From Microbacterium sp. AK031 (lineage in GTDB: Bacteria > Actinomycetota > Actinomycetes > Actinomycetales > Microbacteriaceae): a DNA stretch of 64,000 bases. Below the pieces are notes generated by a model. It was given only the letters and a program-made list of their open reading frames with translations, was not told the DNA's origin and did no database searches. The DNA lies in assembly GCF_024807145.1 (NCBI RefSeq), contig NZ_JANUCA010000006.1, positions 1 through 64,000 on the forward strand, read 5' to 3'. Every line of letters starts with the position of its first letter. The first letter of the stretch is position 1. A program made the position numbers and the translations under genes. This document shows positions 1-64,000 of the stretch, piece after piece.

Positions 1-737
1 TTCGCGGCGATCGCTTCCACCAAGCCTGCGTGGGCGTCGCTGGTGACGAGGCGGACACCGGTCAGGCCGCGGGCGACGAGGTCGGCGAAGAAGCTTGACC
101 ACGCCGCCCCGGTCTCGCTTGTCGCGACGCGGACGCCGAGGACTTCACGGCGCCCGTCCGCGTTCACCCCGGTCGCGACGAGGACGACGGCGTTGATGAC
201 GCGGCCGCCCTCACGGACCTTCATCGTGAGCGCGTCTGCGGCGACGAACGTGAACGGGCCCGCGTCGCCGAGAGGCCGGTGGCGGAACTGGTCGACGTTC
301 TCGTCGAGGTCCGTGGCCATCCTGGAGACCTGCGACTTGGACAGGGAGTGGATCCCGAGGGTCTTGACGAGCTTGTCCATCCGGCGGGTGGAGACGCCGG
401 CGAGGTAGCAGTCCGCGATCACGGTGATCATTGCCGTCTCCGCGCGTTTGCGTCGCTCCATCAGCCATTCCGGAAAATAGGTGCCCTGACGCAGCTTCGG
501 GACAGCGATATCAATCGTCCCGACCCGGGTATCCAGATCCCGGTGACGGTAGCCGTTGCGCTGGGTCGTGCGGTCGGGACTGGACATGCCCCACTCCGCG
601 CCGACCACGGCATCGGCGTCCGCGGACAGGAGAGCGTTGATCATGGTCTGCAGCAAGCTGCGCATCAAATCCGGCGACGCGTCCGACAGCGCTTCGCTAA
701 GCACGCCGGCAGGGTCGACAATATGAGGAGCGGTCAT
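1..737 (-). CDS. IS256-family (mutator) transposase, 3' part missing
   Basis: This is the N-terminal ~245 residues of a DDE transposase that continues beyond the left edge. From the ATG at 737 the protein begins MTAPHIVDPAGVL. It continues with the family's N-terminal helical region, the RNGYRHRDLDTRVGTIDIAVPKLRQG stretch (read in two parts, RNGYRHRDLDTR and GTIDIAVPKLRQG), and the zinc/HTH-like segment CYLAGVSTRRMDKLVKTLG. The catalytic core starts at about residue 165 with FVAADALTMKVRE, which carries the first catalytic Asp, and reaches VTSDAHAGLVEAIAA, which carries the second. A GGAA-type ribosome site precedes the ATG. The element inserted, or was retained, next to a decayed lactonase gene, so it marks the left border of the catabolic island. 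No frameshift is visible in the part that can be read. Confidence 0.93.
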   Translation of the reverse strand, partial: MTAPHIVDPAGVLSEALSDASPDLMRSLLQTMINALLSADADAVVGAEWGMSSPDRTTQRNGYRHRDLDTRVGTIDIAVPKLRQGTYFPEWLMERRKRAETAMITVIADCYLAGVSTRRMDKLVKTLGIHSLSKSQVSRMATDLDENVDQFRHRPLGDAGPFTFVAADALTMKVREGGRVINAVVLVATGVNADGRREVLGVRVATSETGAAWSSFFADLVARGLTGVRLVTSDAHAGLVEAIAA

Positions 738-855
738 CGTGATGATTCCTTTTCGAGTGAGAAGTAGAGAGCTTTCTCGAAGGATCACACGGTGACCGCG
801 TTCACGTCGATACCGACATGCTTGATCACCGTGCGCTACACCACTATGCGGGACT
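1..855 (-). mobile_element. IS256-family insertion sequence, one end only
   Basis: The element contains the transposase above plus its upstream terminal region. The likely outer end is near 840-855, where TACACCACTATGCGGGA reads outward; this resembles termini of actinobacterial IS256-family elements. The exact terminal inverted repeat and any target duplication cannot be checked because the other end lies outside the window. Confidence 0.6.
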
Positions 856-861
856 CAACTC

Positions 862-1062
862 TTGCCACGCCACGTACGCGGCAGTGTGTGGGCGTCTCTC
901 ACTCCACGAAGGCTTGTCCACTCGACCCCTTGCACCGAGGGTGCGTCGTCCCCAGGATCTCCGGGCATCACGAACGTCCACTCGTCGGACGGCTCGTCAC
1001 TCTCGCCTCCTCCCAACTCGAATCCAGGCGGCGGGGACTTCATCTGGCGGCGCACAAAGTCC
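862..1062 (-). pseudogene. unrecognised 3' gene fragment between IS and lactonase remnant
   Basis: On the minus strand an open frame runs WDRDFVRRQMKSPPPG through GVRDAHTLPRTWRGKS to a stop just inside the putative IS end. It does not match the C-terminal half of the gluconolactonase family seen at 12563-13456, although it directly follows the lactonase remnant. I do not recognise the family. It may be the tail of another gene joined by deletion, or simply non-coding sequence that is open because of high GC. Confidence 0.25.
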
Positions 1063-1566
1063 CTATCCCAAGGTAATCCCATTCGAAAGGGAGATGCCTG
1101 AGCGAAACAGTCGCAAGCGCCCGTCAGCCTCGAGCCGAAAGAGCTCCTCGACCCCGGTGTCGCCATCACGCGTGAGCGTGCCGACCACGAGGCGACCCTG
1201 CGGGTCAATGGTGGCGTCGTTGAAGCGGCGGTTCGCACGAAGAGGGCAGTGTCGTGAATCCACGACGGCGCCCGACGGGTCGAGATGCACGAAACGATCT
1301 GCTTCGATGATAAGCGTTCCGCCGTCGTCAGCGGGAAGGGTCGCGCAGACTTCGCGATCGGACGAGTAGACCAGGTTGGGTTCGTCCTCATCGGGATCGT
1401 CGCCGAATCTTCACGCCCACGCGGAGCATCCATCGATATCCACCCACAGCGCTCGCTCTCTACGAGAGTCCCAGGTGGGCCCCTCTCGACGAGAGTCCCA
1501 GGTGGGCCCCTCCCCCAGCTCGAAGGTTCTACTGCCGAGTTGCGCGAGCTGCCGGCTCTCGTGTGA
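1063..1566 (-). pseudogene. SMP-30/gluconolactonase pseudogene, frameshifted and truncated
   Basis: The N-terminal half of an SMP-30/LRE lactonase is visible in two frames. The first frame gives the metal-site segment GEGPTWDSRR and ALWVDIDG, then shifts near 1405. The second frame gives SSDREVCATLPADDGG, RRFNDATIDPQGRLVVGTL and SLSNGITLG before a stop at 1063, where the intact paralog at 12563-13456 continues. The EGPTWDSRR segment is duplicated in tandem. The pseudogene follows the SDR at 1577-2368, just as the intact lactonase follows the paralogous SDR at 13428-14225, so these are two copies of one SDR-lactonase pair with this copy decaying. The lactone-opening step of this operon must be supplied by the other copy or by chance hydrolysis. 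Confidence 0.85.
1456..1509. repeat. 27-bp tandem duplication inside lactonase pseudogene
   Basis: Two consecutive 27-bp units (1456-1482 and 1483-1509) differ at one base and duplicate nine codons, EGPTWDSRR, over the metal-binding N-terminal motif of the SMP-30 remnant. The duplication is in frame, so it is not itself the frameshift. Confidence 0.9.
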
Positions 1567-1576
1567 TGAATCCGGC

Positions 1577-2368
1577 TCAGGCAAAGCGGGCTCCGAGACC
1601 CCCGTCGACCTCCCATGTCGCCCCGGTGACGAAGGCCGCGTGATCAGAGGCAATGAACGAGACCGTTGGCGCGATATCGGCAGGCGTGGCGACTCGACGC
1701 AGAGCGTGCGTGCTCTCGATGCGCTCGACGGCCTCGGGCCCGATGCGGTCGAAGAGCTCCTGAACGCGCTCGCTGCGCGTCCACCCCGGGCAGACCATGT
1801 TGACGCGCACTCCCCTGGGGCCGTAGTCCAGCGCGAGCGAACGCGTGAGCCCGCCCAGGCCTGCTTTGCCGGCGGCGTAGGGGAACGCACCCTCCTCGGT
1901 CAGCCGCGCGTGCAGCGAGCCGATGTTGACGATGTTCCCGCCACCCGCCGCGATCATCGACGGCAGCACGGCGCGAGACATGAGCCATGCCGAGGTGAGG
2001 TTGAGGCGCATGATCGCGTCCCACCGATCGATGCTCATGCTGACGGCATCCTCACTGGCATCCTCGCACGCGTTGTTGATGAGGATGTCGATCGCGCCCT
2101 CCTGAGTCACGATCTCGGCGACGGCCTCGATGACGGCACGCTCATCGGTCACATCGACGTGCCGGTAGCGGCAGGTGTCGCCGAGATGGTCGGCGACAGC
2201 CTCACCCTCCTCGTCGGCGATGTCGAAGATCCAAACCCGCGCCCCGTCAGCGACCCCCTGCTCGGCGATGGCCGCGCCGATCCCGAGCGCGCCGCCGGTG
2301 ACGATCGCGGTCTTGCCCTCCCAGAGCCGCCCGGCCGGGCCCCCTCCGATGGCTTCCACTGTCGACAT
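1577..2368 (-). CDS. SDR-family sugar dehydrogenase (probable aldose 1-dehydrogenase)
   Basis: This is a classical 263-residue short-chain dehydrogenase. It has the nucleotide-binding TGGALGIG (expected TGxxxGxG) near residue 25, NNACEDAS at the NNAG position, the catalytic Ser in NIGSLHARL, and YAAGK as the YxxxK pair. The C-terminus ends GGLGARFA. It shares long stretches with the SDR at 13428-14225, including FPYAAGKAG/FPYGVSKAG, GWTRSERV and the identical ARFA tail, so the two are paralogs. A strong GAGGAGGAG ribosome site lies before the ATG at 2368 and the gap to the enolase-like gene is 21 bp. Pairing with a lactonase (here a pseudogene) suggests oxidation of an aldose, such as galactose, to its lactone. 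The substrate is inferred. Confidence 0.75.
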   Translation of the reverse strand: MSTVEAIGGGPAGRLWEGKTAIVTGGALGIGAAIAEQGVADGARVWIFDIADEEGEAVADHLGDTCRYRHVDVTDERAVIEAVAEIVTQEGAIDILINNACEDASEDAVSMSIDRWDAIMRLNLTSAWLMSRAVLPSMIAAGGGNIVNIGSLHARLTEEGAFPYAAGKAGLGGLTRSLALDYGPRGVRVNMVCPGWTRSERVQELFDRIGPEAVERIESTHALRRVATPADIAPTVSFIASDHAAFVTGATWEVDGGLGARFA

Positions 2369-2389
2369 CCTGGTCTCCTCCTCTCCACT

Positions 2390-3676
2390 TCACGCAGACC
2401 GGCGGTACCCCGCCAGCGCGTCACGTCCGGCGAACGGCAGGTCGCCAATGCTCTCGAGTTCCAGCAGGCGGTTCCACTTGGCGGTGCGCTCGCTACGCAT
2501 CGTGGATCCGACCTTGATCTGCCGCGCGCCCCATCCGACGGCGAGGTCCGCCAGCCACGAGTCTTCCGTATCTCCGGACCGCGCGCTGACCACCGTTTCA
2601 AAGCCTGCGCCGATCGCCTCGAACACGACCCGCTCGGCGCGCGACACCGACCCCGCCTGGTTGACCTTGACCAGCACGGCATTCGCAGATGCCTCCCCGA
2701 TACCGCGCCGGACCCGCCCGAGGTTCGTCGCGAAGTGATCGTCCCCGAGCATCTGCACGTGAGGCAGGCGCGCGGTCGCCGCACGGGCCCCCGCCCAGTC
2801 ATCCTCGCCGACGACGTCCTCGATCGACACGATGGGATAGCGCGTGGTCCACCCGGCGACCAGGTCGAGCCACTCGGCGACGGCGAGTCGCTCGCCCTGC
2901 CCTGCAAGCACGATCGCGTCGCCCTCGACGAGCTGCGTCGCGGCGATGTCGAGCGCGATCGCCATCTCGTCTCCGGTGAACCCCGCCGCATCGATGCCGT
3001 CGGCGAGCAGTGCGAGCACCGCCTCATTGCTCTCAAGTCGAGCAGCGAGACCCCCTTCGTCGGCGACCAGCGCCGACCACCCACCGCGTTCATCCAGCAG
3101 ACGTGCGCAGGCGGCGCGGACGCGTGCGATCTGCTCGATGCCCTCGGTGAAGGATGCCGCTCCGACAGGCACGGCGAGGAAGTCCTGCACGTCGACGGCG
3201 CGACCCGCGTGCGCGCCGCCGGAGAGGATATTCACCATCGGCATCGGGATGCTCGCCGGCCGCGGGCCGGTCAGCGTCGACCAGAGCGGAGCGCGCTCGG
3301 ATGCCGCGTGAGCAACGGTCGCCGCGAGCGAGATCGCGAGAGCGGCGTTCGACCCGAGCCGTCCCAGGTTGTCGGTGCCGTCGTGCTCTTCGACGGCGGC
3401 GTCGAGGCCCTCCCGGTCAGCGACCGAGCGCCCCTCGACGATTCGGGCGTACTCCTCGTTTACGGCGCGGACCGCACCGGCGACGCCCCACCCGCCGTAG
3501 CGGTCACCGCCGTCGCGCTGCTCGAGCGCCTCGTGGCGCCCCGTGGAGGCGCCAGAGGGCACCACCGCACGGCCTTCAGCGCCGTTGGCGAGCGTCAGCG
3601 TGCACGCGACCGTGGGGCGGCCACGTGAGTCGAGGGCCTCCCAGGCGTGGGTGCGGACAATGCGATCGTCGGTCAT
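2390..3676 (-). CDS. enolase paralog with altered active site
   Basis: This 428-residue protein is collinear with enolase (2-phosphoglycerate dehydratase, normally about 425-430 residues) and has PSGASTG, VADEGG, IED, LGDD, KVNQAGS and IKVGSTMRSER. The lysines equivalent to yeast Lys345 (KVNQ) and Lys396 (IKVGS) and the Glu211 equivalent (ADEGG) are present. However, the canonical SHRSGE reads SARSGD, which loses the His373 equivalent. QEFM reads QDFL, so the Glu168 equivalent is Asp. GGKHA reads GGAHA. A housekeeping enolase would not be expected in a sugar operon, so this is a specialised paralog. I chose the ATG at 3676, which overlaps the kinase stop as ATGA, over the ATG at 3703. It may act on 2-phosphoglycerate or a related phospho-acid made by the adjacent kinase. 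Confidence 0.85.
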   Translation of the reverse strand: MTDDRIVRTHAWEALDSRGRPTVACTLTLANGAEGRAVVPSGASTGRHEALEQRDGGDRYGGWGVAGAVRAVNEEYARIVEGRSVADREGLDAAVEEHDGTDNLGRLGSNAALAISLAATVAHAASERAPLWSTLTGPRPASIPMPMVNILSGGAHAGRAVDVQDFLAVPVGAASFTEGIEQIARVRAACARLLDERGGWSALVADEGGLAARLESNEAVLALLADGIDAAGFTGDEMAIALDIAATQLVEGDAIVLAGQGERLAVAEWLDLVAGWTTRYPIVSIEDVVGEDDWAGARAATARLPHVQMLGDDHFATNLGRVRRGIGEASANAVLVKVNQAGSVSRAERVVFEAIGAGFETVVSARSGDTEDSWLADLAVGWGARQIKVGSTMRSERTAKWNRLLELESIGDLPFAGRDALAGYRRSA

Positions 3677-4671
3677 TCCGTTTCCTGTTCCATCAGTGTC
3701 CATGCAGTCTCGGGCGCGTCCGGCGCCTCGAGGAGCAACGTTCGTCCCAGTTCATGCGCGCGACGCTGCTCGGGTGCGCGCAGGTATTCTGCGGGCGACT
3801 TGCCATCGACTCGCGCCAGCAGCAGGCATCCGATCTGTCGCGACAGATGCGCGGCATCCGGAATCGGCGTGTCTCGGGTGTAGGCGTCGAGAAACGCTCG
3901 GGATGCCTCGGCGAACGCGTCGCGGCGCTCTGGTGCATGGATCGTCTTGAGAAGCAGATGGGTCTCGAGAAAGGCGACATCGAAGCTGGGATCCCCCAAG
4001 TGCGCGACCTCGAAGTCGATGATCCAAGCGCCACCGTCGCCGACGAGAATATTCTTGGGCGAGAAGTCCCCGTGGACCAAACACTGGCGGGTGTCGCGCA
4101 TGCGCTCCACCACGTCGTCGATCGCCGTCGCGAGGTCAGGGTTTCGGCGGGCCGCCGTGCGGTGGTACGGCTCGATCCGGAGAACGTCGAACGTCTCGAC
4201 ATCCGCAACGAGCTCTGCGCTGAGACCGCTTCCCCCTCGCGTAGCCTGATGCATGCGGGAAAGCGATCCGCCGAGCTGAGCAGCGATAGCGGGGTCGACA
4301 TCCCCGGCCAGGAGGCGAGTCTTCCAGTCGGTCCAGTCGTCGGGCGCCTGCTCCATCGTCATCGTGAGCGCCTCGGAGTCGAGGTCAACGACCGCCGGTG
4401 CCGCATCCGGGTCGATGCCCGACAGAACGCGCAGCCCTTCCGCCTCGCGTAGCACCCGCTCCCGTGGCGCAAACCAGGCCTCCGCGACCGCGAGCTTGGC
4501 TCGCGCCTGCTTGAGCACGAGGCGACGGGACCGGTCGGTCACGGCCAAGACGACGTTGCTCACTCCCCCACCGAGCAGCTGCGCCGTCGCGCGCGTACCG
4601 TCGACGACCCCCCGGCCGGCGAGATACGGAACGACGCTCTGCTCGTCGAGCAGCTCTTCGGCATCATTCAA
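3673..4671 (-). CDS. APH-fold small-molecule kinase (candidate glycerate-type kinase)
   Basis: This is a 332-residue aminoglycoside-phosphotransferase/choline-kinase-fold protein. The N-lobe has LLGGGVSNVVLAV and LVLKQA (nucleotide lysine). The catalytic loop is LVHGDFSPKNIL and the metal motif is IIDFEVAHLGDPSFDVAF. Such kinases phosphorylate hydroxyls on small metabolites. The start is a TTG that overlaps the upstream SDR stop (TTGA), and the gene overlaps the enolase-like start by ATGA, so translation is coupled on both sides. Its position between a diketo-acid-hydrolase module and an enolase paralog suggests that it phosphorylates the hydroxy-acid released by hydrolysis, for example glycerate to 2-phosphoglycerate. 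An antibiotic-resistance role is unlikely in this context. Confidence 0.8.
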   Translation of the reverse strand: MNDAEELLDEQSVVPYLAGRGVVDGTRATAQLLGGGVSNVVLAVTDRSRRLVLKQARAKLAVAEAWFAPRERVLREAEGLRVLSGIDPDAAPAVVDLDSEALTMTMEQAPDDWTDWKTRLLAGDVDPAIAAQLGGSLSRMHQATRGGSGLSAELVADVETFDVLRIEPYHRTAARRNPDLATAIDDVVERMRDTRQCLVHGDFSPKNILVGDGGAWIIDFEVAHLGDPSFDVAFLETHLLLKTIHAPERRDAFAEASRAFLDAYTRDTPIPDAAHLSRQIGCLLLARVDGKSPAEYLRAPEQRRAHELGRTLLLEAPDAPETAWTLMEQETE

Positions 4672-5441
4672 TATGTCGCCCGCCCGCCGCTAAGGTCAAA
4701 GGTGAAGCCAGTGGTGAATCCCGCGGCGGGCGAGATGACGAATGCGATCATCTCCGCCACCTCGTCCAGCTCGCCGGTGCGCCCCATCGGGATCTTCTCG
4801 AGCATGTAGTCGATGACCGACTGGGGCTGGCTGTCGAGGAACGGCGTGCGGATGACGGCGGGCGCGAGCGCGTTGACCGTGATCCCGGCGCGGCTGTACT
4901 CCTTGCCCTGCGCCTTGACGAGTCCGATGAGCCCTGCCTTGCTCGCGGAATAGCCGATCATGTTCGGGTTGCCCTCTTTGCCGGCGATCGACGCGACGTG
5001 TAGGATTCGCCCGTAGCCGTGCTCGAGGAAGTGCGGCACGGCGACCCGCGCAATCGTCAGGCCGGGCGTGAGGTTCACCGCGAGCGTGCGCTCGAACTCG
5101 TCGATCTCGACCTCGTGGCTGGGCCGTCCGAGCGGCCCTTGGATGCCGGCGGAGTTGACGACCGCGTGGACTCGCCCGCACCGCGCAACCGCACAGTCGA
5201 ACGCGGCACGCACGTCGGCCTCGTCGGTCACGTCGCACGCGGCGGATGCCGCGATACCCCCGGCATCCCGGATCGCCGCCGCGACCGCCTCGGCGGCGTC
5301 TCCATCACGGTCAGCGACGGTGACATCGACGCCACGTGCACCGAGCAGCAGAGCGGTCGCTTCGCCGATACCAGCGCCACCACCGATCACCACGGCGGCG
5401 TAGTCGCGCGGGAACTGCTCGAGAGCGACGTGCGCGCTCAT
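4668..5441 (-). CDS. SDR, probable 2-keto-3-deoxy-aldonate 4-dehydrogenase
   Basis: This 257-residue SDR has GGGAGIG in the nucleotide loop, NSAGIQGPLG, the catalytic Ser in VASIAGKEGNPN, YSASK, and the tail LSGGRATY. SDRs with SIAGKEGNPN next to a FAH-family hydrolase are the 2-keto-3-deoxy-L-fuconate/L-rhamnonate 4-dehydrogenases of hydrolytic sugar-acid pathways, which oxidise C4 to make the 2,4-diketo acid. The ATG overlaps the FAH stop (ATGA), which supports a two-step unit. The substrate could be the 6-deoxy acid from L-fuconate, or a C6-hydroxylated acid from D- or L-galactonate. The flanking kinase and enolase paralog argue for the latter. Confidence 0.8.
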   Translation of the reverse strand: MSAHVALEQFPRDYAAVVIGGGAGIGEATALLLGARGVDVTVADRDGDAAEAVAAAIRDAGGIAASAACDVTDEADVRAAFDCAVARCGRVHAVVNSAGIQGPLGRPSHEVEIDEFERTLAVNLTPGLTIARVAVPHFLEHGYGRILHVASIAGKEGNPNMIGYSASKAGLIGLVKAQGKEYSRAGITVNALAPAVIRTPFLDSQPQSVIDYMLEKIPMGRTGELDEVAEMIAFVISPAAGFTTGFTFDLSGGRATY

Positions 5442-6301
5442 CGCGTACCACCACGCACGAACTCCGCGAACTCGTGGCGCTGCACGCCGAGACCGGTGAT
5501 CTCGACCTCGACGACATCACCCGCAGAGAGGAACTTGCCGGGCGTGAAGCCCGATCCGACGCCCTGCGGGGTTCCGGTATTGATGACGTCCCCGGGGAGC
5601 AGCGTCATGAACTGACTGACGTACCAGACGAGATGATCGACGTCGAAGATCATGTCGGCCGTCGACGAGTTCTGCCGAACCTCGTTGTTCACCCGCAGTC
5701 GCAGGTCGAGTGCTTGCGGATCGGGGATCTCGTCGGTGGTCGCGATCCAGGGCCCGAGCGGGTTGAAGGTGTCGCAATTCTTGCCCTTGTCCCACTGCCC
5801 ACCGCGCTCGAGTTGGAAGTGGCGCTCCGAGACATCGTCCGAGATCGCATACCCGAGGATGTGCTCGCGCGCCTCGGCGGGCGATGAGAGGTACTCGGCG
5901 CGCCGCCCGATCACGATGGCAAGCTCGACCTCGTAGTCGGTCTTCTCACTGCTCGGGGGAATGATGACCGTATCGTTCGGCCCTTGCACAGTGTAGGGCG
6001 TCTTCATGAAGAGGATCGGCTCCTCAGGGATCGGCATCTGTGCCTCCGCCGCGTGCTGACGGTAGTTCAGTCCGACGCAGACGACCTTGCCGGGCCGAGC
6101 AATCGGAGACCCGATACGCACCGTCGTCAGGTCGATATCCGCGGCATCCTCGGCGAGTGCGGCCTTGATGAGGTCCATTCCCTCGATCGTCATCGGGTCT
6201 GCACCCTCGGTGATCACGGAGCGCACGTCGAGCCCCAGAACCCCGTCGGTGCTCGCGACCTCGATCTCGTGGCCTGGGTCTCCTACGCGAAGGAACTTCA
6301 T
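5438..6301 (-). CDS. FAH-family 2,4-diketo-3-deoxy-aldonate hydrolase
   Basis: This 287-residue member of the fumarylacetoacetate hydrolase superfamily has the core motifs VGLNYRQHAAE, EPILFMKTP, SEKTDYEVELAIVIG (metal ligands Glu/Glu), DVSERHFQLERGGQW, KNCDTFNPLGPW and NTGTPQGVGSGF. This pattern matches the 2,4-diketo-3-deoxy-L-fuconate/L-rhamnonate hydrolases, which cleave C3-C4 to pyruvate plus a hydroxy-acid. With a fuconate-type substrate the second product is L-lactate. With a galactonate-type substrate it is glycerate. This is the first gene of the operon, with AGAGGA before the ATG at 6301, and it faces the shared promoter region at 6302-6446. Confidence 0.88.
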   Translation of the reverse strand: MKFLRVGDPGHEIEVASTDGVLGLDVRSVITEGADPMTIEGMDLIKAALAEDAADIDLTTVRIGSPIARPGKVVCVGLNYRQHAAEAQMPIPEEPILFMKTPYTVQGPNDTVIIPPSSEKTDYEVELAIVIGRRAEYLSSPAEAREHILGYAISDDVSERHFQLERGGQWDKGKNCDTFNPLGPWIATTDEIPDPQALDLRLRVNNEVRQNSSTADMIFDVDHLVWYVSQFMTLLPGDVINTGTPQGVGSGFTPGKFLSAGDVVEVEITGLGVQRHEFAEFVRGGTR

Positions 6302-6446
6302 CGTCGTCCTCTCATTCGTCCGTACTGACGTCTACTGCCAGAAAGATATCAGATACGTCGACGCCGCTCAACGCGGAACTGCGGGGATTTTTCGCGAAAA
6401 CCGCATGTGCATATCTGATACCTTTGCGGGAACAAGGAGGTTGAAC
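6302..6446. promoter_or_regulatory. divergent promoter with two TATCNGATA boxes
   Basis: The 145-bp gap between the divergent FAH and galactonate-dehydratase operons holds TATCAGATA at 6347-6355 and TATCTGATA at 6412-6420. Each is a 9-bp palindrome around one base, and they are reverse complements of each other. A third copy with the same flanks, CATATCAGATACC, is at 53480-53488 before another transporter operon. Small palindromes of this form suit the FadR-type regulator encoded at 7651, which is my inferred ligand. Confidence 0.7.
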
Positions 6447-7592
6447 ATGAAGATCGCCCGGATCGAGACGTTCCTGGTGCCGCCACGCTGGTTGTTCGTG
6501 CGCGTGGAGACCGATGAGGGCCTGGTCGGCTGGGGAGAGCCGGTTGTCGAGGGCCGCGCACGCACGGTGAAGGCTGCTGTCGAAGAGCTCTCTGCCCCGC
6601 TCATCGGGCGAGACTCGAGCCGCATCGAGGACCTCTGGCAAGAGCTCACGCGAGCGGGCTTCTACCGAGGTGGCGCAGTGTTCTCCAGCGCCATCGCCGG
6701 ACTCGACCAGGCTCTGTGGGACATCGCCGGCAAGCGCCTCGGCGTCCCGATCTACCAGCTTCTCGGCGGTGCCGTGCGCGAACGCGCACGCGTCTACGCG
6801 TGGATCGCCGGCGACCGCCCCGGCGATATCGCCGCCGAGGCGCAGATCCGCCGCGAACAGGGGTTCGACTGCGTGAAGATGAACGGATCCGCCGAGCTGA
6901 CTGCGATCCCGTCCTCGGGCGACCTCCGCTCCGTCATCGCGCGCGCCGAGGCGGTGCGCGATGCAATGGGCGACGACGACTTCGCGCTCGACTTCCACGG
7001 TCGGTTCTCGCCCGCGATGTCACGTCGAACGCTCCCCCTGCTGGAGTCGTTGAATCCGCTGTTCGTCGAGGAGCCGGTTGTTCCCGAGCTCGCCGGCGCG
7101 CATCTGGCTCGGATCGTGGAATCGACGACAGTGCCGATTGCCACCGGCGAGCGCGCGTACTCACGCTGGGACTTCGTTCCCCTGTTGGCCTCTGGAATCG
7201 CCGTGGCTCAGCCGGATGTGTCCCACTGCGGCGGGATCTCAGAGATGCGACGCATCGCCGCGCAGGCCGAGACCTCTGGAGTTGCACTGGCCCCGCACTG
7301 CCCGCTCGGTCCGATTGCTTTGGCGTCGTGTCTGCAGGTTGACTTCGCAGCGCCGAACTTCCTGATCCAGGAGCAGAGCCGTGGCATCCACTACAACGAC
7401 GACTGGGACGTGCTCGACTACGTGCTCGATGGCTCGGTCTTCGACGTGGTAGCTGGCTCGATCGAGCGCCCCACGCGTCCCGGGCTCGGAATCGAGATCG
7501 ACGACGCAGCTGTTCGGGACGCGGCCAAGCGCGGTCACGACTGGCACGCGCCTGTGTGGCGGCATCGTGACGGAAGCCTCGCCGAGTGGTGA
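6447..7592 (+). CDS. dgoD: D-galactonate dehydratase family (enolase superfamily)
   Basis: This 381-residue mandelate-racemase-type dehydratase converts D-galactonate to 2-keto-3-deoxy-D-galactonate. The metal ligands and acid/base residues are visible in order: VKMNGS (Lys region), DFHGRF (Asp and the DgoD-specific His-Gly-Arg), FVEEPV (Glu), IATGERAYSRWDF (Glu), QPDVSHCGG and LAPHCPLGPIALAS (His). The run SRWDF...HCPLGPIALAS is characteristic of DgoD. AAGGAGG at 6434-6440 sits six bases before the ATG at 6447, so the longer upstream frame is rejected. It is divergent from the FAH-SDR-kinase-enolase operon, which could consume its product. Confidence 0.92.
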   Translation: MKIARIETFLVPPRWLFVRVETDEGLVGWGEPVVEGRARTVKAAVEELSAPLIGRDSSRIEDLWQELTRAGFYRGGAVFSSAIAGLDQALWDIAGKRLGVPIYQLLGGAVRERARVYAWIAGDRPGDIAAEAQIRREQGFDCVKMNGSAELTAIPSSGDLRSVIARAEAVRDAMGDDDFALDFHGRFSPAMSRRTLPLLESLNPLFVEEPVVPELAGAHLARIVESTTVPIATGERAYSRWDFVPLLASGIAVAQPDVSHCGGISEMRRIAAQAETSGVALAPHCPLGPIALASCLQVDFAAPNFLIQEQSRGIHYNDDWDVLDYVLDGSVFDVVAGSIERPTRPGLGIEIDDAAVRDAAKRGHDWHAPVWRHRDGSLAEW

Positions 7593-7650
7593 GCTCGTGC
7601 CTCCAACACTCGTGAACCCTGAGATCACCAGGGAGGATAAGCTCCATGCT

Positions 7651-8448
7651 ATGGTCGCCAGCGCACCCCCGGAACCTCACGCTGATCCCCATGATCTCAG
7701 CACTGTCGCGTCAGGTGCCCGCTCGGACGAGACCGCGCTGGCCTACGCCGTGCGGGAACTGGAAGAGTTGATCGTCGGCCAAGCCGAGGCAGGCGATCAG
7801 CTGCCGGCAGAGGCGTCACTGGCGGAGTCGCTCGGCGTCAGCCGCCTCACGGTCCGCGAGGCACTCAAGGTCCTGGCCGGCCAGGGCCTCGTCGAGCTCA
7901 GCCGCGGCCGGCGCCCCACCGTCCGTCAACCCGACAGCAGCGTTATGTCGCGGTTCTTGAGCGTCGCCATCCGACGCGACTCACGTTCTGTGCTCGAGCT
8001 TCTCAACGTCCGTCGCTCACTTGAGGTGCTCTCGGCTTCCGAGGCGGCGAAGCACGCCGGCAGAGCGGCGGTGAGCGCGATGAGTTCGGCACTCGACGAG
8101 ATGCAGCGCTCCGCGGACGAACTCGACGGATCACCCGCGAGCATTGCTCGATACAACATGGCTGATGTCGACTTTCACGAAGCTCTGGCTCTGGCCAGCG
8201 GCAATCGCATGCTCTCTCTGCTTCTCGAGAGCCTCGCTTCCTCGCTGCACCACAGCTTCACGCAGAGCTTCCACGGCTTTATAGCGGCAGGCGGAGATGT
8301 CCAGGATGCCGTGGAAGAGCACCGCCACATTTTCGAGCTTGTCTCTGCTGGCGATAGCGCCGGCGCGGAGAAGGCTATGAAACGGCATCTCGAACGCACC
8401 GCTCGCGACCTGCAGCTCACGCTGAACGGGTCCGGGCCCGCGAAGTAG
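7651..8448 (+). CDS. FadR/GntR-family regulator
   Basis: This 265-residue regulator has a winged helix (PAEASLAESLGVSRLTVREAL, then GQGLVELSRGRRPTV) and an all-helical FCD effector domain with metal ligands in the VDFHEALALASGN region and EEHRHIF. The first in-frame ATG would overlap the dehydratase stop. I use the ATG at 7651, about 14 bases after GGGAGG, although the site spacing is long. It probably senses a sugar acid of the galactonate type and may bind the TATCNGATA boxes at 6347, 6412 and 53480. A truncated relative is found at 19214-19564. Confidence 0.88.
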   Translation: MVASAPPEPHADPHDLSTVASGARSDETALAYAVRELEELIVGQAEAGDQLPAEASLAESLGVSRLTVREALKVLAGQGLVELSRGRRPTVRQPDSSVMSRFLSVAIRRDSRSVLELLNVRRSLEVLSASEAAKHAGRAAVSAMSSALDEMQRSADELDGSPASIARYNMADVDFHEALALASGNRMLSLLLESLASSLHHSFTQSFHGFIAAGGDVQDAVEEHRHIFELVSAGDSAGAEKAMKRHLERTARDLQLTLNGSGPAK

Positions 8449-8480
8449 CTTCCCACACACCTCAGCCCGCTTGACGCTGA

Positions 8481-11534
<3,054 letters not shown>

Positions 11535-11538
11535 CAGT

Positions 11539-11571
11539 CGGGGCCCTGGCGCACCCGCGTCCGGGGCCCCG
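11539..11571. terminator. hairpin between convergent genes
   Basis: CGGGGCCC (11539-11546) pairs with GGGCCCCG (11564-11571) around a 17-base loop. It lies between the stop of the GH2 gene (+) and the end of the aldo/keto reductase (-), and so could end transcription from both sides. No T-run is evident. Confidence 0.55.
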
Positions 11572-11579
11572 GGCGCACG

Positions 11580-12566
11580 TCAATCGTCGGGCTCGCCGTC
11601 GTCGAGGTTCGTCGGCGCGGGTCCGAGAGCATCCAGTTCGTCCCACACCGCATCCGGGATCGGCGTGGCTGCGAGCTCGTCGAGTTGGGCGAGACGCGCT
11701 GTCGATGACGCGCTCACCACGGTCGAGTCGATGAGCGGTGCGCGGAGCGAGAAGGCCAGCGCGACGGCCTTGAGGTCGACGCGATAGCTCCTGCACACGT
11801 CTTCGGCCCGTGCCACCCAGGCGCGCAGCTGCGCGGTGGTGTCGCTGTATCCGTATCGCGCACCGGAGCCGGAGCCTTTCGCCAGCAGACCCGCGCCGAA
11901 AGGAGCCGCGTTAAACACGGTCATCCCCCGGGATCTGGCGTCGGCGAACAAGGCGCGTGCGGACTGGTCGACGATCGTGTACCGGTTGTGCACGAGAACT
12001 GCGTCGAACAAGCCGGTTTCGACGAAAGGTCGAACCATGGAAATCGGCCCCGCCGCGATTCCAATCGCGTCGACCGCCCCGGCCTCGCGGAGCTCTATCA
12101 TCCCCGCGATCGCTCCGTCGCGCCCCGACGCCTGGTCGAAGGTGATGGTGAAGGGATCGTGAAGGTGCAGCAGCGAGACGCGATCGACCCCCAGTCTTGC
12201 GAGGCTCTCGTCGTAGGACCTCAGCACCCGATCGCGGTCGAACACCCCGGAGTCCAGGTCACGGTCGACCTTGGTCACCACCGGTGCAGGGCCGGTCACT
12301 CCCGAATGGCGCAGTGCGATCCCGATGACTTCTTCCGAGCGGCCACCGTCGTACTCGTTCGCGGTGTCGATGAGCGCATGGGGGCTCTCGATCATGGCGA
12401 CGGCGAGGTCAATCGCGACGTCGCGCTCCACGGTCCCCGCGAACGCCGCACGTCCTAGACCAGATGCCCCCAACGTCATGAGGGACGGCGAGGGGGTTGG
12501 CACCGGTCGGGCGGGGGAGGGCGTCGGCAGACGGCGCGTCGACCGCGCCGCGGGTTCCGGGCTCAC
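11580..12566 (-). CDS. aldo/keto reductase, L-fucose/L-galactose 1-dehydrogenase-like
   Basis: This 328-residue AKR has the conserved Asp-Tyr pair in IDTANEYDGGRSEEVIG, the Lys in VVTKVDRD, the His in LLHLHDPF, and the cofactor end AFSLRAPLIDSTVVSAS. The family includes D-threo-aldose (L-fucose, L-galactose) 1-dehydrogenases. I chose the GTG at 12566 because it overlaps the lactonase stop as GTGA and keeps the first strand. The internal ATG at 12479 would cut it. With the preceding SMP-30 lactonase and SDR it makes an aldose oxidation set. The second AKR at 48229-49194 is a distant paralog. Confidence 0.78.
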   Translation of the reverse strand: MSPEPAARSTRRLPTPSPARPVPTPSPSLMTLGASGLGRAAFAGTVERDVAIDLAVAMIESPHALIDTANEYDGGRSEEVIGIALRHSGVTGPAPVVTKVDRDLDSGVFDRDRVLRSYDESLARLGVDRVSLLHLHDPFTITFDQASGRDGAIAGMIELREAGAVDAIGIAAGPISMVRPFVETGLFDAVLVHNRYTIVDQSARALFADARSRGMTVFNAAPFGAGLLAKGSGSGARYGYSDTTAQLRAWVARAEDVCRSYRVDLKAVALAFSLRAPLIDSTVVSASSTARLAQLDELAATPIPDAVWDELDALGPAPTNLDDGEPDD

Positions 12567-13456
12567 AGCGTCACCGGAGCCCACGCGACCACCGGGAGGC
12601 CGCGGACGCCTGGGTCGAGGAGGAACACCCCACCGTCTTGCGCTTGCGGTTCCGCAAGGTCGACGGTTGCCGAGGTGACCAGCAGGCGGTCTCGCTCGGG
12701 TCCCACGAACGCGACCGACGACACGTGTCTCGCGGGGAGCGTGCGGGTCTCGCGGACGCTCCCGTCGGGACGGTACCGGCGCACGGCAGCGCCGCCCCAG
12801 ACCGCGACCCAGATGTCGCCCCCGGCGTCGACGGCGATCCCGTCCGGGTAACCGTCTGTCACATCGAACGAGCCGCGCACGGATACACCGTGCCCGTCGT
12901 CGTCGAGGATGTCGACGCGGTTGCGCAACGTATCGACGTGGTACATCGTGCTCCCGTCCTCGGAGAAGGCTATTCCGTTGGAGAGGCTGAGACCCACGCG
13001 AAGCGTGCAAAGCCTCCCCGCCTCGTCGAGGCGGAAGAGGGACTCGTCCGCGCGGGCACCGTCGCCGCTCAGCGTACCGAGCACGAGGCGCCCACGAGGG
13101 TCGCATGTCGCGTCGTTGAAGCGACGCCCTTCCGCCAGAGGCACAACCCGCTCTCCCTGGACGACACCCCCGGCGTCGACATGGACGAGTCGATCAGACT
13201 CCACCACCAGCATCCCCCCGTCTTCGGAGGGAAGGATCGCGCACACTTTCCGGTCGGACTCCCACGCGAGCGTCGGGTTCAGGGCGGGCCATGTGGCCGC
13301 CCAGACCTGGCGGCCGTCGATATCGACCCAGAGCGCTCGGTCCCGAATCGGCTCCCAGACCGGGCCCTCGGCGAGCACGTGCGCGTGACGCCCTACGCGT
13401 CGAACATCGTGGTCATGCGAATCGTGGTCATGCAAAGCGAGCCCCCAATCCGCCAT
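12563..13456 (-). CDS. SMP-30/gluconolactonase family sugar lactonase
   Basis: This six-bladed beta-propeller lactonase of about 297 residues opens sugar lactones to aldonates. The metal ligands are visible as Glu in LAEGPVWEP, Asn in LSLSNGIAFSEDG and Asp in DGYPDGIAVDAGGD. It is intact, unlike its relative at 1063-1566. The start is uncertain. An ATG at 13456 lies inside the SDR tail, while a TTG at 13435 (TTGCATGA) overlaps the SDR stop more typically. The leader repeats HDHDS-HDHDV, encoded by a 15-bp direct repeat near 13405-13434. Context suggests a galactono- or related lactone. Confidence 0.85.
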   Translation of the reverse strand: MADWGLALHDHDSHDHDVRRVGRHAHVLAEGPVWEPIRDRALWVDIDGRQVWAATWPALNPTLAWESDRKVCAILPSEDGGMLVVESDRLVHVDAGGVVQGERVVPLAEGRRFNDATCDPRGRLVLGTLSGDGARADESLFRLDEAGRLCTLRVGLSLSNGIAFSEDGSTMYHVDTLRNRVDILDDDGHGVSVRGSFDVTDGYPDGIAVDAGGDIWVAVWGGAAVRRYRPDGSVRETRTLPARHVSSVAFVGPERDRLLVTSATVDLAEPQAQDGGVFLLDPGVRGLPVVAWAPVTL

Positions 13457-14225
13457 CGACGATCCAGGTTGCACCCGTCACGAACGACGCGCGGTCGCTC
13501 GCGATGAACGACACCGCGTCGGCGACCTCGGCAGGGGAGGCCGTTCGTCTCAGCGCGTGCGTCGCGTCGATACGCGCGACCTCGTCCGGTCCGATGCGTT
13601 CGAAGTGCTGCTCGACCCGCTCACTGCGCGTCCACCCCGGGATCACGGTGTTGACACGGATGCCGGCCGGACCATAGTCCAGAGCGAGGCTTCGACCCAT
13701 CGCCTCCACTCCGGCTTTGCTGACGCCGTAGGGGAAAGCTCCCTCGACGGTCATCCGACCGTGCAGCGATCCGATGTTGACGATGGCGCCGTGTCCGGCC
13801 GCGGTCATCGTCGGGAGGACCTCCCGTGCAGCCAGCCACACGGACTTCACGTTGAGCCCCATGACCGCGTCCCACGTTTGTGGGGACATCTCGACCGCAT
13901 CGTGGCCGGCGTCCATGCTGGCACTGGTGACGAGGATGTCCACGCGGCCGCTGTCGCGAACGGCTTCCGCGACGACAGCGGATAGGGCCGACGAATCCGT
14001 CACGTCTGCGTTGACGAATCGGATGCGATCCGGTGCGATAGCGGCGAGCGCCCGTCCGGCATCCCCGTCGATGTCCACCGCCCACACGAGGGCACCGTCG
14101 GCGACCAGTTGGCGCGCGACCGCGGCGCCGATGCCCTGAGCGGCGCCGGTGACGATCGCGGTCTTGTGCTCGTGCAACGGGGTAGCGCCGATCCGATTCG
14201 GTTGTGCCGGTGATGCGACGCTCAT
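13428..14225 (-). CDS. SDR-family sugar dehydrogenase (paralog of 1577-2368)
   Basis: This 265-residue SDR has TGAAQGIG, the catalytic Ser in NIGSLHGRM, YGVSK (YxxxK), GWTRSERV and the C-terminal GGLGARFA. The normal NNAG tetrad Asn region reads TSASMDAG, a deviation from family consensus. It overlaps the sulfatase stop by ATGA and the following lactonase by a few bases. It is probably an NAD(P)-dependent aldose 1-dehydrogenase that feeds the lactonase. The close relative at 1577-2368 has the same partner order, which indicates duplication of an SDR-lactonase pair. Confidence 0.78.
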   Translation of the reverse strand: MSVASPAQPNRIGATPLHEHKTAIVTGAAQGIGAAVARQLVADGALVWAVDIDGDAGRALAAIAPDRIRFVNADVTDSSALSAVVAEAVRDSGRVDILVTSASMDAGHDAVEMSPQTWDAVMGLNVKSVWLAAREVLPTMTAAGHGAIVNIGSLHGRMTVEGAFPYGVSKAGVEAMGRSLALDYGPAGIRVNTVIPGWTRSERVEQHFERIGPDEVARIDATHALRRTASPAEVADAVSFIASDRASFVTGATWIVDGGLGARFA

Positions 14226-15670
14226 GTGGCAACCTCCATGATCCGGGCGAACTCGTCGACGAGGGACCGGAGTGTGTCGGGGTGTGCGGATGCGAGGTCG
14301 TGGTCCTGGTGAGGATCCTCTCGCAGGTTGTAGAGCCGGTGGCGGTCAGCGTTTCCCGTCTCTATCCCCTTCGCGGGCAACCGCTCCGGTCCGGCGTGCG
14401 GGGGGATCATCGCCCATTCGCCCCGCCGGAACGCAGTCCGATGGATGGCTTCGACCACGAGTGACTCCCGACCGATTTCGGTGTCGCCGAGGAGTGCCGC
14501 CAGATGGTTCTCGGAGTCGGCGGTCGGCACATCGGCGCCGACCAGAGCCGCAATCGACGCGAGAAGGTCCATCTGGCAGATCAGCGCATTACTCGTTCCC
14601 GGCGCCACGCGAGCCGGCCAGTGCACGATGAAGGGCACCCGTGTACCCGCGTCGAACAGGCTGTACTTGCCTCCGCGCAGGGGGCCGGCTGGACGGTGGT
14701 CGCCCACACGCTCGACGGCGTCGTCTTGGTACCCGTCGTCGAGGACCGGCCCATTGTCGCTCGAGAACACGATCAAGGTGCTGTCTAGCACCCCCGCCGT
14801 TTCGAGCTCGTCGAGGATCTCGCCGACACACCAATCCGCCTCGGCGATCGCGTCCCCGCGGGGCCCCATGTCGGTGGCACCGACAAATCGCGCACTCGGC
14901 GTGCGTGGGACGTGGGGTTGGTGGAGCGCGAGATAGAGGAAGAAGGGCTTCTGCTCCTCGCCCGACTCCCGCGAACGGCGGACGAAATCCCTCGCTCGCT
15001 CGATGAGGTGTTCAGCCATGTCCTCATCGGTCCACCGCGCCGCCTGCCCCCCGCGCATGTATCCGATGCGTCCGATCCCGTTTACGATCGCGTTATCGTG
15101 CCCGTGAGACGATGCCAGCCGAAGCAGCTCCGGATGCTCGGCGGCGACAGGCTCCCCCGGGAACGGATGCTCGTACGAGACCTCGATGGGATCCTCAGGA
15201 TCGAGGCCAACGACCGAGCGGTCCTCGATGTACACCGTCGGGACGCGGTCCTGGGTCGCCGCGATGATGTAGCTCTCCTCGAAGCCGACGTCGAGGGGGC
15301 AAGGCCGGATCGGACGGTTCCAATCGACGCCGCCGTGACCGAGACCAAGGTGCCACTTGCCGACGATCCCCGTCCGGTAGCCGCGTGCGACCAGCATGCT
15401 CGGCAACGTCATCTGATCTTCTTCGATGATCATGGCGGCGTCGCCGGTAAGGATCTCCGCCCCCGACTTGCGCCACGGGTACTCCCCGGTCAGCAACGCG
15501 TATCGGCTCGGTGTACAGGTCGCAGATGTCGCGTATCCATCCGTGAAGCGCAGCCCGCCGGACGCGAGTCGGTCTATGTTCGGCGTCTCGACCGCGGAGG
15601 CGCCGTATGCCCCGACGTCGCCGTAGCCGAGGTCGTCCATGTAGATGATGACGATGTTGGGTCGAGTCAT
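14222..15670 (-). CDS. type I (formylglycine) sulfatase, cytoplasmic
   Basis: This 482-residue S1-family sulfatase starts MTRPNIVIIYMDDLGYGD (metal Asp-Asp). It carries the activation motif CTPSRYALLTG, whose Cys must be converted to formylglycine, then GKWHLG and SSDNGP, the second metal site. The ATG at 15670 is preceded by AAGGAGGGG, and no signal peptide precedes the fold, so it should act on imported oligosaccharides in the cytoplasm. No formylglycine-generating enzyme is in the window. It heads a four-gene operon with SDR, lactonase and AKR, and is divergent from the Zn-dehydrogenase operon. The exact sulfate position removed cannot be told. Confidence 0.92.
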   Translation of the reverse strand: MTRPNIVIIYMDDLGYGDVGAYGASAVETPNIDRLASGGLRFTDGYATSATCTPSRYALLTGEYPWRKSGAEILTGDAAMIIEEDQMTLPSMLVARGYRTGIVGKWHLGLGHGGVDWNRPIRPCPLDVGFEESYIIAATQDRVPTVYIEDRSVVGLDPEDPIEVSYEHPFPGEPVAAEHPELLRLASSHGHDNAIVNGIGRIGYMRGGQAARWTDEDMAEHLIERARDFVRRSRESGEEQKPFFLYLALHQPHVPRTPSARFVGATDMGPRGDAIAEADWCVGEILDELETAGVLDSTLIVFSSDNGPVLDDGYQDDAVERVGDHRPAGPLRGGKYSLFDAGTRVPFIVHWPARVAPGTSNALICQMDLLASIAALVGADVPTADSENHLAALLGDTEIGRESLVVEAIHRTAFRRGEWAMIPPHAGPERLPAKGIETGNADRHRLYNLREDPHQDHDLASAHPDTLRSLVDEFARIMEVAT

Positions 15671-15800
15671 CGGTCCCCTCCTTGCGCATCCATGAGCAAA
15701 TTCATCTAACCTATTTATAGCAGTCGACCGCTCGGCCACGCGCCGCAGCCCGACCCTGCACGTGCGCTGTCCTCTCGACAGCGTTGCCAATCTACTATGA

Positions 15801-15810
15801 AAAACCGGTT
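15801..15810. promoter_or_regulatory. LacI-type box AAAACCGGTT (site 2 of 5)
   Basis: The box sits in the 178-bp gap between the divergent sulfatase and Zn-dehydrogenase operons. Its flanks TGAAAAACCGGTTCCCTGAT are nearly the same as those at 63264 and, in reverse complement, 62022. It is therefore a likely shared operator for the LacI encoded at 62086-63165. Confidence 0.75.
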
Positions 15811-15848
15811 CCCTGATGGGTGCATCGGTCGGAAGGATTCGAGGACGA

Positions 15849-16877
15849 ATGCGATCAGTAGCGTATATCGGCGACGGGAAGATGGCCGCGATGACAGTTG
15901 AGGCCCAGCCACCGGCCCCCGGCGAGGTTCAGGTCGCCGTTTCGCACGTCGGTTTGTGCGGCACGGACCTGCACATCTTGCACGGGGCGATGGATGCACG
16001 GGTGACGTTCCCCGCGATCATCGGCCACGAGATGAGTGGTCGCGTCGCGGCCGTCGGCGACGGCGTGAGCGGGTGGACGATCGGAGCCCCGGTGACCGTC
16101 ATGCCTCTCGATTGGTGCTCGGAGTGCCCCGCCTGCGATGCCGGCAACCAGCACATCTGTCAGAACCTCGACTTCATCGGCATCGACTCCACTGGGGCCC
16201 TACAGGAACTGTGGAACGTGCCCGCGCGCGCACTCGTCGCGCTGCCCGAGAGCCTTCCGCTCCGAGATGCTGCGCTCGTCGAACCCGTCGCGGTGGCGGT
16301 GCACGACGTCCGGCGCTCCGAACTGGCCGCGGGAGATCGCGCGGTGGTCGTCGGCGGTGGGCCGATCGGCGTGCTCATCGCCACGGTCGCCCGAGACATC
16401 GGCGCCGAGGTCCTCCTGATCGAAGTCGATGCGTCACGACGCGCTGCGGCGGAGGCGCTCGGATTCCGCACCCTGGATCCGCTCGCCGCCGACCAGGTCG
16501 CCACCGTGGAGGCGTGGACCTCGGGTGCCGGCGCAGACGTGGTGTTCGAGGTCTCGGGCTCGGCCGCCGCTGTGCTGGGGACCACGGCATTGGCGAAGGT
16601 CCGCGGCACGATCGTCGTCGTTGCGATCCACCCGGATCCGCGCCCCATCGACCTCAAGCAGGTCTTCTGGCGCGAACTGCGTCTGCTCGGTGCGCGCGTG
16701 TACCAGCGCACCGATTTCGAGCGCGCCGTCGAACTGCTCGATGGCGGGGTCATTCCCGCCGATGCCCTCATCACCGACATCGCCGCGCTCGAGGATATCC
16801 AGGACGCGTTCGCGAAGCTGGGCTCGGGGGCGATGAAGGTCCTCGTCGATGTCGCTGCCGAAGGGGCGCCCGCATGA
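15849..16877 (+). CDS. zinc-dependent alcohol dehydrogenase, probable L-KDGal 5-dehydrogenase
   Basis: This 342-residue medium-chain dehydrogenase has the catalytic zinc Cys-His sites (CGTDLH, GHEMSGRV), a structural zinc cluster (CSECPACDAGNQHICQ) and the Rossmann VVGGGPIGVLIA. This subfamily oxidises polyols and sugar acids. Its operon partners are a KduD-type SDR, a KDPG-type aldolase and a KDG kinase. In the known AHG pathway a dehydrogenase oxidises 2-keto-3-deoxy-L-galactonate at C5 and KduD reduces the product to D-KDG. This gene fits the first role by context. The ATG at 15849 follows GAGGACGA, and an operator lies upstream. Confidence 0.75.
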   Translation: MRSVAYIGDGKMAAMTVEAQPPAPGEVQVAVSHVGLCGTDLHILHGAMDARVTFPAIIGHEMSGRVAAVGDGVSGWTIGAPVTVMPLDWCSECPACDAGNQHICQNLDFIGIDSTGALQELWNVPARALVALPESLPLRDAALVEPVAVAVHDVRRSELAAGDRAVVVGGGPIGVLIATVARDIGAEVLLIEVDASRRAAAEALGFRTLDPLAADQVATVEAWTSGAGADVVFEVSGSAAAVLGTTALAKVRGTIVVVAIHPDPRPIDLKQVFWRELRLLGARVYQRTDFERAVELLDGGVIPADALITDIAALEDIQDAFAKLGSGAMKVLVDVAAEGAPA

Positions 16878-17638
16878 ACGATCTGTTCGACCTCACCGGC
16901 CGTACGGCCGTCGTCACCGGTGCCAAGCGCGGAATCGGACTGGCTATGGCCGAAGCGCTCGCGGCGGCCGGCGCCGACATCGTCGGCGTCTCCGCGACGC
17001 TTTCACCTGCGGAAAGCGAGGTGCGAAGTCGGGTGGAGGCGCACGGTCAGCGGTTCCACGGCTACGCCGTCGACTTCGCCGACCGCGGCGCGGTCCTCTC
17101 CTTCGCCGAGACCGTCGTCACCGAACACGGTCCCATCGACATCCTGGTCAACAACGCCGGGACGATACGGCGCGCGCCCGCAGCGGAGCACGCCCTGGCC
17201 GACTGGGATCACGTTCTCGACGTGAACCTGTCCAGCCAGTTCGCGCTCACGCAAGCGCTGGGCCGGGGCATGCTCGAACGCGGGCTCGGCAAGGTCATCT
17301 TCACCGCGTCGCTGCTCAGCTTCCAGGGCGGCATCACCGTTCCGGGATATGCCGCGTCCAAGTCGGGGATCGCAGGTCTGACCAAAGCCCTCGCGAACGA
17401 GTGGACCGCGCGAGGAGTCAACGTAAACGCGATCGCCCCCGGCTATATCGCCACCGACAACACCCAGGCACTGCAGGATGACCCTGACCGCTCACGAAGC
17501 ATCCTCGAACGGATCCCCGCCGGACGGTGGGGGCGTGCCGACGACCTCGGCGGCGCGACGGTGTTCCTGGCGTCCCGGGCGTCGGACTACGTCTCGGGTG
17601 TGACCCTTCCGGTCGACGGCGGGTGGCTCGGCCGATGA
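16874..17638 (+). CDS. kduD: KduD-like 2-dehydro-3-deoxy-D-gluconate 5-dehydrogenase
   Basis: This 254-residue SDR matches KduD: LTGRTAVVTGAKRGIG, NNAGTIRRAPA, the catalytic Ser in TASLLSFQGG, YAASK, NAIAPGYIATDNT and the tail LPVDGGWLGR. KduD interconverts 2,5-diketo-3-deoxygluconate and D-KDG. After the preceding Zn-dehydrogenase it would complete the C5 epimerisation of L-KDGal to D-KDG. It overlaps both neighbours as ATGA, so stoichiometric coupled translation is likely. Confidence 0.88.
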   Translation: MNDLFDLTGRTAVVTGAKRGIGLAMAEALAAAGADIVGVSATLSPAESEVRSRVEAHGQRFHGYAVDFADRGAVLSFAETVVTEHGPIDILVNNAGTIRRAPAAEHALADWDHVLDVNLSSQFALTQALGRGMLERGLGKVIFTASLLSFQGGITVPGYAASKSGIAGLTKALANEWTARGVNVNAIAPGYIATDNTQALQDDPDRSRSILERIPAGRWGRADDLGGATVFLASRASDYVSGVTLPVDGGWLGR

Positions 17639-18261
17639 ACGTCGCCCTCGACGCCTTGATCGCCGCCCGCGTCGTGCCGGTCGTCGTGCTCGACGACGCC
17701 GCCGCGGCCGAGCCGTTGGCTGACGCTCTTGTCGCGGGAGGCATCCGCGCGATCGAGATCACCATCCGAACGCCGGCCGGCCTCGATGCGCTGGCGTCGC
17801 TCGCTTCCCGGGATGACCTGATCGTCGGTGCCGGGACGGTCACTTCGCGTCGAGAGCTCGCCGATGTGCGCGCGGCGGGTGCCCGGTTCGCCGTCAGTCC
17901 GGGGTTCGACGCGGACCTTGTCTACGCCGCACGCGAAACCGACGTGCTGCCGGTGCCGGGGGTCGGAAGCGCGACGGAGGCGCAAGCGGCTCGTCGCGCC
18001 GGACTCGACCACGTGAAGGTCTTCCCAGCGGGAGCGCTCGGCGGACTGCCCTTCATTCGCGCACTGCACGGGCCGTTTCCCGAGATGCGGTTCATGCCCA
18101 GCGGCGGAGTCGACCAGACCAAGGCCGCCGAGTACCTCGCGGACCCTGCGATCTTCGCAGTCAGCGGTAGCTGGATGGTGCCGGCGGAGGCGATCCGGGA
18201 CGGGGACTTCGAGATGATCACGACGTTGGCCCGCGCGACGATGGCGGCGCTCGATGCCTGA
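17635..18261 (+). CDS. KDPG/KDPGal aldolase
   Basis: This 208-residue class I aldolase of the Eda/DgoA family has the Glu in IEITIRT, the phosphate-binding GAGTV, the Schiff-base Lys in HVKVFPAGALGG and FMPSGGV. It splits 2-keto-3-deoxy-6-phosphogluconate (or the galactonate epimer) to pyruvate and glyceraldehyde 3-phosphate. It overlaps KduD by ATGA and the kinase start by 8 bp. Both the AHG-derived D-KDG and DgoD-derived D-KDGal could end here once phosphorylated. Confidence 0.92.
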   Translation: MNVALDALIAARVVPVVVLDDAAAAEPLADALVAGGIRAIEITIRTPAGLDALASLASRDDLIVGAGTVTSRRELADVRAAGARFAVSPGFDADLVYAARETDVLPVPGVGSATEAQAARRAGLDHVKVFPAGALGGLPFIRALHGPFPEMRFMPSGGVDQTKAAEYLADPAIFAVSGSWMVPAEAIRDGDFEMITTLARATMAALDA

Positions 18262-19217
18262 GGACGCAGAGACACCCGCCATCGTGCCCATCGGCGAGAC
18301 GATGCTCCTCCTGCACAGCCAACGGGCGGAGGGGCTCGAGATGGCTGCCGCGCTCGATGTGAGCATCGGAGGCGCTGAGAGCAATGTGGCCATCGGCGCC
18401 CGACGACTCGGCGTGCCGTCCGCTTGGGTCAGTCGACTCGGCGATGACAGCGCCGGCCTGCGGATCCAGCGCGATCTGCGCGCGGAGGGCGTGACCGTGT
18501 ACGCCCGTGTCGATCCCGATCTCCCACCGGCATGATGCTGAAAGAGCGACGCAGCAGCAACGCCACGCACGTGTGGTATCACCGGGCGGGTAGCGCAGCC
18601 TCCCGTCTGACACCGGCCGACGTGCCGGACGGACTCATCGAGAGCGCCCGTGTCCTGCACCTGACGGGCATCACGCCGGCGCTGTCGACCGACGCACATG
18701 CGACGGTGCGTGCTGCCGTCGGCCGCGCCAGGGCGGCCGGTGTGCTTGTGAGTTTCGATGTGAACCACCGAGGCAGGCTGTGGTCCGCGTCGTGTGCGCG
18801 GCCCGCATACCGCGATCTCGTCACCGCCTCAGGCCTTGTGTTCGCCGGGCTGGACGAGGCCCGCTTGATCCTCGACGACGATCTCCTCGACGCCGAGGCC
18901 GCCTGTGCGGAACTGCACGGGCTCGGGGCGGCCACCGTCGTCATCAAGCTCGGTGGCGATGGAGCACTGCTCTCCGACGCGGATGGAAGGATCCACCGCG
19001 CCGCGATCCCCGTCGACGTCGTGGACACCGTGGGAGCCGGCGATGCGTTCGTGTCGGGGTTCCTCGCCGCACTGGTCACCAGGGCCGACCGGGTGCAGGC
19101 GCTTGAGGCCGGAATCCGCTCGGGTGCATTGGCGTGCACGGCGGCCGGCGACTGGGAAGGACTCCCCGCCCCGCGGACGTCGAGGCACTCTCTGCCACCG
19201 AACCCGTCTCCCGGTGA
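18254..19217 (+). pseudogene. 2-keto-3-deoxygluconate/galactonate kinase with two -1 frameshifts
   Basis: This PfkB-family KDG kinase is split into frames. The first part starts MPEDAETPAIVPIGETML and has GGAESNVAIGARRLG and WVSRLGDD. It stops after DPDLPPA, where the family reads DxxxPTGxMLKER. The second frame resumes MLKERRSSNATHVWYHR, FDVNHRGRLW and the catalytic GAGDAF. Adding one C to the CCC run at 18523-18525 restores DPDLPTGMMLKER. A second missing C near 19164-19172 moves the end from GLPAPRTS to GLPAPADVEALSATEPVSR and a stop at 19217. Two single-C losses in C-runs may be sequencing or assembly error rather than true decay. If real, the operon lacks its kinase. Confidence 0.85.
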
Positions 19218-19564
19218 AAGCTCAGCCCGCGCGTCGACGAGTCGTCCTCGAGGGACGCGGGCTGATCGACTTGGCCAAGGGCAAGCGACCGACGGCGCAC
19301 AACGCCGGCCGCGCCCGTCGCGCCGCACTCGAGGCCACGGTGTCGGAGACGGAGACGATCGAGGACAGCTTCCGGCGCAGCATGAGCGGATTCCTCGCGC
19401 AGGGGCGTGACATCCGCGATGGGGCAGCCTCGCACCGAGCGCTGTACGCCGCCGTCGCCTCGGGCGATGCGCGCGACGCCGAACGGCAGGCAGCCGCGAA
19501 CCTCGCCTCCTCCGAGCCGGCTCTCCGCGTCGGCGCTCCGATCACCGGGAACCCGTCGGCCTGA
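19214..19564 (+). pseudogene. truncated FadR/GntR regulator remnant
   Basis: A frame starting with GTG, overlapping the kinase stop, reads GRGLIDLAKGKRPTA, which is the wing of a GntR helix domain (compare GQGLVELSRGRRPTV at 7651-8448). It then jumps to EDSFRRSMSGFLAQG and GAASHRALYAAVASGDA, which is the last part of an FCD domain. The recognition helix and about 100 residues of the effector domain are missing. It cannot bind DNA as a normal FadR protein. Its presence after the kinase suggests that this operon once carried its own regulator. Confidence 0.65.
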
Positions 19565-19901
19565 GCGCCGAGACGCCGACACCGACGGACTCCCCCCACG
19601 CGCCGGCGGCTCCTGCCACGGAGGCCCGCCGCACGGCCCGCGGTGGTGCGCCCAGGTAGCGTCGGCAGGCTTTGTTGAAGGATTGGACGTCGGAGAAGCC
19701 CACCGATGCCGCGATCGACGCCACGGGCTGCGTCGTCCGCTCGAGCAGGTGCTTGGCCGTCGCCATCCGTCGGTCGCGGACGAACGCCGCCACGCTCACG
19801 CCGCGGTACTCGACGAACAGACGCGCCAAGTGGGAGGCGGAGTATCGCGACCGTGCGGCGAGCGCCCTCACGCTGAGGTCGCTCCACTCTCGAACCCGGT
19901 G
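19542..19901 (-). pseudogene. AraC-family regulator, only the DNA-binding domain left
   Basis: The minus strand encodes a complete AraC HTH domain: WSDLSVRALAARSRYSASHL, FVEYRGVSVAAFVRDRRMATA, then VASIAASVGFSDVQSFNKACRRYLG. The family-typical N-terminal sensor domain (about 150-180 residues) is absent. Upstream of HRVREW at 19901 the frame runs antisense to a dioxygenase fragment. The junction indicates a deletion that removed its 5' part and promoter. Its tail overlaps the GntR remnant by 23 bp. Confidence 0.75.
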
Positions 19902-20411
19902 TACAATGTCCGGCCGAAAGTCCCCCGTGTGGCCGCCGGTGCGGTGCCGTGGCACCAGGACAAGTCGTACTGGCCCGATGCGAACTCCAACCCGGTGGTC
20001 ACGGTGTGGATCTCGTTCGTCGACGCGACTCTGGAGAACGGCTGCCTCCACGTCCTGCCCCGCACGCAGACCCACAAGGTGCATGCCTTCCACCGCGAGA
20101 CTTACAGCGGAACAGGCTTCACCGAGGTCGACCTCGAAGCGGCCGGGCTCGTCCGCGATCGCTCCGTGGCCCTCCCGATCCCGGCGGGTACCGCGATCCT
20201 GTTCAACGACCGACTGGTGCACTGTTCGACTCGGAACGATTCGGACCACGTGCGGTGGAGTGTCGATCTGCGATACCAGCCGACCGACCAGGACCCGATG
20301 ACCTCCCACGGGGCGGGATTCCTCGCACGGAGCCGGAAGCATCCGGAGCGAGTCGCCCATCTGAACGACTGGCTGGCCGAGCGCCCCGAGCACTCCACGG
20401 TCCGGGCCTGA
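19893..20411 (+). pseudogene. phytanoyl-CoA dioxygenase (PhyH) family protein, N-terminus lost
   Basis: About 172 residues of a PhyH-type Fe(II)/2-oxoglutarate oxygenase remain. They include the iron ligands in PWHQDKSYW (His-x-Asp), the distal His in LVHCSTRNDSDHVRWS with the 2-oxoglutarate Arg, and the linking GCLHVLPRTQTHK. The family usually has about 100 more N-terminal residues and no plausible start exists at the junction. AraC and PhyH genes are commonly divergent neighbours. Here they abut at 19893-19901 because the divergent promoter and both 5' ends are gone. Confidence 0.75.
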
Positions 20412-20442
20412 AGGGGTGGGTGCGGCGCCGCACCCACCCCTT
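20411..20442. terminator. perfect 32-bp palindrome, bidirectional terminator
   Basis: AAGGGGTGGGTGCGGC (20411-20426) is followed directly by its exact reverse complement (20427-20442). The palindrome lies between the ends of the PhyH fragment (+) and the sulfatase (-), with TT at one side and AA at the other. It is a strong intrinsic-terminator candidate for both strands. Confidence 0.8.
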
Positions 20443-21773
20443 CATGACGGCGCGACCGCGGGGTCGTGCAGGGCGATCTGCGTCCGGCGGAGCTGCTCGC
20501 GCATGGATTCGACGAGGTCCGCATTCGCGGGATCGGCGATGAGGTTCTGGCGTTCCCACGGGTCGTCGACGGTGTCGAACAGCTGATCGTGCGCGAGATC
20601 CGCGTAGGAGATGAGCTTGAACCGTCCGCGACGGACTGCCCGCTGGTCCATACCGTACGCGGTGAAGACCTCTACGTCGCGGGAGTCGTCGATACCATCG
20701 ACGATCGGGACGAGCGAGGGGAACTGCAGGTGTTCGGGGGCGGTGACGCCGACGAGATCGCAGATGGTGGCGTAGATGCTCCCCGAGTAGACCGGGGTGG
20801 TCCGTTCCTGCGCGGCGGGGACGCCGGGCCCGGCGACCACGAGTGGCACGCGGGTGCTGTGGTCGTACAGACTCTGCTTTCCCATCAGTCCGTGCTCTCC
20901 CAGGGCGAGACCGTGATCTCCCGAGAAGACGATCACGGTCTCCCGGCCTGAGCGACGCTCCGCGTCCTCGACCGCGCGCAGCAGCCTCCCGATCTCCCGG
21001 TCTACGTGGGTGATCATCGCGAAGTACTCCCGGCGGTGCAGCTGAACCGCCGCCTCCGTGCGGGGGAACGGCGCGAGTTGTTCATCACGCAGACGCAGCG
21101 AACCGTTGTCGAACGGATGCTCCGGCAGGAAGTTCGGGGGGATGCGAATCGCATCCCCGGGGTAGCGGTCGAGGAACTCCTGGGGCGCTTGTCGCGGGTC
21201 GTGCGGTGCGTGGTAGGCGAGGTGGAGGAAGTACGGACTCGAACCGTGGTCACGCGCGACGAAGTCGACGGCGGCATCGGTCCATCGCTCCGAGGAGTGC
21301 TCGATCCGCCCATCGTCTCGCGTCATCCAGTGGCCGCCTCGTGCGGTGTCCGCGGGGTCCCAGGCGTCGGTCCCACTCGGTCGGTGATAGGCCTCGTCGG
21401 ACGTGTCCGTCGTCCCGAGCATGCCACCACCCCACGGTCCGACCTCGGCGTAGTCCTCCTCGAGGGCCGACTCGCGGTTGTGCCACTTGCCCGTGAAGTA
21501 CGAGTCGTATCCGGCCCCGGTCAGCGCCCGCCCCAGCCGGGTGACGTCGTCGAATCCGGGCTCGGAATCGAAGACCGTCAATCCGGTCAGAAGCATGCGA
21601 CGCGCCGGCGTGCAGACAGCCGGGATGGTGGACCCCTGGTTCTCCGCGTGGGTGAACGTGATGCCCCTTGCGCGCAAGGCGTCGAGGTTCGGCGTCGAGA
21701 CCTGATCGCTGCGGAGGGACCAATGCGTCATGTCGTCCATGAAGATCAGGACGACATTCGGGCGCTCCGCCAT
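20442..21773 (-). CDS. type I sulfatase with CTPAR motif, cytoplasmic
   Basis: This 443-residue S1 sulfatase starts MAERPNVVLIFMDDMTHW. The activation motif is VCTPARRMLLTG (Cys with Ala rather than Ser, still C-x-P/A-x-R compatible), then FTGKWHN and FSGDHGLALGEHGLMGK. No signal peptide is seen. The ATG at 21773 follows the GH2 stop by two bases, so the pair is coupled. It is the last gene of the importer-GH2-sulfatase operon (27542 to 20442), which suggests that it removes sulfate from the oligosaccharide imported by that transporter. Confidence 0.9.
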   Translation of the reverse strand: MAERPNVVLIFMDDMTHWSLRSDQVSTPNLDALRARGITFTHAENQGSTIPAVCTPARRMLLTGLTVFDSEPGFDDVTRLGRALTGAGYDSYFTGKWHNRESALEEDYAEVGPWGGGMLGTTDTSDEAYHRPSGTDAWDPADTARGGHWMTRDDGRIEHSSERWTDAAVDFVARDHGSSPYFLHLAYHAPHDPRQAPQEFLDRYPGDAIRIPPNFLPEHPFDNGSLRLRDEQLAPFPRTEAAVQLHRREYFAMITHVDREIGRLLRAVEDAERRSGRETVIVFSGDHGLALGEHGLMGKQSLYDHSTRVPLVVAGPGVPAAQERTTPVYSGSIYATICDLVGVTAPEHLQFPSLVPIVDGIDDSRDVEVFTAYGMDQRAVRRGRFKLISYADLAHDQLFDTVDDPWERQNLIADPANADLVESMREQLRRTQIALHDPAVAPS

Positions 21774-21775
21774 GC

Positions 21776-24244
21776 TCACATCCGCTCCATCGTGGCCTTC
21801 CACGCGACCCCGCCGAAGGCGGGAACGCCCGGATCGGCCACGCTCTGCAGGGTGAGGGTCGTGGTTCCGAGGTTCCAGCCGGAAGCCGACACGGTGATCT
21901 CGCCTTCCTCGTCGGTCGTGCGAACCAGAACCTCGGCGAGCCCGTGGAACGCCCGACGCTGCGGAGCACGGTCGGACTCGTGCGAGTTCGGATCCCCGTT
22001 CCCGGTTCCGAGCACCGCACCGGGGCCTGACACCTCGAAGAACAACGTTTCGTCCGATAAGGGGTGGAGCCGACCTTCGGCATCGACGACGCGCGCGACG
22101 ACGACGGCAAGATCGTCACCACCGGCACGAAGACGATCGCGATCGACGGCGAGCTGAATCCGCGCAGGCGCGGAAACGGTCGAGCGGGTGTCTCGCGAGA
22201 CCTCCACACCGTCGGCATCGAAACCGATGGTGACGAGTTCTCCGGGCGCATAGGTGACGCTCGCGTCGACGCGCCCGTTCACCGGCATGGCCTCGTCGGC
22301 GACGACTTCACCGTTGACCTGGATCTGCACACGGGCGGCGTTGCTGTAGCACTGCACGTCGATCTGCTGCCCCTCGCGGCCGTACCACGTCCAGTGCGGC
22401 ATCACGAACGTGTACGCGTCCTCGGGGCGCCACCAGGCACGAAGGTAGTGAGCGATCTCCTTGGGGAACCCGCAGTAGTCGAGAATCCCGAAACGGGAGA
22501 TCACCGAGGGCCAGTCGTACGGGAAGGTCTCGCCGCGGTAGTCGAATCCCGTCCAGATGAACGTTCCGGACAGGAACGGGCGCGCGACGCAGTCGCGCCA
22601 GGTCTCCTCGATCGTGTAACCCCATGGCGTGTGGGTCGTGCCGTAGGCGCTCGCGGTCTCGGGGAATCGTTCATCGGGGAAGTTGTTGTGGTCGTCCCAG
22701 CGATCCCCGATGGTCATCGGAAGGCTGGACCCCCGGTCGGGGTTGTAGAGCCCGCGGGTGGCGGCGCCGCCGAACGTCTCGGTGGCGACCTTCGGCCAGT
22801 CCGGGTACTTCGCGTGGACATCGTCGTAGTTCTCGCTGCGCTGACCCGACCGGTAGTTCGAGCCGAACACGTCGACGAAATGCCCATCCTCCGCGTGGAA
22901 GTCGACCAGCTCCGCCCAAGTCTGATTCATGGCATAGGTCGTCGGCCGATCGTCCAGGCGGCTGACGGCGTGGCGCATGCGCTTGAGAATGGCCTTCCCG
23001 ACTCGCCGGCCATGGAGCTGCATCTCCTCATTGCCGATGCTCCACATGATCACCGAGGGGTGGTTGCGGTCGCGTCGCACGAGGTCTTCGGCCTGCCCGA
23101 GAAGCTCGTCGCCGATCCCGGGGATGCGTACCTCGTCCATCACCATGATGCCCACGCGGTCACATGCGTCGAGCAACGCCGGATCCGGCGGGTTATGACT
23201 CACGCGGATGGCGTTGCACCCCATCTCCTTCAGCTGGCGCATCCTCCATTCCTGCAGCGCTGGCGGCACCGCGATGCCGACTCCGGCGTGGTCCTGGTGG
23301 ATGCACACGCCCTTCAGCTTCATGCCGACCCCGTTGAGGAAGAAGCCCCCCGACGGGTCGAACCGGATGTCCCGGAATCCCGTGACGGTGGTGACGCTGT
23401 CGACCACCTCGTCGTCAACGAGGATTTCGCTGCGCACGACATACAGCGCGGGGTCCTCGGGCCTCCACAGGCGCGGGTCGGCAACGGTCATCGACACCGT
23501 CCTCGAGGAGGTGGCGACATCGTCCACGCGTACGGCCGTGGCCGCGGACTCCGCAACGAGAGCGCCCGATCCGTCGGACACCGTGCACCGCACGACCGCG
23601 TCCACCGGGTCGAAGCTCATGTTCGCCACGGGCAGGTCGACGGCGACGGATCCATCCACCTTCGCACGCACATGCAGAGTCCGGGCGTCGATGTACACGT
23701 CGGCGGTGCGCACGAGCCGAACCTCGCGGTACACGCCGGCCCCTTCATAGCTCCAGAGCTCGTTGTCGGTCGGGTCGACGTGCACGACGACCGTGTTCGC
23801 ACCGGTCTCGCACAGTTCGGTGATGTCATAGGCGAACGAGGTGTATCCGCTGAGGTGACGACCGACGAAGTGGCCGTTGACGAAGACGCGGGAGTCGCGG
23901 AACACCCCGTCGAACTCGATGTGGACCCGCTCGTGCTCGCCCACCGGGTCGAGCTCGAAGACGCGGGCGTAAACGGCCGGCTCGCGCCGCAGACCTCCAA
24001 CCTTCGCATCCACCTCGACGGTGAACTCGCCATCCAGCGCATAGTCGTGGGGCACGCGCACCTCTCGCCACTCTTCGAGCGCGGGGTTCCCTGTGCGCGA
24101 GAGCCCGTGGTTGCCAGCCTTCTGCCACAGGCTGGTCTCATTGGCGATGATCTGCACGTTCCCATGGATGCGCGCTTCCGCCGGTATGTCGGCGTCGAGA
24201 GCAAAGCGCCAGTCTCCGTTGAGCGAGGTCGTGCGGCGGGTCAT
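21776..24244 (-). CDS. GH2 beta-galactosidase, BgaB/DUF4982-type
   Basis: This 822-residue GH2 enzyme differs in architecture from the LacZ types in this window. It has the sugar-binding N-domain with WREVRVPHDYALDGEF, FDGVFRDSRVFVNG and YEGAGVYREVRLV. The catalytic barrel has acid/base Glu in WSIGNEE and nucleophile Glu in VATETFGG, then FIWTGFDYRGETFPYDWPS and FGILDYCGFPK. C-terminal Ig-like domains follow, with GTGNGDPNSHE. This type occurs in Bacteroidetes and actinobacterial loci for algal galactans and other beta-galactosides. There is no signal peptide. GAAAGGACCCAC precedes the ATG at 24244. Confidence 0.9.
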   Translation of the reverse strand: MTRRTTSLNGDWRFALDADIPAEARIHGNVQIIANETSLWQKAGNHGLSRTGNPALEEWREVRVPHDYALDGEFTVEVDAKVGGLRREPAVYARVFELDPVGEHERVHIEFDGVFRDSRVFVNGHFVGRHLSGYTSFAYDITELCETGANTVVVHVDPTDNELWSYEGAGVYREVRLVRTADVYIDARTLHVRAKVDGSVAVDLPVANMSFDPVDAVVRCTVSDGSGALVAESAATAVRVDDVATSSRTVSMTVADPRLWRPEDPALYVVRSEILVDDEVVDSVTTVTGFRDIRFDPSGGFFLNGVGMKLKGVCIHQDHAGVGIAVPPALQEWRMRQLKEMGCNAIRVSHNPPDPALLDACDRVGIMVMDEVRIPGIGDELLGQAEDLVRRDRNHPSVIMWSIGNEEMQLHGRRVGKAILKRMRHAVSRLDDRPTTYAMNQTWAELVDFHAEDGHFVDVFGSNYRSGQRSENYDDVHAKYPDWPKVATETFGGAATRGLYNPDRGSSLPMTIGDRWDDHNNFPDERFPETASAYGTTHTPWGYTIEETWRDCVARPFLSGTFIWTGFDYRGETFPYDWPSVISRFGILDYCGFPKEIAHYLRAWWRPEDAYTFVMPHWTWYGREGQQIDVQCYSNAARVQIQVNGEVVADEAMPVNGRVDASVTYAPGELVTIGFDADGVEVSRDTRSTVSAPARIQLAVDRDRLRAGGDDLAVVVARVVDAEGRLHPLSDETLFFEVSGPGAVLGTGNGDPNSHESDRAPQRRAFHGLAEVLVRTTDEEGEITVSASGWNLGTTTLTLQSVADPGVPAFGGVAWKATMERM

Positions 24245-24338
24245 GTGGGTCCTTTCGAGGAACGATGGTGGAGGGGGAAGCCGGCCTCGTCGGAGGGTGG
24301 CGCCGATCGACCGCGGCTCGGGCGACCGGCGCCAGGCC

Positions 24339-25244
24339 TCACGACTTCACACTTCCTGCGGTCAGTCCGGCGCGCCAGAACCGCTGCAGTGCGAGGAAGG
24401 CGATCACGAGGGGGATGACCGAGAGGAAGGCGCCGGTGATGACGAGGCTGTAGACGGGTTCGTTCTGGCGTGAGAACCACTGGTACAGCCCAAGTGTCAC
24501 GGGGAAGAGGTCTGTGCTCGAGAGCATCACGAGCGGGAGGAAGAAGTTGTTCCACACCGCGACGAACGTGAAGAGGAAGACCGTGACCAGCGCCGGGGAC
24601 ATGATCCGCAGCGCGATCGAGAAGAAGATCCGCAGCTCGCTCGCACCGTCGATGCGCGCCGCTTCGATGAGTTCATCTGACACGCTGGCTGCCGCATACA
24701 CGCGGCAGAGGTACACCGCGAACGGACTGACGAATGCCGGGAGGAGGACCGCCAGATAGGTGTTGACGATTCCCATCCAGGAGAACATCAAGTACAGCGG
24801 GATGGTCAACAGCGCGGAGGGAAGGAGGACGCCGGCGATGACGAACGCGAACAGCGCTCCTCGACCCCAGAAGTCGTACTTGGCCAGTGCGTAGCCGCAC
24901 GCGGCCCCGAGGAGGGTCGCGACCGCCCCACCGACGCCCGCGTAGATGACGGAGTTGAGCATCCACAGCGGGAACGCGCCGGTCTCGTAGGTGAAGACGT
25001 CGGCGATGTTCTGAAAGAGATTGAACTCGCCGAACCACAGTCCGTTCGTGGCGAAGAGGTCTCCGTCGTCTTTCGTGGCGGAAACGATCAACCACCAAAC
25101 CGGGACGAGAAAGTACAACGCGCTGAGGAGAAGAACCCCGAAGGTCAGGACCGTCGACGTCTTCGAGACGTGCAGCGCGTCGGGAGAGGGAACCGGCGCC
25201 GCCGTCTTCCGTCGGTTCGCGGTAACGAGAGTCGCGGTAGCCAT
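24339..25244 (-). CDS. CUT1 ABC importer permease (MalG-like), system 1
   Basis: This 301-residue inner-membrane permease has six predicted hydrophobic segments and the cytoplasmic EAA loop EAARIDGASELRIFFSIALRIMSP, which docks to the ATPase. The C-terminal end FLALQRFWRAGLTAGSVKS is typical of MalG-type subunits. I chose the ATG at 25244, which shares its A with the stop of the preceding permease (TGATG). A GTG at 25247 is the alternative. The ATPase is not encoded nearby, so a shared MsiK-type ATPase is expected. Confidence 0.92.
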   Translation of the reverse strand: MATATLVTANRRKTAAPVPSPDALHVSKTSTVLTFGVLLLSALYFLVPVWWLIVSATKDDGDLFATNGLWFGEFNLFQNIADVFTYETGAFPLWMLNSVIYAGVGGAVATLLGAACGYALAKYDFWGRGALFAFVIAGVLLPSALLTIPLYLMFSWMGIVNTYLAVLLPAFVSPFAVYLCRVYAAASVSDELIEAARIDGASELRIFFSIALRIMSPALVTVFLFTFVAVWNNFFLPLVMLSSTDLFPVTLGLYQWFSRQNEPVYSLVITGAFLSVIPLVIAFLALQRFWRAGLTAGSVKS

Positions 25245-26206
25245 CACTGCGCCTTTCGCGTGGTGAGTCGGTAGTACAGCATGGAGAGCACTCCTGCGAT
25301 GATCGCCACCACGACCGAGGCCGCGGCGGCATAGTTGAAGTCGTCAGACTGGAACGCTGCCTGCATCACGAACATGGTCGGAACGAACGTCGAGTTGACG
25401 TTGTCGGAGATCGTCTCGAGAACCTTCGCCTCGTTGAAGATCTGGATCGCGCCGATGATGGACAGCGTCCCCGTCAGCACGAGAGCAGGCCCTACCTGCG
25501 GGAGCTTGATCCTCAGGGCTAGCTGCCACTCGGACGCACCGTCGAGACGGGCCGCCTCGTACATCTCCCGGGGAATCGACTGCAACGCCGACAGGATGAT
25601 GAGCATGTTGTACCCCATCCATCCCCACGTGATCATGTTCCCGATCGACAGGAGCACGGTTCCCTGAGCGAGGAAGTCCAGATCAACCCCGACGTTGGCC
25701 GCGGCGTCGACGATCGGGCTGAGCGTAGGCGAGTACAGATACGACCATAGGATCGCCCCGACCAGTCCCGGGATCGCGTAGGGGAGGAAGTAGATCAAGC
25801 GGAACGCTCGAACCCCCCTCGCGGCGGCGGAGTCGAGCAGGAGTGCCAACACCAGCGCCCCGCCCAGCATCACCGGCACCTGCACGATGGCGATGCCGAA
25901 CATATGACCGAATGAACCCCAGAAGTCCGGGTCGGTCACCACGCGTGCATAGTTGTCCACCCCGACGAACACCGTCTCCGGAGCTGTCAGCCCCAGTCCG
26001 CTGGACTTGCGTGCGAAGAAGCTCTGCCCGATCGCGAAGAGAAGCGGTGCCACGTTCGTCAACACGAACAGCGCGAGGAAGGGGATGGTGAACAGAGCAA
26101 TGGCGCGGCGGCGGTGTCCTGCCGTGGTGAGGGCGCGACGGGTGGAGTTCACGCCGCGCCCTGCACGAGAGACACCGCTGGCCGACCGCTCGGTGGCAAG
26201 CGTCAT
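25244..26206 (-). CDS. CUT1 ABC importer permease (MalF-like), system 1
   Basis: This 320-residue permease has a cytoplasmic N-tail, six membrane segments starting with AIALFTIPFLALFVLTNVAP, and the EAA loop EAARLDGASEWQLALRIKLPQ. GAAGGACTAAGAC precedes the ATG at 26206, 28 bp after the binding-protein stop. It forms the channel with the MalG-like subunit. Confidence 0.92.
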   Translation of the reverse strand: MTLATERSASGVSRAGRGVNSTRRALTTAGHRRRAIALFTIPFLALFVLTNVAPLLFAIGQSFFARKSSGLGLTAPETVFVGVDNYARVVTDPDFWGSFGHMFGIAIVQVPVMLGGALVLALLLDSAAARGVRAFRLIYFLPYAIPGLVGAILWSYLYSPTLSPIVDAAANVGVDLDFLAQGTVLLSIGNMITWGWMGYNMLIILSALQSIPREMYEAARLDGASEWQLALRIKLPQVGPALVLTGTLSIIGAIQIFNEAKVLETISDNVNSTFVPTMFVMQAAFQSDDFNYAAAASVVVAIIAGVLSMLYYRLTTRKAQ

Positions 26207-26234
26207 GTCTTAGTCCTTCAGTAGTCGTAGGCGG

Positions 26235-27542
26235 TCAGTCGGTGACGACGGAGAGCCCACGCTCTTCCATGGCATCGACGGTCGCCGTCTGTGCGTCGTC
26301 TACGATCTGCGGCAGCGTGGAACGGCCCTGCGAGACATCGGCCAGCCCGTCACGGAAGGCGGTCAGCGTCTCGTTCGCGCTGGGACCCCATGCCCAGTAG
26401 CCCTCCACGCTGCTCGCCGACTCGGCGAAGGCGTCGCCGAGAACCTGACCGCCGAAGAACTCGTTGGGCTCGTCGAAGACCGGGTACTCGAGAGCGTCGA
26501 TGGCCGCGGGGTAAAGGCTACCTCCCTCATCAGGGTTCGCCATGAAGTTCCAGGACTCCTCCGACGTGTTCAGCCATGTGGCGAACTCGACGGCCTCTTC
26601 GATGTGATCGCAACCCTTCAAGACGCCGACGGCACTACCACCGTTGTTCGCAGTCACCCCGTCACCCCACGTGGGCATCTGGGCAACGGCCCAGTTGCCG
26701 GCCTGGTCGGCGACGTTCGAGGAGATCAGCCCGGCGTTCCATGCCGCACCCACATAGTTCACGAGTGTGGAATCGGTCAGCAGCTTGAAGAAGCTGGGAT
26801 CGTAGCGGGGCCCGGCCGTTGCGACACCGTCATCCAAGAGGCCCTGCCAGTACTCGGCAACCTCCACTGTCTCGGGCGAGTCGACAGCGACCCGCCATGA
26901 TTCACCGTCGACAGAAGTCCACTCCGTGCCCTTCTGCGCTGCAAAACTCGCGAATCCACTCGGATCGTTGGTTCCGATGAACGCGCCATACATCTCCGGA
27001 TTTGCCTCGTGGATGGTGGCGGCCTGTTCGGCATACTCATCCCATGTGGCGGGCGGGGTGAGCCCGAGGTCTTCGTAGACATCGGTGCGGTAGTACATCA
27101 CCATGGGGCCGGTGTCTTGGGGGATGCCGTATGACGCATCCCCGAAGGAGTAGGCGGCCCATGTCCACGGCAGGAACTGGCTTTCGATGTCCGCGGTGTA
27201 CTCGCTGAGGTCCTCGAGGTAGCCGTTGGCGACGAAGCCCGCGGTGAGCGTGCCGGCAAGCTGAGCAAGGCAGGGCGCATTCCCTGCTGCGACAGACGAG
27301 CTGATCTTCACGCTCGTCTCTTCACCGTTGGGCATCCGGGTGAAGTTGACCTGGATGTCGGGATTCTGCTCGTTCCAAAGCTCGATCGGCTTCTCGATAC
27401 CCGGTACCCACGCCATGAATTCCAGTTCGACCGGTTCGCCGTTGCCGGCGTCTCCGCCGCTCTGTGCAGAGCACCCCGCGACGGCGAGAGTCAACGCGGC
27501 TCCCGCGGCGACCGCGGCCCCAATGCGTCGTTGTTTCATCAT
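26235..27542 (-). CDS. sugar ABC importer lipoprotein binding protein, system 1
   Basis: This 435-residue family 1 solute-binding lipoprotein has a signal peptide ending in the lipobox LAVAGCSAQSGG (lipid on Cys at about residue 25). The mature part has FMAWVPGIEKPIELWNEQNPDIQV, PQDTGPMVMYYRTDVYED and WEYxx-type tryptophans. AAAGGAG lies eight bases before the ATG at 27542. It is the first gene of an operon with two permeases, GH2 and sulfatase, so its ligand is probably a sulfated or beta-galactosyl oligosaccharide. Confidence 0.92.
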   Translation of the reverse strand: MMKQRRIGAAVAAGAALTLAVAGCSAQSGGDAGNGEPVELEFMAWVPGIEKPIELWNEQNPDIQVNFTRMPNGEETSVKISSSVAAGNAPCLAQLAGTLTAGFVANGYLEDLSEYTADIESQFLPWTWAAYSFGDASYGIPQDTGPMVMYYRTDVYEDLGLTPPATWDEYAEQAATIHEANPEMYGAFIGTNDPSGFASFAAQKGTEWTSVDGESWRVAVDSPETVEVAEYWQGLLDDGVATAGPRYDPSFFKLLTDSTLVNYVGAAWNAGLISSNVADQAGNWAVAQMPTWGDGVTANNGGSAVGVLKGCDHIEEAVEFATWLNTSEESWNFMANPDEGGSLYPAAIDALEYPVFDEPNEFFGGQVLGDAFAESASSVEGYWAWGPSANETLTAFRDGLADVSQGRSTLPQIVDDAQTATVDAMEERGLSVVTD

Positions 27543-27897
27543 TGCTGCTACTCCTTTGTATGCATGATCCAGCAGGCAGGATTGATCATATCATTTTCGC
27601 GTTGTAACGCAAGATAGGCAGTTATTCGGCATTATGGCGCGCAAATCAGCCTTCATCATATGATGACTATCCCGTCCGAGGCACCGCGTAGATAGTTTCG
27701 CATCTGCGGGCCGTCGTTAATTTGACCGCAGACCACGCCCCGCACAAGCAACCATCGCCGACCTGCGCAGCCGATTGAATCAGCTGTCAGACTCTGAGCG
27801 ATCAGCCGGGGTTCGACGGGCAGGATGGGCCGGAGCCCCGCCTGGTCGTGAGGTCGTTCGATCGCAACGCAAGTGCGCGATCCACACCGGGGACCCC
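27543..27897. promoter_or_regulatory. promoter region of system 1 operon with palindromes
   Basis: This 355-bp gap holds no gene that I recognise. GATCATATCATT (27584-27595) also occurs at 42102-42113 before the second importer and sulfatase-GH29 operons. GCGTT-GT-AACGC (27599-27610) is a short inverted repeat. TCATCATATGATGA (27653-27666) is a perfect 14-bp palindrome related to ACATATGATGAAT at 42175. Together they look like operators of a GntR-type repressor. The remaining right half (27700-27897) shows nothing clear. Confidence 0.55.
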
Positions 27898-30030
27898 TTA
27901 GGCTCGGGTCGAGAATTCGACGGAGATGACCTCGTCGATGTGAACCTTGGGCACCGTGATCCGTATCGCGTCGTCAACGCGTTCCCACTCGGCCTCGATG
28001 GCAGAGCGCCGTAGTTGGACCCGAATCGGGTCGACGGCGCTTCGCACATCGACATCGACGTCCACGCGAGGCACCACGGTGTCGTAGTACTCGAGATGTT
28101 CGGGTGAGCGCCGACTGCCGCCCGCAAAGTTGACAACGTGCACATTCAAGCGTGCTGTGTCATTGTCGGCACCTCGCTGGACTGTGGCCGAGAGTTCCAG
28201 CGCGGGGCCTGCGCCTGTCCGTAGCAGGCGCGAGGGCAGCACTCGATCGAGCATCGTGTCGAACAGCCGTCGATACACGTGATAGCCGTGCCGGAAATAG
28301 CTCGAAGCCACGGGAAAGGCGACCGCTCCGACGCCCCCGTCGTGAACCGCCACCGGAAGCCCGGTTCGAACAGCCGCCGGGGACTGGGCGTGGCTGGTGA
28401 AGTGGGCCGGTGAACGCTGGAACGCGGGCTCGGCGAGGGTGGCGACAATCTCGCCCGCCCACTCACCCTGCCATCGCGCCGCCCCGTCGTACAGCGCGTA
28501 TTCGAAGCTGGGATCACCCGCAGGCCGCGCGTCGTCGAACACGACGTATGCCGGCTCGAACGGGCTCGGCTCACTGCTCGTGAGCCCCAGCGCCCGCAGC
28601 CACGGATACCTTGGCGCGTCGTCGTCGGCCTGGAGCGCGTGCAGGATGCGACCGCCGCCCGCGAGGTACTCGCTGACCTCCCCGATGGTCTTGTCCGAGA
28701 GAACCGCACCTTCGGCGATGACCAGCACGGGGTATCGATCGAGCGGTGCCGTACCAGCTTCGATGACGTCGAACTGCACGTGCGCCTCCGTGAGCAGCTT
28801 CGCTGCGGCAAGCGCGGAGATCGGCAATTGTTCTCCACCGTGGCTCTCAGGCCGAGCGAGGTCGGACAGCATCAGGCCTTCCACGAGGATCGCCGCCTCG
28901 GCAACGCCGACCGACCCAACCAGGGCATCATCAATCTGCTTGAGTGCGCCGAAAGCCGCGCCTACAACGTCGTACACCTCACCGTCCAGGCGCCCCGATG
29001 GCCCGGGCTGATCACCGATCGCGACGTCGGCACCGAGTGCGGCGATCGCGGCCGTCTCGAGTCGGAGTTGCGAAGCGGACTTCAGCCCACCGAAGTCCGC
29101 CCACGCTCGATGAAACCTGCCGGTCTGGCCACAGAACGGAATTCCGGCTCCGCGCACGAGTCGAGCCGAGAGCGGGAAATAGCCGTACCCCCATCCGCCG
29201 GTGGGCAGCGCCTCGATCTCGACGTTGTACAGCCACGGAGCACGATCGGCCAGGCCCAGCCGGGTCTGGTTGTTCTGATCGACCAGACAGCCAGGCTGGA
29301 TCACCTCGATGTGACGCTTGGAGGCCTCAAGCCATCCCTGCAAGAGCATCTGGGCTCGTGCGCGCTGCACGTCTATGTCGAGCGGGTCGTTGCCACTGTC
29401 TCGGATCGCGTCGAGGCAGTTCACACAGAAGCACTCGCCGTCGGGATTGGTCATCGGCATGTCGTACCAGATCCCATCGGGCTGGTAGCGCTCCAGGATC
29501 TCCGTGGTGTGGTCGAGCATGAGTTGAACGAAGTCGCCATTGCTCAGGCACAGCGCGGTCCAGGCCGGAGTCTCGTCGAATCGGGGCAGGTAGCTACGCC
29601 GCTCTCGCGTGAAGCACAGCCACTCGGGGTGCCGCTCTGCGAGGTAGTTGTCCCACGTCGTGCAGTAGTAAACGTACACAGCGATGCCCGCCGCCCGGCA
29701 GGCGGCGATCTGCTCGCCGAGCAGATCGCGACCGCTCAATCCCGGGTGCACGGGTCCGTATTGTGACGGATAGTAGAAGTAGCCGTGCATGTCCTTCGCG
29801 AACAGAACGATCGAGTCGACCTGAGCCGCCGTGAGCTGATGCGCGAAGGTCTCGGCATCGAACTCATGCGCCACTGCGCCTACATGAGGCGTGTTATGGA
29901 AGTCAAGGTGGATCTTGCGCCGCGAACGGGGGGGCGCGGCGGCCAGTGCGGGATGCGCCCAGACTCCGAGGTCGGCAGCGAGCCGGAGCGGCGTGAGATC
30001 GGCGTTGGTCAATGTCACAATCCCGACCAT
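27898..30030 (-). CDS. GH151-like alpha-L-fucosidase candidate (GHL6 plus GH42-type trimerisation)
   Basis: This 710-residue protein has an N-terminal barrel of the hypothetical-glycosidase-6 type: KIHLDFHNTPHVG, ILFAKDMHGYFYYPS-like VLFAKDMHGYFYYPS, VYYCTTWDNYLAERHPEW, PDGIWYDMPMTNPDGECFC and LYNVEIEALPTGGWGYGYFP. A GH42-type trimerisation domain follows, with RYPVLVIAEGAVLSDKTIGE and YLAGGGRILHA. This combination is that of GH151, a family with alpha-L-fucosidase activity. There is no signal peptide. An operator-like GAGCAAACGATTGA lies just upstream of the ATG at 30030 and recurs before the CoA-transferase operon. The family call rests on motif memory only. Confidence 0.7.
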   Translation of the reverse strand: MVGIVTLTNADLTPLRLAADLGVWAHPALAAAPPRSRRKIHLDFHNTPHVGAVAHEFDAETFAHQLTAAQVDSIVLFAKDMHGYFYYPSQYGPVHPGLSGRDLLGEQIAACRAAGIAVYVYYCTTWDNYLAERHPEWLCFTRERRSYLPRFDETPAWTALCLSNGDFVQLMLDHTTEILERYQPDGIWYDMPMTNPDGECFCVNCLDAIRDSGNDPLDIDVQRARAQMLLQGWLEASKRHIEVIQPGCLVDQNNQTRLGLADRAPWLYNVEIEALPTGGWGYGYFPLSARLVRGAGIPFCGQTGRFHRAWADFGGLKSASQLRLETAAIAALGADVAIGDQPGPSGRLDGEVYDVVGAAFGALKQIDDALVGSVGVAEAAILVEGLMLSDLARPESHGGEQLPISALAAAKLLTEAHVQFDVIEAGTAPLDRYPVLVIAEGAVLSDKTIGEVSEYLAGGGRILHALQADDDAPRYPWLRALGLTSSEPSPFEPAYVVFDDARPAGDPSFEYALYDGAARWQGEWAGEIVATLAEPAFQRSPAHFTSHAQSPAAVRTGLPVAVHDGGVGAVAFPVASSYFRHGYHVYRRLFDTMLDRVLPSRLLRTGAGPALELSATVQRGADNDTARLNVHVVNFAGGSRRSPEHLEYYDTVVPRVDVDVDVRSAVDPIRVQLRRSAIEAEWERVDDAIRITVPKVHIDEVISVEFSTRA

Positions 30031-30050
30031 AACCTGGATCTCGTCTTAGG

Positions 30051-30064
30051 TCAATCGTTTGCTC
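30051..30064. promoter_or_regulatory. operator GAGCAAACGATTGA before GH151-like gene
   Basis: Read on the minus strand, GAGCAAACGATTGA lies 21-34 bases before the GH151-like ATG. The identical 14-mer is at 36739-36752 before the CoA-transferase operon. GCAAACGATTG has the form of a LacI-family half-symmetric operator, and a LacI gene lies at 37571-38584. Confidence 0.65.
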
Positions 30065-30131
30065 AAGGTGCATTTCTCAATGGTGCACCGCCACGGAGGC
30101 CGGTCGGAGTTCGGACGAGTCGGTCACTGCC

Positions 30132-30245
30132 ATGGCCTTCGGGCTCGGGGCGGCAGGTATCGCTGTCGCCTTGGCCAGCGCCCCGCTCATTGGGAAGAAA
30201 CCGAAGAAGATCCAGTGCGCCCGATCAGACGACCCGGCCCGATGA
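30132..30245 (+). CDS. possible small membrane protein, 37 residues
   Basis: The ATG at 30132 opens MAFGLGAAGIAVALASAPL followed by IGKKPKKIQCARSDDPAR. This gives one hydrophobic segment and a positively charged tail. Its stop overlaps the next small frame by ATGA, the common gene junction in this DNA. There is no clear ribosome site and no family is recognised. It may be a remnant or chance frame. Confidence 0.3.
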   Translation: MAFGLGAAGIAVALASAPLIGKKPKKIQCARSDDPAR

Positions 30246-30574
30246 CGCGCGCGGCCTCGGGCACGACCATGTGCATCCTCGGCGTCGGATGGCTGCTGCT
30301 CGGCGCATGGAGCTTGTCCACCCGAAACAGCCTCGTCGGAGTCGGATTCTGCACCCTCGGATCACATGATTCGGCGTCGGCTTCACACCTCGGCGACGTC
30401 ACGACGAGCGCTGACGATCCGCCGACACAGAACGCCGAGACACTCGGGCCACAAGACCCGGCCGACACCACGCGTCTGCTTCGGAACGACCCGAGAACGT
30501 CGGTCGCGATAGCGAGGGCGCCGTCGCCCCGAGCAGCAGTCGATGCCGTCATAACGACCACACCCGTTCGTTGA
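30242..30574 (+). CDS. possible small membrane protein, 110 residues
   Basis: The frame begins MTRAASGTTMCILGVGWLL, with a hydrophobic stretch to about residue 35. A polar, low-complexity tail rich in Asp, Thr and Ala follows and ends just inside an interspersed repeat. The ATGA overlap with the 37-residue frame hints at a two-gene unit. Nothing supports a function. Confidence 0.3.
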   Translation: MTRAASGTTMCILGVGWLLLGAWSLSTRNSLVGVGFCTLGSHDSASASHLGDVTTSADDPPTQNAETLGPQDPADTTRLLRNDPRTSVAIARAPSPRAAVDAVITTTPVR

Positions 30575-30648
30575 GCGCGCGGAGCGAGACAAAACGTCCC
30601 CCTGCGCACACACGGTCCTTGAGCGAGCGAAGCGAGACGAAACGCCCC
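30571..30648. repeat. two copies of a 30-bp interspersed repeat
   Basis: The first copy (30571-30600) begins TTGAGCGCGCGGAGCGAGAC. The second (30619-30648) begins TTGAGCGAGCGAAGCGAGAC. They differ at a few bases and share the AAACG-CCC end. I know similar GAGCGAGCG-AGCGAGACGAAACG units as intergenic repeats in Microbacteriaceae. The spacing is 48 bp. Confidence 0.75.
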
Positions 30649-30691
30649 GACTCAGAACGGCGCGACGGCCTCGCCGGGCCCCAGTCGAAAG

Positions 30692-30805
30692 TCAGGCGGG
30701 GATGAGGCGCTCGACTCGTGCGAGGTCAGCATCGTGCTCGTCGTGCTCGGTCTCGATGTCATAGTCGTTCTGAATGTTGAGCCAGAAGCGCTCCGAGAGT
30801 CCGAA
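30692..30805 (-). pseudogene. HigA-type antitoxin, C-terminal fragment
   Basis: On the minus strand the last 37 codons of a HigA/XRE-type antitoxin are seen: FGLSERFWLNIQNDYDIE followed by an acidic tail and ARVERLIPA. SERFWLNLQ is the family's terminal motif. The helix-turn-helix part is absent, since upstream sequence belongs to the SorC gene in the other direction. No HigB toxin is nearby. It is a junction remnant. Confidence 0.75.
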
Positions 30806-31784
30806 CGTCGCCAATTCGGAGCAATGGTCTGACGAGGACTTCCGGCTCGCTGTCGATGTCGCGAACCAGTACTACGTCGACAACAAGTCGAAAGTCGACA
30901 TCGCCGATGCGGTCGGACTGACGCGCTTCCAGGTCGGGCGGATCCCGCAGGAGGCGGTGCGCAGCGGTGTGGTACGCATCGAGATCGGCCTCCCCGGAAA
31001 GGCGGACGACACCCTGAGTACTCAGCTGCAACAGGCACTGGGGATCGAACGGGCCGTCGTGGTCAACGCCTCGGTGGACTCCTATGCGATGGCGGTCGAG
31101 CAGGTCGGGGCAGCCCTTGCAGAAGTGTTGAGCGAGGAGGTCGTCGAGGGAAGCACCCTCGGGCTGGCATGGAGCCGAACCCTCGACAGCATGTCTCGAA
31201 AGCTCACTCAGCTTCGGCCATGCACCGTCGTTCAACTGGCCGGCCACCTCCACGTGCCGGGGGCGGACTCGGGATCGGTGGAGATCGTCCGTCAAACGGC
31301 AGCCGTCTCCGGTGGTCACGCACACCCGATCTATGCACCGATGATCGTGCACGACGCCGCCACCGCACGATCGCTGCGAACGCTCCCCGAGGTCGCCAAT
31401 ACACTCGCCCACGCCGCCCGCGTCGACCTCGCAGTCGCCTCGATCGGAGCCTGGCAGCCGGGCACGTCTCAGTTGTTCGACGCGGTCCCGCGGGAATCGG
31501 CGGACCAGGCTCGGGCGAGGGGCGCCGTCGGAGAGGTGGCGGGCAGGCTGTTCGACGCCGCAGGCCGACCGGTCAACTGCGACGTCGACGACCGGGTGAT
31601 CGCGGTCACCCTCGACAATCTGCGAGATGCCTCCCCTGTCATCCTGTCGGGCTTCGGCGACTACCGCGCCCAGGCGACACGGGGAGCACTGCGCGCGACG
31701 GGTGCGCAGGTACTTGTTGCCGACACGACGCTGGCACGGGCATTGATCGAGGAGGCCTCCGCATCAACGCAAGCGCCTGGCTGA
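30774..31784 (+). CDS. SorC/DeoR-type sugar-responsive regulator, 5' end uncertain
   Basis: A helix-turn-helix (SKVDIADAVGLTRFQVGRIPQ) is followed by a SorC sugar-binding domain (VNASVDSYAMAVEQVGAAL, GLAWSRTL, LAGHLHVPGADSG, VASIGAWQPG and VILSGFGDYRAQATRGAL). Such proteins bind phosphorylated sugars. The helix has Pro where Leu is usual in GRIL. The only upstream start, ATG 30774, lies antisense inside the HigA fragment, and no start exists between there and ANSEQWSDEDF. The native 5' end may therefore have been replaced at about 30806. Its target genes are not evident. Confidence 0.75.
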   Translation: MLSQKRSESPNVANSEQWSDEDFRLAVDVANQYYVDNKSKVDIADAVGLTRFQVGRIPQEAVRSGVVRIEIGLPGKADDTLSTQLQQALGIERAVVVNASVDSYAMAVEQVGAALAEVLSEEVVEGSTLGLAWSRTLDSMSRKLTQLRPCTVVQLAGHLHVPGADSGSVEIVRQTAAVSGGHAHPIYAPMIVHDAATARSLRTLPEVANTLAHAARVDLAVASIGAWQPGTSQLFDAVPRESADQARARGAVGEVAGRLFDAAGRPVNCDVDDRVIAVTLDNLRDASPVILSGFGDYRAQATRGALRATGAQVLVADTTLARALIEEASASTQAPG

Positions 31785-31920
31785 AGCCGGGCGACTGCGT
31801 CATCCACACCGTGCTCTTCTCAATGATCGGCTTCGCCGGCGCGGCCGGACGGAGCATCGATGAGGCCACTGCCGGCCACCACGGTCGCCCACGTTTCCGC
31901 CTGGCATCCGCGCAGACTGG

Positions 31921-33012
31921 TCACGTCGCGGCGGGAACCACTCCGCCGCGATCGTGTGCGTCGTGCGCGGCATCGACGACCGCCATGGTACGGATCACAT
32001 CGTCGACGGCCGTGGGGAGCGATGACGCGGAACCTTCAAGATAGCGCTGTAGCGCGCCCATCGAACCGACGAACGCATCAGGAAACCACGATCCCTCGAA
32101 AGGCACATCCCGCCAGCCACGCCCGGAGTCCTCGCGCAGAGCGATCTGAAGCGCATCAGTTCCCCCGCGAGGGTAGTCCAGCAGCAGACCCATCTGTGCT
32201 CGGATCGACCCCCGCGTACCCTCCCACTTCACGAAGCTCTCCTCGTACGCGCTCCCATAGGAGTGATCGTGGTTCGTGCTGACTGTCACGCGGATCGGCC
32301 GGTCGTAGTGGAGCACAATCAGCGACCGAGTGTTCGCGATCTCGGGCCTACCCGGATTGCGCACCGTTACCGCGCTGACCGACGCGGGGTCACCCAGGAA
32401 CGAACGGATGAGATCGATGTAGTGCACCGAATGCGAGTTGATCTCCAGCCGCTCCAGGCCCAGCACATTCGGGAACAGGTGCCAAGGGGTGTCCACCGAC
32501 ACGCGCACCTCGAAGTCGTGCAATTCGCCGATCGCTCCCGCGGCGATGAGTCGGCGCGCCTCCGCAATGTACGGGGCGAATCGGAGCTGGGTGTTGACTG
32601 CAGCAACCAGGCCCTTACGATGGCACAGCTCGCGAAGTGCGAGGCCGTCGCGCAGATTCTGGCCCAGTGGCTTCTGAATGAGCACTGCGGCGCCATCCGG
32701 AAGCTGTGCGAGCGCTTCCTCGTACTGCTCCGGCATGAGCGCGAGATCGTATACAGCATCGGCGGGGGCGGCGCGGACGGCATCGGCGACCGCGCCGAAC
32801 ACGCGTGGGATTCCGTACTCGTCCGCCAACGCCTGCGCCCGGGCCACCGTGCGATTCACGATGCCCCACACCGGGAAGCCCGCCTTGCGGTACGCAGGCA
32901 GGTGGGCATCACGAACGATGCCGCCCGCACCGAGGATGACGATCGGTCGAGGGACACGCGGAGGCGCGAGGTCATACGCGTCGGCGGGCGACGTTTCGGG
33001 GTAGCCGCTCAC
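31921..33012 (-). CDS. Gfo/Idh/MocA-family oxidoreductase
   Basis: This 363-residue NAD(P)-dependent oxidoreductase has the Rossmann ILGAGGIVRDAHLPAY, the family motif QKPLGQNL (EKP/QKP with the catalytic Lys), NTQLRFAPY and NSHSVHYIDLIR with the His near the active site. The GTG at 33012 overlaps the lactonase stop as GTGA. It probably oxidises an aldose or reduces a keto-sugar within the same operon as the lactonase. It is the last gene of a five-gene unit. Confidence 0.85.
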   Translation of the reverse strand: MSGYPETSPADAYDLAPPRVPRPIVILGAGGIVRDAHLPAYRKAGFPVWGIVNRTVARAQALADEYGIPRVFGAVADAVRAAPADAVYDLALMPEQYEEALAQLPDGAAVLIQKPLGQNLRDGLALRELCHRKGLVAAVNTQLRFAPYIAEARRLIAAGAIGELHDFEVRVSVDTPWHLFPNVLGLERLEINSHSVHYIDLIRSFLGDPASVSAVTVRNPGRPEIANTRSLIVLHYDRPIRVTVSTNHDHSYGSAYEESFVKWEGTRGSIRAQMGLLLDYPRGGTDALQIALREDSGRGWRDVPFEGSWFPDAFVGSMGALQRYLEGSASSLPTAVDDVIRTMAVVDAAHDAHDRGGVVPAAT

Positions 33013-33893
33013 GCTTCGGCCTCTGAGTCGAGGCCGAGCCGCTCGTGCGATAGCCCATAGAATGTCGCAGCCGTGCGGCCCAGGATCCATTCCCGATCGA
33101 GTTCCGAGAGCTGAGCGAACAGTGGCCACAGCCCTCCCCACACCCTGGTGTAGCCGCCTTCGGGAATGGAGATCGGCCAGTCCCCGCCGTACATGAGCCG
33201 TTCTGCGCCGAACAGGTCGAGCGCGCGTTCAAAATACGGCTCGATCTGCGCGGTACTCCATGCGCCGGGTGTGCGCGTCGCCGAGTACAAGCCGCTCACT
33301 TTGCCATAGACATTGGTGTGGTCCGCGGCCGCGGCGATCCGCGTCCACCATGGCTCGCGGTCGGCGAGACCCACAGGGGGCTTGGAAAGGTGGTCGATCA
33401 CGAAGGACAGGTTTGGGTGCCGCGCCGCGAGTATCGGCACGTGCTCGAGGTGGCGGGGCGTCACTGACACGATGTCGAATGTCAGGCCCGCCTGCGCGAG
33501 CAGGGAGAGACCTTCACCCACATCGGGACGCAGGAGCCAGTCGGGGTCGGGCTGATTGTGGATGAGGGTACGCACCCCCACCATCAGCGGATTGCCGCGC
33601 CACTGATCGATCGTCGATGCGCACGCATCCGGGCGGTCGACCGGCGCGTAGCCGACGATGCCTGCGACCTCGGGGTGCATCTCGGCCGACTCGATCATGA
33701 GTGCGGTGTCTTCCGGCACATCGCCGGATTGGACCTGCACGGTGAAATCGACGCCGACGTTGCGGAGTTCGTGGCGCAGCTCGTCGAAGTAGATCGGTCG
33801 ATCGAGCTCGGCCGCCTCGTTGGGCAGCCAAGCGTAGTGCGCGCGCCGTGGGTCCCAGACATGCTGATGGGCATCGATCACCGGGAACGTCAC
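33009..33893 (-). CDS. amidohydrolase-2 family sugar lactonase (L-fuconolactonase-like)
   Basis: This 294-residue TIM-barrel hydrolase of the fuconolactonase type has the metal motif [18 protein letters not shown], then [34 protein letters not shown] and [15 protein letters not shown]. It shares every one of these blocks with the protein at 47357-48229 (for example HNQPDPDW and HHHPDPDW), so the two are paralogs. Its start is GTG at 33893, overlapping the MaoC stop. The expected reaction is hydrolysis of a sugar-1,4- or 1,5-lactone. Confidence 0.88.
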
Positions 33894-34351
33894 GCTACCT
33901 CCACCACTCGTCGGTTGACCAGATACAGGTGGGTGAGCACCATCACCGTTTCCCCCCGTTGGTTGGTGACGGTGACCAGTTCGTGAAGATACCCGAACTG
34001 CTCGGGCTTGCGTGGATACTCCGTCATCTCTGTGATCTCCGCGGAGACGCTGATGGTGTCGCCGATGAAGACCGGATTGATGAAGCGGATGCGGTCATAC
34101 CCGTAGCTCATCGATTGCGGATTAATGTCACCGGCAGTCATCCCGACGGCGATCGACAGCGTGAGCGTCCCGTGGGCGATGCGCTGGCCCGCCGGCTGCG
34201 TGGCCATCCACGCCGCGTCCATGTGGTGCGGAAAGAAGTCCCCCGTCTGCCCGGCGTGCAGCACGATGTCGGCCTCGGTGATCGTCCGACCGACGGTCAC
34301 GCGACGCTCACCCACTCGGTGGTCTTCCCACCAACGGTCCGCCGTCAGCAC
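33890..34351 (-). CDS. MaoC-like hot-dog hydratase/dehydratase
   Basis: This 153-residue single hot-dog protein has the hydratase segment [14 protein letters not shown] (Asp and His of the R-hydratase motif), then [13 protein letters not shown] and [16 protein letters not shown]. Such enzymes normally hydrate enoyl-CoA thioesters. The GTG at 34351 lies within the end of the preceding gene (7-bp overlap). Paired with a CoA-transferase in a sugar operon, it implies that a sugar-derived acid is handled as a CoA ester. Confidence 0.85.
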
Positions 34352-35484
34352 GTCACACCGTCCAGCACGCGCGCGGTGAGGAGGTTGCACCGGTCAATGG
34401 TGTCGTCGATATCCCGCGTGCCTGCAACGGTCTCGGTGATCATCGCGCCGAGCTCGTTTTGAAGCTCGGGGTAGTTGCGGTGACGGGGTCGGACGTAGGC
34501 CGACTCCAAAGTCGCGCGAGTAGCGCGGAAGAAGTCCCAGGCGATCTCATTCGTGCGACCGGAGTCCCACGCGATAGCGTTCCCCGGCTGACCGCCGCCG
34601 TCGAAGTAGACGCCTTCCTGGACTGGCGCCGACGCGAGCCAGAACGCGTGGTCGATAGCGGCCTGGGCGTTCATCGTCCGCGCTGAGACCGCGACTCCGG
34701 CTCCCCCGAGCAGCGAGCCGCGCATGCCGTGTGACCCCGCGGGAATGCCGGAGTACGCGAGCCGATGCTGCCGGAAACCTCTTCTGGAGTAGTTCGTGTA
34801 TCCGAACAGCAACGGGCTGTAGGCGAATCGCTCGCCGTCCGTGAGCAGGTCTGCCACCTGAATCGGGTTGAGTGAGAGGTTGTCCGGCGGCACCGCGGCG
34901 GCCAGGCGTCGCAGCAGCTCGAGGGCCGCCCGCCCGTCCTCGCGTGTCAGGAAGACGTCGGGCTCGGAGAACGCCGGCGCCCCGTGGCTGGCTGCCACCG
35001 TCAGCAGACTCGAATACGCGTCGACCGGCTTGCCCGGCCACAGCACCCGGCCTTCATCGGCCAGGGCGAACACATCATCCCAGGTGCAGGGTGGTGCGTC
35101 GATGAGGTCCGGCCGCCAGGCCGCGACCTGGGCGGCGGCGTCGCTTGCAAGACCCCACTGGCGACCGAGGTGCTGATACGAGCGGTGCGATGGGCCCACC
35201 GACAGCTCGTTCAGCACATCGAGCTCATCGTCATGTCCAGCACCGTCAAGGGGGAGGAGGAACCCGTCCTCCGCCGCGAAGGGGATGTGGGGGTGATCGA
35301 TGACGAGCAGATCCACACCGTCGACCAATTGATCGAGGCCTTTGTCGCCGAAGTCCAGCAGCGACCGATACTGCCATATGACCTCCACGTCGGGGCGTAC
35401 TCGTCGGTAGGCCTCCGCCGCAGCCACGACACTGCCATAGCCGCGTTCGTGTTCCCACGTGGTCCCGTGGAGCACCGTCGTCAT
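34345..35484 (-). CDS. cytosolic solute-binding-protein-like protein without signal peptide
   Basis: This 379-residue protein has the fold pattern of family 1 sugar-binding proteins ([73 protein letters not shown]). However, it starts directly at the first beta-strand ([16 protein letters not shown]) and has neither a signal peptide nor a lipobox. It is sandwiched by ATGA and 7-bp overlaps between the CoA-transferase and MaoC genes and has no permease partner. It may be a cytoplasmic ligand carrier or enzyme subunit for the CoA chemistry. Confidence 0.75.
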
Positions 35485-36650
35485 GCGCCGACCTCCTCAC
35501 GCGCGAACTCGTCGCGCACGGCGTCGTTGTCCTCACCCAACCGCGGCGCTGCCTTGCGATTGGAGAGCGGCTGGCCATTCAACCGGATCGGCGAGCGCGT
35601 CGTGAGGATCTGAGCAGAGTTGCGCTCGACCTGTTGCGTCATCTGGATCGCTGCGAAGCCCTCCGACGCGAGCAATTCCTCGAGCGTAAGCACGGGTCCG
35701 CACCACACGTCGGCGGCGTCGAGAGTCTCCAACCAGTGGTCGGTCGTATTGGTGGCGAACAGGTCTGCCAGCATCTGCTCGATCTCGGCCTGGCGCGTCC
35801 ACGCCTCTTCTGGACTGTGGATGGCCCCGAGTTCGGACAGACCGAGGAGCGCCCCGATCTTCGGTAACGGATTCATCGCGAGCGCGATGTACCCGTCCTT
35901 CGTCGGGTACGTTCCGTACGGGGCGGAAAGGAAGGCGTTGGCGGAGTGTCGCCCTCCGCGACGAACCTCGACGGTCGCGTCGTTCAAGCGGGTACTCAGT
36001 AGCTCGAACTGGAGGTCGAGCATCGACTCGAGCAGGCTGGATTCGACCAGCCCTCCCTCGCCGGTGCGGAAGCGGTGGACGAGCATCGCAGTCACACCCT
36101 GTGCGATGTGACAGCTGAGCAGATGGTCGGCCACCGACAGGCCGACGGGAACCGGTCCATCTTCTCGCGAACCATTGAGCCACGGGAGCCCCGACAACGA
36201 TTGCGCCAGCAGATCCTGCCCAGGGCGGTCCCTCCAGGGACCCGTCGTGCCGTAACCGGTCGCGCTGGCGTAGATTATGCGGGGGTTGATCGCTTTGACC
36301 GCTGCGTAGTCGAGTCCGATTCGCTCCATCACGCCGGGCCGGAAGTTCTGAATGAGTACGTCCGCGCGCCGCACGAGCATCTTCACGTACTCGAGGTCGA
36401 CCGGGTCTTTCAAGTCAGCTGTAATCGACTGCTTGTTCCGATTCATCGCATGGAACGAGACGGTGTCTCCGTCGATCTCGCGCCCCGCGAACGCGAGCGT
36501 GCGGCCAATATCGCCAGATACCGGCCGTTCCACCTTGATCACCCGTGCGCCAAGGTCAGCCAGGCGCAAGGCAGCTACCGGGCCGGCGAGAAACTGGCTG
36601 AAGTCGAGCACGAGTAGACCGGCGAGCGGCAACTCCTTGGATTCGGTCAT
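35481..36650 (-). CDS. CaiB/BaiF family III CoA-transferase
   Basis: This 389-residue class III CoA-transferase has LVLDFSQFLAGP, LGARVIKVERP, MNRNKQSITADLK, LIQNFRPGVMERIGLDY, the catalytic Asp in GQDLLAQSLSG, and SAPYGTYPTKDGYIALA. It moves CoA between carboxylic acids. It is the first gene of the operon 36650-31921 and its promoter contains an operator identical to that of the GH151-like gene. A CoA-transferase in a sugar-lactonase operon is unusual. The acceptor acid is unknown. Confidence 0.9.
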   Translation of the reverse strand: MTESKELPLAGLLVLDFSQFLAGPVAALRLADLGARVIKVERPVSGDIGRTLAFAGREIDGDTVSFHAMNRNKQSITADLKDPVDLEYVKMLVRRADVLIQNFRPGVMERIGLDYAAVKAINPRIIYASATGYGTTGPWRDRPGQDLLAQSLSGLPWLNGSREDGPVPVGLSVADHLLSCHIAQGVTAMLVHRFRTGEGGLVESSLLESMLDLQFELLSTRLNDATVEVRRGGRHSANAFLSAPYGTYPTKDGYIALAMNPLPKIGALLGLSELGAIHSPEEAWTRQAEIEQMLADLFATNTTDHWLETLDAADVWCGPVLTLEELLASEGFAAIQMTQQVERNSAQILTTRSPIRLNGQPLSNRKAAPRLGEDNDAVRDEFAREEVGA

Positions 36651-36711
36651 GGATATCCCTTACTCTCTCCTGCCAACGCCACCAATGGCGTTGAGCGGCA
36701 GCCAACGCGCA

Positions 36712-36752
36712 CATCGCGTACATCGCGTACATCGTTGCTCAATCGTTTGCTC
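36712..36752. promoter_or_regulatory. operator GAGCAAACGATTGA and 9-bp tandem repeat
   Basis: The minus-strand 14-mer GAGCAAACGATTGA (36739-36752) matches that at 30051-30064. Immediately downstream in the direction of transcription lie two tandem CATCGCGTA units (36712-36729), with a third degenerate unit. The adjacent LacI (37571-38584) is the plausible repressor. Confidence 0.65.
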
Positions 36753-36839
36753 TAGCGTAATGCGCCATTGCTTCGACATCAAGCAACCGACCATCATCGC
36801 TGATGTCGGCGGGCATCATTTGTGGAGGTCGGCTAGCTG

Positions 36840-37194
36840 GCCGGACTGGTAATGCGGCGCATCGCAGACCTGCACCCGGGCGAGGCCAAGACCGACGCAC
36901 GCGACGCGGCAATCATCCCGGAAACCGCCCGCCCCATGTCTGCTGCAGCGCGGGCCATCATCGGCCGAACTGCGCGTCGCGGGCGAGAAGCGGATCGCTA
37001 CGCGAATGCTGAAGCGCACTCCCCGCAAGAGTCGAGAGTGGCCTGCCAGGACCGCAAGATCAGCCAAGGCAAACGTCGCAACCAGCGTTACTGGCTCTTG
37101 CCCGTCGCAGATCTGATGTCGTCCACGCCATGCTCCGCGACGGAACCCGCTACCAGCCCACCGATCACCTGTCAGTCGTCGTCGAGGCGGCCTG
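36840..37194 (+). pseudogene. IS110-family transposase remnant
   Basis: Pieces of a DEDD transposase are seen in shifting frames: MRRIADLHPGEAKTDARDA (the N-domain third acidic motif), then KRIATRMLKR, and at the end VVHAMLRDGTRYQP, which is the usual C-terminus of IS110 proteins. Most of the protein between them is missing and there is a frame change near 37085. The element is dead and lies between the CoA-transferase promoter and a small membrane gene. Confidence 0.8.
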
Positions 37195-37432
37195 AAGAGC
37201 GAACTCGCTGAGGGGAAACAGACTCGTCTCTGATCATCAGTGAAGCGGTCCTACGTCCTACTGCCATCCACGCAATCGAACCGAAGACCGGCACGAACAG
37301 AACGAAAAGAACCCAAATCAACGCCTGCAGTGACGTGAGCCCCCGAGCGGAAAGGGCGAGCGAGATCACCCCGACGACGATGAGCACAACAGCGGCAACA
37401 GTGACTACCGACCACGCGACGTCATACCCCGC
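37172..37432 (-). CDS. PLDc_N-type small membrane protein, damaged ends
   Basis: Two membrane segments with the PLDNc pattern are present: DVAWSVVTVAAVVLIVVG, then LTSLQALIWVLFVLFVPVFG and SIAWMAVGRR. Family members usually start near NPLIPAGYD, but the codon before that here is CAG, not a start. The next start, GTG 37387, would cut the first membrane helix. The C-terminal tail runs into the IS110 remnant. It may be non-functional, or start by an unusual codon near 37432. Confidence 0.55.
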   Translation of the reverse strand, partial: AGYDVAWSVVTVAAVVLIVVGVISLALSARGLTSLQALIWVLFVLFVPVFGSIAWMAVGRRTASLMIRDESVSPQRVRSSGRLDDD

Positions 37433-37570
37433 CGGAATCAGAGGATTCTGCTCGTCCAGGCCTTGAGCCTACAGACGCCGCGTCCAGCCGCCACCCCACG
37501 TGCTTTCTCGACTTGACGAAAAACATAGGGGCACCCCCGGATCACTGGGTGGTGCAAGACCGTGGCAAGA

Positions 37571-38584
37571 TCATCCCGCTGCTGACGCCGTGGACTCGCG
37601 GAGGACGAGCGTCGGCGCATGGTCCGCTACGACGATGTCGTCGCCCACTCCCGAGACAATCCTTCTGTCGATCATCGATATCGCGGCCGCCCCGAGGTCT
37701 CGCAGCGGCATCCGAATAGTCGTGAGCGGCGGCCACGCTGTCTCGGCCGTCCAGCTGTCGTGGAGAGCCACGATCGAAATGTCCTCTGGCACCTTGATTC
37801 GTCGACGGCGTGCGGAGAGCAGCGCCCCCAAGGCGGCATTGACATTGGCGACCACAACGCCGGTCGGCGGATCGTTGCACTCCATGACCGCGTCCAGCGC
37901 CGAGGCACCGTCCTCTGGCCGGTAGCCGAGGCCGGTCATAATCGCCGGGTCGATCGCTAGCCCCAGAGCCTCCATGGCTGAAACAAACCCCCGCCGCCGG
38001 CGCTGGGCGGACTGCGAGCGCGGTTCGCCCCCCAGATATGCGATGCGCCGATGTCCCAGCTCGACAAGATGGCGCGTTGCAACCTCGATTCCGTGACCGT
38101 CGTCCAAGAGAACCGACCCGCGGTGACCAACGACTTGCGAGTTCACCAGCACCACCGGCAAGTCGGAGTCCGCAACGGATTCGAGCTCCGATGAGCTCGC
38201 TGCATCCCGCGGCTGAATGACGATGCCGTCGACACGACCCTCACGGAGGAGATTCGGGATCGCGTCGCGCTCCCCGGCAAGTCGCTCCGCGCTCGCCAGA
38301 AGAACCATGTAGCCGAGCCGAGCGGCTTGGTCCTCCACGCCGGCCATCAGTTCCGCGAACAACGCGTTGGTAAGATCCGGGACGATGACAGCAACCACGT
38401 TCGTGCGTGCCAGTTTGAGCGCCCGCGCAGCGAAGTTGGGCCTGTAGCCAAGCTGCCGCGCCGCGTCGACGATGCGTTGACGAGTTGCTGCGCTTACTCG
38501 CGTCTCGGGCGCGCCCGACAGGACGCGCGACACCGCGGAGGTGGAGACGCCAGCCGCCGCAGCAACGTCGCTCAATGTGGCCAT
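37571..38584 (-). CDS. LacI-family repressor
   Basis: This 337-residue LacI-type regulator has a DNA-binding head (MATLSDVAAAAGVSTSAVSRVLSGAPE) and hinge (RQLGYRPNFAARAL). The periplasmic-binding-like core has VIVPDLTNALFAELMAGV, VDGIVIQPRD and DISIVALHDSWTAE. The ATG at 38584 starts the head, so the longer frame upstream is rejected. It lies between the CoA-transferase operon and importer system 2, and may bind GAGCAAACGATTGA at 36739 and 30051. Confidence 0.92.
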   Translation of the reverse strand: MATLSDVAAAAGVSTSAVSRVLSGAPETRVSAATRQRIVDAARQLGYRPNFAARALKLARTNVVAVIVPDLTNALFAELMAGVEDQAARLGYMVLLASAERLAGERDAIPNLLREGRVDGIVIQPRDAASSSELESVADSDLPVVLVNSQVVGHRGSVLLDDGHGIEVATRHLVELGHRRIAYLGGEPRSQSAQRRRRGFVSAMEALGLAIDPAIMTGLGYRPEDGASALDAVMECNDPPTGVVVANVNAALGALLSARRRRIKVPEDISIVALHDSWTAETAWPPLTTIRMPLRDLGAAAISMIDRRIVSGVGDDIVVADHAPTLVLRESTASAAG

Positions 38585-38788
38585 GCGACCAATGCTATTG
38601 TCGCGAACCGAAGTAGCCCCAACAACGTGCATCCGCGCCGGTGAAGTGTGGGAATGAAATCGCTGCGTCGGACGCCTCACGGTCGTGGTCGCGAAGATCA
38701 AATCGGCGACAACTGTGACGGGCCGCTCGTTCATTCTTCACGTCCCCCGTGTCACGAGGTCCGGATGCGTGGTGATCGCGCGTCTGCT

Positions 38789-39691
38789 TTATCGACCGCC
38801 GAGTCCTGTCATGCTGATTCCCTTTACGAGGAAGCGTTGGAGCACGATGGCGAGAAGCGCGGTGGGGATCATGGAGATTGCGGATGCCGCCATGATGAGT
38901 TGCCATTGCGCGCCGCCTTGGCCGAGGAAGTAGTTGAGTCCGAGAGGAACGGTGGCGTATTCGGGACCGTTGACGATGATCAGCGGCCACAGGAAGTTGT
39001 TCCAGTAGTTGATGAAGGTGAAAACGGTAAGCACGGCCAGGGTGGGGGCGACCATCGGTGTCATGATCTGCCAGAGGATGCGGATGTGATTCGCTCCGTC
39101 CATGCGTGCGGCGTCTTCGAGCTCGGAGGGGATGGCAAGGAGTGCCTGACGGAGTAGGAACGTTCCGAAGGCGCTGAAGGCGAACGGGATGATGAGCGCT
39201 TGATAGGTGTTCACCCAGCCGAGCTGCTGCATGAACAAGTACATCGGCACGACCACGACCTCCCCGGGCACCATCAAGGTCGCGAGGAAAATGAAGAACA
39301 TGCCGTCGCGGCCCCGGAATCGGAGTCGGGCAAACGCGTACGCCGACAGCAGGGAGACGGTGAGTACCAGCACCGTGCCGAGGATGGAGACGAAGAAACC
39401 GTTGAAGAGGTACTGGCCGAACGGGATGTACGTCCATACCTCGGCATAGTTGGACCAACGTACCTCCGATCCGACGAGCGTAGGCGGGGAAGCGAAGACA
39501 TCGGCGGGTGGCTTCAAGGATGTGGCGATCATCCACACGAAGGGCACCATGAACACGACGGCGACTGCCCAAAGACCGATTCGCGACAGCACCCGCAGAT
39601 GCGGCTTCTGGCTGCTCCCTACTGGCCGGGGGCGCGGTCGCTTTGTTGCGGGCGCGACCAGAGTCCTCGTCTCGACAGTCGTTTCATTCAT
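38789..39691 (-). CDS. CUT1 ABC importer permease (MalG-like), system 2
   Basis: This 300-residue permease has membrane segments starting IGLWAVAVVFMVPFVWMIA, the EAA loop EDAARMDGANHIRILWQIMTP and the end FLVKGISMTGLGGR. Its ATG at 39691 overlaps the preceding permease by 8 bp. No ATPase gene is near. Confidence 0.92.
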   Translation of the reverse strand: MNETTVETRTLVAPATKRPRPRPVGSSQKPHLRVLSRIGLWAVAVVFMVPFVWMIATSLKPPADVFASPPTLVGSEVRWSNYAEVWTYIPFGQYLFNGFFVSILGTVLVLTVSLLSAYAFARLRFRGRDGMFFIFLATLMVPGEVVVVPMYLFMQQLGWVNTYQALIIPFAFSAFGTFLLRQALLAIPSELEDAARMDGANHIRILWQIMTPMVAPTLAVLTVFTFINYWNNFLWPLIIVNGPEYATVPLGLNYFLGQGGAQWQLIMAASAISMIPTALLAIVLQRFLVKGISMTGLGGR

Positions 39692-40634
39692 AGTGGACCA
39701 GCTTTCTTTGCGACGCGAAAAGGAGTGCGCTCACAAGCAGGATCAAACCGAACAGGACGACACCGATCGCCGACGCGTACCCGAGGTCGAGGAAAGAGAA
39801 GGCCTCGTCATACATGCGCATGGCGAGGGTTGTCGTGGCGTTGTTCGGACCACCGCCGGTCAGGACGTACGGTTGCGCAAAGACCTGGAACGATGAGATC
39901 AGCGTCATCGTCGTCGCGAAAAAGATCGCCGGGGAGATCTGCGGGATGCGGATGCTGAAGAACGTTCGCACCGGGCCCGCCCCATCGATAGACGCTGCTT
40001 CGAGGAGGTTGTCCGGCACACCGTTCAAGGCGGCCGTGAAGATCATCAGGTTGTATCCGAAGCCCTGCCACAACGACATCCCGATGACCGATGCCATCGC
40101 GAACTGCGGGTCACCGAGGAAGTTCGGTGCAGCCGTGCCGAACCATTCGCGCCAGGTCGCGTCGATTAGCCCGTTGGGGATGAGCATCAGTTGCCACACA
40201 GCCGCATTGGCGACCATCGGGGTCACCACGGGGATGAAGAACAGAACCCTGAGGCCGTTTCCATATCTCACCCGCGGAGATATCCAGGTCGCCATCAACA
40301 GCGAGAGCACCAGATTCAGCGGGGTCAGGAATACCACAAACACGAGCGTGTTCCCGAGCGACTGAATAAACGCGCTGTCCTGTGTGAAAAGGCGCACGAA
40401 ATTGTCGATACCGACAAACTCCGGGTCGCCCAGCAGCGGCCAGGCCATGAAAGCCAGCGCCAACCCGGCCAAGATCGGCAAAAGGGTGAAGAACCCGAAG
40501 CCGCCCAACATCGGCGCGAGGAAGCCTGCTGCGGCAAGCCCGTCGCCGCGACGCTTGCGCCGCGACGCGGAGGGTTTCGTCTGCGTGGGAGGGACCCGTG
40601 TGGGGTCGGCTTGTCGTACGTCTTGAAGAGTCAT
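39684..40634 (-). CDS. CUT1 ABC importer permease (MalF-like), system 2
   Basis: This 316-residue permease has a charged N-tail (PTQTKPSASRRKRRGD), the first segment FLAPMLGGFGFFTLLPILAG, and the EAA loop EAASIDGAGPVRTFFSIRIPQISP. A GGAGATGAG-type site precedes the ATG at 40634. It is separated from its binding-protein gene by a hairpin at 40654-40682. Confidence 0.92.
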   Translation of the reverse strand: MTLQDVRQADPTRVPPTQTKPSASRRKRRGDGLAAAGFLAPMLGGFGFFTLLPILAGLALAFMAWPLLGDPEFVGIDNFVRLFTQDSAFIQSLGNTLVFVVFLTPLNLVLSLLMATWISPRVRYGNGLRVLFFIPVVTPMVANAAVWQLMLIPNGLIDATWREWFGTAAPNFLGDPQFAMASVIGMSLWQGFGYNLMIFTAALNGVPDNLLEAASIDGAGPVRTFFSIRIPQISPAIFFATTMTLISSFQVFAQPYVLTGGGPNNATTTLAMRMYDEAFSFLDLGYASAIGVVLFGLILLVSALLFASQRKLVHYE

Positions 40635-40653
40635 CTCATCTCCGTTTCGAAAC

Positions 40654-40682
40654 CCGGGGGCCCACAGTCTGCGGGCCCCCGG
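40654..40682 (-). terminator. hairpin between binding-protein and permease genes
   Basis: CCGGGGGCCC (40654-40663) pairs with GGGCCCCCGG (40673-40682) over a nine-base loop. It lies right after the binding-protein stop and before the permease start. It would reduce read-through or stabilise the upstream message, which gives more binding protein than permease. Confidence 0.7.
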
Positions 40683-40686
40683 TGGC

Positions 40687-41931
40687 TCAACTGCCGGCGC
40701 TGTCCTGGAAGTCGGTCAGGAACTGCTCGGCGTCAGAGTCGCCGTTGAGCACTCCAACGATTCCCTGCTGCCAGAGGACGGCGTCTTCAACCCATGTGGG
40801 CGTTGCCCGGTAGCCGATACCCGACTCGAGCGCAGCCGGGAGGGTTTCCTCAGCATCCGGCACCGCATTGCCATACCACGACGGCTGCTGCGCCGTTCGC
40901 GCAGGGAACGCACGTCCCGTCTCGCCCAGATACTCCTCAGCTTCCGCGCCGGTGATCGACGCGAGAGCCTTCAAAGCCTCGTCCGGGTTCGCGCAGGTCT
41001 TCGTGATGGCGAAGCCCGACCCCCCGACGACAGTGCCGCCGCCGCCAGGCCCGACCGGCATCGTCACCGTGCCGAGCTCGAACGGTGCATTCTCCTTCAG
41101 GTTCACCATCGCCCACGGGCCATCAACGTACATCGCCGCATTGCCGGAGAGGAAAGCCTGCTGCTCAAGGTCCTGCGTCGATGAGCTAACCGGCGAAGCG
41201 ATCTGCTCATCTCCCACCAGCCCCGCATACCACTCGAGAGCCTCCACGACATCGGCGTTGTCCGCATCGAGCTCGTAGTCCTCGTTGACAAGCAGCTCAC
41301 CCGTCAACGTCGGAAGCCACGCATTGAACCGCTCCGCGTTCTGCGACACCGAGAAGCCGTACACGCCGTCTCCCGTGACCGCTTTCCCCGCCTCGACAAA
41401 GTCCTCCACCGTCCAGCCGGCCTCCGGCACCGGGGCACCCGCAGACTCGAAGAGATCCTTGTTGTAGTACATGATGTACGGGCCAAGGTCATACGGAATC
41501 GCGTACAGCTCACCATCGACCTTCATCGCGTCGATGATGCTCGAATCAAACTCACTCGTATCGATGCCCGCCGTCTCCAGAGCTGCATCATCCAACGGCA
41601 TCAAGCTCGGAGCGAACGGAGCCAACCGAGCCATCTGGAAATACGCGACACACGGCGCACCATTCCCCCGAATTACCGTCGGCAACTTCGTCCAATAGTC
41701 CGGCCACGCCGCCGTCGACAACGAGACCGTCAGCCCCTCATTCTCCTCCGACGCGATAGAGGCGACTTCCTCCCAGACCGCCTTCTCAGCCTCAGAGCCC
41801 GCCGTCGTGAACCAATCAACCTCGACCTCACCACCGTCACCCGGACCGTCGCCGCCTCCGCTGCAGCCAGCAAGCGCCATCGCAGTAGCAGTCGCAAAAG
41901 CAAGTGCAGCCCCACGCACGATTCGTGCCAT
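40687..41931 (-). CDS. sugar ABC importer lipoprotein binding protein, system 2
   Basis: This 414-residue binding lipoprotein has a signal peptide with lipobox MALAGCSGGGDG. The mature part has VDWFTTAGSEAEKAVWEEV, PYDLGPYIMYYNKDLFESAG and GVYGFSVSQNAERFNAW. I start it at the ATG at 41931, since longer frames have no signal peptide. It is divergent from sulfatase-GH29, which suggests that it captures the substrate of those enzymes. Confidence 0.92.
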   Translation of the reverse strand: MARIVRGAALAFATATAMALAGCSGGGDGPGDGGEVEVDWFTTAGSEAEKAVWEEVASIASEENEGLTVSLSTAAWPDYWTKLPTVIRGNGAPCVAYFQMARLAPFAPSLMPLDDAALETAGIDTSEFDSSIIDAMKVDGELYAIPYDLGPYIMYYNKDLFESAGAPVPEAGWTVEDFVEAGKAVTGDGVYGFSVSQNAERFNAWLPTLTGELLVNEDYELDADNADVVEALEWYAGLVGDEQIASPVSSSTQDLEQQAFLSGNAAMYVDGPWAMVNLKENAPFELGTVTMPVGPGGGGTVVGGSGFAITKTCANPDEALKALASITGAEAEEYLGETGRAFPARTAQQPSWYGNAVPDAEETLPAALESGIGYRATPTWVEDAVLWQQGIVGVLNGDSDAEQFLTDFQDSAGS

Positions 41932-42212
41932 CACGTCTCTCTTCCTCGAGAAAAGGCAAGCGACCATCGCCGCCTTTCGGTACAAATTCCGCGATCGAGC
42001 AATACCCGTGGGCTCGACCACATCGTGATGCGCCGCCCAGCTCTCCCGGCGGCCATCAGATGGATCGGCGCGACATATACTCCACCACATCAGTTGATGA
42101 AGATCATATCATTCCTGACCCAGCACGCAATGCGAGCCCCATTTTTTGTCTCTTTGCCCAGAAAGTGCGAGGTGACATATGATGAATGGGGCCTACTGAA
42201 AGAGGAGCGAAG
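41932..42212. promoter_or_regulatory. divergent promoter of importer 2 and sulfatase-GH29
   Basis: The region carries GATCATATCATT at 42102-42113, identical to 27584-27595, and ACATATGATGAAT from 42175, related to the palindrome at 27653-27666. The shared sites link importer systems 1 and 2. The left half (41932-42060) shows no clear motif. Confidence 0.6.
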
Positions 42213-43649
42213 ATGACCTCGCGTCGACCGAACATCGTGCTGATCCTGACCGACGACCATGCCGCGCACGCCGTGAGCGCCTACGGATCCGTCGTGAACC
42301 GCACGCCGCATATCGACGCCATCGCCGAGCGCGGGTGGCGTTTCGACTCTTGCTTCGCCACCAACGCGCTGTGCTCCCCGTCGCGGGCGTCCATCCTCAC
42401 CGGAACGCACTCGCACGTGAACGGTGTTCGCACGCTCTACACACCGATCGATGCGTCGCAGCCGACCTTCATCTCGCGACTGCGGGAGGCCGGCTACCGC
42501 ACCGCCATGATCGGGAAGTGGCACATGGGAGACGGCGAAGGCCACAACCCCGAAGGATTCGACTACTGGGACGTCCTCATCGGGCAGGGCGAGTATCACA
42601 ACCCTCGTTTCCTCTCACCGACCGGGGTGCGAACCGTCGAGGGGTATGCCACCGACATCATCACCGACCTCGCGATCGAGTGGGCCGACGCACAAGACGG
42701 CGACGCACCCTGGTGCATGCTCGTGTGGCACAAGGCGCCGCACCGCTCATGGGAACCGGATGAGGCCCACGCGGCGATGTACTCCGACCCGATTCCGGTG
42801 CCGGACACGTACCACGATGACTACGACACGCGCACAAGCTCGGTTCGCCGCACCGCCATGCGCGTCGCCGATCACCTCGACCGCAATGACCTGAAGGTCG
42901 ACCCTCCCGAAGGCCTGACCTATGAGGAGGAGTCGCTGTGGAAGTACCAGCGCTACATGGAGGACTACCTTCGGTGCGTGGCATCGGTCGACGATAACGT
43001 CGGCCGGCTCACGTCGTGGCTTCGAGATCGCGGCGACCTGGACGACACCCTCCTGATGTACTCCTCCGACCAAGGCTTCTTCCTCGGGGATCATGGCTGG
43101 TTCGACAAGCGCCTCATGTTCGACCCCTCCATCCGAATGCCGCTGCTGGTCAGCTATCCTCGCGAGATTCCGTCCGGGCGAGTGCACGACGGCATCGTTA
43201 CGAACGTCGACTTCGCACGCAGCATCCTCGAGGCCGCCGACGTCCCACCCCACCGACGCATGCAGGGACGGAGCTTCTGGCCCGACCTCGCACCGACCTC
43301 CCGCACCCGTGAACCGGATGCGCCGGCGGAGGGCATGTACTACCGCTATTGGGAGCACGGCGACGTGAGCCACAACACCCCCGGCCACTACGGCTGGCGC
43401 GATGCGCAGTACAAGCTCATCTACTACTACAACGACGGATACGACCTGCCCGGCACCACCAACTTTGTCTACAGCGGGGAGTGGGAGCTGTACGACCTCG
43501 AGCGGGACCCCGACGAACTGCGAAACGTCTACCACGATCCCGCCTATCTCGAGACGCGAGACCGACTCACTCGCGACCTGTGGAAGGCACAGGCCCGCGT
43601 GGGCGATCAGCCAGACTCCCGCCAGCCGATCCCGGCGGGTCTGTCATGA
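42213..43649 (+). CDS. type I sulfatase, cytoplasmic
   Basis: This 478-residue S1 sulfatase starts MTSRRPNIVLILTDDHAAHA. It has the activation motif NALCSPSRASILTG (Cys to formylglycine), IGKWHMGDGEG, DKRLMFDPSIRMPLLV and SSDQGFFLGDHGWFDKR. GAGGAGCGAAG lies before the ATG at 42213, and no signal peptide is present. The stop overlaps the GH29 start (ATGA), so desulfation and alpha-L-fucosidase/galactosidase action are coupled. A fucose- or L-galactose-sulfate oligosaccharide is the logical substrate. Confidence 0.92.
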   Translation: MTSRRPNIVLILTDDHAAHAVSAYGSVVNRTPHIDAIAERGWRFDSCFATNALCSPSRASILTGTHSHVNGVRTLYTPIDASQPTFISRLREAGYRTAMIGKWHMGDGEGHNPEGFDYWDVLIGQGEYHNPRFLSPTGVRTVEGYATDIITDLAIEWADAQDGDAPWCMLVWHKAPHRSWEPDEAHAAMYSDPIPVPDTYHDDYDTRTSSVRRTAMRVADHLDRNDLKVDPPEGLTYEEESLWKYQRYMEDYLRCVASVDDNVGRLTSWLRDRGDLDDTLLMYSSDQGFFLGDHGWFDKRLMFDPSIRMPLLVSYPREIPSGRVHDGIVTNVDFARSILEAADVPPHRRMQGRSFWPDLAPTSRTREPDAPAEGMYYRYWEHGDVSHNTPGHYGWRDAQYKLIYYYNDGYDLPGTTNFVYSGEWELYDLERDPDELRNVYHDPAYLETRDRLTRDLWKAQARVGDQPDSRQPIPAGLS

Positions 43650-45181
43650 CGTCGCCGCGCTTGGGCGACTTCGATACTCCCGCTCACCGCGACTACCTCG
43701 AGACCATCGCCCAGGTCATCGCAGCCGGGCCGTACGACGACACGTGGGAGAGCCTGCAGGATGTGCCCGTCCCCCGCTGGTATCGCGAGGGAAAGTTCGG
43801 AATCTTCATCCACTGGGGTGTTTTCGCCGTGCCCGCTCACTGCGATGCCAGCTTCGGAGAGATGGGCGGAGGCGACTGGTACGGCCGAAAGATGTACCTG
43901 TCGTGGACCGAGACACACCGTCACCACGTGGAGCGATATGGCCCCGTCGATGAGCACGGCTACGAGAAGTTCATCCCCGAGCTGACGGGAGAGTCCTTCG
44001 ACCCCGATGAGTGGATGCGGTTGTTCCGACGAGCGGGTGCGCGATTCGTCGTGCCCGTCGCCGAGCACCACGACGGCTTCGCGATGTACGACTGCTCGTT
44101 CACGCCGTGGCGTGCTTCGACAATGGGCCCGAAGCGGGATGTGCTCGGCGAGCTGGCGACAGCGGCCGCACGGCAGTCGTTGAGCTTCGGCGCCTCGTCC
44201 CATCGTGCGGAGAACTGGTGGTTCTTCCAGGGCGGTGCCGGAATCGACAGCGACGTCCTGACCCCCGGCCCGACGCGATCGCTCTACGGCCCCGCGGCCC
44301 CGGACGCCCTCCAGCCCGACGAGGCATTTCTCGAGGATTGGCTCATCCGCACGGCGGAGATCATCGATCGATACCGCCCCCTGCTGCTCTGGTTCGACTG
44401 GTGGATCGAGCAGCCCGCTTTCGAACCGTATCTGCGCCGACTCGCCGCGTTCTACTACAACCGGGCTCATGAGTGGGGCCGGCAGGTGGCGATCAATTAC
44501 AAGTTCGACGCCTTCGCCCCCGGCGCTGCCGTCCTCGACGTCGAGCGCGGACAGACAGAGGGCATTTCCGATCGCTTCTGGCAGAACGACACCGCCGTGT
44601 CGAAAAACTCGTGGGGGTTCGTCGACGGTCACGACTACAAGCGCCCGCGCGACCTGATCGCCGATCTGGCGGACGTGGTCAGCAAGAACGGGGCCCTCTT
44701 GCTCAATGTCGGGCCCGATGCCACCGGCCGCATCCCCGACGACGAGCAGCGCATCCTGACGGAAGTAGGAGATTGGCTCCACGCGAACGGCGAAGCCATC
44801 TACGGCACCACCCCGTGGCATGTTGCGGGAGAAGGGCCGACGCGGATCGTTCCGGGGACGTTCAACGATGTCTCCCGTGACCCGTACGTGCGTGAGGACA
44901 TCCGTTTCACCACTGCGCGCGGCGACCTCTACGCCATTTTCCTCGGTGCGGCGGGTGGCGAGACGGTGACGATCACATCGCTGGCACTGGGCGCTCCCCA
45001 CTCGTTGCCGGTGGAACGCATTCGGTCGATGGCATCCGCGCAGGACGTCGAGTGGCGACAGGACCACGAGGGAGTCCACGTAACGTTGCCCGACGATGCG
45101 GCCGCGGTTCCGGTGGTCCGCCTTCGTTTCCCCAGAGATCCGGATGCCGGCCGAATCCCACCCGTCATCGAAGGTCAGTAA
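43646..45181 (+). CDS. GH29 alpha-L-fucosidase/alpha-L-galactosidase
   Basis: This 511-residue GH29 retaining glycosidase has KFGIFIHWGVFAVPA, VPVAEHHDGFAMYDC, the nucleophile Asp in LLLWFDWW, then QVAINYKFDAFAPGA and NGALLLNVGPDATGRIP, with a C-terminal beta-sandwich. GH29 enzymes cleave alpha-L-fucose, and some accept alpha-L-galactose because the two differ only at C6. There is no signal peptide. With the coupled sulfatase and the downstream FucD branch, it likely releases L-fucose or L-galactose in the cytoplasm. Confidence 0.93.
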   Translation: MTSPRLGDFDTPAHRDYLETIAQVIAAGPYDDTWESLQDVPVPRWYREGKFGIFIHWGVFAVPAHCDASFGEMGGGDWYGRKMYLSWTETHRHHVERYGPVDEHGYEKFIPELTGESFDPDEWMRLFRRAGARFVVPVAEHHDGFAMYDCSFTPWRASTMGPKRDVLGELATAAARQSLSFGASSHRAENWWFFQGGAGIDSDVLTPGPTRSLYGPAAPDALQPDEAFLEDWLIRTAEIIDRYRPLLLWFDWWIEQPAFEPYLRRLAAFYYNRAHEWGRQVAINYKFDAFAPGAAVLDVERGQTEGISDRFWQNDTAVSKNSWGFVDGHDYKRPRDLIADLADVVSKNGALLLNVGPDATGRIPDDEQRILTEVGDWLHANGEAIYGTTPWHVAGEGPTRIVPGTFNDVSRDPYVREDIRFTTARGDLYAIFLGAAGGETVTITSLALGAPHSLPVERIRSMASAQDVEWRQDHEGVHVTLPDDAAAVPVVRLRFPRDPDAGRIPPVIEGQ

Positions 45182-45184
45182 AGA

Positions 45185-45239
45185 TCTGATCTATGTATCA
45201 TAGATCAGAGGCATTATGTGTTTACGCATGAAAATGCGC
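45185..45239. promoter_or_regulatory. perfect palindromic operator before fucD
   Basis: The arms TCTGATCTATG (45185-45195) and CATAGATCAGA (45199-45209) form a perfect 11-bp inverted repeat with spacer TAT. A second short repeat, CGCAT-GAAA-ATGCG, follows at about 45225-45238. Both lie between GH29 and the fuconate dehydratase. The FadR-type regulator at 46567-47307 is the likely binder. Confidence 0.75.
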
Positions 45240-45268
45240 GCTGAAAGCCAGAATACAGGAGTAGAGAT

Positions 45269-46603
45269 ATGACGATTATTACCGGGGTACGCGTCAGCGA
45301 CGTTCGATTCCCTACATCCGACGAGCTACACGGCTCCGACGCGATGAACAAAGATGGGGACTACTCCGCTGCGTATGTCGTGCTCGAGACGGACGACCCG
45401 ACACTGGCCGGCTACGGCTTCACTTTTACGATCGGACGAGGCAACGATGTGTGCGTCCTCGCCGCAGAGCGCCGTGCGGCGCCGCTGATCGGGCGGTCGG
45501 TGGCCGAGGTCATCGGCGATCTCGGCGGTGTGTACCGCGAGTTCAAGACCGACTCGCAGCTTCGCTGGCTCGGGCCCGAGAAGGGCGTGATCCACCTCGC
45601 CACGGCGGCTGTGATGAATGCCGTGTGGGACCTGGCCGCACGGGCGGCCGGGAAGCCGCTGTGGCGACTGCTGGCCGATATGTCGCCCGCCGAGCTCGTC
45701 TCGATCACCGACTTCCAGTACATCACCGACGCTCTCACTCCCGACGAGGCGTTGCGCATGCTCGAGGACATGGCTCCGACGCGCGCTGCCCGCGTCGCCG
45801 AGCTGGAGCGCACCGGGTACCCGTGCTACACGACGAGCGCGGGATGGCTGGGATTCGAAGACGACCGCCTCCGGACGCTGCTGAAAGAAGCCGTCGACGA
45901 CGGGTATCGGCACGTGAAGCTGAAGGTAGGAGCGGACATCGACGACGACATCCGGCGCTGCTCGATCGCGCGGGAGGTCATCGGGTGGGATGCCACGCTC
46001 ATGATCGACGCGAACCAGGTGTGGGATGTGCCGGAGGCCATCGAGTGGGTGCAGCGGTTGGCGGAGTTCAAACCGCTGTGGATCGAAGAGCCCACCAGCC
46101 CCGATGACGTGCTCGGCCACGCCGCCGTACGCCGCGCCGTCGCCCCCATCGGTGTCGCCACCGGTGAGCACGGCATGAACCGAGTGCTGTTCAAGCAGAT
46201 GTTCCAGGCCGAAGCGATCGATTTCTGCCAGCTCGACTCGGCCCGGCTGGCGAGCATCAACGAAATCCTCGCGGTGTACCTCATGGCCAAGAAGTTCGAC
46301 GTGCCGGTCTGCCCTCACGCAGGCGGCGTCGGTCTGTGCGAACTCGTCCAGCACCTGTCAGTGTTCGACTACGTCGCCGTCTCCGGAACCCTCGAGAACC
46401 GCGTCACCGAGTTCGTCGACCACCTCCACGAACACTTCGTCGACCCCTGCATCGTGGAGAACGGTGCCTACCGGCTCCCCTCGCAGCCCGGCTACAGCGC
46501 CCAGATGCACGCCGCCTCTGTCGCGGAGTACACCTACCCCGACGGACCGCGGTGGAGCGCCAGGCTTCAGGAGAGCCGGGAGATGGCGTCGCTCTCGTCG
46601 TGA
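45269..46603 (+). CDS. fucD: L-fuconate dehydratase (enolase superfamily)
   Basis: This 444-residue protein has the full L-fuconate dehydratase pattern: DVRFPTSDELHGSDAMN, DYSAAYVVLETD, GYGFTFTIGRGNDVC, HVKLKVGAD (KxK bases), IDANQVWDV (Asp), WIEEPTSPDD (Glu), GVATGEHGMNR (Glu) and CPHAGGVGLCE (His). The reaction is L-fuconate to 2-keto-3-deoxy-L-fuconate. Characterised FucD also dehydrates L-galactonate, whose product is L-KDGal. ACAGGAGTAGAG precedes the ATG. Its end overlaps the convergent FadR gene by 37 bp. Confidence 0.95.
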   Translation: MTIITGVRVSDVRFPTSDELHGSDAMNKDGDYSAAYVVLETDDPTLAGYGFTFTIGRGNDVCVLAAERRAAPLIGRSVAEVIGDLGGVYREFKTDSQLRWLGPEKGVIHLATAAVMNAVWDLAARAAGKPLWRLLADMSPAELVSITDFQYITDALTPDEALRMLEDMAPTRAARVAELERTGYPCYTTSAGWLGFEDDRLRTLLKEAVDDGYRHVKLKVGADIDDDIRRCSIAREVIGWDATLMIDANQVWDVPEAIEWVQRLAEFKPLWIEEPTSPDDVLGHAAVRRAVAPIGVATGEHGMNRVLFKQMFQAEAIDFCQLDSARLASINEILAVYLMAKKFDVPVCPHAGGVGLCELVQHLSVFDYVAVSGTLENRVTEFVDHLHEHFVDPCIVENGAYRLPSQPGYSAQMHAASVAEYTYPDGPRWSARLQESREMASLSS

Positions 46604-47307
46604 TCGATCAGGAAATCCTCGACGCCGAGCAAGTGGGCCGACATCCGTATTCGTGCGGCATCCGGGTCCCGCCGCCGCATCGCGGCGAAGATCGACATGT
46701 GATCGGCGTGCGTGCGAGCTTCCGCGCCCTCTTCGCTGATCGCACGCCAGAGTCGAGCTCGGATAGTGCGCCCGGCGAGCGCGTCAATCATTCCCTCGAG
46801 TGCGGGGTTGCCGGAGGCTCTCGCGATGAGGCGGTGGAAGGCGATGTCGGCCTCCATGAACGCTTCATGGTCGGCGGCCGGCTCGTCGAGCAGAGCACCG
46901 GCATCGCGCAGAAGCTTCGACGCCTCGGCCAGCGCGCCGTCGTCGATGTGCAGCGTCGCCTGGAAGACGGCTTCGGCCTCGAGCACCCGGCGGACCGCCT
47001 GCAGGTGGCGCACCCCGTCGGGGCTCTGCAGGTCGACGAGGAAGCTCATGGGGGCCAAAAGCAACCCGGGATCGAGAGAGGTGACGTACGTCCCGTCACC
47101 CTGCCTGGTTGCCAGGACGCCCATGATGCACAGGGCACGCACCCCCTCCCGCAGGGGCCCGCGCGAGACATCGAGCCGCTCCGCCAGATCCCGTTCGATC
47201 GGAAGGCGATCCCCTGGCCGAAGGTCGCCGGCCAGGATCATGCCCTTGATGCCGTCCACGACGACATCCGTCTGCGAGCGACTCGCGCGCACCGTTTCCT
47301 CAGTCAT
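46567..47307 (-). CDS. FadR/GntR-family regulator of the fuconate branch
   Basis: This 246-residue FadR-type protein has a winged helix (PIERDLAERLDVSRGPLREGV, RQGDGTYVTSL) and an FCD domain with DIAFHRLIARASGNPAL and RTHADHMSIFAAM metal ligands. The ATG at 47307 is 49 bp from the divergent lactonase start. It is embedded between fucD and the rest of the branch, so it probably senses fuconate or a related acid and controls the palindrome at 45185 and the 47308-47356 gap. Confidence 0.9.
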   Translation of the reverse strand: MTEETVRASRSQTDVVVDGIKGMILAGDLRPGDRLPIERDLAERLDVSRGPLREGVRALCIMGVLATRQGDGTYVTSLDPGLLLAPMSFLVDLQSPDGVRHLQAVRRVLEAEAVFQATLHIDDGALAEASKLLRDAGALLDEPAADHEAFMEADIAFHRLIARASGNPALEGMIDALAGRTIRARLWRAISEEGAEARTHADHMSIFAAMRRRDPDAARIRMSAHLLGVEDFLIDHDESDAISRLS

Positions 47308-47356
47308 CTGACCATTGTACGGTCGAGTCGGATCTCGACCGAGATTGGAGAACGTC

Positions 47357-48229
47357 ATGGTCATCGACGCCCATCAGCACATCTGGGACCCCGCACAGGC
47401 GTCGTACCCGTGGCTCACCCCTGACCTCCACCTCATCGACCGCGCCTTCGCACTCGATGAGGCACTTCCCCTGCATCGCGAGGTCGGGGTAAAAGGATGC
47501 GTCCTCGTCGAGGCGTCGGACGACCCCGATGACGCCCGGCTGATGGAGCGCGCGGCGGACGCCCACCCCGAGGTGCTCGGGATCGTGACGTACTCCCCCG
47601 TGTCGGACCCGGTCCAGCTCGCCCACGACCTGGATCCCACCACGCGCCACAACCGAGTGGTCGGTGTGCGCAATCTGATCCACCACCATCCGGACCCGGA
47701 CTGGATGCTGACGGAAGCCTTCGACGAGGGCCTCGGAATCCTGGAAGCCCTCGGGCTGCCGTTCGACGTCGTCGCGACCTCCTCGCGTCACCTGCGCAAC
47801 CTCACGACCGTGTCCGAAAGGCATCCGGGACTCCGACTCGTCGTCGATCATCTCGGTAAGCCCCCCGTGGGAGGAGACCTCGGCGAGTGGCGCAAGGCGA
47901 TTCGAACCGTCGCCGCGAACCCCCTCACCGCTGCGAAGCTGTCGGGCCTGTACAACGAATCACGCCCCGCTGCGTGGACGCCTGACGACCTGCAACCCAT
48001 CGTCGACCACGCGCTGGAGGTGTTCGGCCCCGAGCGCCTGATGTACGGCGGTGACTGGCCGATCTCGGTCCGCGCAGGCGGCTACCGCCGGGTATGGAAT
48101 GGCATCTCGCAGTGCCTCCTCCACCTCCGGGACGACGAGCGAGAGGCGGTGCTCTTTCAGACGGCGGCGGATGTGTACGGGCTGGCACCCCGAGCCCCAC
48201 GGAATGCCGTCGGAATGGACATCGGCTGA
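47357..48229 (+). CDS. L-fuconolactonase-like amidohydrolase
   Basis: This 290-residue amidohydrolase-2 protein has IDAHQHIWDPAQASYPWL, GVRNLIHHHPDPDWML, LVVDHLGKPPVGG, KLSGLYNE and [15 protein letters not shown]. It hydrolyses L-fucono- or L-galactonolactone made by the next gene's dehydrogenase. TTGGAGAAC precedes the ATG at 47357, and the stop shares one base with the AKR start (TGATG). It is a paralog of 33009-33893. Confidence 0.9.
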   Translation: MVIDAHQHIWDPAQASYPWLTPDLHLIDRAFALDEALPLHREVGVKGCVLVEASDDPDDARLMERAADAHPEVLGIVTYSPVSDPVQLAHDLDPTTRHNRVVGVRNLIHHHPDPDWMLTEAFDEGLGILEALGLPFDVVATSSRHLRNLTTVSERHPGLRLVVDHLGKPPVGGDLGEWRKAIRTVAANPLTAAKLSGLYNESRPAAWTPDDLQPIVDHALEVFGPERLMYGGDWPISVRAGGYRRVWNGISQCLLHLRDDEREAVLFQTAADVYGLAPRAPRNAVGMDIG

Positions 48230-49194
48230 TGGGCGGCACGAACGAGACCGTCCAGCGGATCACGCGGCTCGGCCTGGGCCTGTCCCAACTCGGGAACATG
48301 GGACGCGTAACCACCGACGCCGAGGCGGAGGGGGCGGTGCGCACCTCATGGGATGCCGGCGTGCGCTACTACGACACAGCGCCCCACTACGGCCTCGGGC
48401 TTTCTGAAGCGCGCGCCGGCCGCATCCTCAGTGAGTTCCCGCGCGAGGAGTATCTTCTCTCGACGAAGGTCGGTCGGCTTCTCGAACCTTCCCCCGAGAC
48501 GGCGCACCGCAGAGACGACGAAGGGTTCGCCGTCCCGGCCGGCCTTCGCCGTGTGCGGGACTACTCCCGTGACGGTATCCGTCGGAGCCTCGAGTCGAGC
48601 CTCATGCGGCTCGGCACCGATCGCGTCGACATCCTCTACCTCCACGATCCGGAGGGCCACGAGCGTGACGCCCTTGACAACGCGATCCCTGCTATGGCCG
48701 CGCTCCGCGACGAGGGCACCGTGGGAGCCATCGGCCTCGGCACCAAGGACGCGCGCACGGCGGCGGAACTGACACGTTCGGGAGCCCTCGACCTGGTGAT
48801 GATCGCCGGGCGGTTCACGCTTCTGGACGACAGCGCGCGCGACCGGCTGTTCCCCGCTGCTGCCGAGACCGCGACGTCGATCGTCGCGGCCGGCGTGTAC
48901 AACTCCGGTCTGCTCAGTCGAGCCCGCCCCGCCGCCGATGGGCAGTTCGAATATGGTCCGGCGCCCACGTCGATGATCGAACGAGCGAACCGGATCGCCG
49001 ATGTCTGCGAGCATTTCGACGTGGACCTCCCTACCGCGGCCGTGGCGTACTGTCTGCGGGACCCGCAGGTGATCTCTGTTGTCCTGGGCGCGCGCAACGG
49101 TTCACAAGCGCAGAGCAATGTGCAGCGGTGCGCCCGGGACGTACCCGAGGCACTGTGGGACGAGCTGCGCGCCCGGCACCTCATCGACATATGA
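48229..49194 (+). CDS. aldo/keto reductase, L-fucose (D-threo-aldose) 1-dehydrogenase
   Basis: This 321-residue AKR has LGLGLSQLGNMGR, YYDTAPHYGLGLSEARAG (Asp/Tyr), LLSTKVGRLLEP (Lys), DILYLHDPEGHERDAL (His) and VYNSGLLSRARP. This pattern is that of the L-fucose/pyridoxal 4-dehydrogenase AKR group. It oxidises L-fucose or L-galactose at C1 to the lactone for the adjacent lactonase. Translational coupling with the lactonase supports this. Confidence 0.9.
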   Translation: MGGTNETVQRITRLGLGLSQLGNMGRVTTDAEAEGAVRTSWDAGVRYYDTAPHYGLGLSEARAGRILSEFPREEYLLSTKVGRLLEPSPETAHRRDDEGFAVPAGLRRVRDYSRDGIRRSLESSLMRLGTDRVDILYLHDPEGHERDALDNAIPAMAALRDEGTVGAIGLGTKDARTAAELTRSGALDLVMIAGRFTLLDDSARDRLFPAAAETATSIVAAGVYNSGLLSRARPAADGQFEYGPAPTSMIERANRIADVCEHFDVDLPTAAVAYCLRDPQVISVVLGARNGSQAQSNVQRCARDVPEALWDELRARHLIDI

Positions 49195-49211
49195 CCAATG
49201 GGAGGGGACCG

Positions 49212-49541
49212 ATGAACACCCGCCGCATCGCCGCCGTGATCCAGCTCGACCCGGACCGCATCGACGAGTACGAGCGCTACCACCGTGAGGTCTGGCCGGG
49301 TGTGCTCCGTCGACTGACCGAGAGTCACATGTCGAACTACTCGATCTTCCGCCACGGGACGACTCTCTTCAGCTACCTCGAGTACATAGGCGACGACTAC
49401 GACGCCGACATGGCGGCGATTGCCGCCGACCCGGAAACGCAGCGGTGGTGGGAGATCATGAACCCCATGCAGCAGCCGTTCATCGAGCGCGCTGAGGGTG
49501 AGTGGTGGATGGCCCTCCCCGAGGTGTTCCACCTCGATTGA
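49212..49541 (+). CDS. L-fucose/L-rhamnose mutarotase (RhaM/DUF718 family)
   Basis: This 109-residue dimeric alpha/beta-barrel protein has YHREVWPGVLRRL (catalytic His), SNYSIFRHGTTLFSYLEY and WWEIMNPMQQPF. It interconverts alpha and beta anomers of 6-deoxy-L-sugars or L-sugars and so speeds dehydrogenase access after GH29 release. GGAGGGG lies before the ATG at 49212. It is the last gene of the lactonase-AKR-mutarotase operon. Confidence 0.9.
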   Translation: MNTRRIAAVIQLDPDRIDEYERYHREVWPGVLRRLTESHMSNYSIFRHGTTLFSYLEYIGDDYDADMAAIAADPETQRWWEIMNPMQQPFIERAEGEWWMALPEVFHLD

Positions 49542-50096
49542 GCCATATCCCATGCCGAGCGGGTAGAAGCGCTCTGGAGGGAGAATCCTCCACCAACCGG
49601 TTCAGCAGCATGGCCGGAGCACCACCAGCGAGACAGCTCTCACGGATTCGCACGGTGGTCGACGGTGTTGAATCTGCGGCGATATGAGCGTCGATGCGAC
49701 GTTACCGCGAGGTGAGCTCGGTCGGAGTTGCAGGCACCGGGTCGGTAGGGCCTGGCGCTCCGGCACGAGCGCGTCACCGCGATCTCGAGTCAAGTGGTGC
49801 GATATGACCGGCCCCTTCGGATCCTCCGTCGATTCGGACAGACTTCGCTGATCGTCCACGACTGGGAAAGACGCTGACAGACTGGACGGCACCGCGTTCT
49901 TCTGCATCATCGCCGCCGGGAGCGCGGGACGCAATCTGCCTGCAACCGCCCGTCGCAGATCGGAAGACGGACGAGTCGTGGACGAATCCTCCTCAAGCAG
50001 CGCTGCACGGACGATGCGTCGAGGGTCATACTGTCGTGGATCGCGAGAGCGCCAGTCGACGTCGTCGAAGTCCGATTCCAGGTTCTCTGAACAGGG
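49542..50096. other. gene-poor intergenic stretch
   Basis: Between the mutarotase stop and the importer 3 terminator I find no supported gene in either strand. The open frames have no family motifs or ribosome sites. An AACCGGTT at 49595-49602 lacks the flanks of the LacI-type operator. The stretch could hold decayed mobile DNA. Confidence 0.5.
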
Positions 50097-50132
50097 CTGG
50101 CCCTGGGCACAGCGACGGGCGCCCAGGGCCAG
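50097..50132 (-). terminator. terminator of importer 3 operon
   Basis: CTGGCCCTGGGC (50097-50108) pairs perfectly with GCCCAGGGCCAG (50121-50132) around a 12-base loop. It starts 10 bp after the binding-protein stop at 50143 on the minus strand. Confidence 0.85.
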
Positions 50133-50142
50133 ACAGATGCGG

Positions 50143-51507
50143 TTACTCGTTGACGCTGAACCCCTGGTCTATGCCGTAGGCGACGTTCTCCTCCTGCCAG
50201 GCGATCAGACCATCGTTGATCTCGTCCCCGTCGAGGAAGACCTGGCCGACGGTGTCTGCGTAGATCGAGTTGGCGTACGCCTGCCACGGCAGGTACTGCC
50301 ACCCGGCAGGCACGCTCTCCGCTGCCGCGGCGAGGACTTCATTCACCTTCTGGCCGCCGAAGTACTCCGATTCGGTCTCAAGGAAGGCGGGGTCCTCGAG
50401 CTGAGCCCGCGTCGTCGGGAAGCCGCCCGATTTCATCACAATCCCCACGGAGGTGTCGCTTGTGTTCAACCAGCGGAGGAAGGCCGCCGCGAGCGCCTTG
50501 TTCTCGCTCACCTCGAGGACGGCCTGCCCGCTCCCCCCTTGTTCGGCACTCACGGGGTCACCACCGTCGTATGTCGGCATGGGTGCGACTCGCCAGTCTC
50601 CCGCGCCCTCAGGCGCGGCGCCCGACAGCAGGCCGGCAAACCACCCACCGGCGACGACCGTCGCGATCGTCCCGTCACTCAGTGCTTTGCCCCACTCCTC
50701 CGTACCGCCCGGGATCATCGCAAGCTCGTCAGCCTGCAGCAGCTGTGTCCACATGTCCGCCCAGCGCTGCGAGCCCTCGTCCTGAAGGTCGATGCTCACG
50801 CTCTCGCCCTCGGCGGCGAACGGCTGCCCCCCGGCCTGCCAGATCATGCCGAGACCCAGCCCGGAATAGCCGCCATCATCATTGGTGATAAAGGAGCCGT
50901 CCTCCTTGAGCGCCGCAGCCGCCGCCAGATAGTCATCCCACGTGGCAGGCACATCCAGGCCCGCCTCGTCGAATACTCGGGCGTTGTAGAACATCGCCAT
51001 CGGACCCGAATCTTGCGGCAACCCTCGCAGAACGCCGTCAGCAGAGACCTGGCTCCACGTCGATGCGGTGAAATCATCCTCGAGTTCGCCCATCCCCAGT
51101 GCGGAGAGATCTGCGAGCTGACCCGGCAGCACGAACTGCGGGAAGGACTGGTACTCGAGTTGCACCGCGTCGGGTGCGCCGTTACCCGCCGTGATCGCGT
51201 TCTGCAACTTCACATTGTGGTCCCCGGCAGAGGTGGTGTTGACGAAGTCGACCGTGACATTCGGGTATTCCGCTTCGAACGCATCGACCTGCTCCTGAGT
51301 CCACGGGGCCCACCCCCAGTAGGTGATCTTGCCGCCCTCTTCGAGCGCGGCATCGAGCTGTGACATGTCCGCCGCCTCGTCGGACGAGGATCCATTCCCA
51401 CCTGCGGCGCCGTCTTCGGCCGCGCAGGCTGCGACTCCGCCCATCACCAGTGCCGCCGCCGCTACCGCGCCGAGCGTCCGCGCTGTTCGCTTCATCCTGA
51501 CATACAT
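50143..51507 (-). CDS. sugar ABC importer lipoprotein binding protein, system 3
   Basis: This 454-residue binding lipoprotein has the signal MKRTARTLGAVAAAALVMGG and lipobox GVAACAAEDG. The mature protein has ITYWGWAPWTQEQVDAFEAE, LPQDSGPMAMFYNARVFDEAG and WDDYLAAAAALK. I use the ATG at 51507 (MYVRMKRTA), with AGGA 11 bases before it. The ATG at 51495 is the alternative. It is the last gene after its two permeases, the reverse of the usual order. Confidence 0.9.
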   Translation of the reverse strand: MYVRMKRTARTLGAVAAAALVMGGVAACAAEDGAAGGNGSSSDEAADMSQLDAALEEGGKITYWGWAPWTQEQVDAFEAEYPNVTVDFVNTTSAGDHNVKLQNAITAGNGAPDAVQLEYQSFPQFVLPGQLADLSALGMGELEDDFTASTWSQVSADGVLRGLPQDSGPMAMFYNARVFDEAGLDVPATWDDYLAAAAALKEDGSFITNDDGGYSGLGLGMIWQAGGQPFAAEGESVSIDLQDEGSQRWADMWTQLLQADELAMIPGGTEEWGKALSDGTIATVVAGGWFAGLLSGAAPEGAGDWRVAPMPTYDGGDPVSAEQGGSGQAVLEVSENKALAAAFLRWLNTSDTSVGIVMKSGGFPTTRAQLEDPAFLETESEYFGGQKVNEVLAAAAESVPAGWQYLPWQAYANSIYADTVGQVFLDGDEINDGLIAWQEENVAYGIDQGFSVNE

Positions 51508-51565
51508 ATCGCTGTGTGTCCTTTCACTCTGAGGGGAGGGGGCTGATCGAGCAGTGTCCCCTTCG

Positions 51566-52492
51566 TCACTGCTTGACCCCGCCGGCGCCGAGATCGGACT
51601 GCCAGTAGCGCTGGAGGAACAGAAATGCTGCGATGATCGGTGCAATCGTCAAGAGAGAGCCAGTGATGACGAGGTTGAAGATCGGATCCGCGCCTGACCC
51701 GACACCCTGCGCATTCCACTGCTGCAACCCGATTGTCAGTGGAAACAATGCCGGATCGCTGAGCATGATCAGCGGGAGGAAGTAGTTGTTCCACGTCGCG
51801 ACGACCGCGAACAGTGCGGCTGTCACGATCCCGGGGACCAGCATGCGCACCGAGATCGTGAAGAAGGTGCGCACTTCTCCCGCGCCATCCACTCGAGCCG
51901 CCTCGAGAATCTCGTTCGGGATCGCATCGGCGGCGTATACCCAGATGAGGTACAGCCCGAACGGCGCTACCAAAGAGGGGATGATGACTGCCCAGATCGT
52001 GTTGGTCAGGCCCACCGCGCTGAACATGAGGAATGTGGGGACGGCAAGCGCTGTCCCTGGGACGGCGATCGCGCCGAGAATGACGGCGAAAACCAGCTTC
52101 TTGCCCGGGAACCGGAACTTCGCGAGCCCGTAGCCTCCGAGCGTTGCCAGGATGGTGGCACCCCCTGCGCCCAGGACGACGTAGAGGACGGTGTTCCCGA
52201 ACCACCTCAGGAAGATGCCGTCGTCGTAGACAAGCGTCGCCGCGATGTTGTCGAAGAAAGCGAACGGTCCGGAGAACCACAATCCGAAGGACGTGATCAG
52301 CTCGGTCTGCGTCTTCGTCGAGCTGATCAGCAACCACGCCAGCGGGAGCAAGGAGTACAGAATCGTAAGGCCCATCGCCACGCTGAGCACGAGCGAGGAG
52401 CGTCGGCGCGGCCGGTCACTCTGACGCAGTCGCGCGCGCGCTCCCCTCGTGGTGATCGCGCGCGTGGACTCGTCGATCGCTGAAGACGTCAT
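51566..52492 (-). CDS. CUT1 ABC importer permease (MalG-like), system 3
   Basis: This 308-residue permease has the first segment SLVLSVAMGLTILYSLLPLA, the EAA loop EAARVDGAGEVRTFFTISVRML, and the end LFLQRYWQSDLGAGGVKQ. The ATG at 52492 overlaps the preceding permease stop (ATGA). It shares the QSDLGAGGVK-type ending seen in other MalG-like subunits here. Confidence 0.92.
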   Translation of the reverse strand: MTSSAIDESTRAITTRGARARLRQSDRPRRRSSLVLSVAMGLTILYSLLPLAWLLISSTKTQTELITSFGLWFSGPFAFFDNIAATLVYDDGIFLRWFGNTVLYVVLGAGGATILATLGGYGLAKFRFPGKKLVFAVILGAIAVPGTALAVPTFLMFSAVGLTNTIWAVIIPSLVAPFGLYLIWVYAADAIPNEILEAARVDGAGEVRTFFTISVRMLVPGIVTAALFAVVATWNNYFLPLIMLSDPALFPLTIGLQQWNAQGVGSGADPIFNLVITGSLLTIAPIIAAFLFLQRYWQSDLGAGGVKQ

Positions 52493-53457
52493 GACCGCAG
52501 CGCCTCCTTCGCGCCGCGCAGTTGCACGACGTAGGCGATCACGGCTGTGATGATCCCCATGATGATGGCGACCGTGGCCGCGTAATTGAACTGCTGACCG
52601 ACAAAGCTCAAGTTGTACGCGTACATGTTCGGCGTGAAGAAACTCGAGATCAGCGTGGGAACGAGTGTCTGGAGGATGTTCGGCTCGTTGAACAGCTGGA
52701 AGCTGCCGATGATCGAGAAGATCGTCGCGATCACCAACGCCCCCCTGAGGGCGGGGAGCTTGATGCTCCAGGCGACCCGCACCGGTCCTGCGCCGTCGAT
52801 CGCGGCCGCCTCGTACAAATCGCTGGGGATCGTGCGCAGCGCGGAGTAGAAGATGAGCATGTTGTATCCCATGAACTCCCACGTCAGGATGTTCCCGATG
52901 GCCGGGAGGATCCAGGCTTGAGACAACGGATCCAGCAGCGGTGCGCCGAGCACCTCGTTGACGTTGCCGGTGAGTCCATACCGCTCGCTGTAGATGAAGC
53001 CCCACATGAGCACGGCGACCACCCCGGGAACGGCGTAGGGAAGAAAGATCCCGATGCGGTAGAAGCGCGCACCCGCCAGACGTCCACTGTCGATCGCCAG
53101 CGCCGCGAACACCGCAACCGCGAGCATGATCGGCACCTGCACCAGGAGGACGAGAAGCACCCGTCCCAATCCTCTCCAAAGCTTCTCGTCTGCGAAAGCG
53201 CGAGCGTAGTTGTCGAGCCCCACAAACGCAGTCCCGCCGATGAGCTGCGTCTTGAACAGGCTCAGGTAGACCGCGTACAGCAATGGCGCGATGAACACCA
53301 GGGCGAACACGATGAGAAACGGTGCGAGAAACCCGAGTCCGGCTCGAGCCTGGGAGCGTTCGATTCGCCCGCGTCCACGTCGCGAAGGCGGCTCACGGCG
53401 AGTCGTTGATGGCTCGCGCGGGGGCGATTGGTGAATCGTCGGCATTGACCGTCCCAT
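52489..53457 (-). CDS. CUT1 ABC importer permease (MalF-like), system 3
   Basis: This permease of 322 residues (318 if the ATG at 53445 is used) has a basic N-tail, the segment LGFLAPFLIVFALVFIAPLLY and the EAA loop EAAAIDGAGPVRVAWSIKLPA. It is the first gene of its operon. The start lies right at an AAACCGGTTT box (53462) with a second TATCAGATA box 20 bp further, so initiation is probably under two regulators. GGGACGG before 53445 makes that ATG a serious alternative. Confidence 0.9.
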   Translation of the reverse strand: MGRSMPTIHQSPPREPSTTRREPPSRRGRGRIERSQARAGLGFLAPFLIVFALVFIAPLLYAVYLSLFKTQLIGGTAFVGLDNYARAFADEKLWRGLGRVLLVLLVQVPIMLAVAVFAALAIDSGRLAGARFYRIGIFLPYAVPGVVAVLMWGFIYSERYGLTGNVNEVLGAPLLDPLSQAWILPAIGNILTWEFMGYNMLIFYSALRTIPSDLYEAAAIDGAGPVRVAWSIKLPALRGALVIATIFSIIGSFQLFNEPNILQTLVPTLISSFFTPNMYAYNLSFVGQQFNYAATVAIIMGIITAVIAYVVQLRGAKEALRS

Positions 53458-53461
53458 CGTT

Positions 53462-53488
53462 AAACCGGTTTCCCTAACATATCAGATA
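53462..53488. promoter_or_regulatory. LacI-type box (site 3 of 5) plus TATCAGATA box
   Basis: AAACCGGTTT (53462-53471) and TATCAGATA (53480-53488, flanks CATATCAGATACC) lie side by side upstream of importer 3. The first matches the AHG regulon boxes and the second the galactonate-operon boxes at 6347 and 6412. Importer 3 therefore appears to answer to both signals. Confidence 0.75.
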
Positions 53489-53547
53489 CCCTTGGAGGAC
53501 GTCGCTCCACTTGAACGAGCGGCGGGGCGACGACTTCTTCGACGGTG

Positions 53548-56391
53548 TCAGCGCGTGATCGTGTAGGCGAGTGTGTACGTCCCCGAGCCGATCTCGTACT
53601 CCTCGTGAGGCTCGGGACCGCATGCGCCGTTGCCCAGGCCGCGGTGTGCGGCATCTAGGCTCAAGATCAGGTGAGGGTGCTCGGTGAGCTCCGCTTCGTG
53701 CGGGGAGTCATACAACTCTTCGGCGGTGTGCCGAACCGCTGAGAAAGAAAACGGCTCCCCTGAAGTCTCGATCCGCAGCCGGTCTCCGTCCGTTGGGTCG
53801 ATCAGTTCGACCCAACGAACGTCTGTACGCAACCCGTACTCCTGAGGAACAAGGTACGGCTGCGCGTCGATGCCGGCCTCCCAAAGTCCGATCATGCTCC
53901 CGCGCTTGCGATCCGGGTAGTTTTCGCCCGGCCCGCGACCGAACCAGCGCATCCTGGTGAATCGAGGGTCGATCTCGTAGCGGACTCCCACGCGAGGCAC
54001 TCCCGCCAGGTCGTTCGGGATCGTGAAGGTATGCGATTCATGGCCGAGCTCGACCGCACGGTCGTACTCGATCAGGCCCGTCGGGTCGACGCTGTCGATC
54101 CCCTGTTGCAGCCACTTGTGCAGCCGCTGGCTACCCTTGGATTCGGCGGCTGCCCACTCGAGCATGAGCTTGAACCCGTCGTTGTCCACGGCCGCCCGCC
54201 ACAGTTGCGGCACTGGGCCCGCAACGATAACTCCTTGTGCGACGGGTGCGGCCGGCGACCGTCCGGCGATCGGGCCGTCGACGATGTGCTGGTCCCAAGC
54301 GACCAAGTGATCCGCCTCAGCGAACCAGCTCGTGCCGCGCAGGTACCAGCGGACGGTCAGCACGCCCCCGAGATCTTGCGGAAGAACGAGAGGGAGAGGG
54401 ACGCTACGATGCTCACCGGGTGGGACATCGACGCACTCCAGGTCCCCCGAGATCTCAGTGTCGCCGTCGGTGAAAACCCAGCGTGCGTACAGGTCTCCCA
54501 GGGATGCGAACGACCGACGATTCTCCACGACGAGCTGGCCAGCCTCGACCGACGTCGCCACGGGGCGATAGACCCAGGAAACTTCTGCCATGGCTGGATG
54601 AGGCGTCAGGTCAGAGGACACCAGTCCATCCGCGATGAAGTTTCCGTCGTGCGGTTTTTCGCCGAACATGCCTCCGTAGTGCAGCCGACGATCGGCGGCG
54701 TCAGGATGACGAAGCCCATGGTCCTTCCACTCCCAGATGAAGCCTCCCTGCAGGCCAGGATAAGAGTGGATCACGTCCCAGTAATCGGCGAGTGAACCAT
54801 TCGCGTTGCCCATCGCGTGGCTGTACTCGCACATGATGAACGGCCTGTCCGCGCGGCCGTCAGCCACAGCGCGGCCGTAGTCGGCCACTTCGGGGACAGT
54901 GGGATACATCGGGCACACCACGTCCGTCGCGTGGCGACCGCCGTCGATCCAGCCCTGAGTACGAACCGCATCCTCGTAGTGGAGCGGTCGTGTCGGATCT
55001 GACCGGCGCACCCATGCGGCCGCAGCGTCGTGATTGGCTCCATAGCCGGACTCGTTCCCGAGGCTCCACATGATGACGCTGGGGTGATTCCTGTCGCGCT
55101 GCACCATGCGCGCAACGCGTTCCACCCATGCTTCTCGATACTCCGGACGGTCACACACGTGCCAGTTATAGGCGTGAGACTCGATGTCCGCCTCGTCGAC
55201 GACGTAGAAGCCCAGTTCATCGCACAGGTCCAAGAACTCCGGCCGGTTCGGATAGTGCGCGGTCCGGATCGCGGTGATGTTGTGGCGACGCATCTGCACG
55301 AGGTCCGCGCGCATGTCATCCACCGTAACCGCGGTTCCGCGATCGGGGTGGTGGTCGTGTCGGTTCACGCCGTGGATCCACACCCGCTGGCCGTTGACGA
55401 GCAGATCAGGGCCGTCAACGGTGACTCTCCGAAAGCCCACACGCTGAGTGACAGTGTCGACGACGCCGCCCTCGGGGTTGAGCAGATCGATCTCGCAGGT
55501 GTAAAGCTTAGGGCTCTCGGCACTCCAGGGCTCGACCGCGAGCGCGTCGAGACTGACGGTGCCGCCGACGTCGGTAAACTGATAGTTGGTCGTGTGATCG
55601 ACATCGACGGGCGCTGTCGCGGGGTGCGCAACAGCGGCTGAGGTGGCCGCGTCGAGGATCGCCGTGCGCAGCGACCATCCCGCCTCCAGCCTCTCCAGGG
55701 CCGCGACGGCACGTACGTGGAGCGAGCCGGTGCCCGCCGCAGGATCCCAATCGGCTTCCACTTGCACGTCTTCGAGGCGATCAGCGGGCCTGATCATCAA
55801 GTGCACCGGGCGGTGGAGCCCGGCCATCCACCATGCATCCTGATCTTCGATGTAGCTGTGCGCACTGAAGCGGACCACAACGATAGCGACCTCGTTCTCA
55901 CCGTCGCGAACCTGGTCGGTGACCTCATACACGCTGTCGAGGCGAGCATCCGTTCCGTACCCGATGAACTGGCCGTTGAGGTAGACGACATGCACGCTGT
56001 CGGCCCCACCCACACAGATCCGAATGCGCGAACCGGCCGACTGCCGTGGCACCTCAAACGAGCGCCGATAGACGCCCGCGGGATTGCGGGCCGGCAGGCT
56101 CGGCGGCGGCCCATCGAAGGGCATGACGATGTTCGTGTAGTGAGGGAGGTCGCCTACGCCCTGCAGAGTCCAGTTCCCCGGCACCGCGACCTCGTGCCAC
56201 TCGACGGCATCAGTGTCGCCCGCCACCGCATCGGCCGGGACGTCGTCCGGTGTATCGAACAAGCGGAAGGACCACGTGCCATCCAGAGTGACGTCGCCTG
56301 CCTCAATGCGCCGGGTCGTCATGGGGAGCCGCCCGATGGCCGTCTGCGTCGGGTCTGTCCAGGGTCGGAAAGGGCCGACGACAGGAAGCAT
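53548..56391 (-). CDS. GH2 beta-galactosidase, LacZ architecture, canonical residues
   Basis: This 947-residue LacZ-type enzyme has [52 protein letters not shown], the acid/base Glu in [10 protein letters not shown], and the nucleophile Glu in MCEYSHAMGNANG, so the His after the nucleophile is kept, unlike in 8517-11534. The C-terminus has GRGPGENYPDRK and YGLRTDVRWVEL. I start at the ATG at 56391 (GAGGAC before it), not the TTG at 56421. There is no signal peptide. It is the last gene of the AHG operon. The 108-bp gap upstream has GGGTCAG-type tandem repeats. Confidence 0.92.
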   Translation of the reverse strand: MLPVVGPFRPWTDPTQTAIGRLPMTTRRIEAGDVTLDGTWSFRLFDTPDDVPADAVAGDTDAVEWHEVAVPGNWTLQGVGDLPHYTNIVMPFDGPPPSLPARNPAGVYRRSFEVPRQSAGSRIRICVGGADSVHVVYLNGQFIGYGTDARLDSVYEVTDQVRDGENEVAIVVVRFSAHSYIEDQDAWWMAGLHRPVHLMIRPADRLEDVQVEADWDPAAGTGSLHVRAVAALERLEAGWSLRTAILDAATSAAVAHPATAPVDVDHTTNYQFTDVGGTVSLDALAVEPWSAESPKLYTCEIDLLNPEGGVVDTVTQRVGFRRVTVDGPDLLVNGQRVWIHGVNRHDHHPDRGTAVTVDDMRADLVQMRRHNITAIRTAHYPNRPEFLDLCDELGFYVVDEADIESHAYNWHVCDRPEYREAWVERVARMVQRDRNHPSVIMWSLGNESGYGANHDAAAAWVRRSDPTRPLHYEDAVRTQGWIDGGRHATDVVCPMYPTVPEVADYGRAVADGRADRPFIMCEYSHAMGNANGSLADYWDVIHSYPGLQGGFIWEWKDHGLRHPDAADRRLHYGGMFGEKPHDGNFIADGLVSSDLTPHPAMAEVSWVYRPVATSVEAGQLVVENRRSFASLGDLYARWVFTDGDTEISGDLECVDVPPGEHRSVPLPLVLPQDLGGVLTVRWYLRGTSWFAEADHLVAWDQHIVDGPIAGRSPAAPVAQGVIVAGPVPQLWRAAVDNDGFKLMLEWAAAESKGSQRLHKWLQQGIDSVDPTGLIEYDRAVELGHESHTFTIPNDLAGVPRVGVRYEIDPRFTRMRWFGRGPGENYPDRKRGSMIGLWEAGIDAQPYLVPQEYGLRTDVRWVELIDPTDGDRLRIETSGEPFSFSAVRHTAEELYDSPHEAELTEHPHLILSLDAAHRGLGNGACGPEPHEEYEIGSGTYTLAYTITR

Positions 56392-56499
56392 GCTTGTCCT
56401 CAATGTTGGGTGCGCCGACAAAGCCGACGCGTACGAGACGTCGGCCCTGGCAGAGCGGGTCAGGGGTCAGGGTCAGGAGTCGAAGGGTGACGCAACCGC

Positions 56500-57591
56500 T
56501 CAGGCGGCGTCGAGCGCAGTAAGTCCGGTGAAGTCGAGCTCGACGCCGTGACCTGGTCGGTCGGGCGCTGTCGCATACCCATCGGTGATCTGCATGGGCT
56601 GAGCGATGAACTCGTCCAACCCGAAGCCGTGGGCTTCCATGAACGTGCGATGCGGAGCAGCGGCGAGCGAGTGGATCGTCAAGTCGTGCACACCGTGCGA
56701 CGTGAGGCTGAGATTATGCGCTTCGGCCAGCGCCGCGACCTTACGGAACCCGGTGTATCCGCCGATGTTACTGACGTCGGGCTCCGGCAGCGTAAGCGCG
56801 GAGCGTTCGATCGCCTGAGCGAAATCGTAGATCGTGTGCAGGTTCTCCCCCGCGGCGATCGCGTGCTGCCCGTGCGCGACGATGCGTGCATTGCCGACAA
56901 CATCGTCGGGAATCGTGGGCTCCTCGATCCACGTCAGATCGAAAGGCAGGAATGCCCGCGACGCGCGGAGAGCCTCGTCGACGTTCCACTTCATGTTGGC
57001 ATCCACCATGAGCGGGAATCCCTCGCCCAGGTGCTCGCGCATCGCGGCAACGCGCGCCACGTCTTCGCGCAGGTCGGCACGACCGACCTTCATCTTGATC
57101 GCTCGGAACCCCTGAGCTAGGAACTCGTCTGCTTGCTCGAGTAGCCGCGCAAGCGGGAATTCGAGATCGATACCACCGGCATACACCGGCACCCGTGGGT
57201 CGTACCCTCCGAACAGCTTCCACAGCGGCATCCGGGTCTTCACACCGATGAGATCCCACAAGGCGATGTCGACAGCCGAGATCGCAGACGTCTGGTGACC
57301 GCCGCGACCGGCGTAGTGCAAGCACCACCACATGTCCTGCCAGAGGCGCTCGATCTGATCGGCGTCCTTCCCGATGAGACAGGTAGACAGGTCCTTCTCG
57401 ATCATCGTGGCGACGGCAGCACCGCCGTGATTCACGGTGTACGTGTATCCGACTCCGGTGGCGCCATCGCTGTCTTCGATCCGGACGGTGATGAGCTCGA
57501 AGTCCATCATCACGCCGTGGGTGCTGTCGGTGAGGTGGTTCGCCAGCGGCACGCGGTAGAGGTCGGTGCGCACGCGTTCGATGACCGCCAT
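56500..57591 (-). CDS. 3,6-anhydro-alpha-L-galactonate cycloisomerase
   Basis: This 363-residue enolase-superfamily protein closely follows known AHG-acid cycloisomerases: VPLANHLTDSTHG, DFELITVRI, GVGYTYTVNHGG, LIGKDADQIERLW, HYAGRGGHQTSAISAVD, YAGGIDLEFPL, IKMKVGRADL (KxK), VDANMKWNV (Asp), WIEEPTIPDD (Glu), AAGENLHTIYDF (Glu) and SHGVHDL (His). It opens the anhydro ring of AHG acid to 2-keto-3-deoxy-L-galactonate. It shares one base with the GH117 stop (TGATG), which fixes the AHG assignment. Confidence 0.92.
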   Translation of the reverse strand: MAVIERVRTDLYRVPLANHLTDSTHGVMMDFELITVRIEDSDGATGVGYTYTVNHGGAAVATMIEKDLSTCLIGKDADQIERLWQDMWWCLHYAGRGGHQTSAISAVDIALWDLIGVKTRMPLWKLFGGYDPRVPVYAGGIDLEFPLARLLEQADEFLAQGFRAIKMKVGRADLREDVARVAAMREHLGEGFPLMVDANMKWNVDEALRASRAFLPFDLTWIEEPTIPDDVVGNARIVAHGQHAIAAGENLHTIYDFAQAIERSALTLPEPDVSNIGGYTGFRKVAALAEAHNLSLTSHGVHDLTIHSLAAAPHRTFMEAHGFGLDEFIAQPMQITDGYATAPDRPGHGVELDFTGLTALDAA

Positions 57592-58709
57592 CAGCGTGCT
57601 CCGTCCGCGAGTTCGGCCAGCTTCGCCTGGAACGCCTCATTGCCCTTTTCGGGACTCACTCCGAGTTCGTACTTCAACTTCTGGGTCTCGTCCGCGCGGA
57701 ACGCCTTGAGGTAGCCCCACTCCCCCGTGACGTCGTGGCAGAGGCCCCAGCGCAGCCCATCCAACGGCTCCTGGGTGGGGGCGTCGACCCGCAACGGGCC
57801 CGCAGCGATCGGGGGATTCGGTACGTATGACTGAATCTCGAAGTTCACGCCGTCAGGGGCGAACTGGATCGTGTTTCGTTCTGGCCCGTCGGTGGTGAGC
57901 ATTGCAGCCACACCGCCCCCGTGCAACCACAAGCACGTCTCGTGGCCGCTGTTCGTGACCGGGTTCAGCTCGGATCGCGTGTACGGACCCTCGATGCGAT
58001 CAGCGATCGCGACGCCCCACTTCGTTGAGCGTCCGCCCGAGGTGAAGCGCTCCCCCATCTGCTCACCCTTGTAGTAGAGGAAGAATTTTCCGTTCAGTGG
58101 GAGCAACAGCGGGTCGTGAACCTTGTGGCTGTCGAAGTCGCCTTGCGAGAGCACCGCGAGGCGGTCATCCTCTTCTCCCGCCCACTCTCCGTTGGGCGCC
58201 GGCTCGAGCAGCGGCGCCGAGGCCTTGGTCCACGGACCCTCTGGCCGATCGGCTGATGCCATGGCGATGGATTCGAGGCTTCGGAGCCGGTAGGGGGATT
58301 GCACGACCTGGTACACCAGGTAGTAGCGTCCTTCGTGCTCGAGCACCTCTGGAGTGAACACCGAACGGTCGTCGTACTGCCCCGGTGCGCCGACTCCGAG
58401 GGCCCTGCCTTCTTCTTTCCACTCCACGCCGTCCACGCTGGTGGCGTGCCAGATCTCGGACCAATCCCACGGGAAGACCTTGGCGAGGGGATCGCCCGTG
58501 CCGAAGCCGACCGCATCCCCGGTCGACTTGGTGTACCAGACGTGGTAGGTGCCGTCCTTCAATAGAACACTGGAGGGGTCACGGCGGTGGACGCCTGGCT
58601 CGGGAACGAGACCGGTGATGTCTTCCTCGGTGAAGTCGCAGAACCACTGCGGGTCTGATGAATACGCGGCGGCTCGCTGGCTCGCGGCGCTGAGGATGGG
58701 TTTGGGCAT
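57591..58709 (-). CDS. GH117 alpha-1,3-(3,6-anhydro)-L-galactosidase
   Basis: This 372-residue five-bladed beta-propeller of GH117 has [91 protein letters not shown] and [17 protein letters not shown]. The family releases AHG from the non-reducing end of agar oligosaccharides such as neoagarobiose. It lacks a signal peptide, so it acts on imported oligosaccharides. It follows importer 4 and precedes the cycloisomerase. Confidence 0.95.
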
Positions 58710-58730
58710 AGCTCGGATGGCCTTTCGGTC

Positions 58731-59615
58731 TTACTTGATTGCGCCGCCGACGCCGCCGATGGAGAAGTATCGGTTGAGCGCGGCGAAGATGATGACAGGT
58801 GGGAGCAGCATGACGACGGACATGGCCATGACCGGGCCCCAGTCGGTGGAGTTCTGCTGAAAGAAGTACTGCAGGCCGATCGGGAGCGTGAAGTTGTCTT
58901 CGCTGCGGAGGAATACGACAGCCACCAGATAGTCATTCCACGCAACCAGGAAGCTGAAGATGGCGGCCGACAGAATACCGGGGTACGAGTTGCGCACCAC
59001 GATTCGAACGAAGGCGCCGAAGACGCTGGCGCCGTCCACCCAGGCGGCCTCTTCGAGTTCGAACGGAATGCTGTCGTAGTACGACGCCATCATCCAGCAC
59101 GTGACGGCCATGCTCCCCGCGATGAAGATGATCGCGACCCCAGCCAAGCTATCGGCAAGCCCCAACGCGGCGAAGACGACGAACAGGGGGATGACGATGA
59201 CGATCACCGGCAAACCCTGCACGACGAACAGAGTGAGGGAGTACCCGCGCGCGAATCGGTTCATCAGACGGGACAGGGGATACCCGGCCATCGCACCGAT
59301 GATGACGCCGAACACCGTGGTCCCCAATGTCACCATAAGACTGTTCGTCAGATAGGTGAAGACCGGAGTTTCGGTGAAGATCTCGGTGAAGTTGTCGAAC
59401 GTCCAGATCGTTGCGCCTGAGAGCGTCTGTCCACCTTGAAATGACAGCACGATGATATTGAGGATCGGGGTGAGGATGATGACCGTGACGATCGCCATGA
59501 CGGCAGAGGTGATCCACCCGCGGATGCGACGCTTACGTTCGAATCGCGACATCGGTCGGGCAGGCACACTCTGGGAGCCGCCCCGGGCGACGACCAGGTT
59601 CTGAGTTTCGCTCAT
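58731..59615 (-). CDS. CUT1 ABC importer permease (MalG-like), system 4
   Basis: This 294-residue permease has the segment ITSAVMAIVTVIILTPILN, the EAA loop EEAAWVDGASVFGAFVRIVVR and the end YFSIGGVGGAIK. GGAGCGCAATC lies before the ATG at 59615, and the longer frame upstream is rejected because it starts inside the preceding permease. The expected substrate is an AHG-containing oligosaccharide. Confidence 0.92.
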   Translation of the reverse strand: MSETQNLVVARGGSQSVPARPMSRFERKRRIRGWITSAVMAIVTVIILTPILNIIVLSFQGGQTLSGATIWTFDNFTEIFTETPVFTYLTNSLMVTLGTTVFGVIIGAMAGYPLSRLMNRFARGYSLTLFVVQGLPVIVIVIPLFVVFAALGLADSLAGVAIIFIAGSMAVTCWMMASYYDSIPFELEEAAWVDGASVFGAFVRIVVRNSYPGILSAAIFSFLVAWNDYLVAVVFLRSEDNFTLPIGLQYFFQQNSTDWGPVMAMSVVMLLPPVIIFAALNRYFSIGGVGGAIK

Positions 59616-59628
59616 GATTGCGCTCCGA

Positions 59629-60588
59629 TCAGTTCGCGAGAGGGGCACGATTAATGCGCCGGAAGAAGTACACCGATACCGCAACGATCACAATCGTGAT
59701 CAAGAAGGCAACAGCCACGCCGTACCCGGTGCGGAAGTCCTGGAACACCAGCCGGTAGGCGAAAACCACCAGCGTGTTCGTCGCCCCGACCGGGCCTCCA
59801 CCGGTGAGGAGATAGATCGTGGGGAAGTCGTTCACTGTGAAGATCGCGGCGAGAACCCAGCTGATGTAGATTGGCTTCGCGATGATCGGCAGGATGATGT
59901 ACCGCAACTTCTGCCAGGCAGTGGCCCCGTCGATGCGGGCGGCTTCCTCGACACTGTGGTCGACCGATTGAAGAGCCGCGTTCATCATCAGCATCATGAA
60001 CGGGAAGCTGCCCCAGATCTTGAAGACGATCACCGTGATCATCGCCCACGTCGGGTCAGAGAGGAACTGCACGTCACCGAACCCCAGCGCGCGGAAGAGA
60101 GCGGGGACAGGGCTGCTCTGCGTGGCGACAAGGAAGTTCCAACTGGTTGTGGACACGACCACCGGCACGACCCACGGCAAGAGGAGGAGGAGGCGGAATC
60201 CGGATCGCCCCGGGAAAGGGTTGCGCAGCACGAGCGCGAACGTCATCCCGATGATCCAGCTGATACCGACGGAGGCGACGGTGAATATCAAGGTGAACCA
60301 GGCCGCGTTCCAGAAAGCCGGGTCCAGCAGCGCGGTCGCGTAGTTCTCCAGCCCGACGAAGTCGCCGGCACCGGTGATGCCGCCGTCATGAAGCGACTGC
60401 CCGATGGCGAACACGAGGGGGTAGGCGTTGATCGCGACCAGGAGCAGGATGGAGGGCGCCAGCAGCGCCGCCATGGTGGTGTTCCGCCCGGGCGAGAGCG
60501 ATCCACGCGTGCCCGAGGGTCCCTTCCCGCCCGGCACCAAGCTCTTGCGGCTCGGTCGCTTGGTCACCAATAGTTCCGTCGTCGTCAT
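59629..60588 (-). CDS. CUT1 ABC importer permease (MalF-like), system 4
   Basis: This 319-residue permease has LLAPSILLLVAINAYPLVFA, the EAA loop EEAARIDGATAWQKLRYIILPI and the end VYFFRRINRAPLAN. GGCGGAGAA precedes the ATG at 60588. It lies 44 bp after the binding-protein stop. Confidence 0.92.
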   Translation of the reverse strand: MTTTELLVTKRPSRKSLVPGGKGPSGTRGSLSPGRNTTMAALLAPSILLLVAINAYPLVFAIGQSLHDGGITGAGDFVGLENYATALLDPAFWNAAWFTLIFTVASVGISWIIGMTFALVLRNPFPGRSGFRLLLLLPWVVPVVVSTTSWNFLVATQSSPVPALFRALGFGDVQFLSDPTWAMITVIVFKIWGSFPFMMLMMNAALQSVDHSVEEAARIDGATAWQKLRYIILPIIAKPIYISWVLAAIFTVNDFPTIYLLTGGGPVGATNTLVVFAYRLVFQDFRTGYGVAVAFLITIVIVAVSVYFFRRINRAPLAN

Positions 60589-60632
60589 TTCTCCGCCAAC
60601 TTGTCTGATCTCGTGTTCGCCATGGCAGGCGC

Positions 60633-61967
60633 CTACATGACCTTTTCGATCTCGTTCTGCAGTGTCTGCATGATCTCTTCAGCGCTCTTCTCCGCCTGGA
60701 TCACTTCTTGGGCCCAGGTCGTGATCGCCTGGCCACCATCGATCGCGTTGATCTCGGGGAATGCCTGGTCTGCGTTCGAGAACAGCGGGCGACCGACGGG
60801 CAGCCACTCTTCGATCGCCTTGACGAGGTTGCGATTCTCCTGAACCTCGGGCAGGTCGACGGTGCTCTGCAGGACCGGGATCTTGTTCAGGACGCCCAGC
60901 TTCCAGTACTCCTCCATCGCGCTCAGGTAGTACACGACGAAGTCTTCGACAGCCTCGACGTCCCAATCGCCTCGGCCGGTGTACATCATCAGGTCACTGG
61001 TGTATGCCTGTGTGCCGAAGGTCCCGTTGGGGCTCGCAAGCGGGCTGCCGATGAGCGTGTCTGCCGCGAGGGCGGGATCCTCGAGCGACTGATCAAGATC
61101 GGGCGGCATGATCGTCATTGCCGCCTTGCCTGCGATGAACTGCTCATTGACGTTCGCCGTCGAGTAGCTGACGCTTCCGGGGTCGAAGATGCCGTCGATC
61201 GACAGCATCCGCGCGAACTCGACAGCCTCGAGGTTGCGGTCCGTCATCGTGTCCGGCTCGCCGGCCGCATTGAACAGTCCACCCTCGTTGTTGAACACGA
61301 GCGAGAGAAGCGTCTGGTAGGCATTTCCGCCGCCACCACCCGAGGCGATGAAGCCATATACCCCGTTCTTCTTCAGGGCGAGCCCCGCGGAGTGAAGCTC
61401 GTCCCAGCTGGTCGGAACGTCGACCCCCGCCGCTTCGAGCAACGACTTGCGGTACCAGAACATACGGGCGTCGACGTTCCACGGCAGCGCGGTGTAGACA
61501 CCGTCGTACTTGAACTGGTCGATAGTGCCCGGCAGGAAATCGGCAATCTTTCCGCTGGCCTCCAGCTTCTTCAGCACACCGTCCGCGGGGTGGATGGCGT
61601 CCTGCACGTAGTACTGCAGCGATTGGAAAGCGCCGCCGGTACTGATCGCCGGACCCGTTCCCGCCGCCACTGCGGAGCTGAACGTCTGGAGCCAGTTGTT
61701 CCATGGGATCGACTGATAGGTGGCGCCGGGGAGATCTCCGCTCGGCGAGTAGCTCTTGGTGATCGATTTGCCAGCGTCAATGTACGCCTGCCCCGGCGAC
61801 CCCCACGGCATGTCCCAGAACGGCAGCCGGGAGGAACTTCCGTTGCTGTTCGAACCTCCTCCGCCCGGGGAGCAGGCTGCGAGAAGGGCGAGGCTGGCCG
61901 CACTCATCCCACCAACCAGAAAACCTCGACGGGAGATCCCCCGAGGATCGAAAGATGACTTCGTCAT
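60633..61967 (-). CDS. Tat-exported ABC binding lipoprotein, system 4
   Basis: This 444-residue binding protein has a twin-arginine signal, FDPRGISRRGFLVGGMSAA, followed by the lipobox LLAACSPGGG. The other three binding proteins here have ordinary Sec-type lipoprotein signals. The mature part has LPFWDMPWGSPGQAYIDAG, YKSLLEAAG-like WYRKSLLEAAGVDVP and SLVFNNEGGLFN. It is the first gene of the AHG operon, with a LacI-type box 55-64 bp upstream. Tat export may mean that it folds, or binds a cofactor, before export. Confidence 0.9.
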   Translation of the reverse strand: MTKSSFDPRGISRRGFLVGGMSAASLALLAACSPGGGGSNSNGSSSRLPFWDMPWGSPGQAYIDAGKSITKSYSPSGDLPGATYQSIPWNNWLQTFSSAVAAGTGPAISTGGAFQSLQYYVQDAIHPADGVLKKLEASGKIADFLPGTIDQFKYDGVYTALPWNVDARMFWYRKSLLEAAGVDVPTSWDELHSAGLALKKNGVYGFIASGGGGGNAYQTLLSLVFNNEGGLFNAAGEPDTMTDRNLEAVEFARMLSIDGIFDPGSVSYSTANVNEQFIAGKAAMTIMPPDLDQSLEDPALAADTLIGSPLASPNGTFGTQAYTSDLMMYTGRGDWDVEAVEDFVVYYLSAMEEYWKLGVLNKIPVLQSTVDLPEVQENRNLVKAIEEWLPVGRPLFSNADQAFPEINAIDGGQAITTWAQEVIQAEKSAEEIMQTLQNEIEKVM

Positions 61968-62021
61968 TGCAATCCCTTTCAATGCGTCATTGCGAATGCA
62001 GGTGTGGCGCTACCGATCAGA

Positions 62022-62031
62022 GAACCGGTTT
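62022..62031. promoter_or_regulatory. LacI-type box (site 4 of 5) of the AHG operon
   Basis: The box reads GAACCGGTTT. In reverse complement the flanks read TGAAAAACCGGTTCTCTGAT, almost identical to 15801 and 63264. It lies between the LacI stop (62086) and the binding-protein start (61967). Confidence 0.8.
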
Positions 62032-62085
62032 TTCAGAGTGTAAGCGGAAGAGTGCGCAGCGCGCAACCCCGGGCGTGAATTGGCG

Positions 62086-63165
62086 TCAGTTCGCGATGCG
62101 ACGCGTCGCGACCGACTTGCGCTCCACCACTCGGTATCCATCCGGCAATCGGTATTCCGCGGGCTTCTGAGTGGTGAGCTGCTCAACGAGTGCGTCGACC
62201 GCAGCGACGCCGAGAGCGTCCAGGGGCATTGCAACAGTCGTCAAAGGCGGGTCAAGGTACTCGGCCACTGACAAATCGTCATACGCGATTACCGAAAGGT
62301 CCTCGGGCACCCGCAGCCCACGCTCCCTCGCAGCCTTCAGCGCACCGACTGCCTGTCCGAACGTCGACGCATAGAGGGCTGTCAAGTTCGGGTACGCAGC
62401 CAGGAGTTCGCCGGCCGCCTCGAAGCCGCCGCGCTCGCTGAACTCTCCGTGCGCGATGCGCGCGGGGTCGAGACCGAGCGATGTCATCCGGTCGACGAAG
62501 CCTTCTCGTCTCGACCGTGCCGGATGCAGGTCCGGCGGGCCGGCGGTGAGGCCGATTTCGCGATGGCCGTGCGAGTGCAGATAGTTCACGGCCAGGGCGC
62601 TGGCCCCGTGCATGTCGAGCCCGATGTTGCGGCCGGAGCCCTCGACTTCGCGGTTCACGAACACATGTGCCACTGACGTCGGATCCTGCATGAGCCGGTC
62701 CACCAGTGGGTTGCCCGGGCGCGCAGAAGCAACGAGCAGACCATCGACGCGTCCTGAGACGACGAGCTCGGCGTAGTCGTCCGGACCGGCCGGCGCATCA
62801 GGCGTGTCCTCGGCGATCAGCAGCACATAGCCATGCTCCTTCGCCCGCCGGAAGGCCCCGCGCATGATCGCGGCGTACACGGTGTTGGTCAGGTCCGGAA
62901 TGAGAAGGGCGAACGCACCCGTGCGCGACACCGAGAGCGCACGGGCGCCGGCGTGCGGGCGATAGCCCAGCTCTTCGGCGACAGCCTTGACCCGCTCGCG
63001 AGTCTCGGGTCGAATCCGCAGGCTGCGGTCGTCGTTCATGATGCGCGAGACGATCGACTTCGTCACCCCGCTCCGCTCAGCGACATCCACGAGGCGCGCA
63101 CGTCCCCGCAGCGTCGAAGCGGCAGCATCCGGCGATTCGCCCTTGTCCATCTGCGATTCGCTCAT
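62086..63165 (-). CDS. LacI-family repressor of the AHG regulon
   Basis: This 359-residue LacI-type protein has an extended N-tail (MSESQMDKGESPDAAASTLRG, in part), the DNA-binding helix ARLVDVAERSGVTKSIVSRIM, hinge ELGYRPHAGARALS, and the sugar-binding core with LLIPDLTNTVYAAIMRG, VNREVEGSGRNIGLDMHG and DLSVIAYDDLSVAEYLDPPL. The ATG at 63165 is used, since longer frames run into the promoter. It lies between two copies of the AACCGGTT box (62022 and 63264) and is the best candidate for all five. The ligand is probably AHG, L-KDGal or a related acid. Confidence 0.92.
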   Translation of the reverse strand: MSESQMDKGESPDAAASTLRGRARLVDVAERSGVTKSIVSRIMNDDRSLRIRPETRERVKAVAEELGYRPHAGARALSVSRTGAFALLIPDLTNTVYAAIMRGAFRRAKEHGYVLLIAEDTPDAPAGPDDYAELVVSGRVDGLLVASARPGNPLVDRLMQDPTSVAHVFVNREVEGSGRNIGLDMHGASALAVNYLHSHGHREIGLTAGPPDLHPARSRREGFVDRMTSLGLDPARIAHGEFSERGGFEAAGELLAAYPNLTALYASTFGQAVGALKAARERGLRVPEDLSVIAYDDLSVAEYLDPPLTTVAMPLDALGVAAVDALVEQLTTQKPAEYRLPDGYRVVERKSVATRRIAN

Positions 63166-63263
63166 TCGGCCCCCTGCTTCATCGCCATTCCCAGCCGATC
63201 CGTCGGGCGGGGTTACGAATAGCATAGGGACGTTGCCCTCTGCCCACGGATCCGCTAGGGTGA

Positions 63264-63273
63264 AAAACCGGTT
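63264..63273. promoter_or_regulatory. LacI-type box (site 5 of 5), divergent lacI/ALDH promoter
   Basis: AAAACCGGTT with flanks TGAAAAACCGGTTCCCTTAT lies 99-108 bp from the lacI start and 63-72 bp from the aldehyde dehydrogenase start. It would autoregulate the repressor and control the dehydrogenase. Confidence 0.8.
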
Positions 63274-63335
63274 CCCTTATGAATCCGATCACGAAGACAT
63301 TGGCGTCGACCTGCGGCGCCGAGGAAGGACCTCGC

Positions 63336-64000
63336 GTGGACGTGCGATCGATCTTCACAGTTGACAGCCTGCTCGGCGCCGAGCCTGGCCACGTCATCGG
63401 CGGTGTGCGGCGGACGGAAGGCAGTGGCGATCCGCTCCCCGTGGTCAACCCCGCCACCGGCGAGCACGTCGCGGATGTCCCGTCGGCTTCCGCCGAACTC
63501 GTCGCGGAGGCTGTCTCACTCGCCGTGCAGGCTCAGCGCGAGTGGGGGCGGCGCAGCCATACCCAGCGCGCGCGGGTGCTGCGGAGCATCCACACGCTTC
63601 TCGGCGAGCACGCGGAAGAGATCGGCCGGATCGTCGCCGTCGAACAGGGCAAGCCCTTTCGAGACGCCGTCGGCGAGATCGGTGGAGCGCAGAACTTCTT
63701 CGAGTTCGCCATCAGCCAGCAGTACCGAGAGATCGGCGAAGTGCTCGCCACCGAGTCCGGCGAACAGTTGACGGTGCGCGAGGTTCCCATCGGTGTGGTC
63801 GGTGCCATCCTTCCCTGGAACTTCCCCGCCGCGATCTTCGCACGAAAGGTAGCACCGGCGTTGATGGCCGGCAACGCCATAGTGATCAAACCGAGCGAGT
63901 TCACGCCCCTGTCGGCGATGGCCCTGGCCGAACTATGCCGACGCGCCGGCGTCCCGGACGGTCTGGTGAGCGTTGTGTGTGGCCCCGGACGGCAGACCGG
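63336..64000 (+). CDS. aldehyde dehydrogenase, probable AHG dehydrogenase, 3' part missing
   Basis: The first ~221 residues of an NAD(P)-dependent aldehyde dehydrogenase are present: VVNPATGEHVADVPSA, the helical AVEQGKPFRDAVGEI, and the cofactor-site motifs GAILPWNFPAAIF and IVIKPSEFTPLSAMALAE. The catalytic Cys and Glu lie beyond the window. A GTG at 63336 with AGGAAGG before it is the start. The shared LacI box and the nearby GH117 and cycloisomerase genes suggest oxidation of 3,6-anhydro-L-galactose to its acid, the step before the cycloisomerase. Confidence 0.85.
   Translation, partial: MDVRSIFTVDSLLGAEPGHVIGGVRRTEGSGDPLPVVNPATGEHVADVPSASAELVAEAVSLAVQAQREWGRRSHTQRARVLRSIHTLLGEHAEEIGRIVAVEQGKPFRDAVGEIGGAQNFFEFAISQQYREIGEVLATESGEQLTVREVPIGVVGAILPWNFPAAIFARKVAPALMAGNAIVIKPSEFTPLSAMALAELCRRAGVPDGLVSVVCGPGRQT

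Follow-up and report, generated by a model that had tools for sequence, protein, structure and literature searches.

Two described routes lie closest to the locus considered here. The first is Route III, the non-phosphorylative pathway for L-rhamnose, L-fucose and pentoses, in which an SDR and an FAH-family hydrolase act after a sugar-acid dehydratase. The genes for such a pair, adjacent and accompanied by a sugar-acid dehydratase as that route has them, are found in the 64,000-nucleotide stretch of Microbacterium sp. AK031 DNA that we analysed (the window). Route III ends in pyruvate and lactate or glycolate, and in the accessible portions of its descriptions no step by a kinase or an enolase is mentioned (PMC6336799, PMC11199699, PMC13406643); the last of these, as far as its accessible text goes, treats the known L-fucose route. 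The window differs in joining a galactonate dehydratase, a kinase and an enolase to the SDR–FAH pair. With the second route, the De Ley–Doudoroff galactonate pathway (DgoD–DgoK–DgoA), the window has the DgoD-type dehydratase in common. Here oxidation and hydrolysis would replace kinase and aldolase, yet genes for an Eda-type aldolase and a PfkB kinase are found at a distance of 10 kb. Mammalian tissue reportedly converts L-galactose to lactate and glycerate, to go by the title of Chan's 1979 paper. Judged by title or the start of the abstract, no paper with this gene set or this enolase variant was found; subscription journals lay mostly outside reach, and this is weak evidence of absence.

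What does the window contain (table 1)? The original prediction placed four overlapping genes here, for FAH protein, SDR, kinase and enolase paralog, and the open reading frame coordinates agree; all four lie on the minus strand. The FAH and SDR genes overlap by ATGA (5438–5441), the SDR and kinase genes by TTGA (4668–4671) and the kinase and enolase genes by ATGA (3673–3676), if the enolase starts at 3676 rather than 3703. The galactonate dehydratase is, as was also predicted, divergent from the operon, and the region common to both is 145 bp long. The dehydratase passes the galactonate dehydratase model PRK14017 (562 bits, cut-off 311). Two features near these genes had been overlooked. A second SDR gene lies 21 bp downstream of the enolase paralog and has a 61% homolog in L022, adjoining the dehydratase and a lactonase. 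The Eda-type aldolase and PfkB kinase, at 17.5–19.4 kb of the window, could be alternative takers of 2-keto-3-deoxygalactonate via the usual route. The LacZ-type beta-galactosidase has a 58% homolog in L029 that adjoins pathway genes.

Table 1. Features of the operon and its surroundings in the window, with the evidence for each.
Feature	Coordinates	Strand	Evidence
Second SDR, probable sugar 1-dehydrogenase, fifth operon gene	1577..2368	-	spacing, homolog
Enolase paralog, 'SARSG' group, likely start 3676	2390..3703	-	TIGR01060, residues
Acid kinase, APH / methylthioribose-kinase fold, TTG start	3673..4671	-	Pfam, motifs, model
SDR, proposed 2-keto-3-deoxygalactonate 4-dehydrogenase	4668..5441	-	Pfam, overlap with FAH
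FAH-family hydrolase, proposed 2,4-diketo-3-deoxy-hexonate hydrolase	5438..6301	-	Pfam, PDB relative, His/Glu spacing
Shared divergent regulatory region, two TATCWGATA sites (6347-6355, 6412-6420)	6302..6446		motif count
Galactonate dehydratase, DgoD type	6447..7592	+	PRK14017
FadR/GntR-type regulator, start uncertain	7567..8448	+	Pfam GntR + FCD
LacZ-type beta-galactosidase, likely galactose supplier	8517..11534	+	Pfam GH2 domains
SMP-30 lactonase	12563..13474	-	Pfam SGL 189 bits
Third SDR, probable sugar 1-dehydrogenase	13428..14225	-	61% identical to second SDR

How might these enzymes act together? We favour, at close to even confidence, a route that breaks down a hexonate, most likely D-galactonate, by oxidation and hydrolysis, followed by conversion of glycerate to PEP by a dedicated kinase–enolase pair. 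DgoD would convert D-galactonate to D-2-keto-3-deoxygalactonate, the SDR overlapping the FAH gene would oxidise C4 of this product, and the FAH protein would hydrolyse the C3–C4 bond to give pyruvate and glycerate, the latter D by stereochemistry. The kinase would then add phosphate to C2 of glycerate, and removal of the 3-OH by the enolase paralog would give PEP; the second enolase would presumably be kept for this dedicated step. The two may form a portable end module, also joined to possible other glycerate sources, namely hydroxypyruvate reduction and glyceraldehyde oxidation. If the pathway is right, galactose-type acids are broken down by hydrolysis and their C3 half is recovered as PEP.

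The FAH protein (Pfam PF01557 FAA_hydrolase, 245 bits) has as its best PDB relative a solved enzyme of Route III, the L-2,4-diketo-3-deoxyrhamnonate hydrolase 8gsr (E 4e-68). At 289 bits it falls below the cut-off of 500 for the curated 2,4-didehydro-3-deoxy-L-rhamnonate hydrolase model NF053535, and it is by sequence a relative of that equivalog rather than the equivalog itself. It contains His83-Ala-Ala-Glu86, the His-x-x-Glu pair of these hydrolases; the accessible part of PMC6336799 names His83 and Glu86, with identical spacing, for the hydrolase C785_RS20550. The SDR matches Pfam adh_short/adh_short_C2 and falls short of the cut-off in all 25 NCBIfam models listed. At the equivalent position L022/L037 have a homolog of 69% identity and L029 one of 78%. 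We propose that the SDR is the 4-dehydrogenase and the FAH protein the C3–C4 hydrolase.

To which kinase family does the third gene belong? Three classes of glycerate kinase, I (PF02595), II (MOFRL) and III (P-loop), are described in the accessible part of PMC2063504. The window kinase, whose proposed reaction is that of all three, matches Pfam APH (70 bits) and neither of the domains of classes I and II; at E 0.001 it has no match to a P-loop kinase model either, unlike class III, which belongs to the phosphoribulokinase/uridine kinase family. Its residues H200-G-D, S204-P-K-N, D219 and E221 are invariant over 38 rows. The solved folds nearest to its predicted structure (pLDDT 95.3) are 5-methylthioribose (MTR) kinases, with Z of 36.0–38.5 and 20–21% identity. 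In contrast to those enzymes it sits among sugar-acid genes, and it scores 62.5 bits with TIGR01767, for which the cut-off is 275. The fold says nothing about the substrate, which from the proposed pathway would be glycerate. Should that pathway be right, a fold outside the three classes, as the accessible text of PMC2063504 gives them, enters glycerate use.

Does the enolase paralog act as an ordinary enolase? It has both Pfam domains, Enolase_N and Enolase_C, and passes the NCBI phosphopyruvate hydratase model TIGR01060 (397.6 bits, cut-off 300). Its identity is 40–42% to the genome's canonical enolase and 56% to the genome's second paralog. Like canonical enolases it retains the motifs that carry the metal ligands, the Lys that acts as base and the Arg-Ser that binds phosphate. 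The active site, however, is altered, which had been overlooked. All 72 paralog rows have Asp in place of the active-site Glu, and the neighbouring His has become Ala (70 rows) or Gly (two rows); the window's protein has Asp and Ala. An Asn of the site has changed to Ser or Gly. We take the altered Glu and His to be positions 168 and 373 of yeast enolase, and the His and Asn presumably lie near the leaving group. Among the canonical enolases of relatives SHRSG is found in all 20 and QEF in 19, the remaining one being unmatched by the pattern. The homologous Glu coordinates 2-PGA in enolase, according to the accessible part of PMC4450660, from which some roles of the retained motifs are also drawn. 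No paper was found in the literature on the His position. Because the residues near the leaving group differ from those of the canonical enolases compared, the conversion of 2-phosphoglycerate to PEP by the paralog is put forward as a proposal, and its true substrate may be ordinary 2-phosphoglycerate or another.

In a quick tree of 58 rows (21 canonical enolases and 37 of the 71 gathered paralogs, namely alternate ones and, in addition, one of the two that this genome has), the paralogs and the canonical enolases of related genomes fall on opposite sides of a branch. The tree is unrooted, has SH-aLRT support only and includes one long branch (L094); it shows two sides, not which is older. Since the window gene passes the NCBI enolase cut-off, its relatives may well be labelled 'eno', and if the substrate is another one, a different reaction is hidden under a housekeeping name.

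The gene order of the original prediction extends beyond this strain. Galbitalea (L022/L037) and Paraoerskovia (L029) keep FAH–SDR–kinase–enolase in company with DgoD and GntR; a Nocardioides MAG (L033) has the same order with no DgoD beside it. Dehydratase homologs are 76% identical in L029, 72% in L022/L037 and 67% in L031. The same four families, together in three phyla, are linked with other dehydratases in Pseudomonadota (L162, a DgoD-like enzyme below cut-off) and in Bacteroidota (L166, an IlvD-type dehydratase beside a galactose-mutarotase-family protein and, by eye, an SMP-30-like gene). The more basic unit is the kinase–enolase pair, found across several bacterial phyla. Enolase lies directly downstream of the kinase in 85 of 99 kinase loci; open reading frame clusters at 86 loci include the kinase in 86, enolase in 74 and SDR, a broad superfamily, in 53. 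These loci are different places, not independent lineages, and several are closely related (freshwater actinobacteria; L157 and L159; L168 and L169; L093 and L102). The 80 named loci are the best 80 of at least 564 relatives, and gene calls in the other genomes are crude choices by script, with some neighbours named by eye.

An FAH homolog lies within 10 kb in 29 of the 99 kinase loci and in none of 20 canonical-enolase neighbourhoods of relatives, a control biased because canonical enolase sits among housekeeping genes; no SDR is found there either. At the other 70 kinase loci no FAH lies that close, some of the stretches not extending to 10 kb. At some of these loci the pair has beside it the gene for a D-2-hydroxyacid dehydrogenase or for an aldehyde dehydrogenase, potential other sources of glycerate; those tested reach no curated specific-function cut-off. 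The loci that lack FAH, and L089 of the Planctomycetes, which by eye has no catabolic cluster, count against the pathway.

Why should a cell keep this pair? In the original prediction kinase and enolase were exactly the missing steps. We reject this: a canonical enolase is also encoded in the genome, as are two class I glycerate kinases (no MOFRL glycerate kinase was found in it), and most relatives tested are alike. All 25 genomes reached via kinase loci, including those of 0.9 and 1.1 Mb, have a further enolase, and 23 have a class I or II glycerate kinase; none was found in two module-bearing actinobacterial genomes (0.9 and 1.1 Mb, completeness unstated), a point in the pathway's favour. 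Plain D-glycerate would not need the pair, because the canonical enolase and class I kinases are present. The hydrolytic reading itself fares better, having in its favour the conserved gene set and a second FAH–SDR pair of this genome. That pair lies in an L-fucose-type cluster, with a fuconate-dehydratase homolog, an aldo-keto reductase and an amidohydrolase, and no kinase–enolase pair was found there in 16.5 kb, as it should be if kinase and enolase are needed only for a product bearing a 3-OH. No fuconate-dehydratase homolog at E 1e-30 was found in any kinase locus examined except the window itself, where it is 39 kb away. Another kinase–enolase pair of the same kind, also overlooked, lies elsewhere in the genome (L004).

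Could the pathway logic hold with a different acid? It is possible, though on balance doubtful, that this enolase group uses a 2-phospho acid other than D-2-phosphoglycerate, made by the dedicated kinase: 2-phospho-L-glycerate, or an acid with a larger C3 group such as tetronate. The changes of Glu to Asp, His to Ala or Gly and Asn to Ser or Gly all give smaller side chains, and the further enolases and glycerate kinases of the 25 genomes argue the same way. So does L024, where the pair lies beside an L-fucose-like gene set by which L-galactose would be turned into L-glycerate; the L-fucose-pathway dehydrogenase accepts L-KDGal, according to the accessible part of PMC11199699. Yet galactonate- and mannonate-type dehydratases and D-2-hydroxyacid dehydrogenase family members nearby point to D-glycerate, cleavage of a hexonate does not yield a larger acid, and no recurring gene for a non-PEP product was seen beside the pair. 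More generally, and with confidence somewhat short of even, we suggest that a separate enolase branch, coupled in most loci to an MTR-kinase-like acid kinase, uses a substrate other than ordinary 2-phosphoglycerate (e.g. 2-phospho-L-glycerate). It would be a portable end module of several sugar-acid pathways in many phyla, easily missed since the curated enolase cut-off is passed.

We consider it unlikely that FAH and SDR act on a 6-deoxy sugar or pentose, with lactate or glycolate as product, while the pair serves a different substrate and shares the operon by chance. Characterised FAH relatives do act on 6-deoxy and pentose intermediates, the 70 loci lacking FAH fit such independence, and an arabinofuranosidase-like gene (by eye) adjoins the L031 dehydratase. 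The IlvD-type dehydratases beside the pair in L040 and L166 have L-arabinonate dehydratase as nearest named function (862 and 821 bits, cut-off 882); these also count against our pathway, because a pentonate would give glycolate. But all four genes overlap, their families occur together in three phyla, and the genome has its separate L-fucose-type FAH–SDR cluster. Very improbable, in our view, is redundancy of the pair, in which the kinase would have ordinary glycerate kinase activity and the enolase would be a spare one retained for co-induction alone. The passing of the phosphopyruvate hydratase cut-off speaks for it; the separation in the tree, the fixed active-site changes and the second enolase retained in genomes of 0.9 and 1.1 Mb speak against it. 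The oxidative-hydrolytic route from D-galactonate has other observations against it: the further enolase in 25 of 25 genomes, the Asp and Ala/Gly changes, a class I glycerate kinase adjoining the pair in L073, the genes for a second DgoD, an Eda-type aldolase and a PfkB kinase that immediately follow the pair in L031, and the L024 set.

How might the locus be regulated? TATCWGATA occurs three times in the window, where 0.03 occurrences would be expected. One TATCTGATA lies in the dgoD–gntR interval of L022, and no exact copy of the site was found in L029, L031 or L033. The FadR/GntR-type regulator is a candidate binder of these sites, and its homologs (45–58%) adjoin pathway genes in L022/L037, L029 and L031.

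The original prediction held that the genes for the hydrolase (FAH), the SDR, the kinase and the enolase paralog overlap, and their minus-strand coordinates bear this out (table); the kinase/enolase overlap is ATGA if the paralog begins at its likely start. A second SDR gene lies 21 bp past the enolase paralog. Divergent from the operon, and separated from it by 145 bp, is the gene of a DgoD-type galactonate dehydratase, which scores 562 bits with PRK14017 (cut-off 311). Behind it come the genes of a GntR/FCD regulator and then of a LacZ-type beta-galactosidase. The whole genome is 3.4 Mb in size.

Genes of the operon in the window.
Gene	Position	Strand	Remark
FAH	5438-6301	minus	
SDR	4668-5441	minus	
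Kinase	3673-4671	minus	
Enolase paralog	2390-3703	minus	likely start 3676

Is this gene order found elsewhere? Conservation of the four-gene order had been proposed as a check, and the order recurs together with DgoD in Galbitalea (L022, also L037) and Paraoerskovia (L029), the latter with LacZ and GntR genes in addition; a Nocardioides MAG (L033) has the order, DgoD being absent. The same families occur in other arrangements in the Pseudomonadota sample (L162 and L163), in the Bacteroidota sample (L166, which has an IlvD-type dehydratase and a galactose-mutarotase-family protein as well as SMP-30-like and SDR genes named by eye), in freshwater actinobacteria (L040, L044 and others, with an IlvD-type dehydratase) and, with UxuA-like genes, at L026-L028, L080 and L081. 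The dehydratase of L162 is DgoD-like at 276 bits, under the cut-off of 311, and the IlvD-type dehydratases of L040 and L166 are nearest to L-arabinonate dehydratase at 862 and 821 bits, under the cut-off of 882; because of these shortfalls more than one substrate is possible at these loci. At another locus, L031, DgoD and the kinase-enolase pair precede a further DgoD, which is accompanied by an aldolase and a PfkB kinase. Both galactonate routes can therefore coexist side by side.

How widely is the pair itself conserved? Within the host's family, 8 of 299 genomes carry the kinase at E 1e-25, the window's genome counted; at E 1e-60 the figures are 9 of 398 and 6 of 395 for the phyla of the Vibrio and Flammeovirga genomes respectively, the centre genome counted in each. 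The kinase alignment, run against named genomes, yielded at least 564 relatives, of which the best 80 were taken; with 4 and 13 others, the window and L004 (another stretch of the same genome), these make 99 different places, three places bearing two handles each (L022=L037, L023=L036, L025=L081). An enolase homolog lies immediately 3' of the kinase at 85 of the 99 (68 + 4 + 11 + 2). As for the other 14, three (L066, L074, L106) reach a contig end within 150 bp, at L084 a lactonase-like gene intervenes, at L157 the enolase is a few kb away and at L062 an enolase piece is 9.9 kb off; at the remainder no enolase adjoins the kinase. Homologs of FAH (E 1e-15) lie within 10 kb of the kinase at 29 places, those of D-2-hydroxyacid dehydrogenase (E 1e-10) within 6 kb at 13, and both together at 4. 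Twenty stretches of up to 20 kb around canonical enolases in related genomes contained neither, though as housekeeping neighbourhoods they make a biased control. The second pair of the window's genome (L004:8580-10898, contig 13) is 44% and 56% identical to the operon's; its neighbours are a 2-hydroxyacid dehydrogenase, an FGGY kinase and a Zn-alcohol dehydrogenase (Pfam) and transporter genes (by eye), and the contig ends in an IS3-type transposase fragment (by eye).

Methylthioribose kinases are the closest solved folds to the predicted model of the kinase (pLDDT 95.3), with Z 36.0-38.5 at 20-21% identity; PsiK comes next (Z 33.0 and 25.7). HGD, SPKN, D219 and E221 are retained across 38 aligned rows. 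The three glycerate kinase classes, so far as PMC2063504 sets them out, include none with the APH/methylthioribose-kinase fold, unlike the window's kinase. The enolase paralog exceeds the curated enolase cut-off, and its active site is altered. In 72 paralog rows (L025/L081, one place, counted twice), with positions numbered as in the canonical enolase of the window's genome, the E164-equivalent is Asp in all 72; the His363-equivalent is Ala in 70 rows and Gly in the other 2; the Asn151-equivalent is Ser in 58 and Gly in 14. Canonical enolases at 20 related loci read SHRSG in 20/20 and QEF in 19/20. In Chloroflexus enolase the Glu homologous to E164 is described as coordinating 2-PGA along with four further residues, another Glu, a Lys, an Arg and a Ser (PMC4450660), and these four are all retained in the paralog. 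Canonical and variant enolases fall on opposite sides of one branch (SH-aLRT 100; quick unrooted tree, 58 rows).

Why should a genome keep a second set of such enzymes? The window's genome also encodes a canonical enolase (L005), as well as two glycerate kinases of class I; a search there for a MOFRL glycerate kinase gave no match. At least one further enolase was found in all 25 genomes reached via kinase loci (motif examined in 20 of the 25; in the Vibrio genome, as two pieces). Class I glycerate kinase occurs in 17 of them and class II in 6 others; the two with neither are of 0.9 and 1.1 Mb, completeness not stated. In these two the operon-type kinase is the sole glycerate kinase candidate found, which fits glycerate as its substrate. 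Plain redundancy is disfavoured, because the second enolase is retained even there. The active-site changes and the coexistence of canonical enzymes in the same genomes would also suit a kinase and enolase paralog serving a different 2-phospho acid, an alternative that we consider possible, on the improbable side; no recurring neighbour for processing a non-PEP product was seen beside the pair. The original prediction had the operon convert KDGal to pyruvate and glycerate, the latter passing through kinase and enolase to PEP. By deduction from stereochemistry D-galactonate would give D-glycerate, and we hold this D-glycerate reading tentatively, at close to an even chance. As neighbours of the pair, FAH, D-2-hydroxyacid dehydrogenase and aldehyde dehydrogenase (beside the pair at L094, Pfam, and L099, by eye) could each be a glycerate source; none of the glycerate-forming neighbour candidates tested attains a function-specific cut-off. 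At L073:8879-13396 an MR-type dehydratase, the pair and a class I glycerate kinase are consecutive, the last directly after the pair. At L086 and L095 the pair accompanies 2-hydroxyacid dehydrogenase, hydratase-like and HpcH/HpaI-like aldolase genes (by eye), and aldol cleavage there maybe gives hydroxypyruvate.

A 6-deoxy sugar yields lactate, which requires neither kinase nor enolase. The genome's other close FAH (52-54% to the operon's), at L111, provides an internal control. Immediately after it comes an SDR. The stretch also carries an aldo-keto reductase, an amidohydrolase and a homolog of the fuconate-type dehydratase (58% to the window's), and the whole 16.5 kb holds no kinase or enolase of the operon's kind. 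A second FAH closely related to that of the operon is absent from the window; the window's fuconate-type dehydratase, 39 kb from the operon, has no homolog at E 1e-30 in the kinase loci compared, the window itself excepted. L024 is a partial exception, the pair adjoining FAH, SDR, amidohydrolase and aldo-keto reductase genes. Window 45269-49541 holds an L-fucose-type set: a fuconate-dehydratase-like gene, an amidohydrolase, an aldo-keto reductase and a rhaM-type mutarotase.

The region shared by the operon and the galactonate dehydratase contains two copies of TATCWGATA, of which the whole window has three (0.03 expected). The third, TATCAGATA at 53480-53488, stands upstream of an ABC permease gene (identified by eye), with a GH2-type gene on its other side, and possibly marks a further regulon member. 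L022 has one copy in its dgoD-gntR interval; exact copies are absent from L029, L031 and L033.

Below the second SDR gene is a shortened SMP-30 lactonase remnant (window 1069-1485, minus; 54% to the intact copy at 12563-13474), where L022 has a lactonase homolog. Some 10 kb off, at 16898-19410, an Eda-type aldolase and a kinase of the PfkB family are accompanied by an SDR and a Zn-dehydrogenase, possibly the classical galactonate route. A sulfatase (14222-15790, Pfam) and two sulfatase-like genes (20442-21803 and 42186-43649, by eye) perhaps indicate the use of sulfated galactans.
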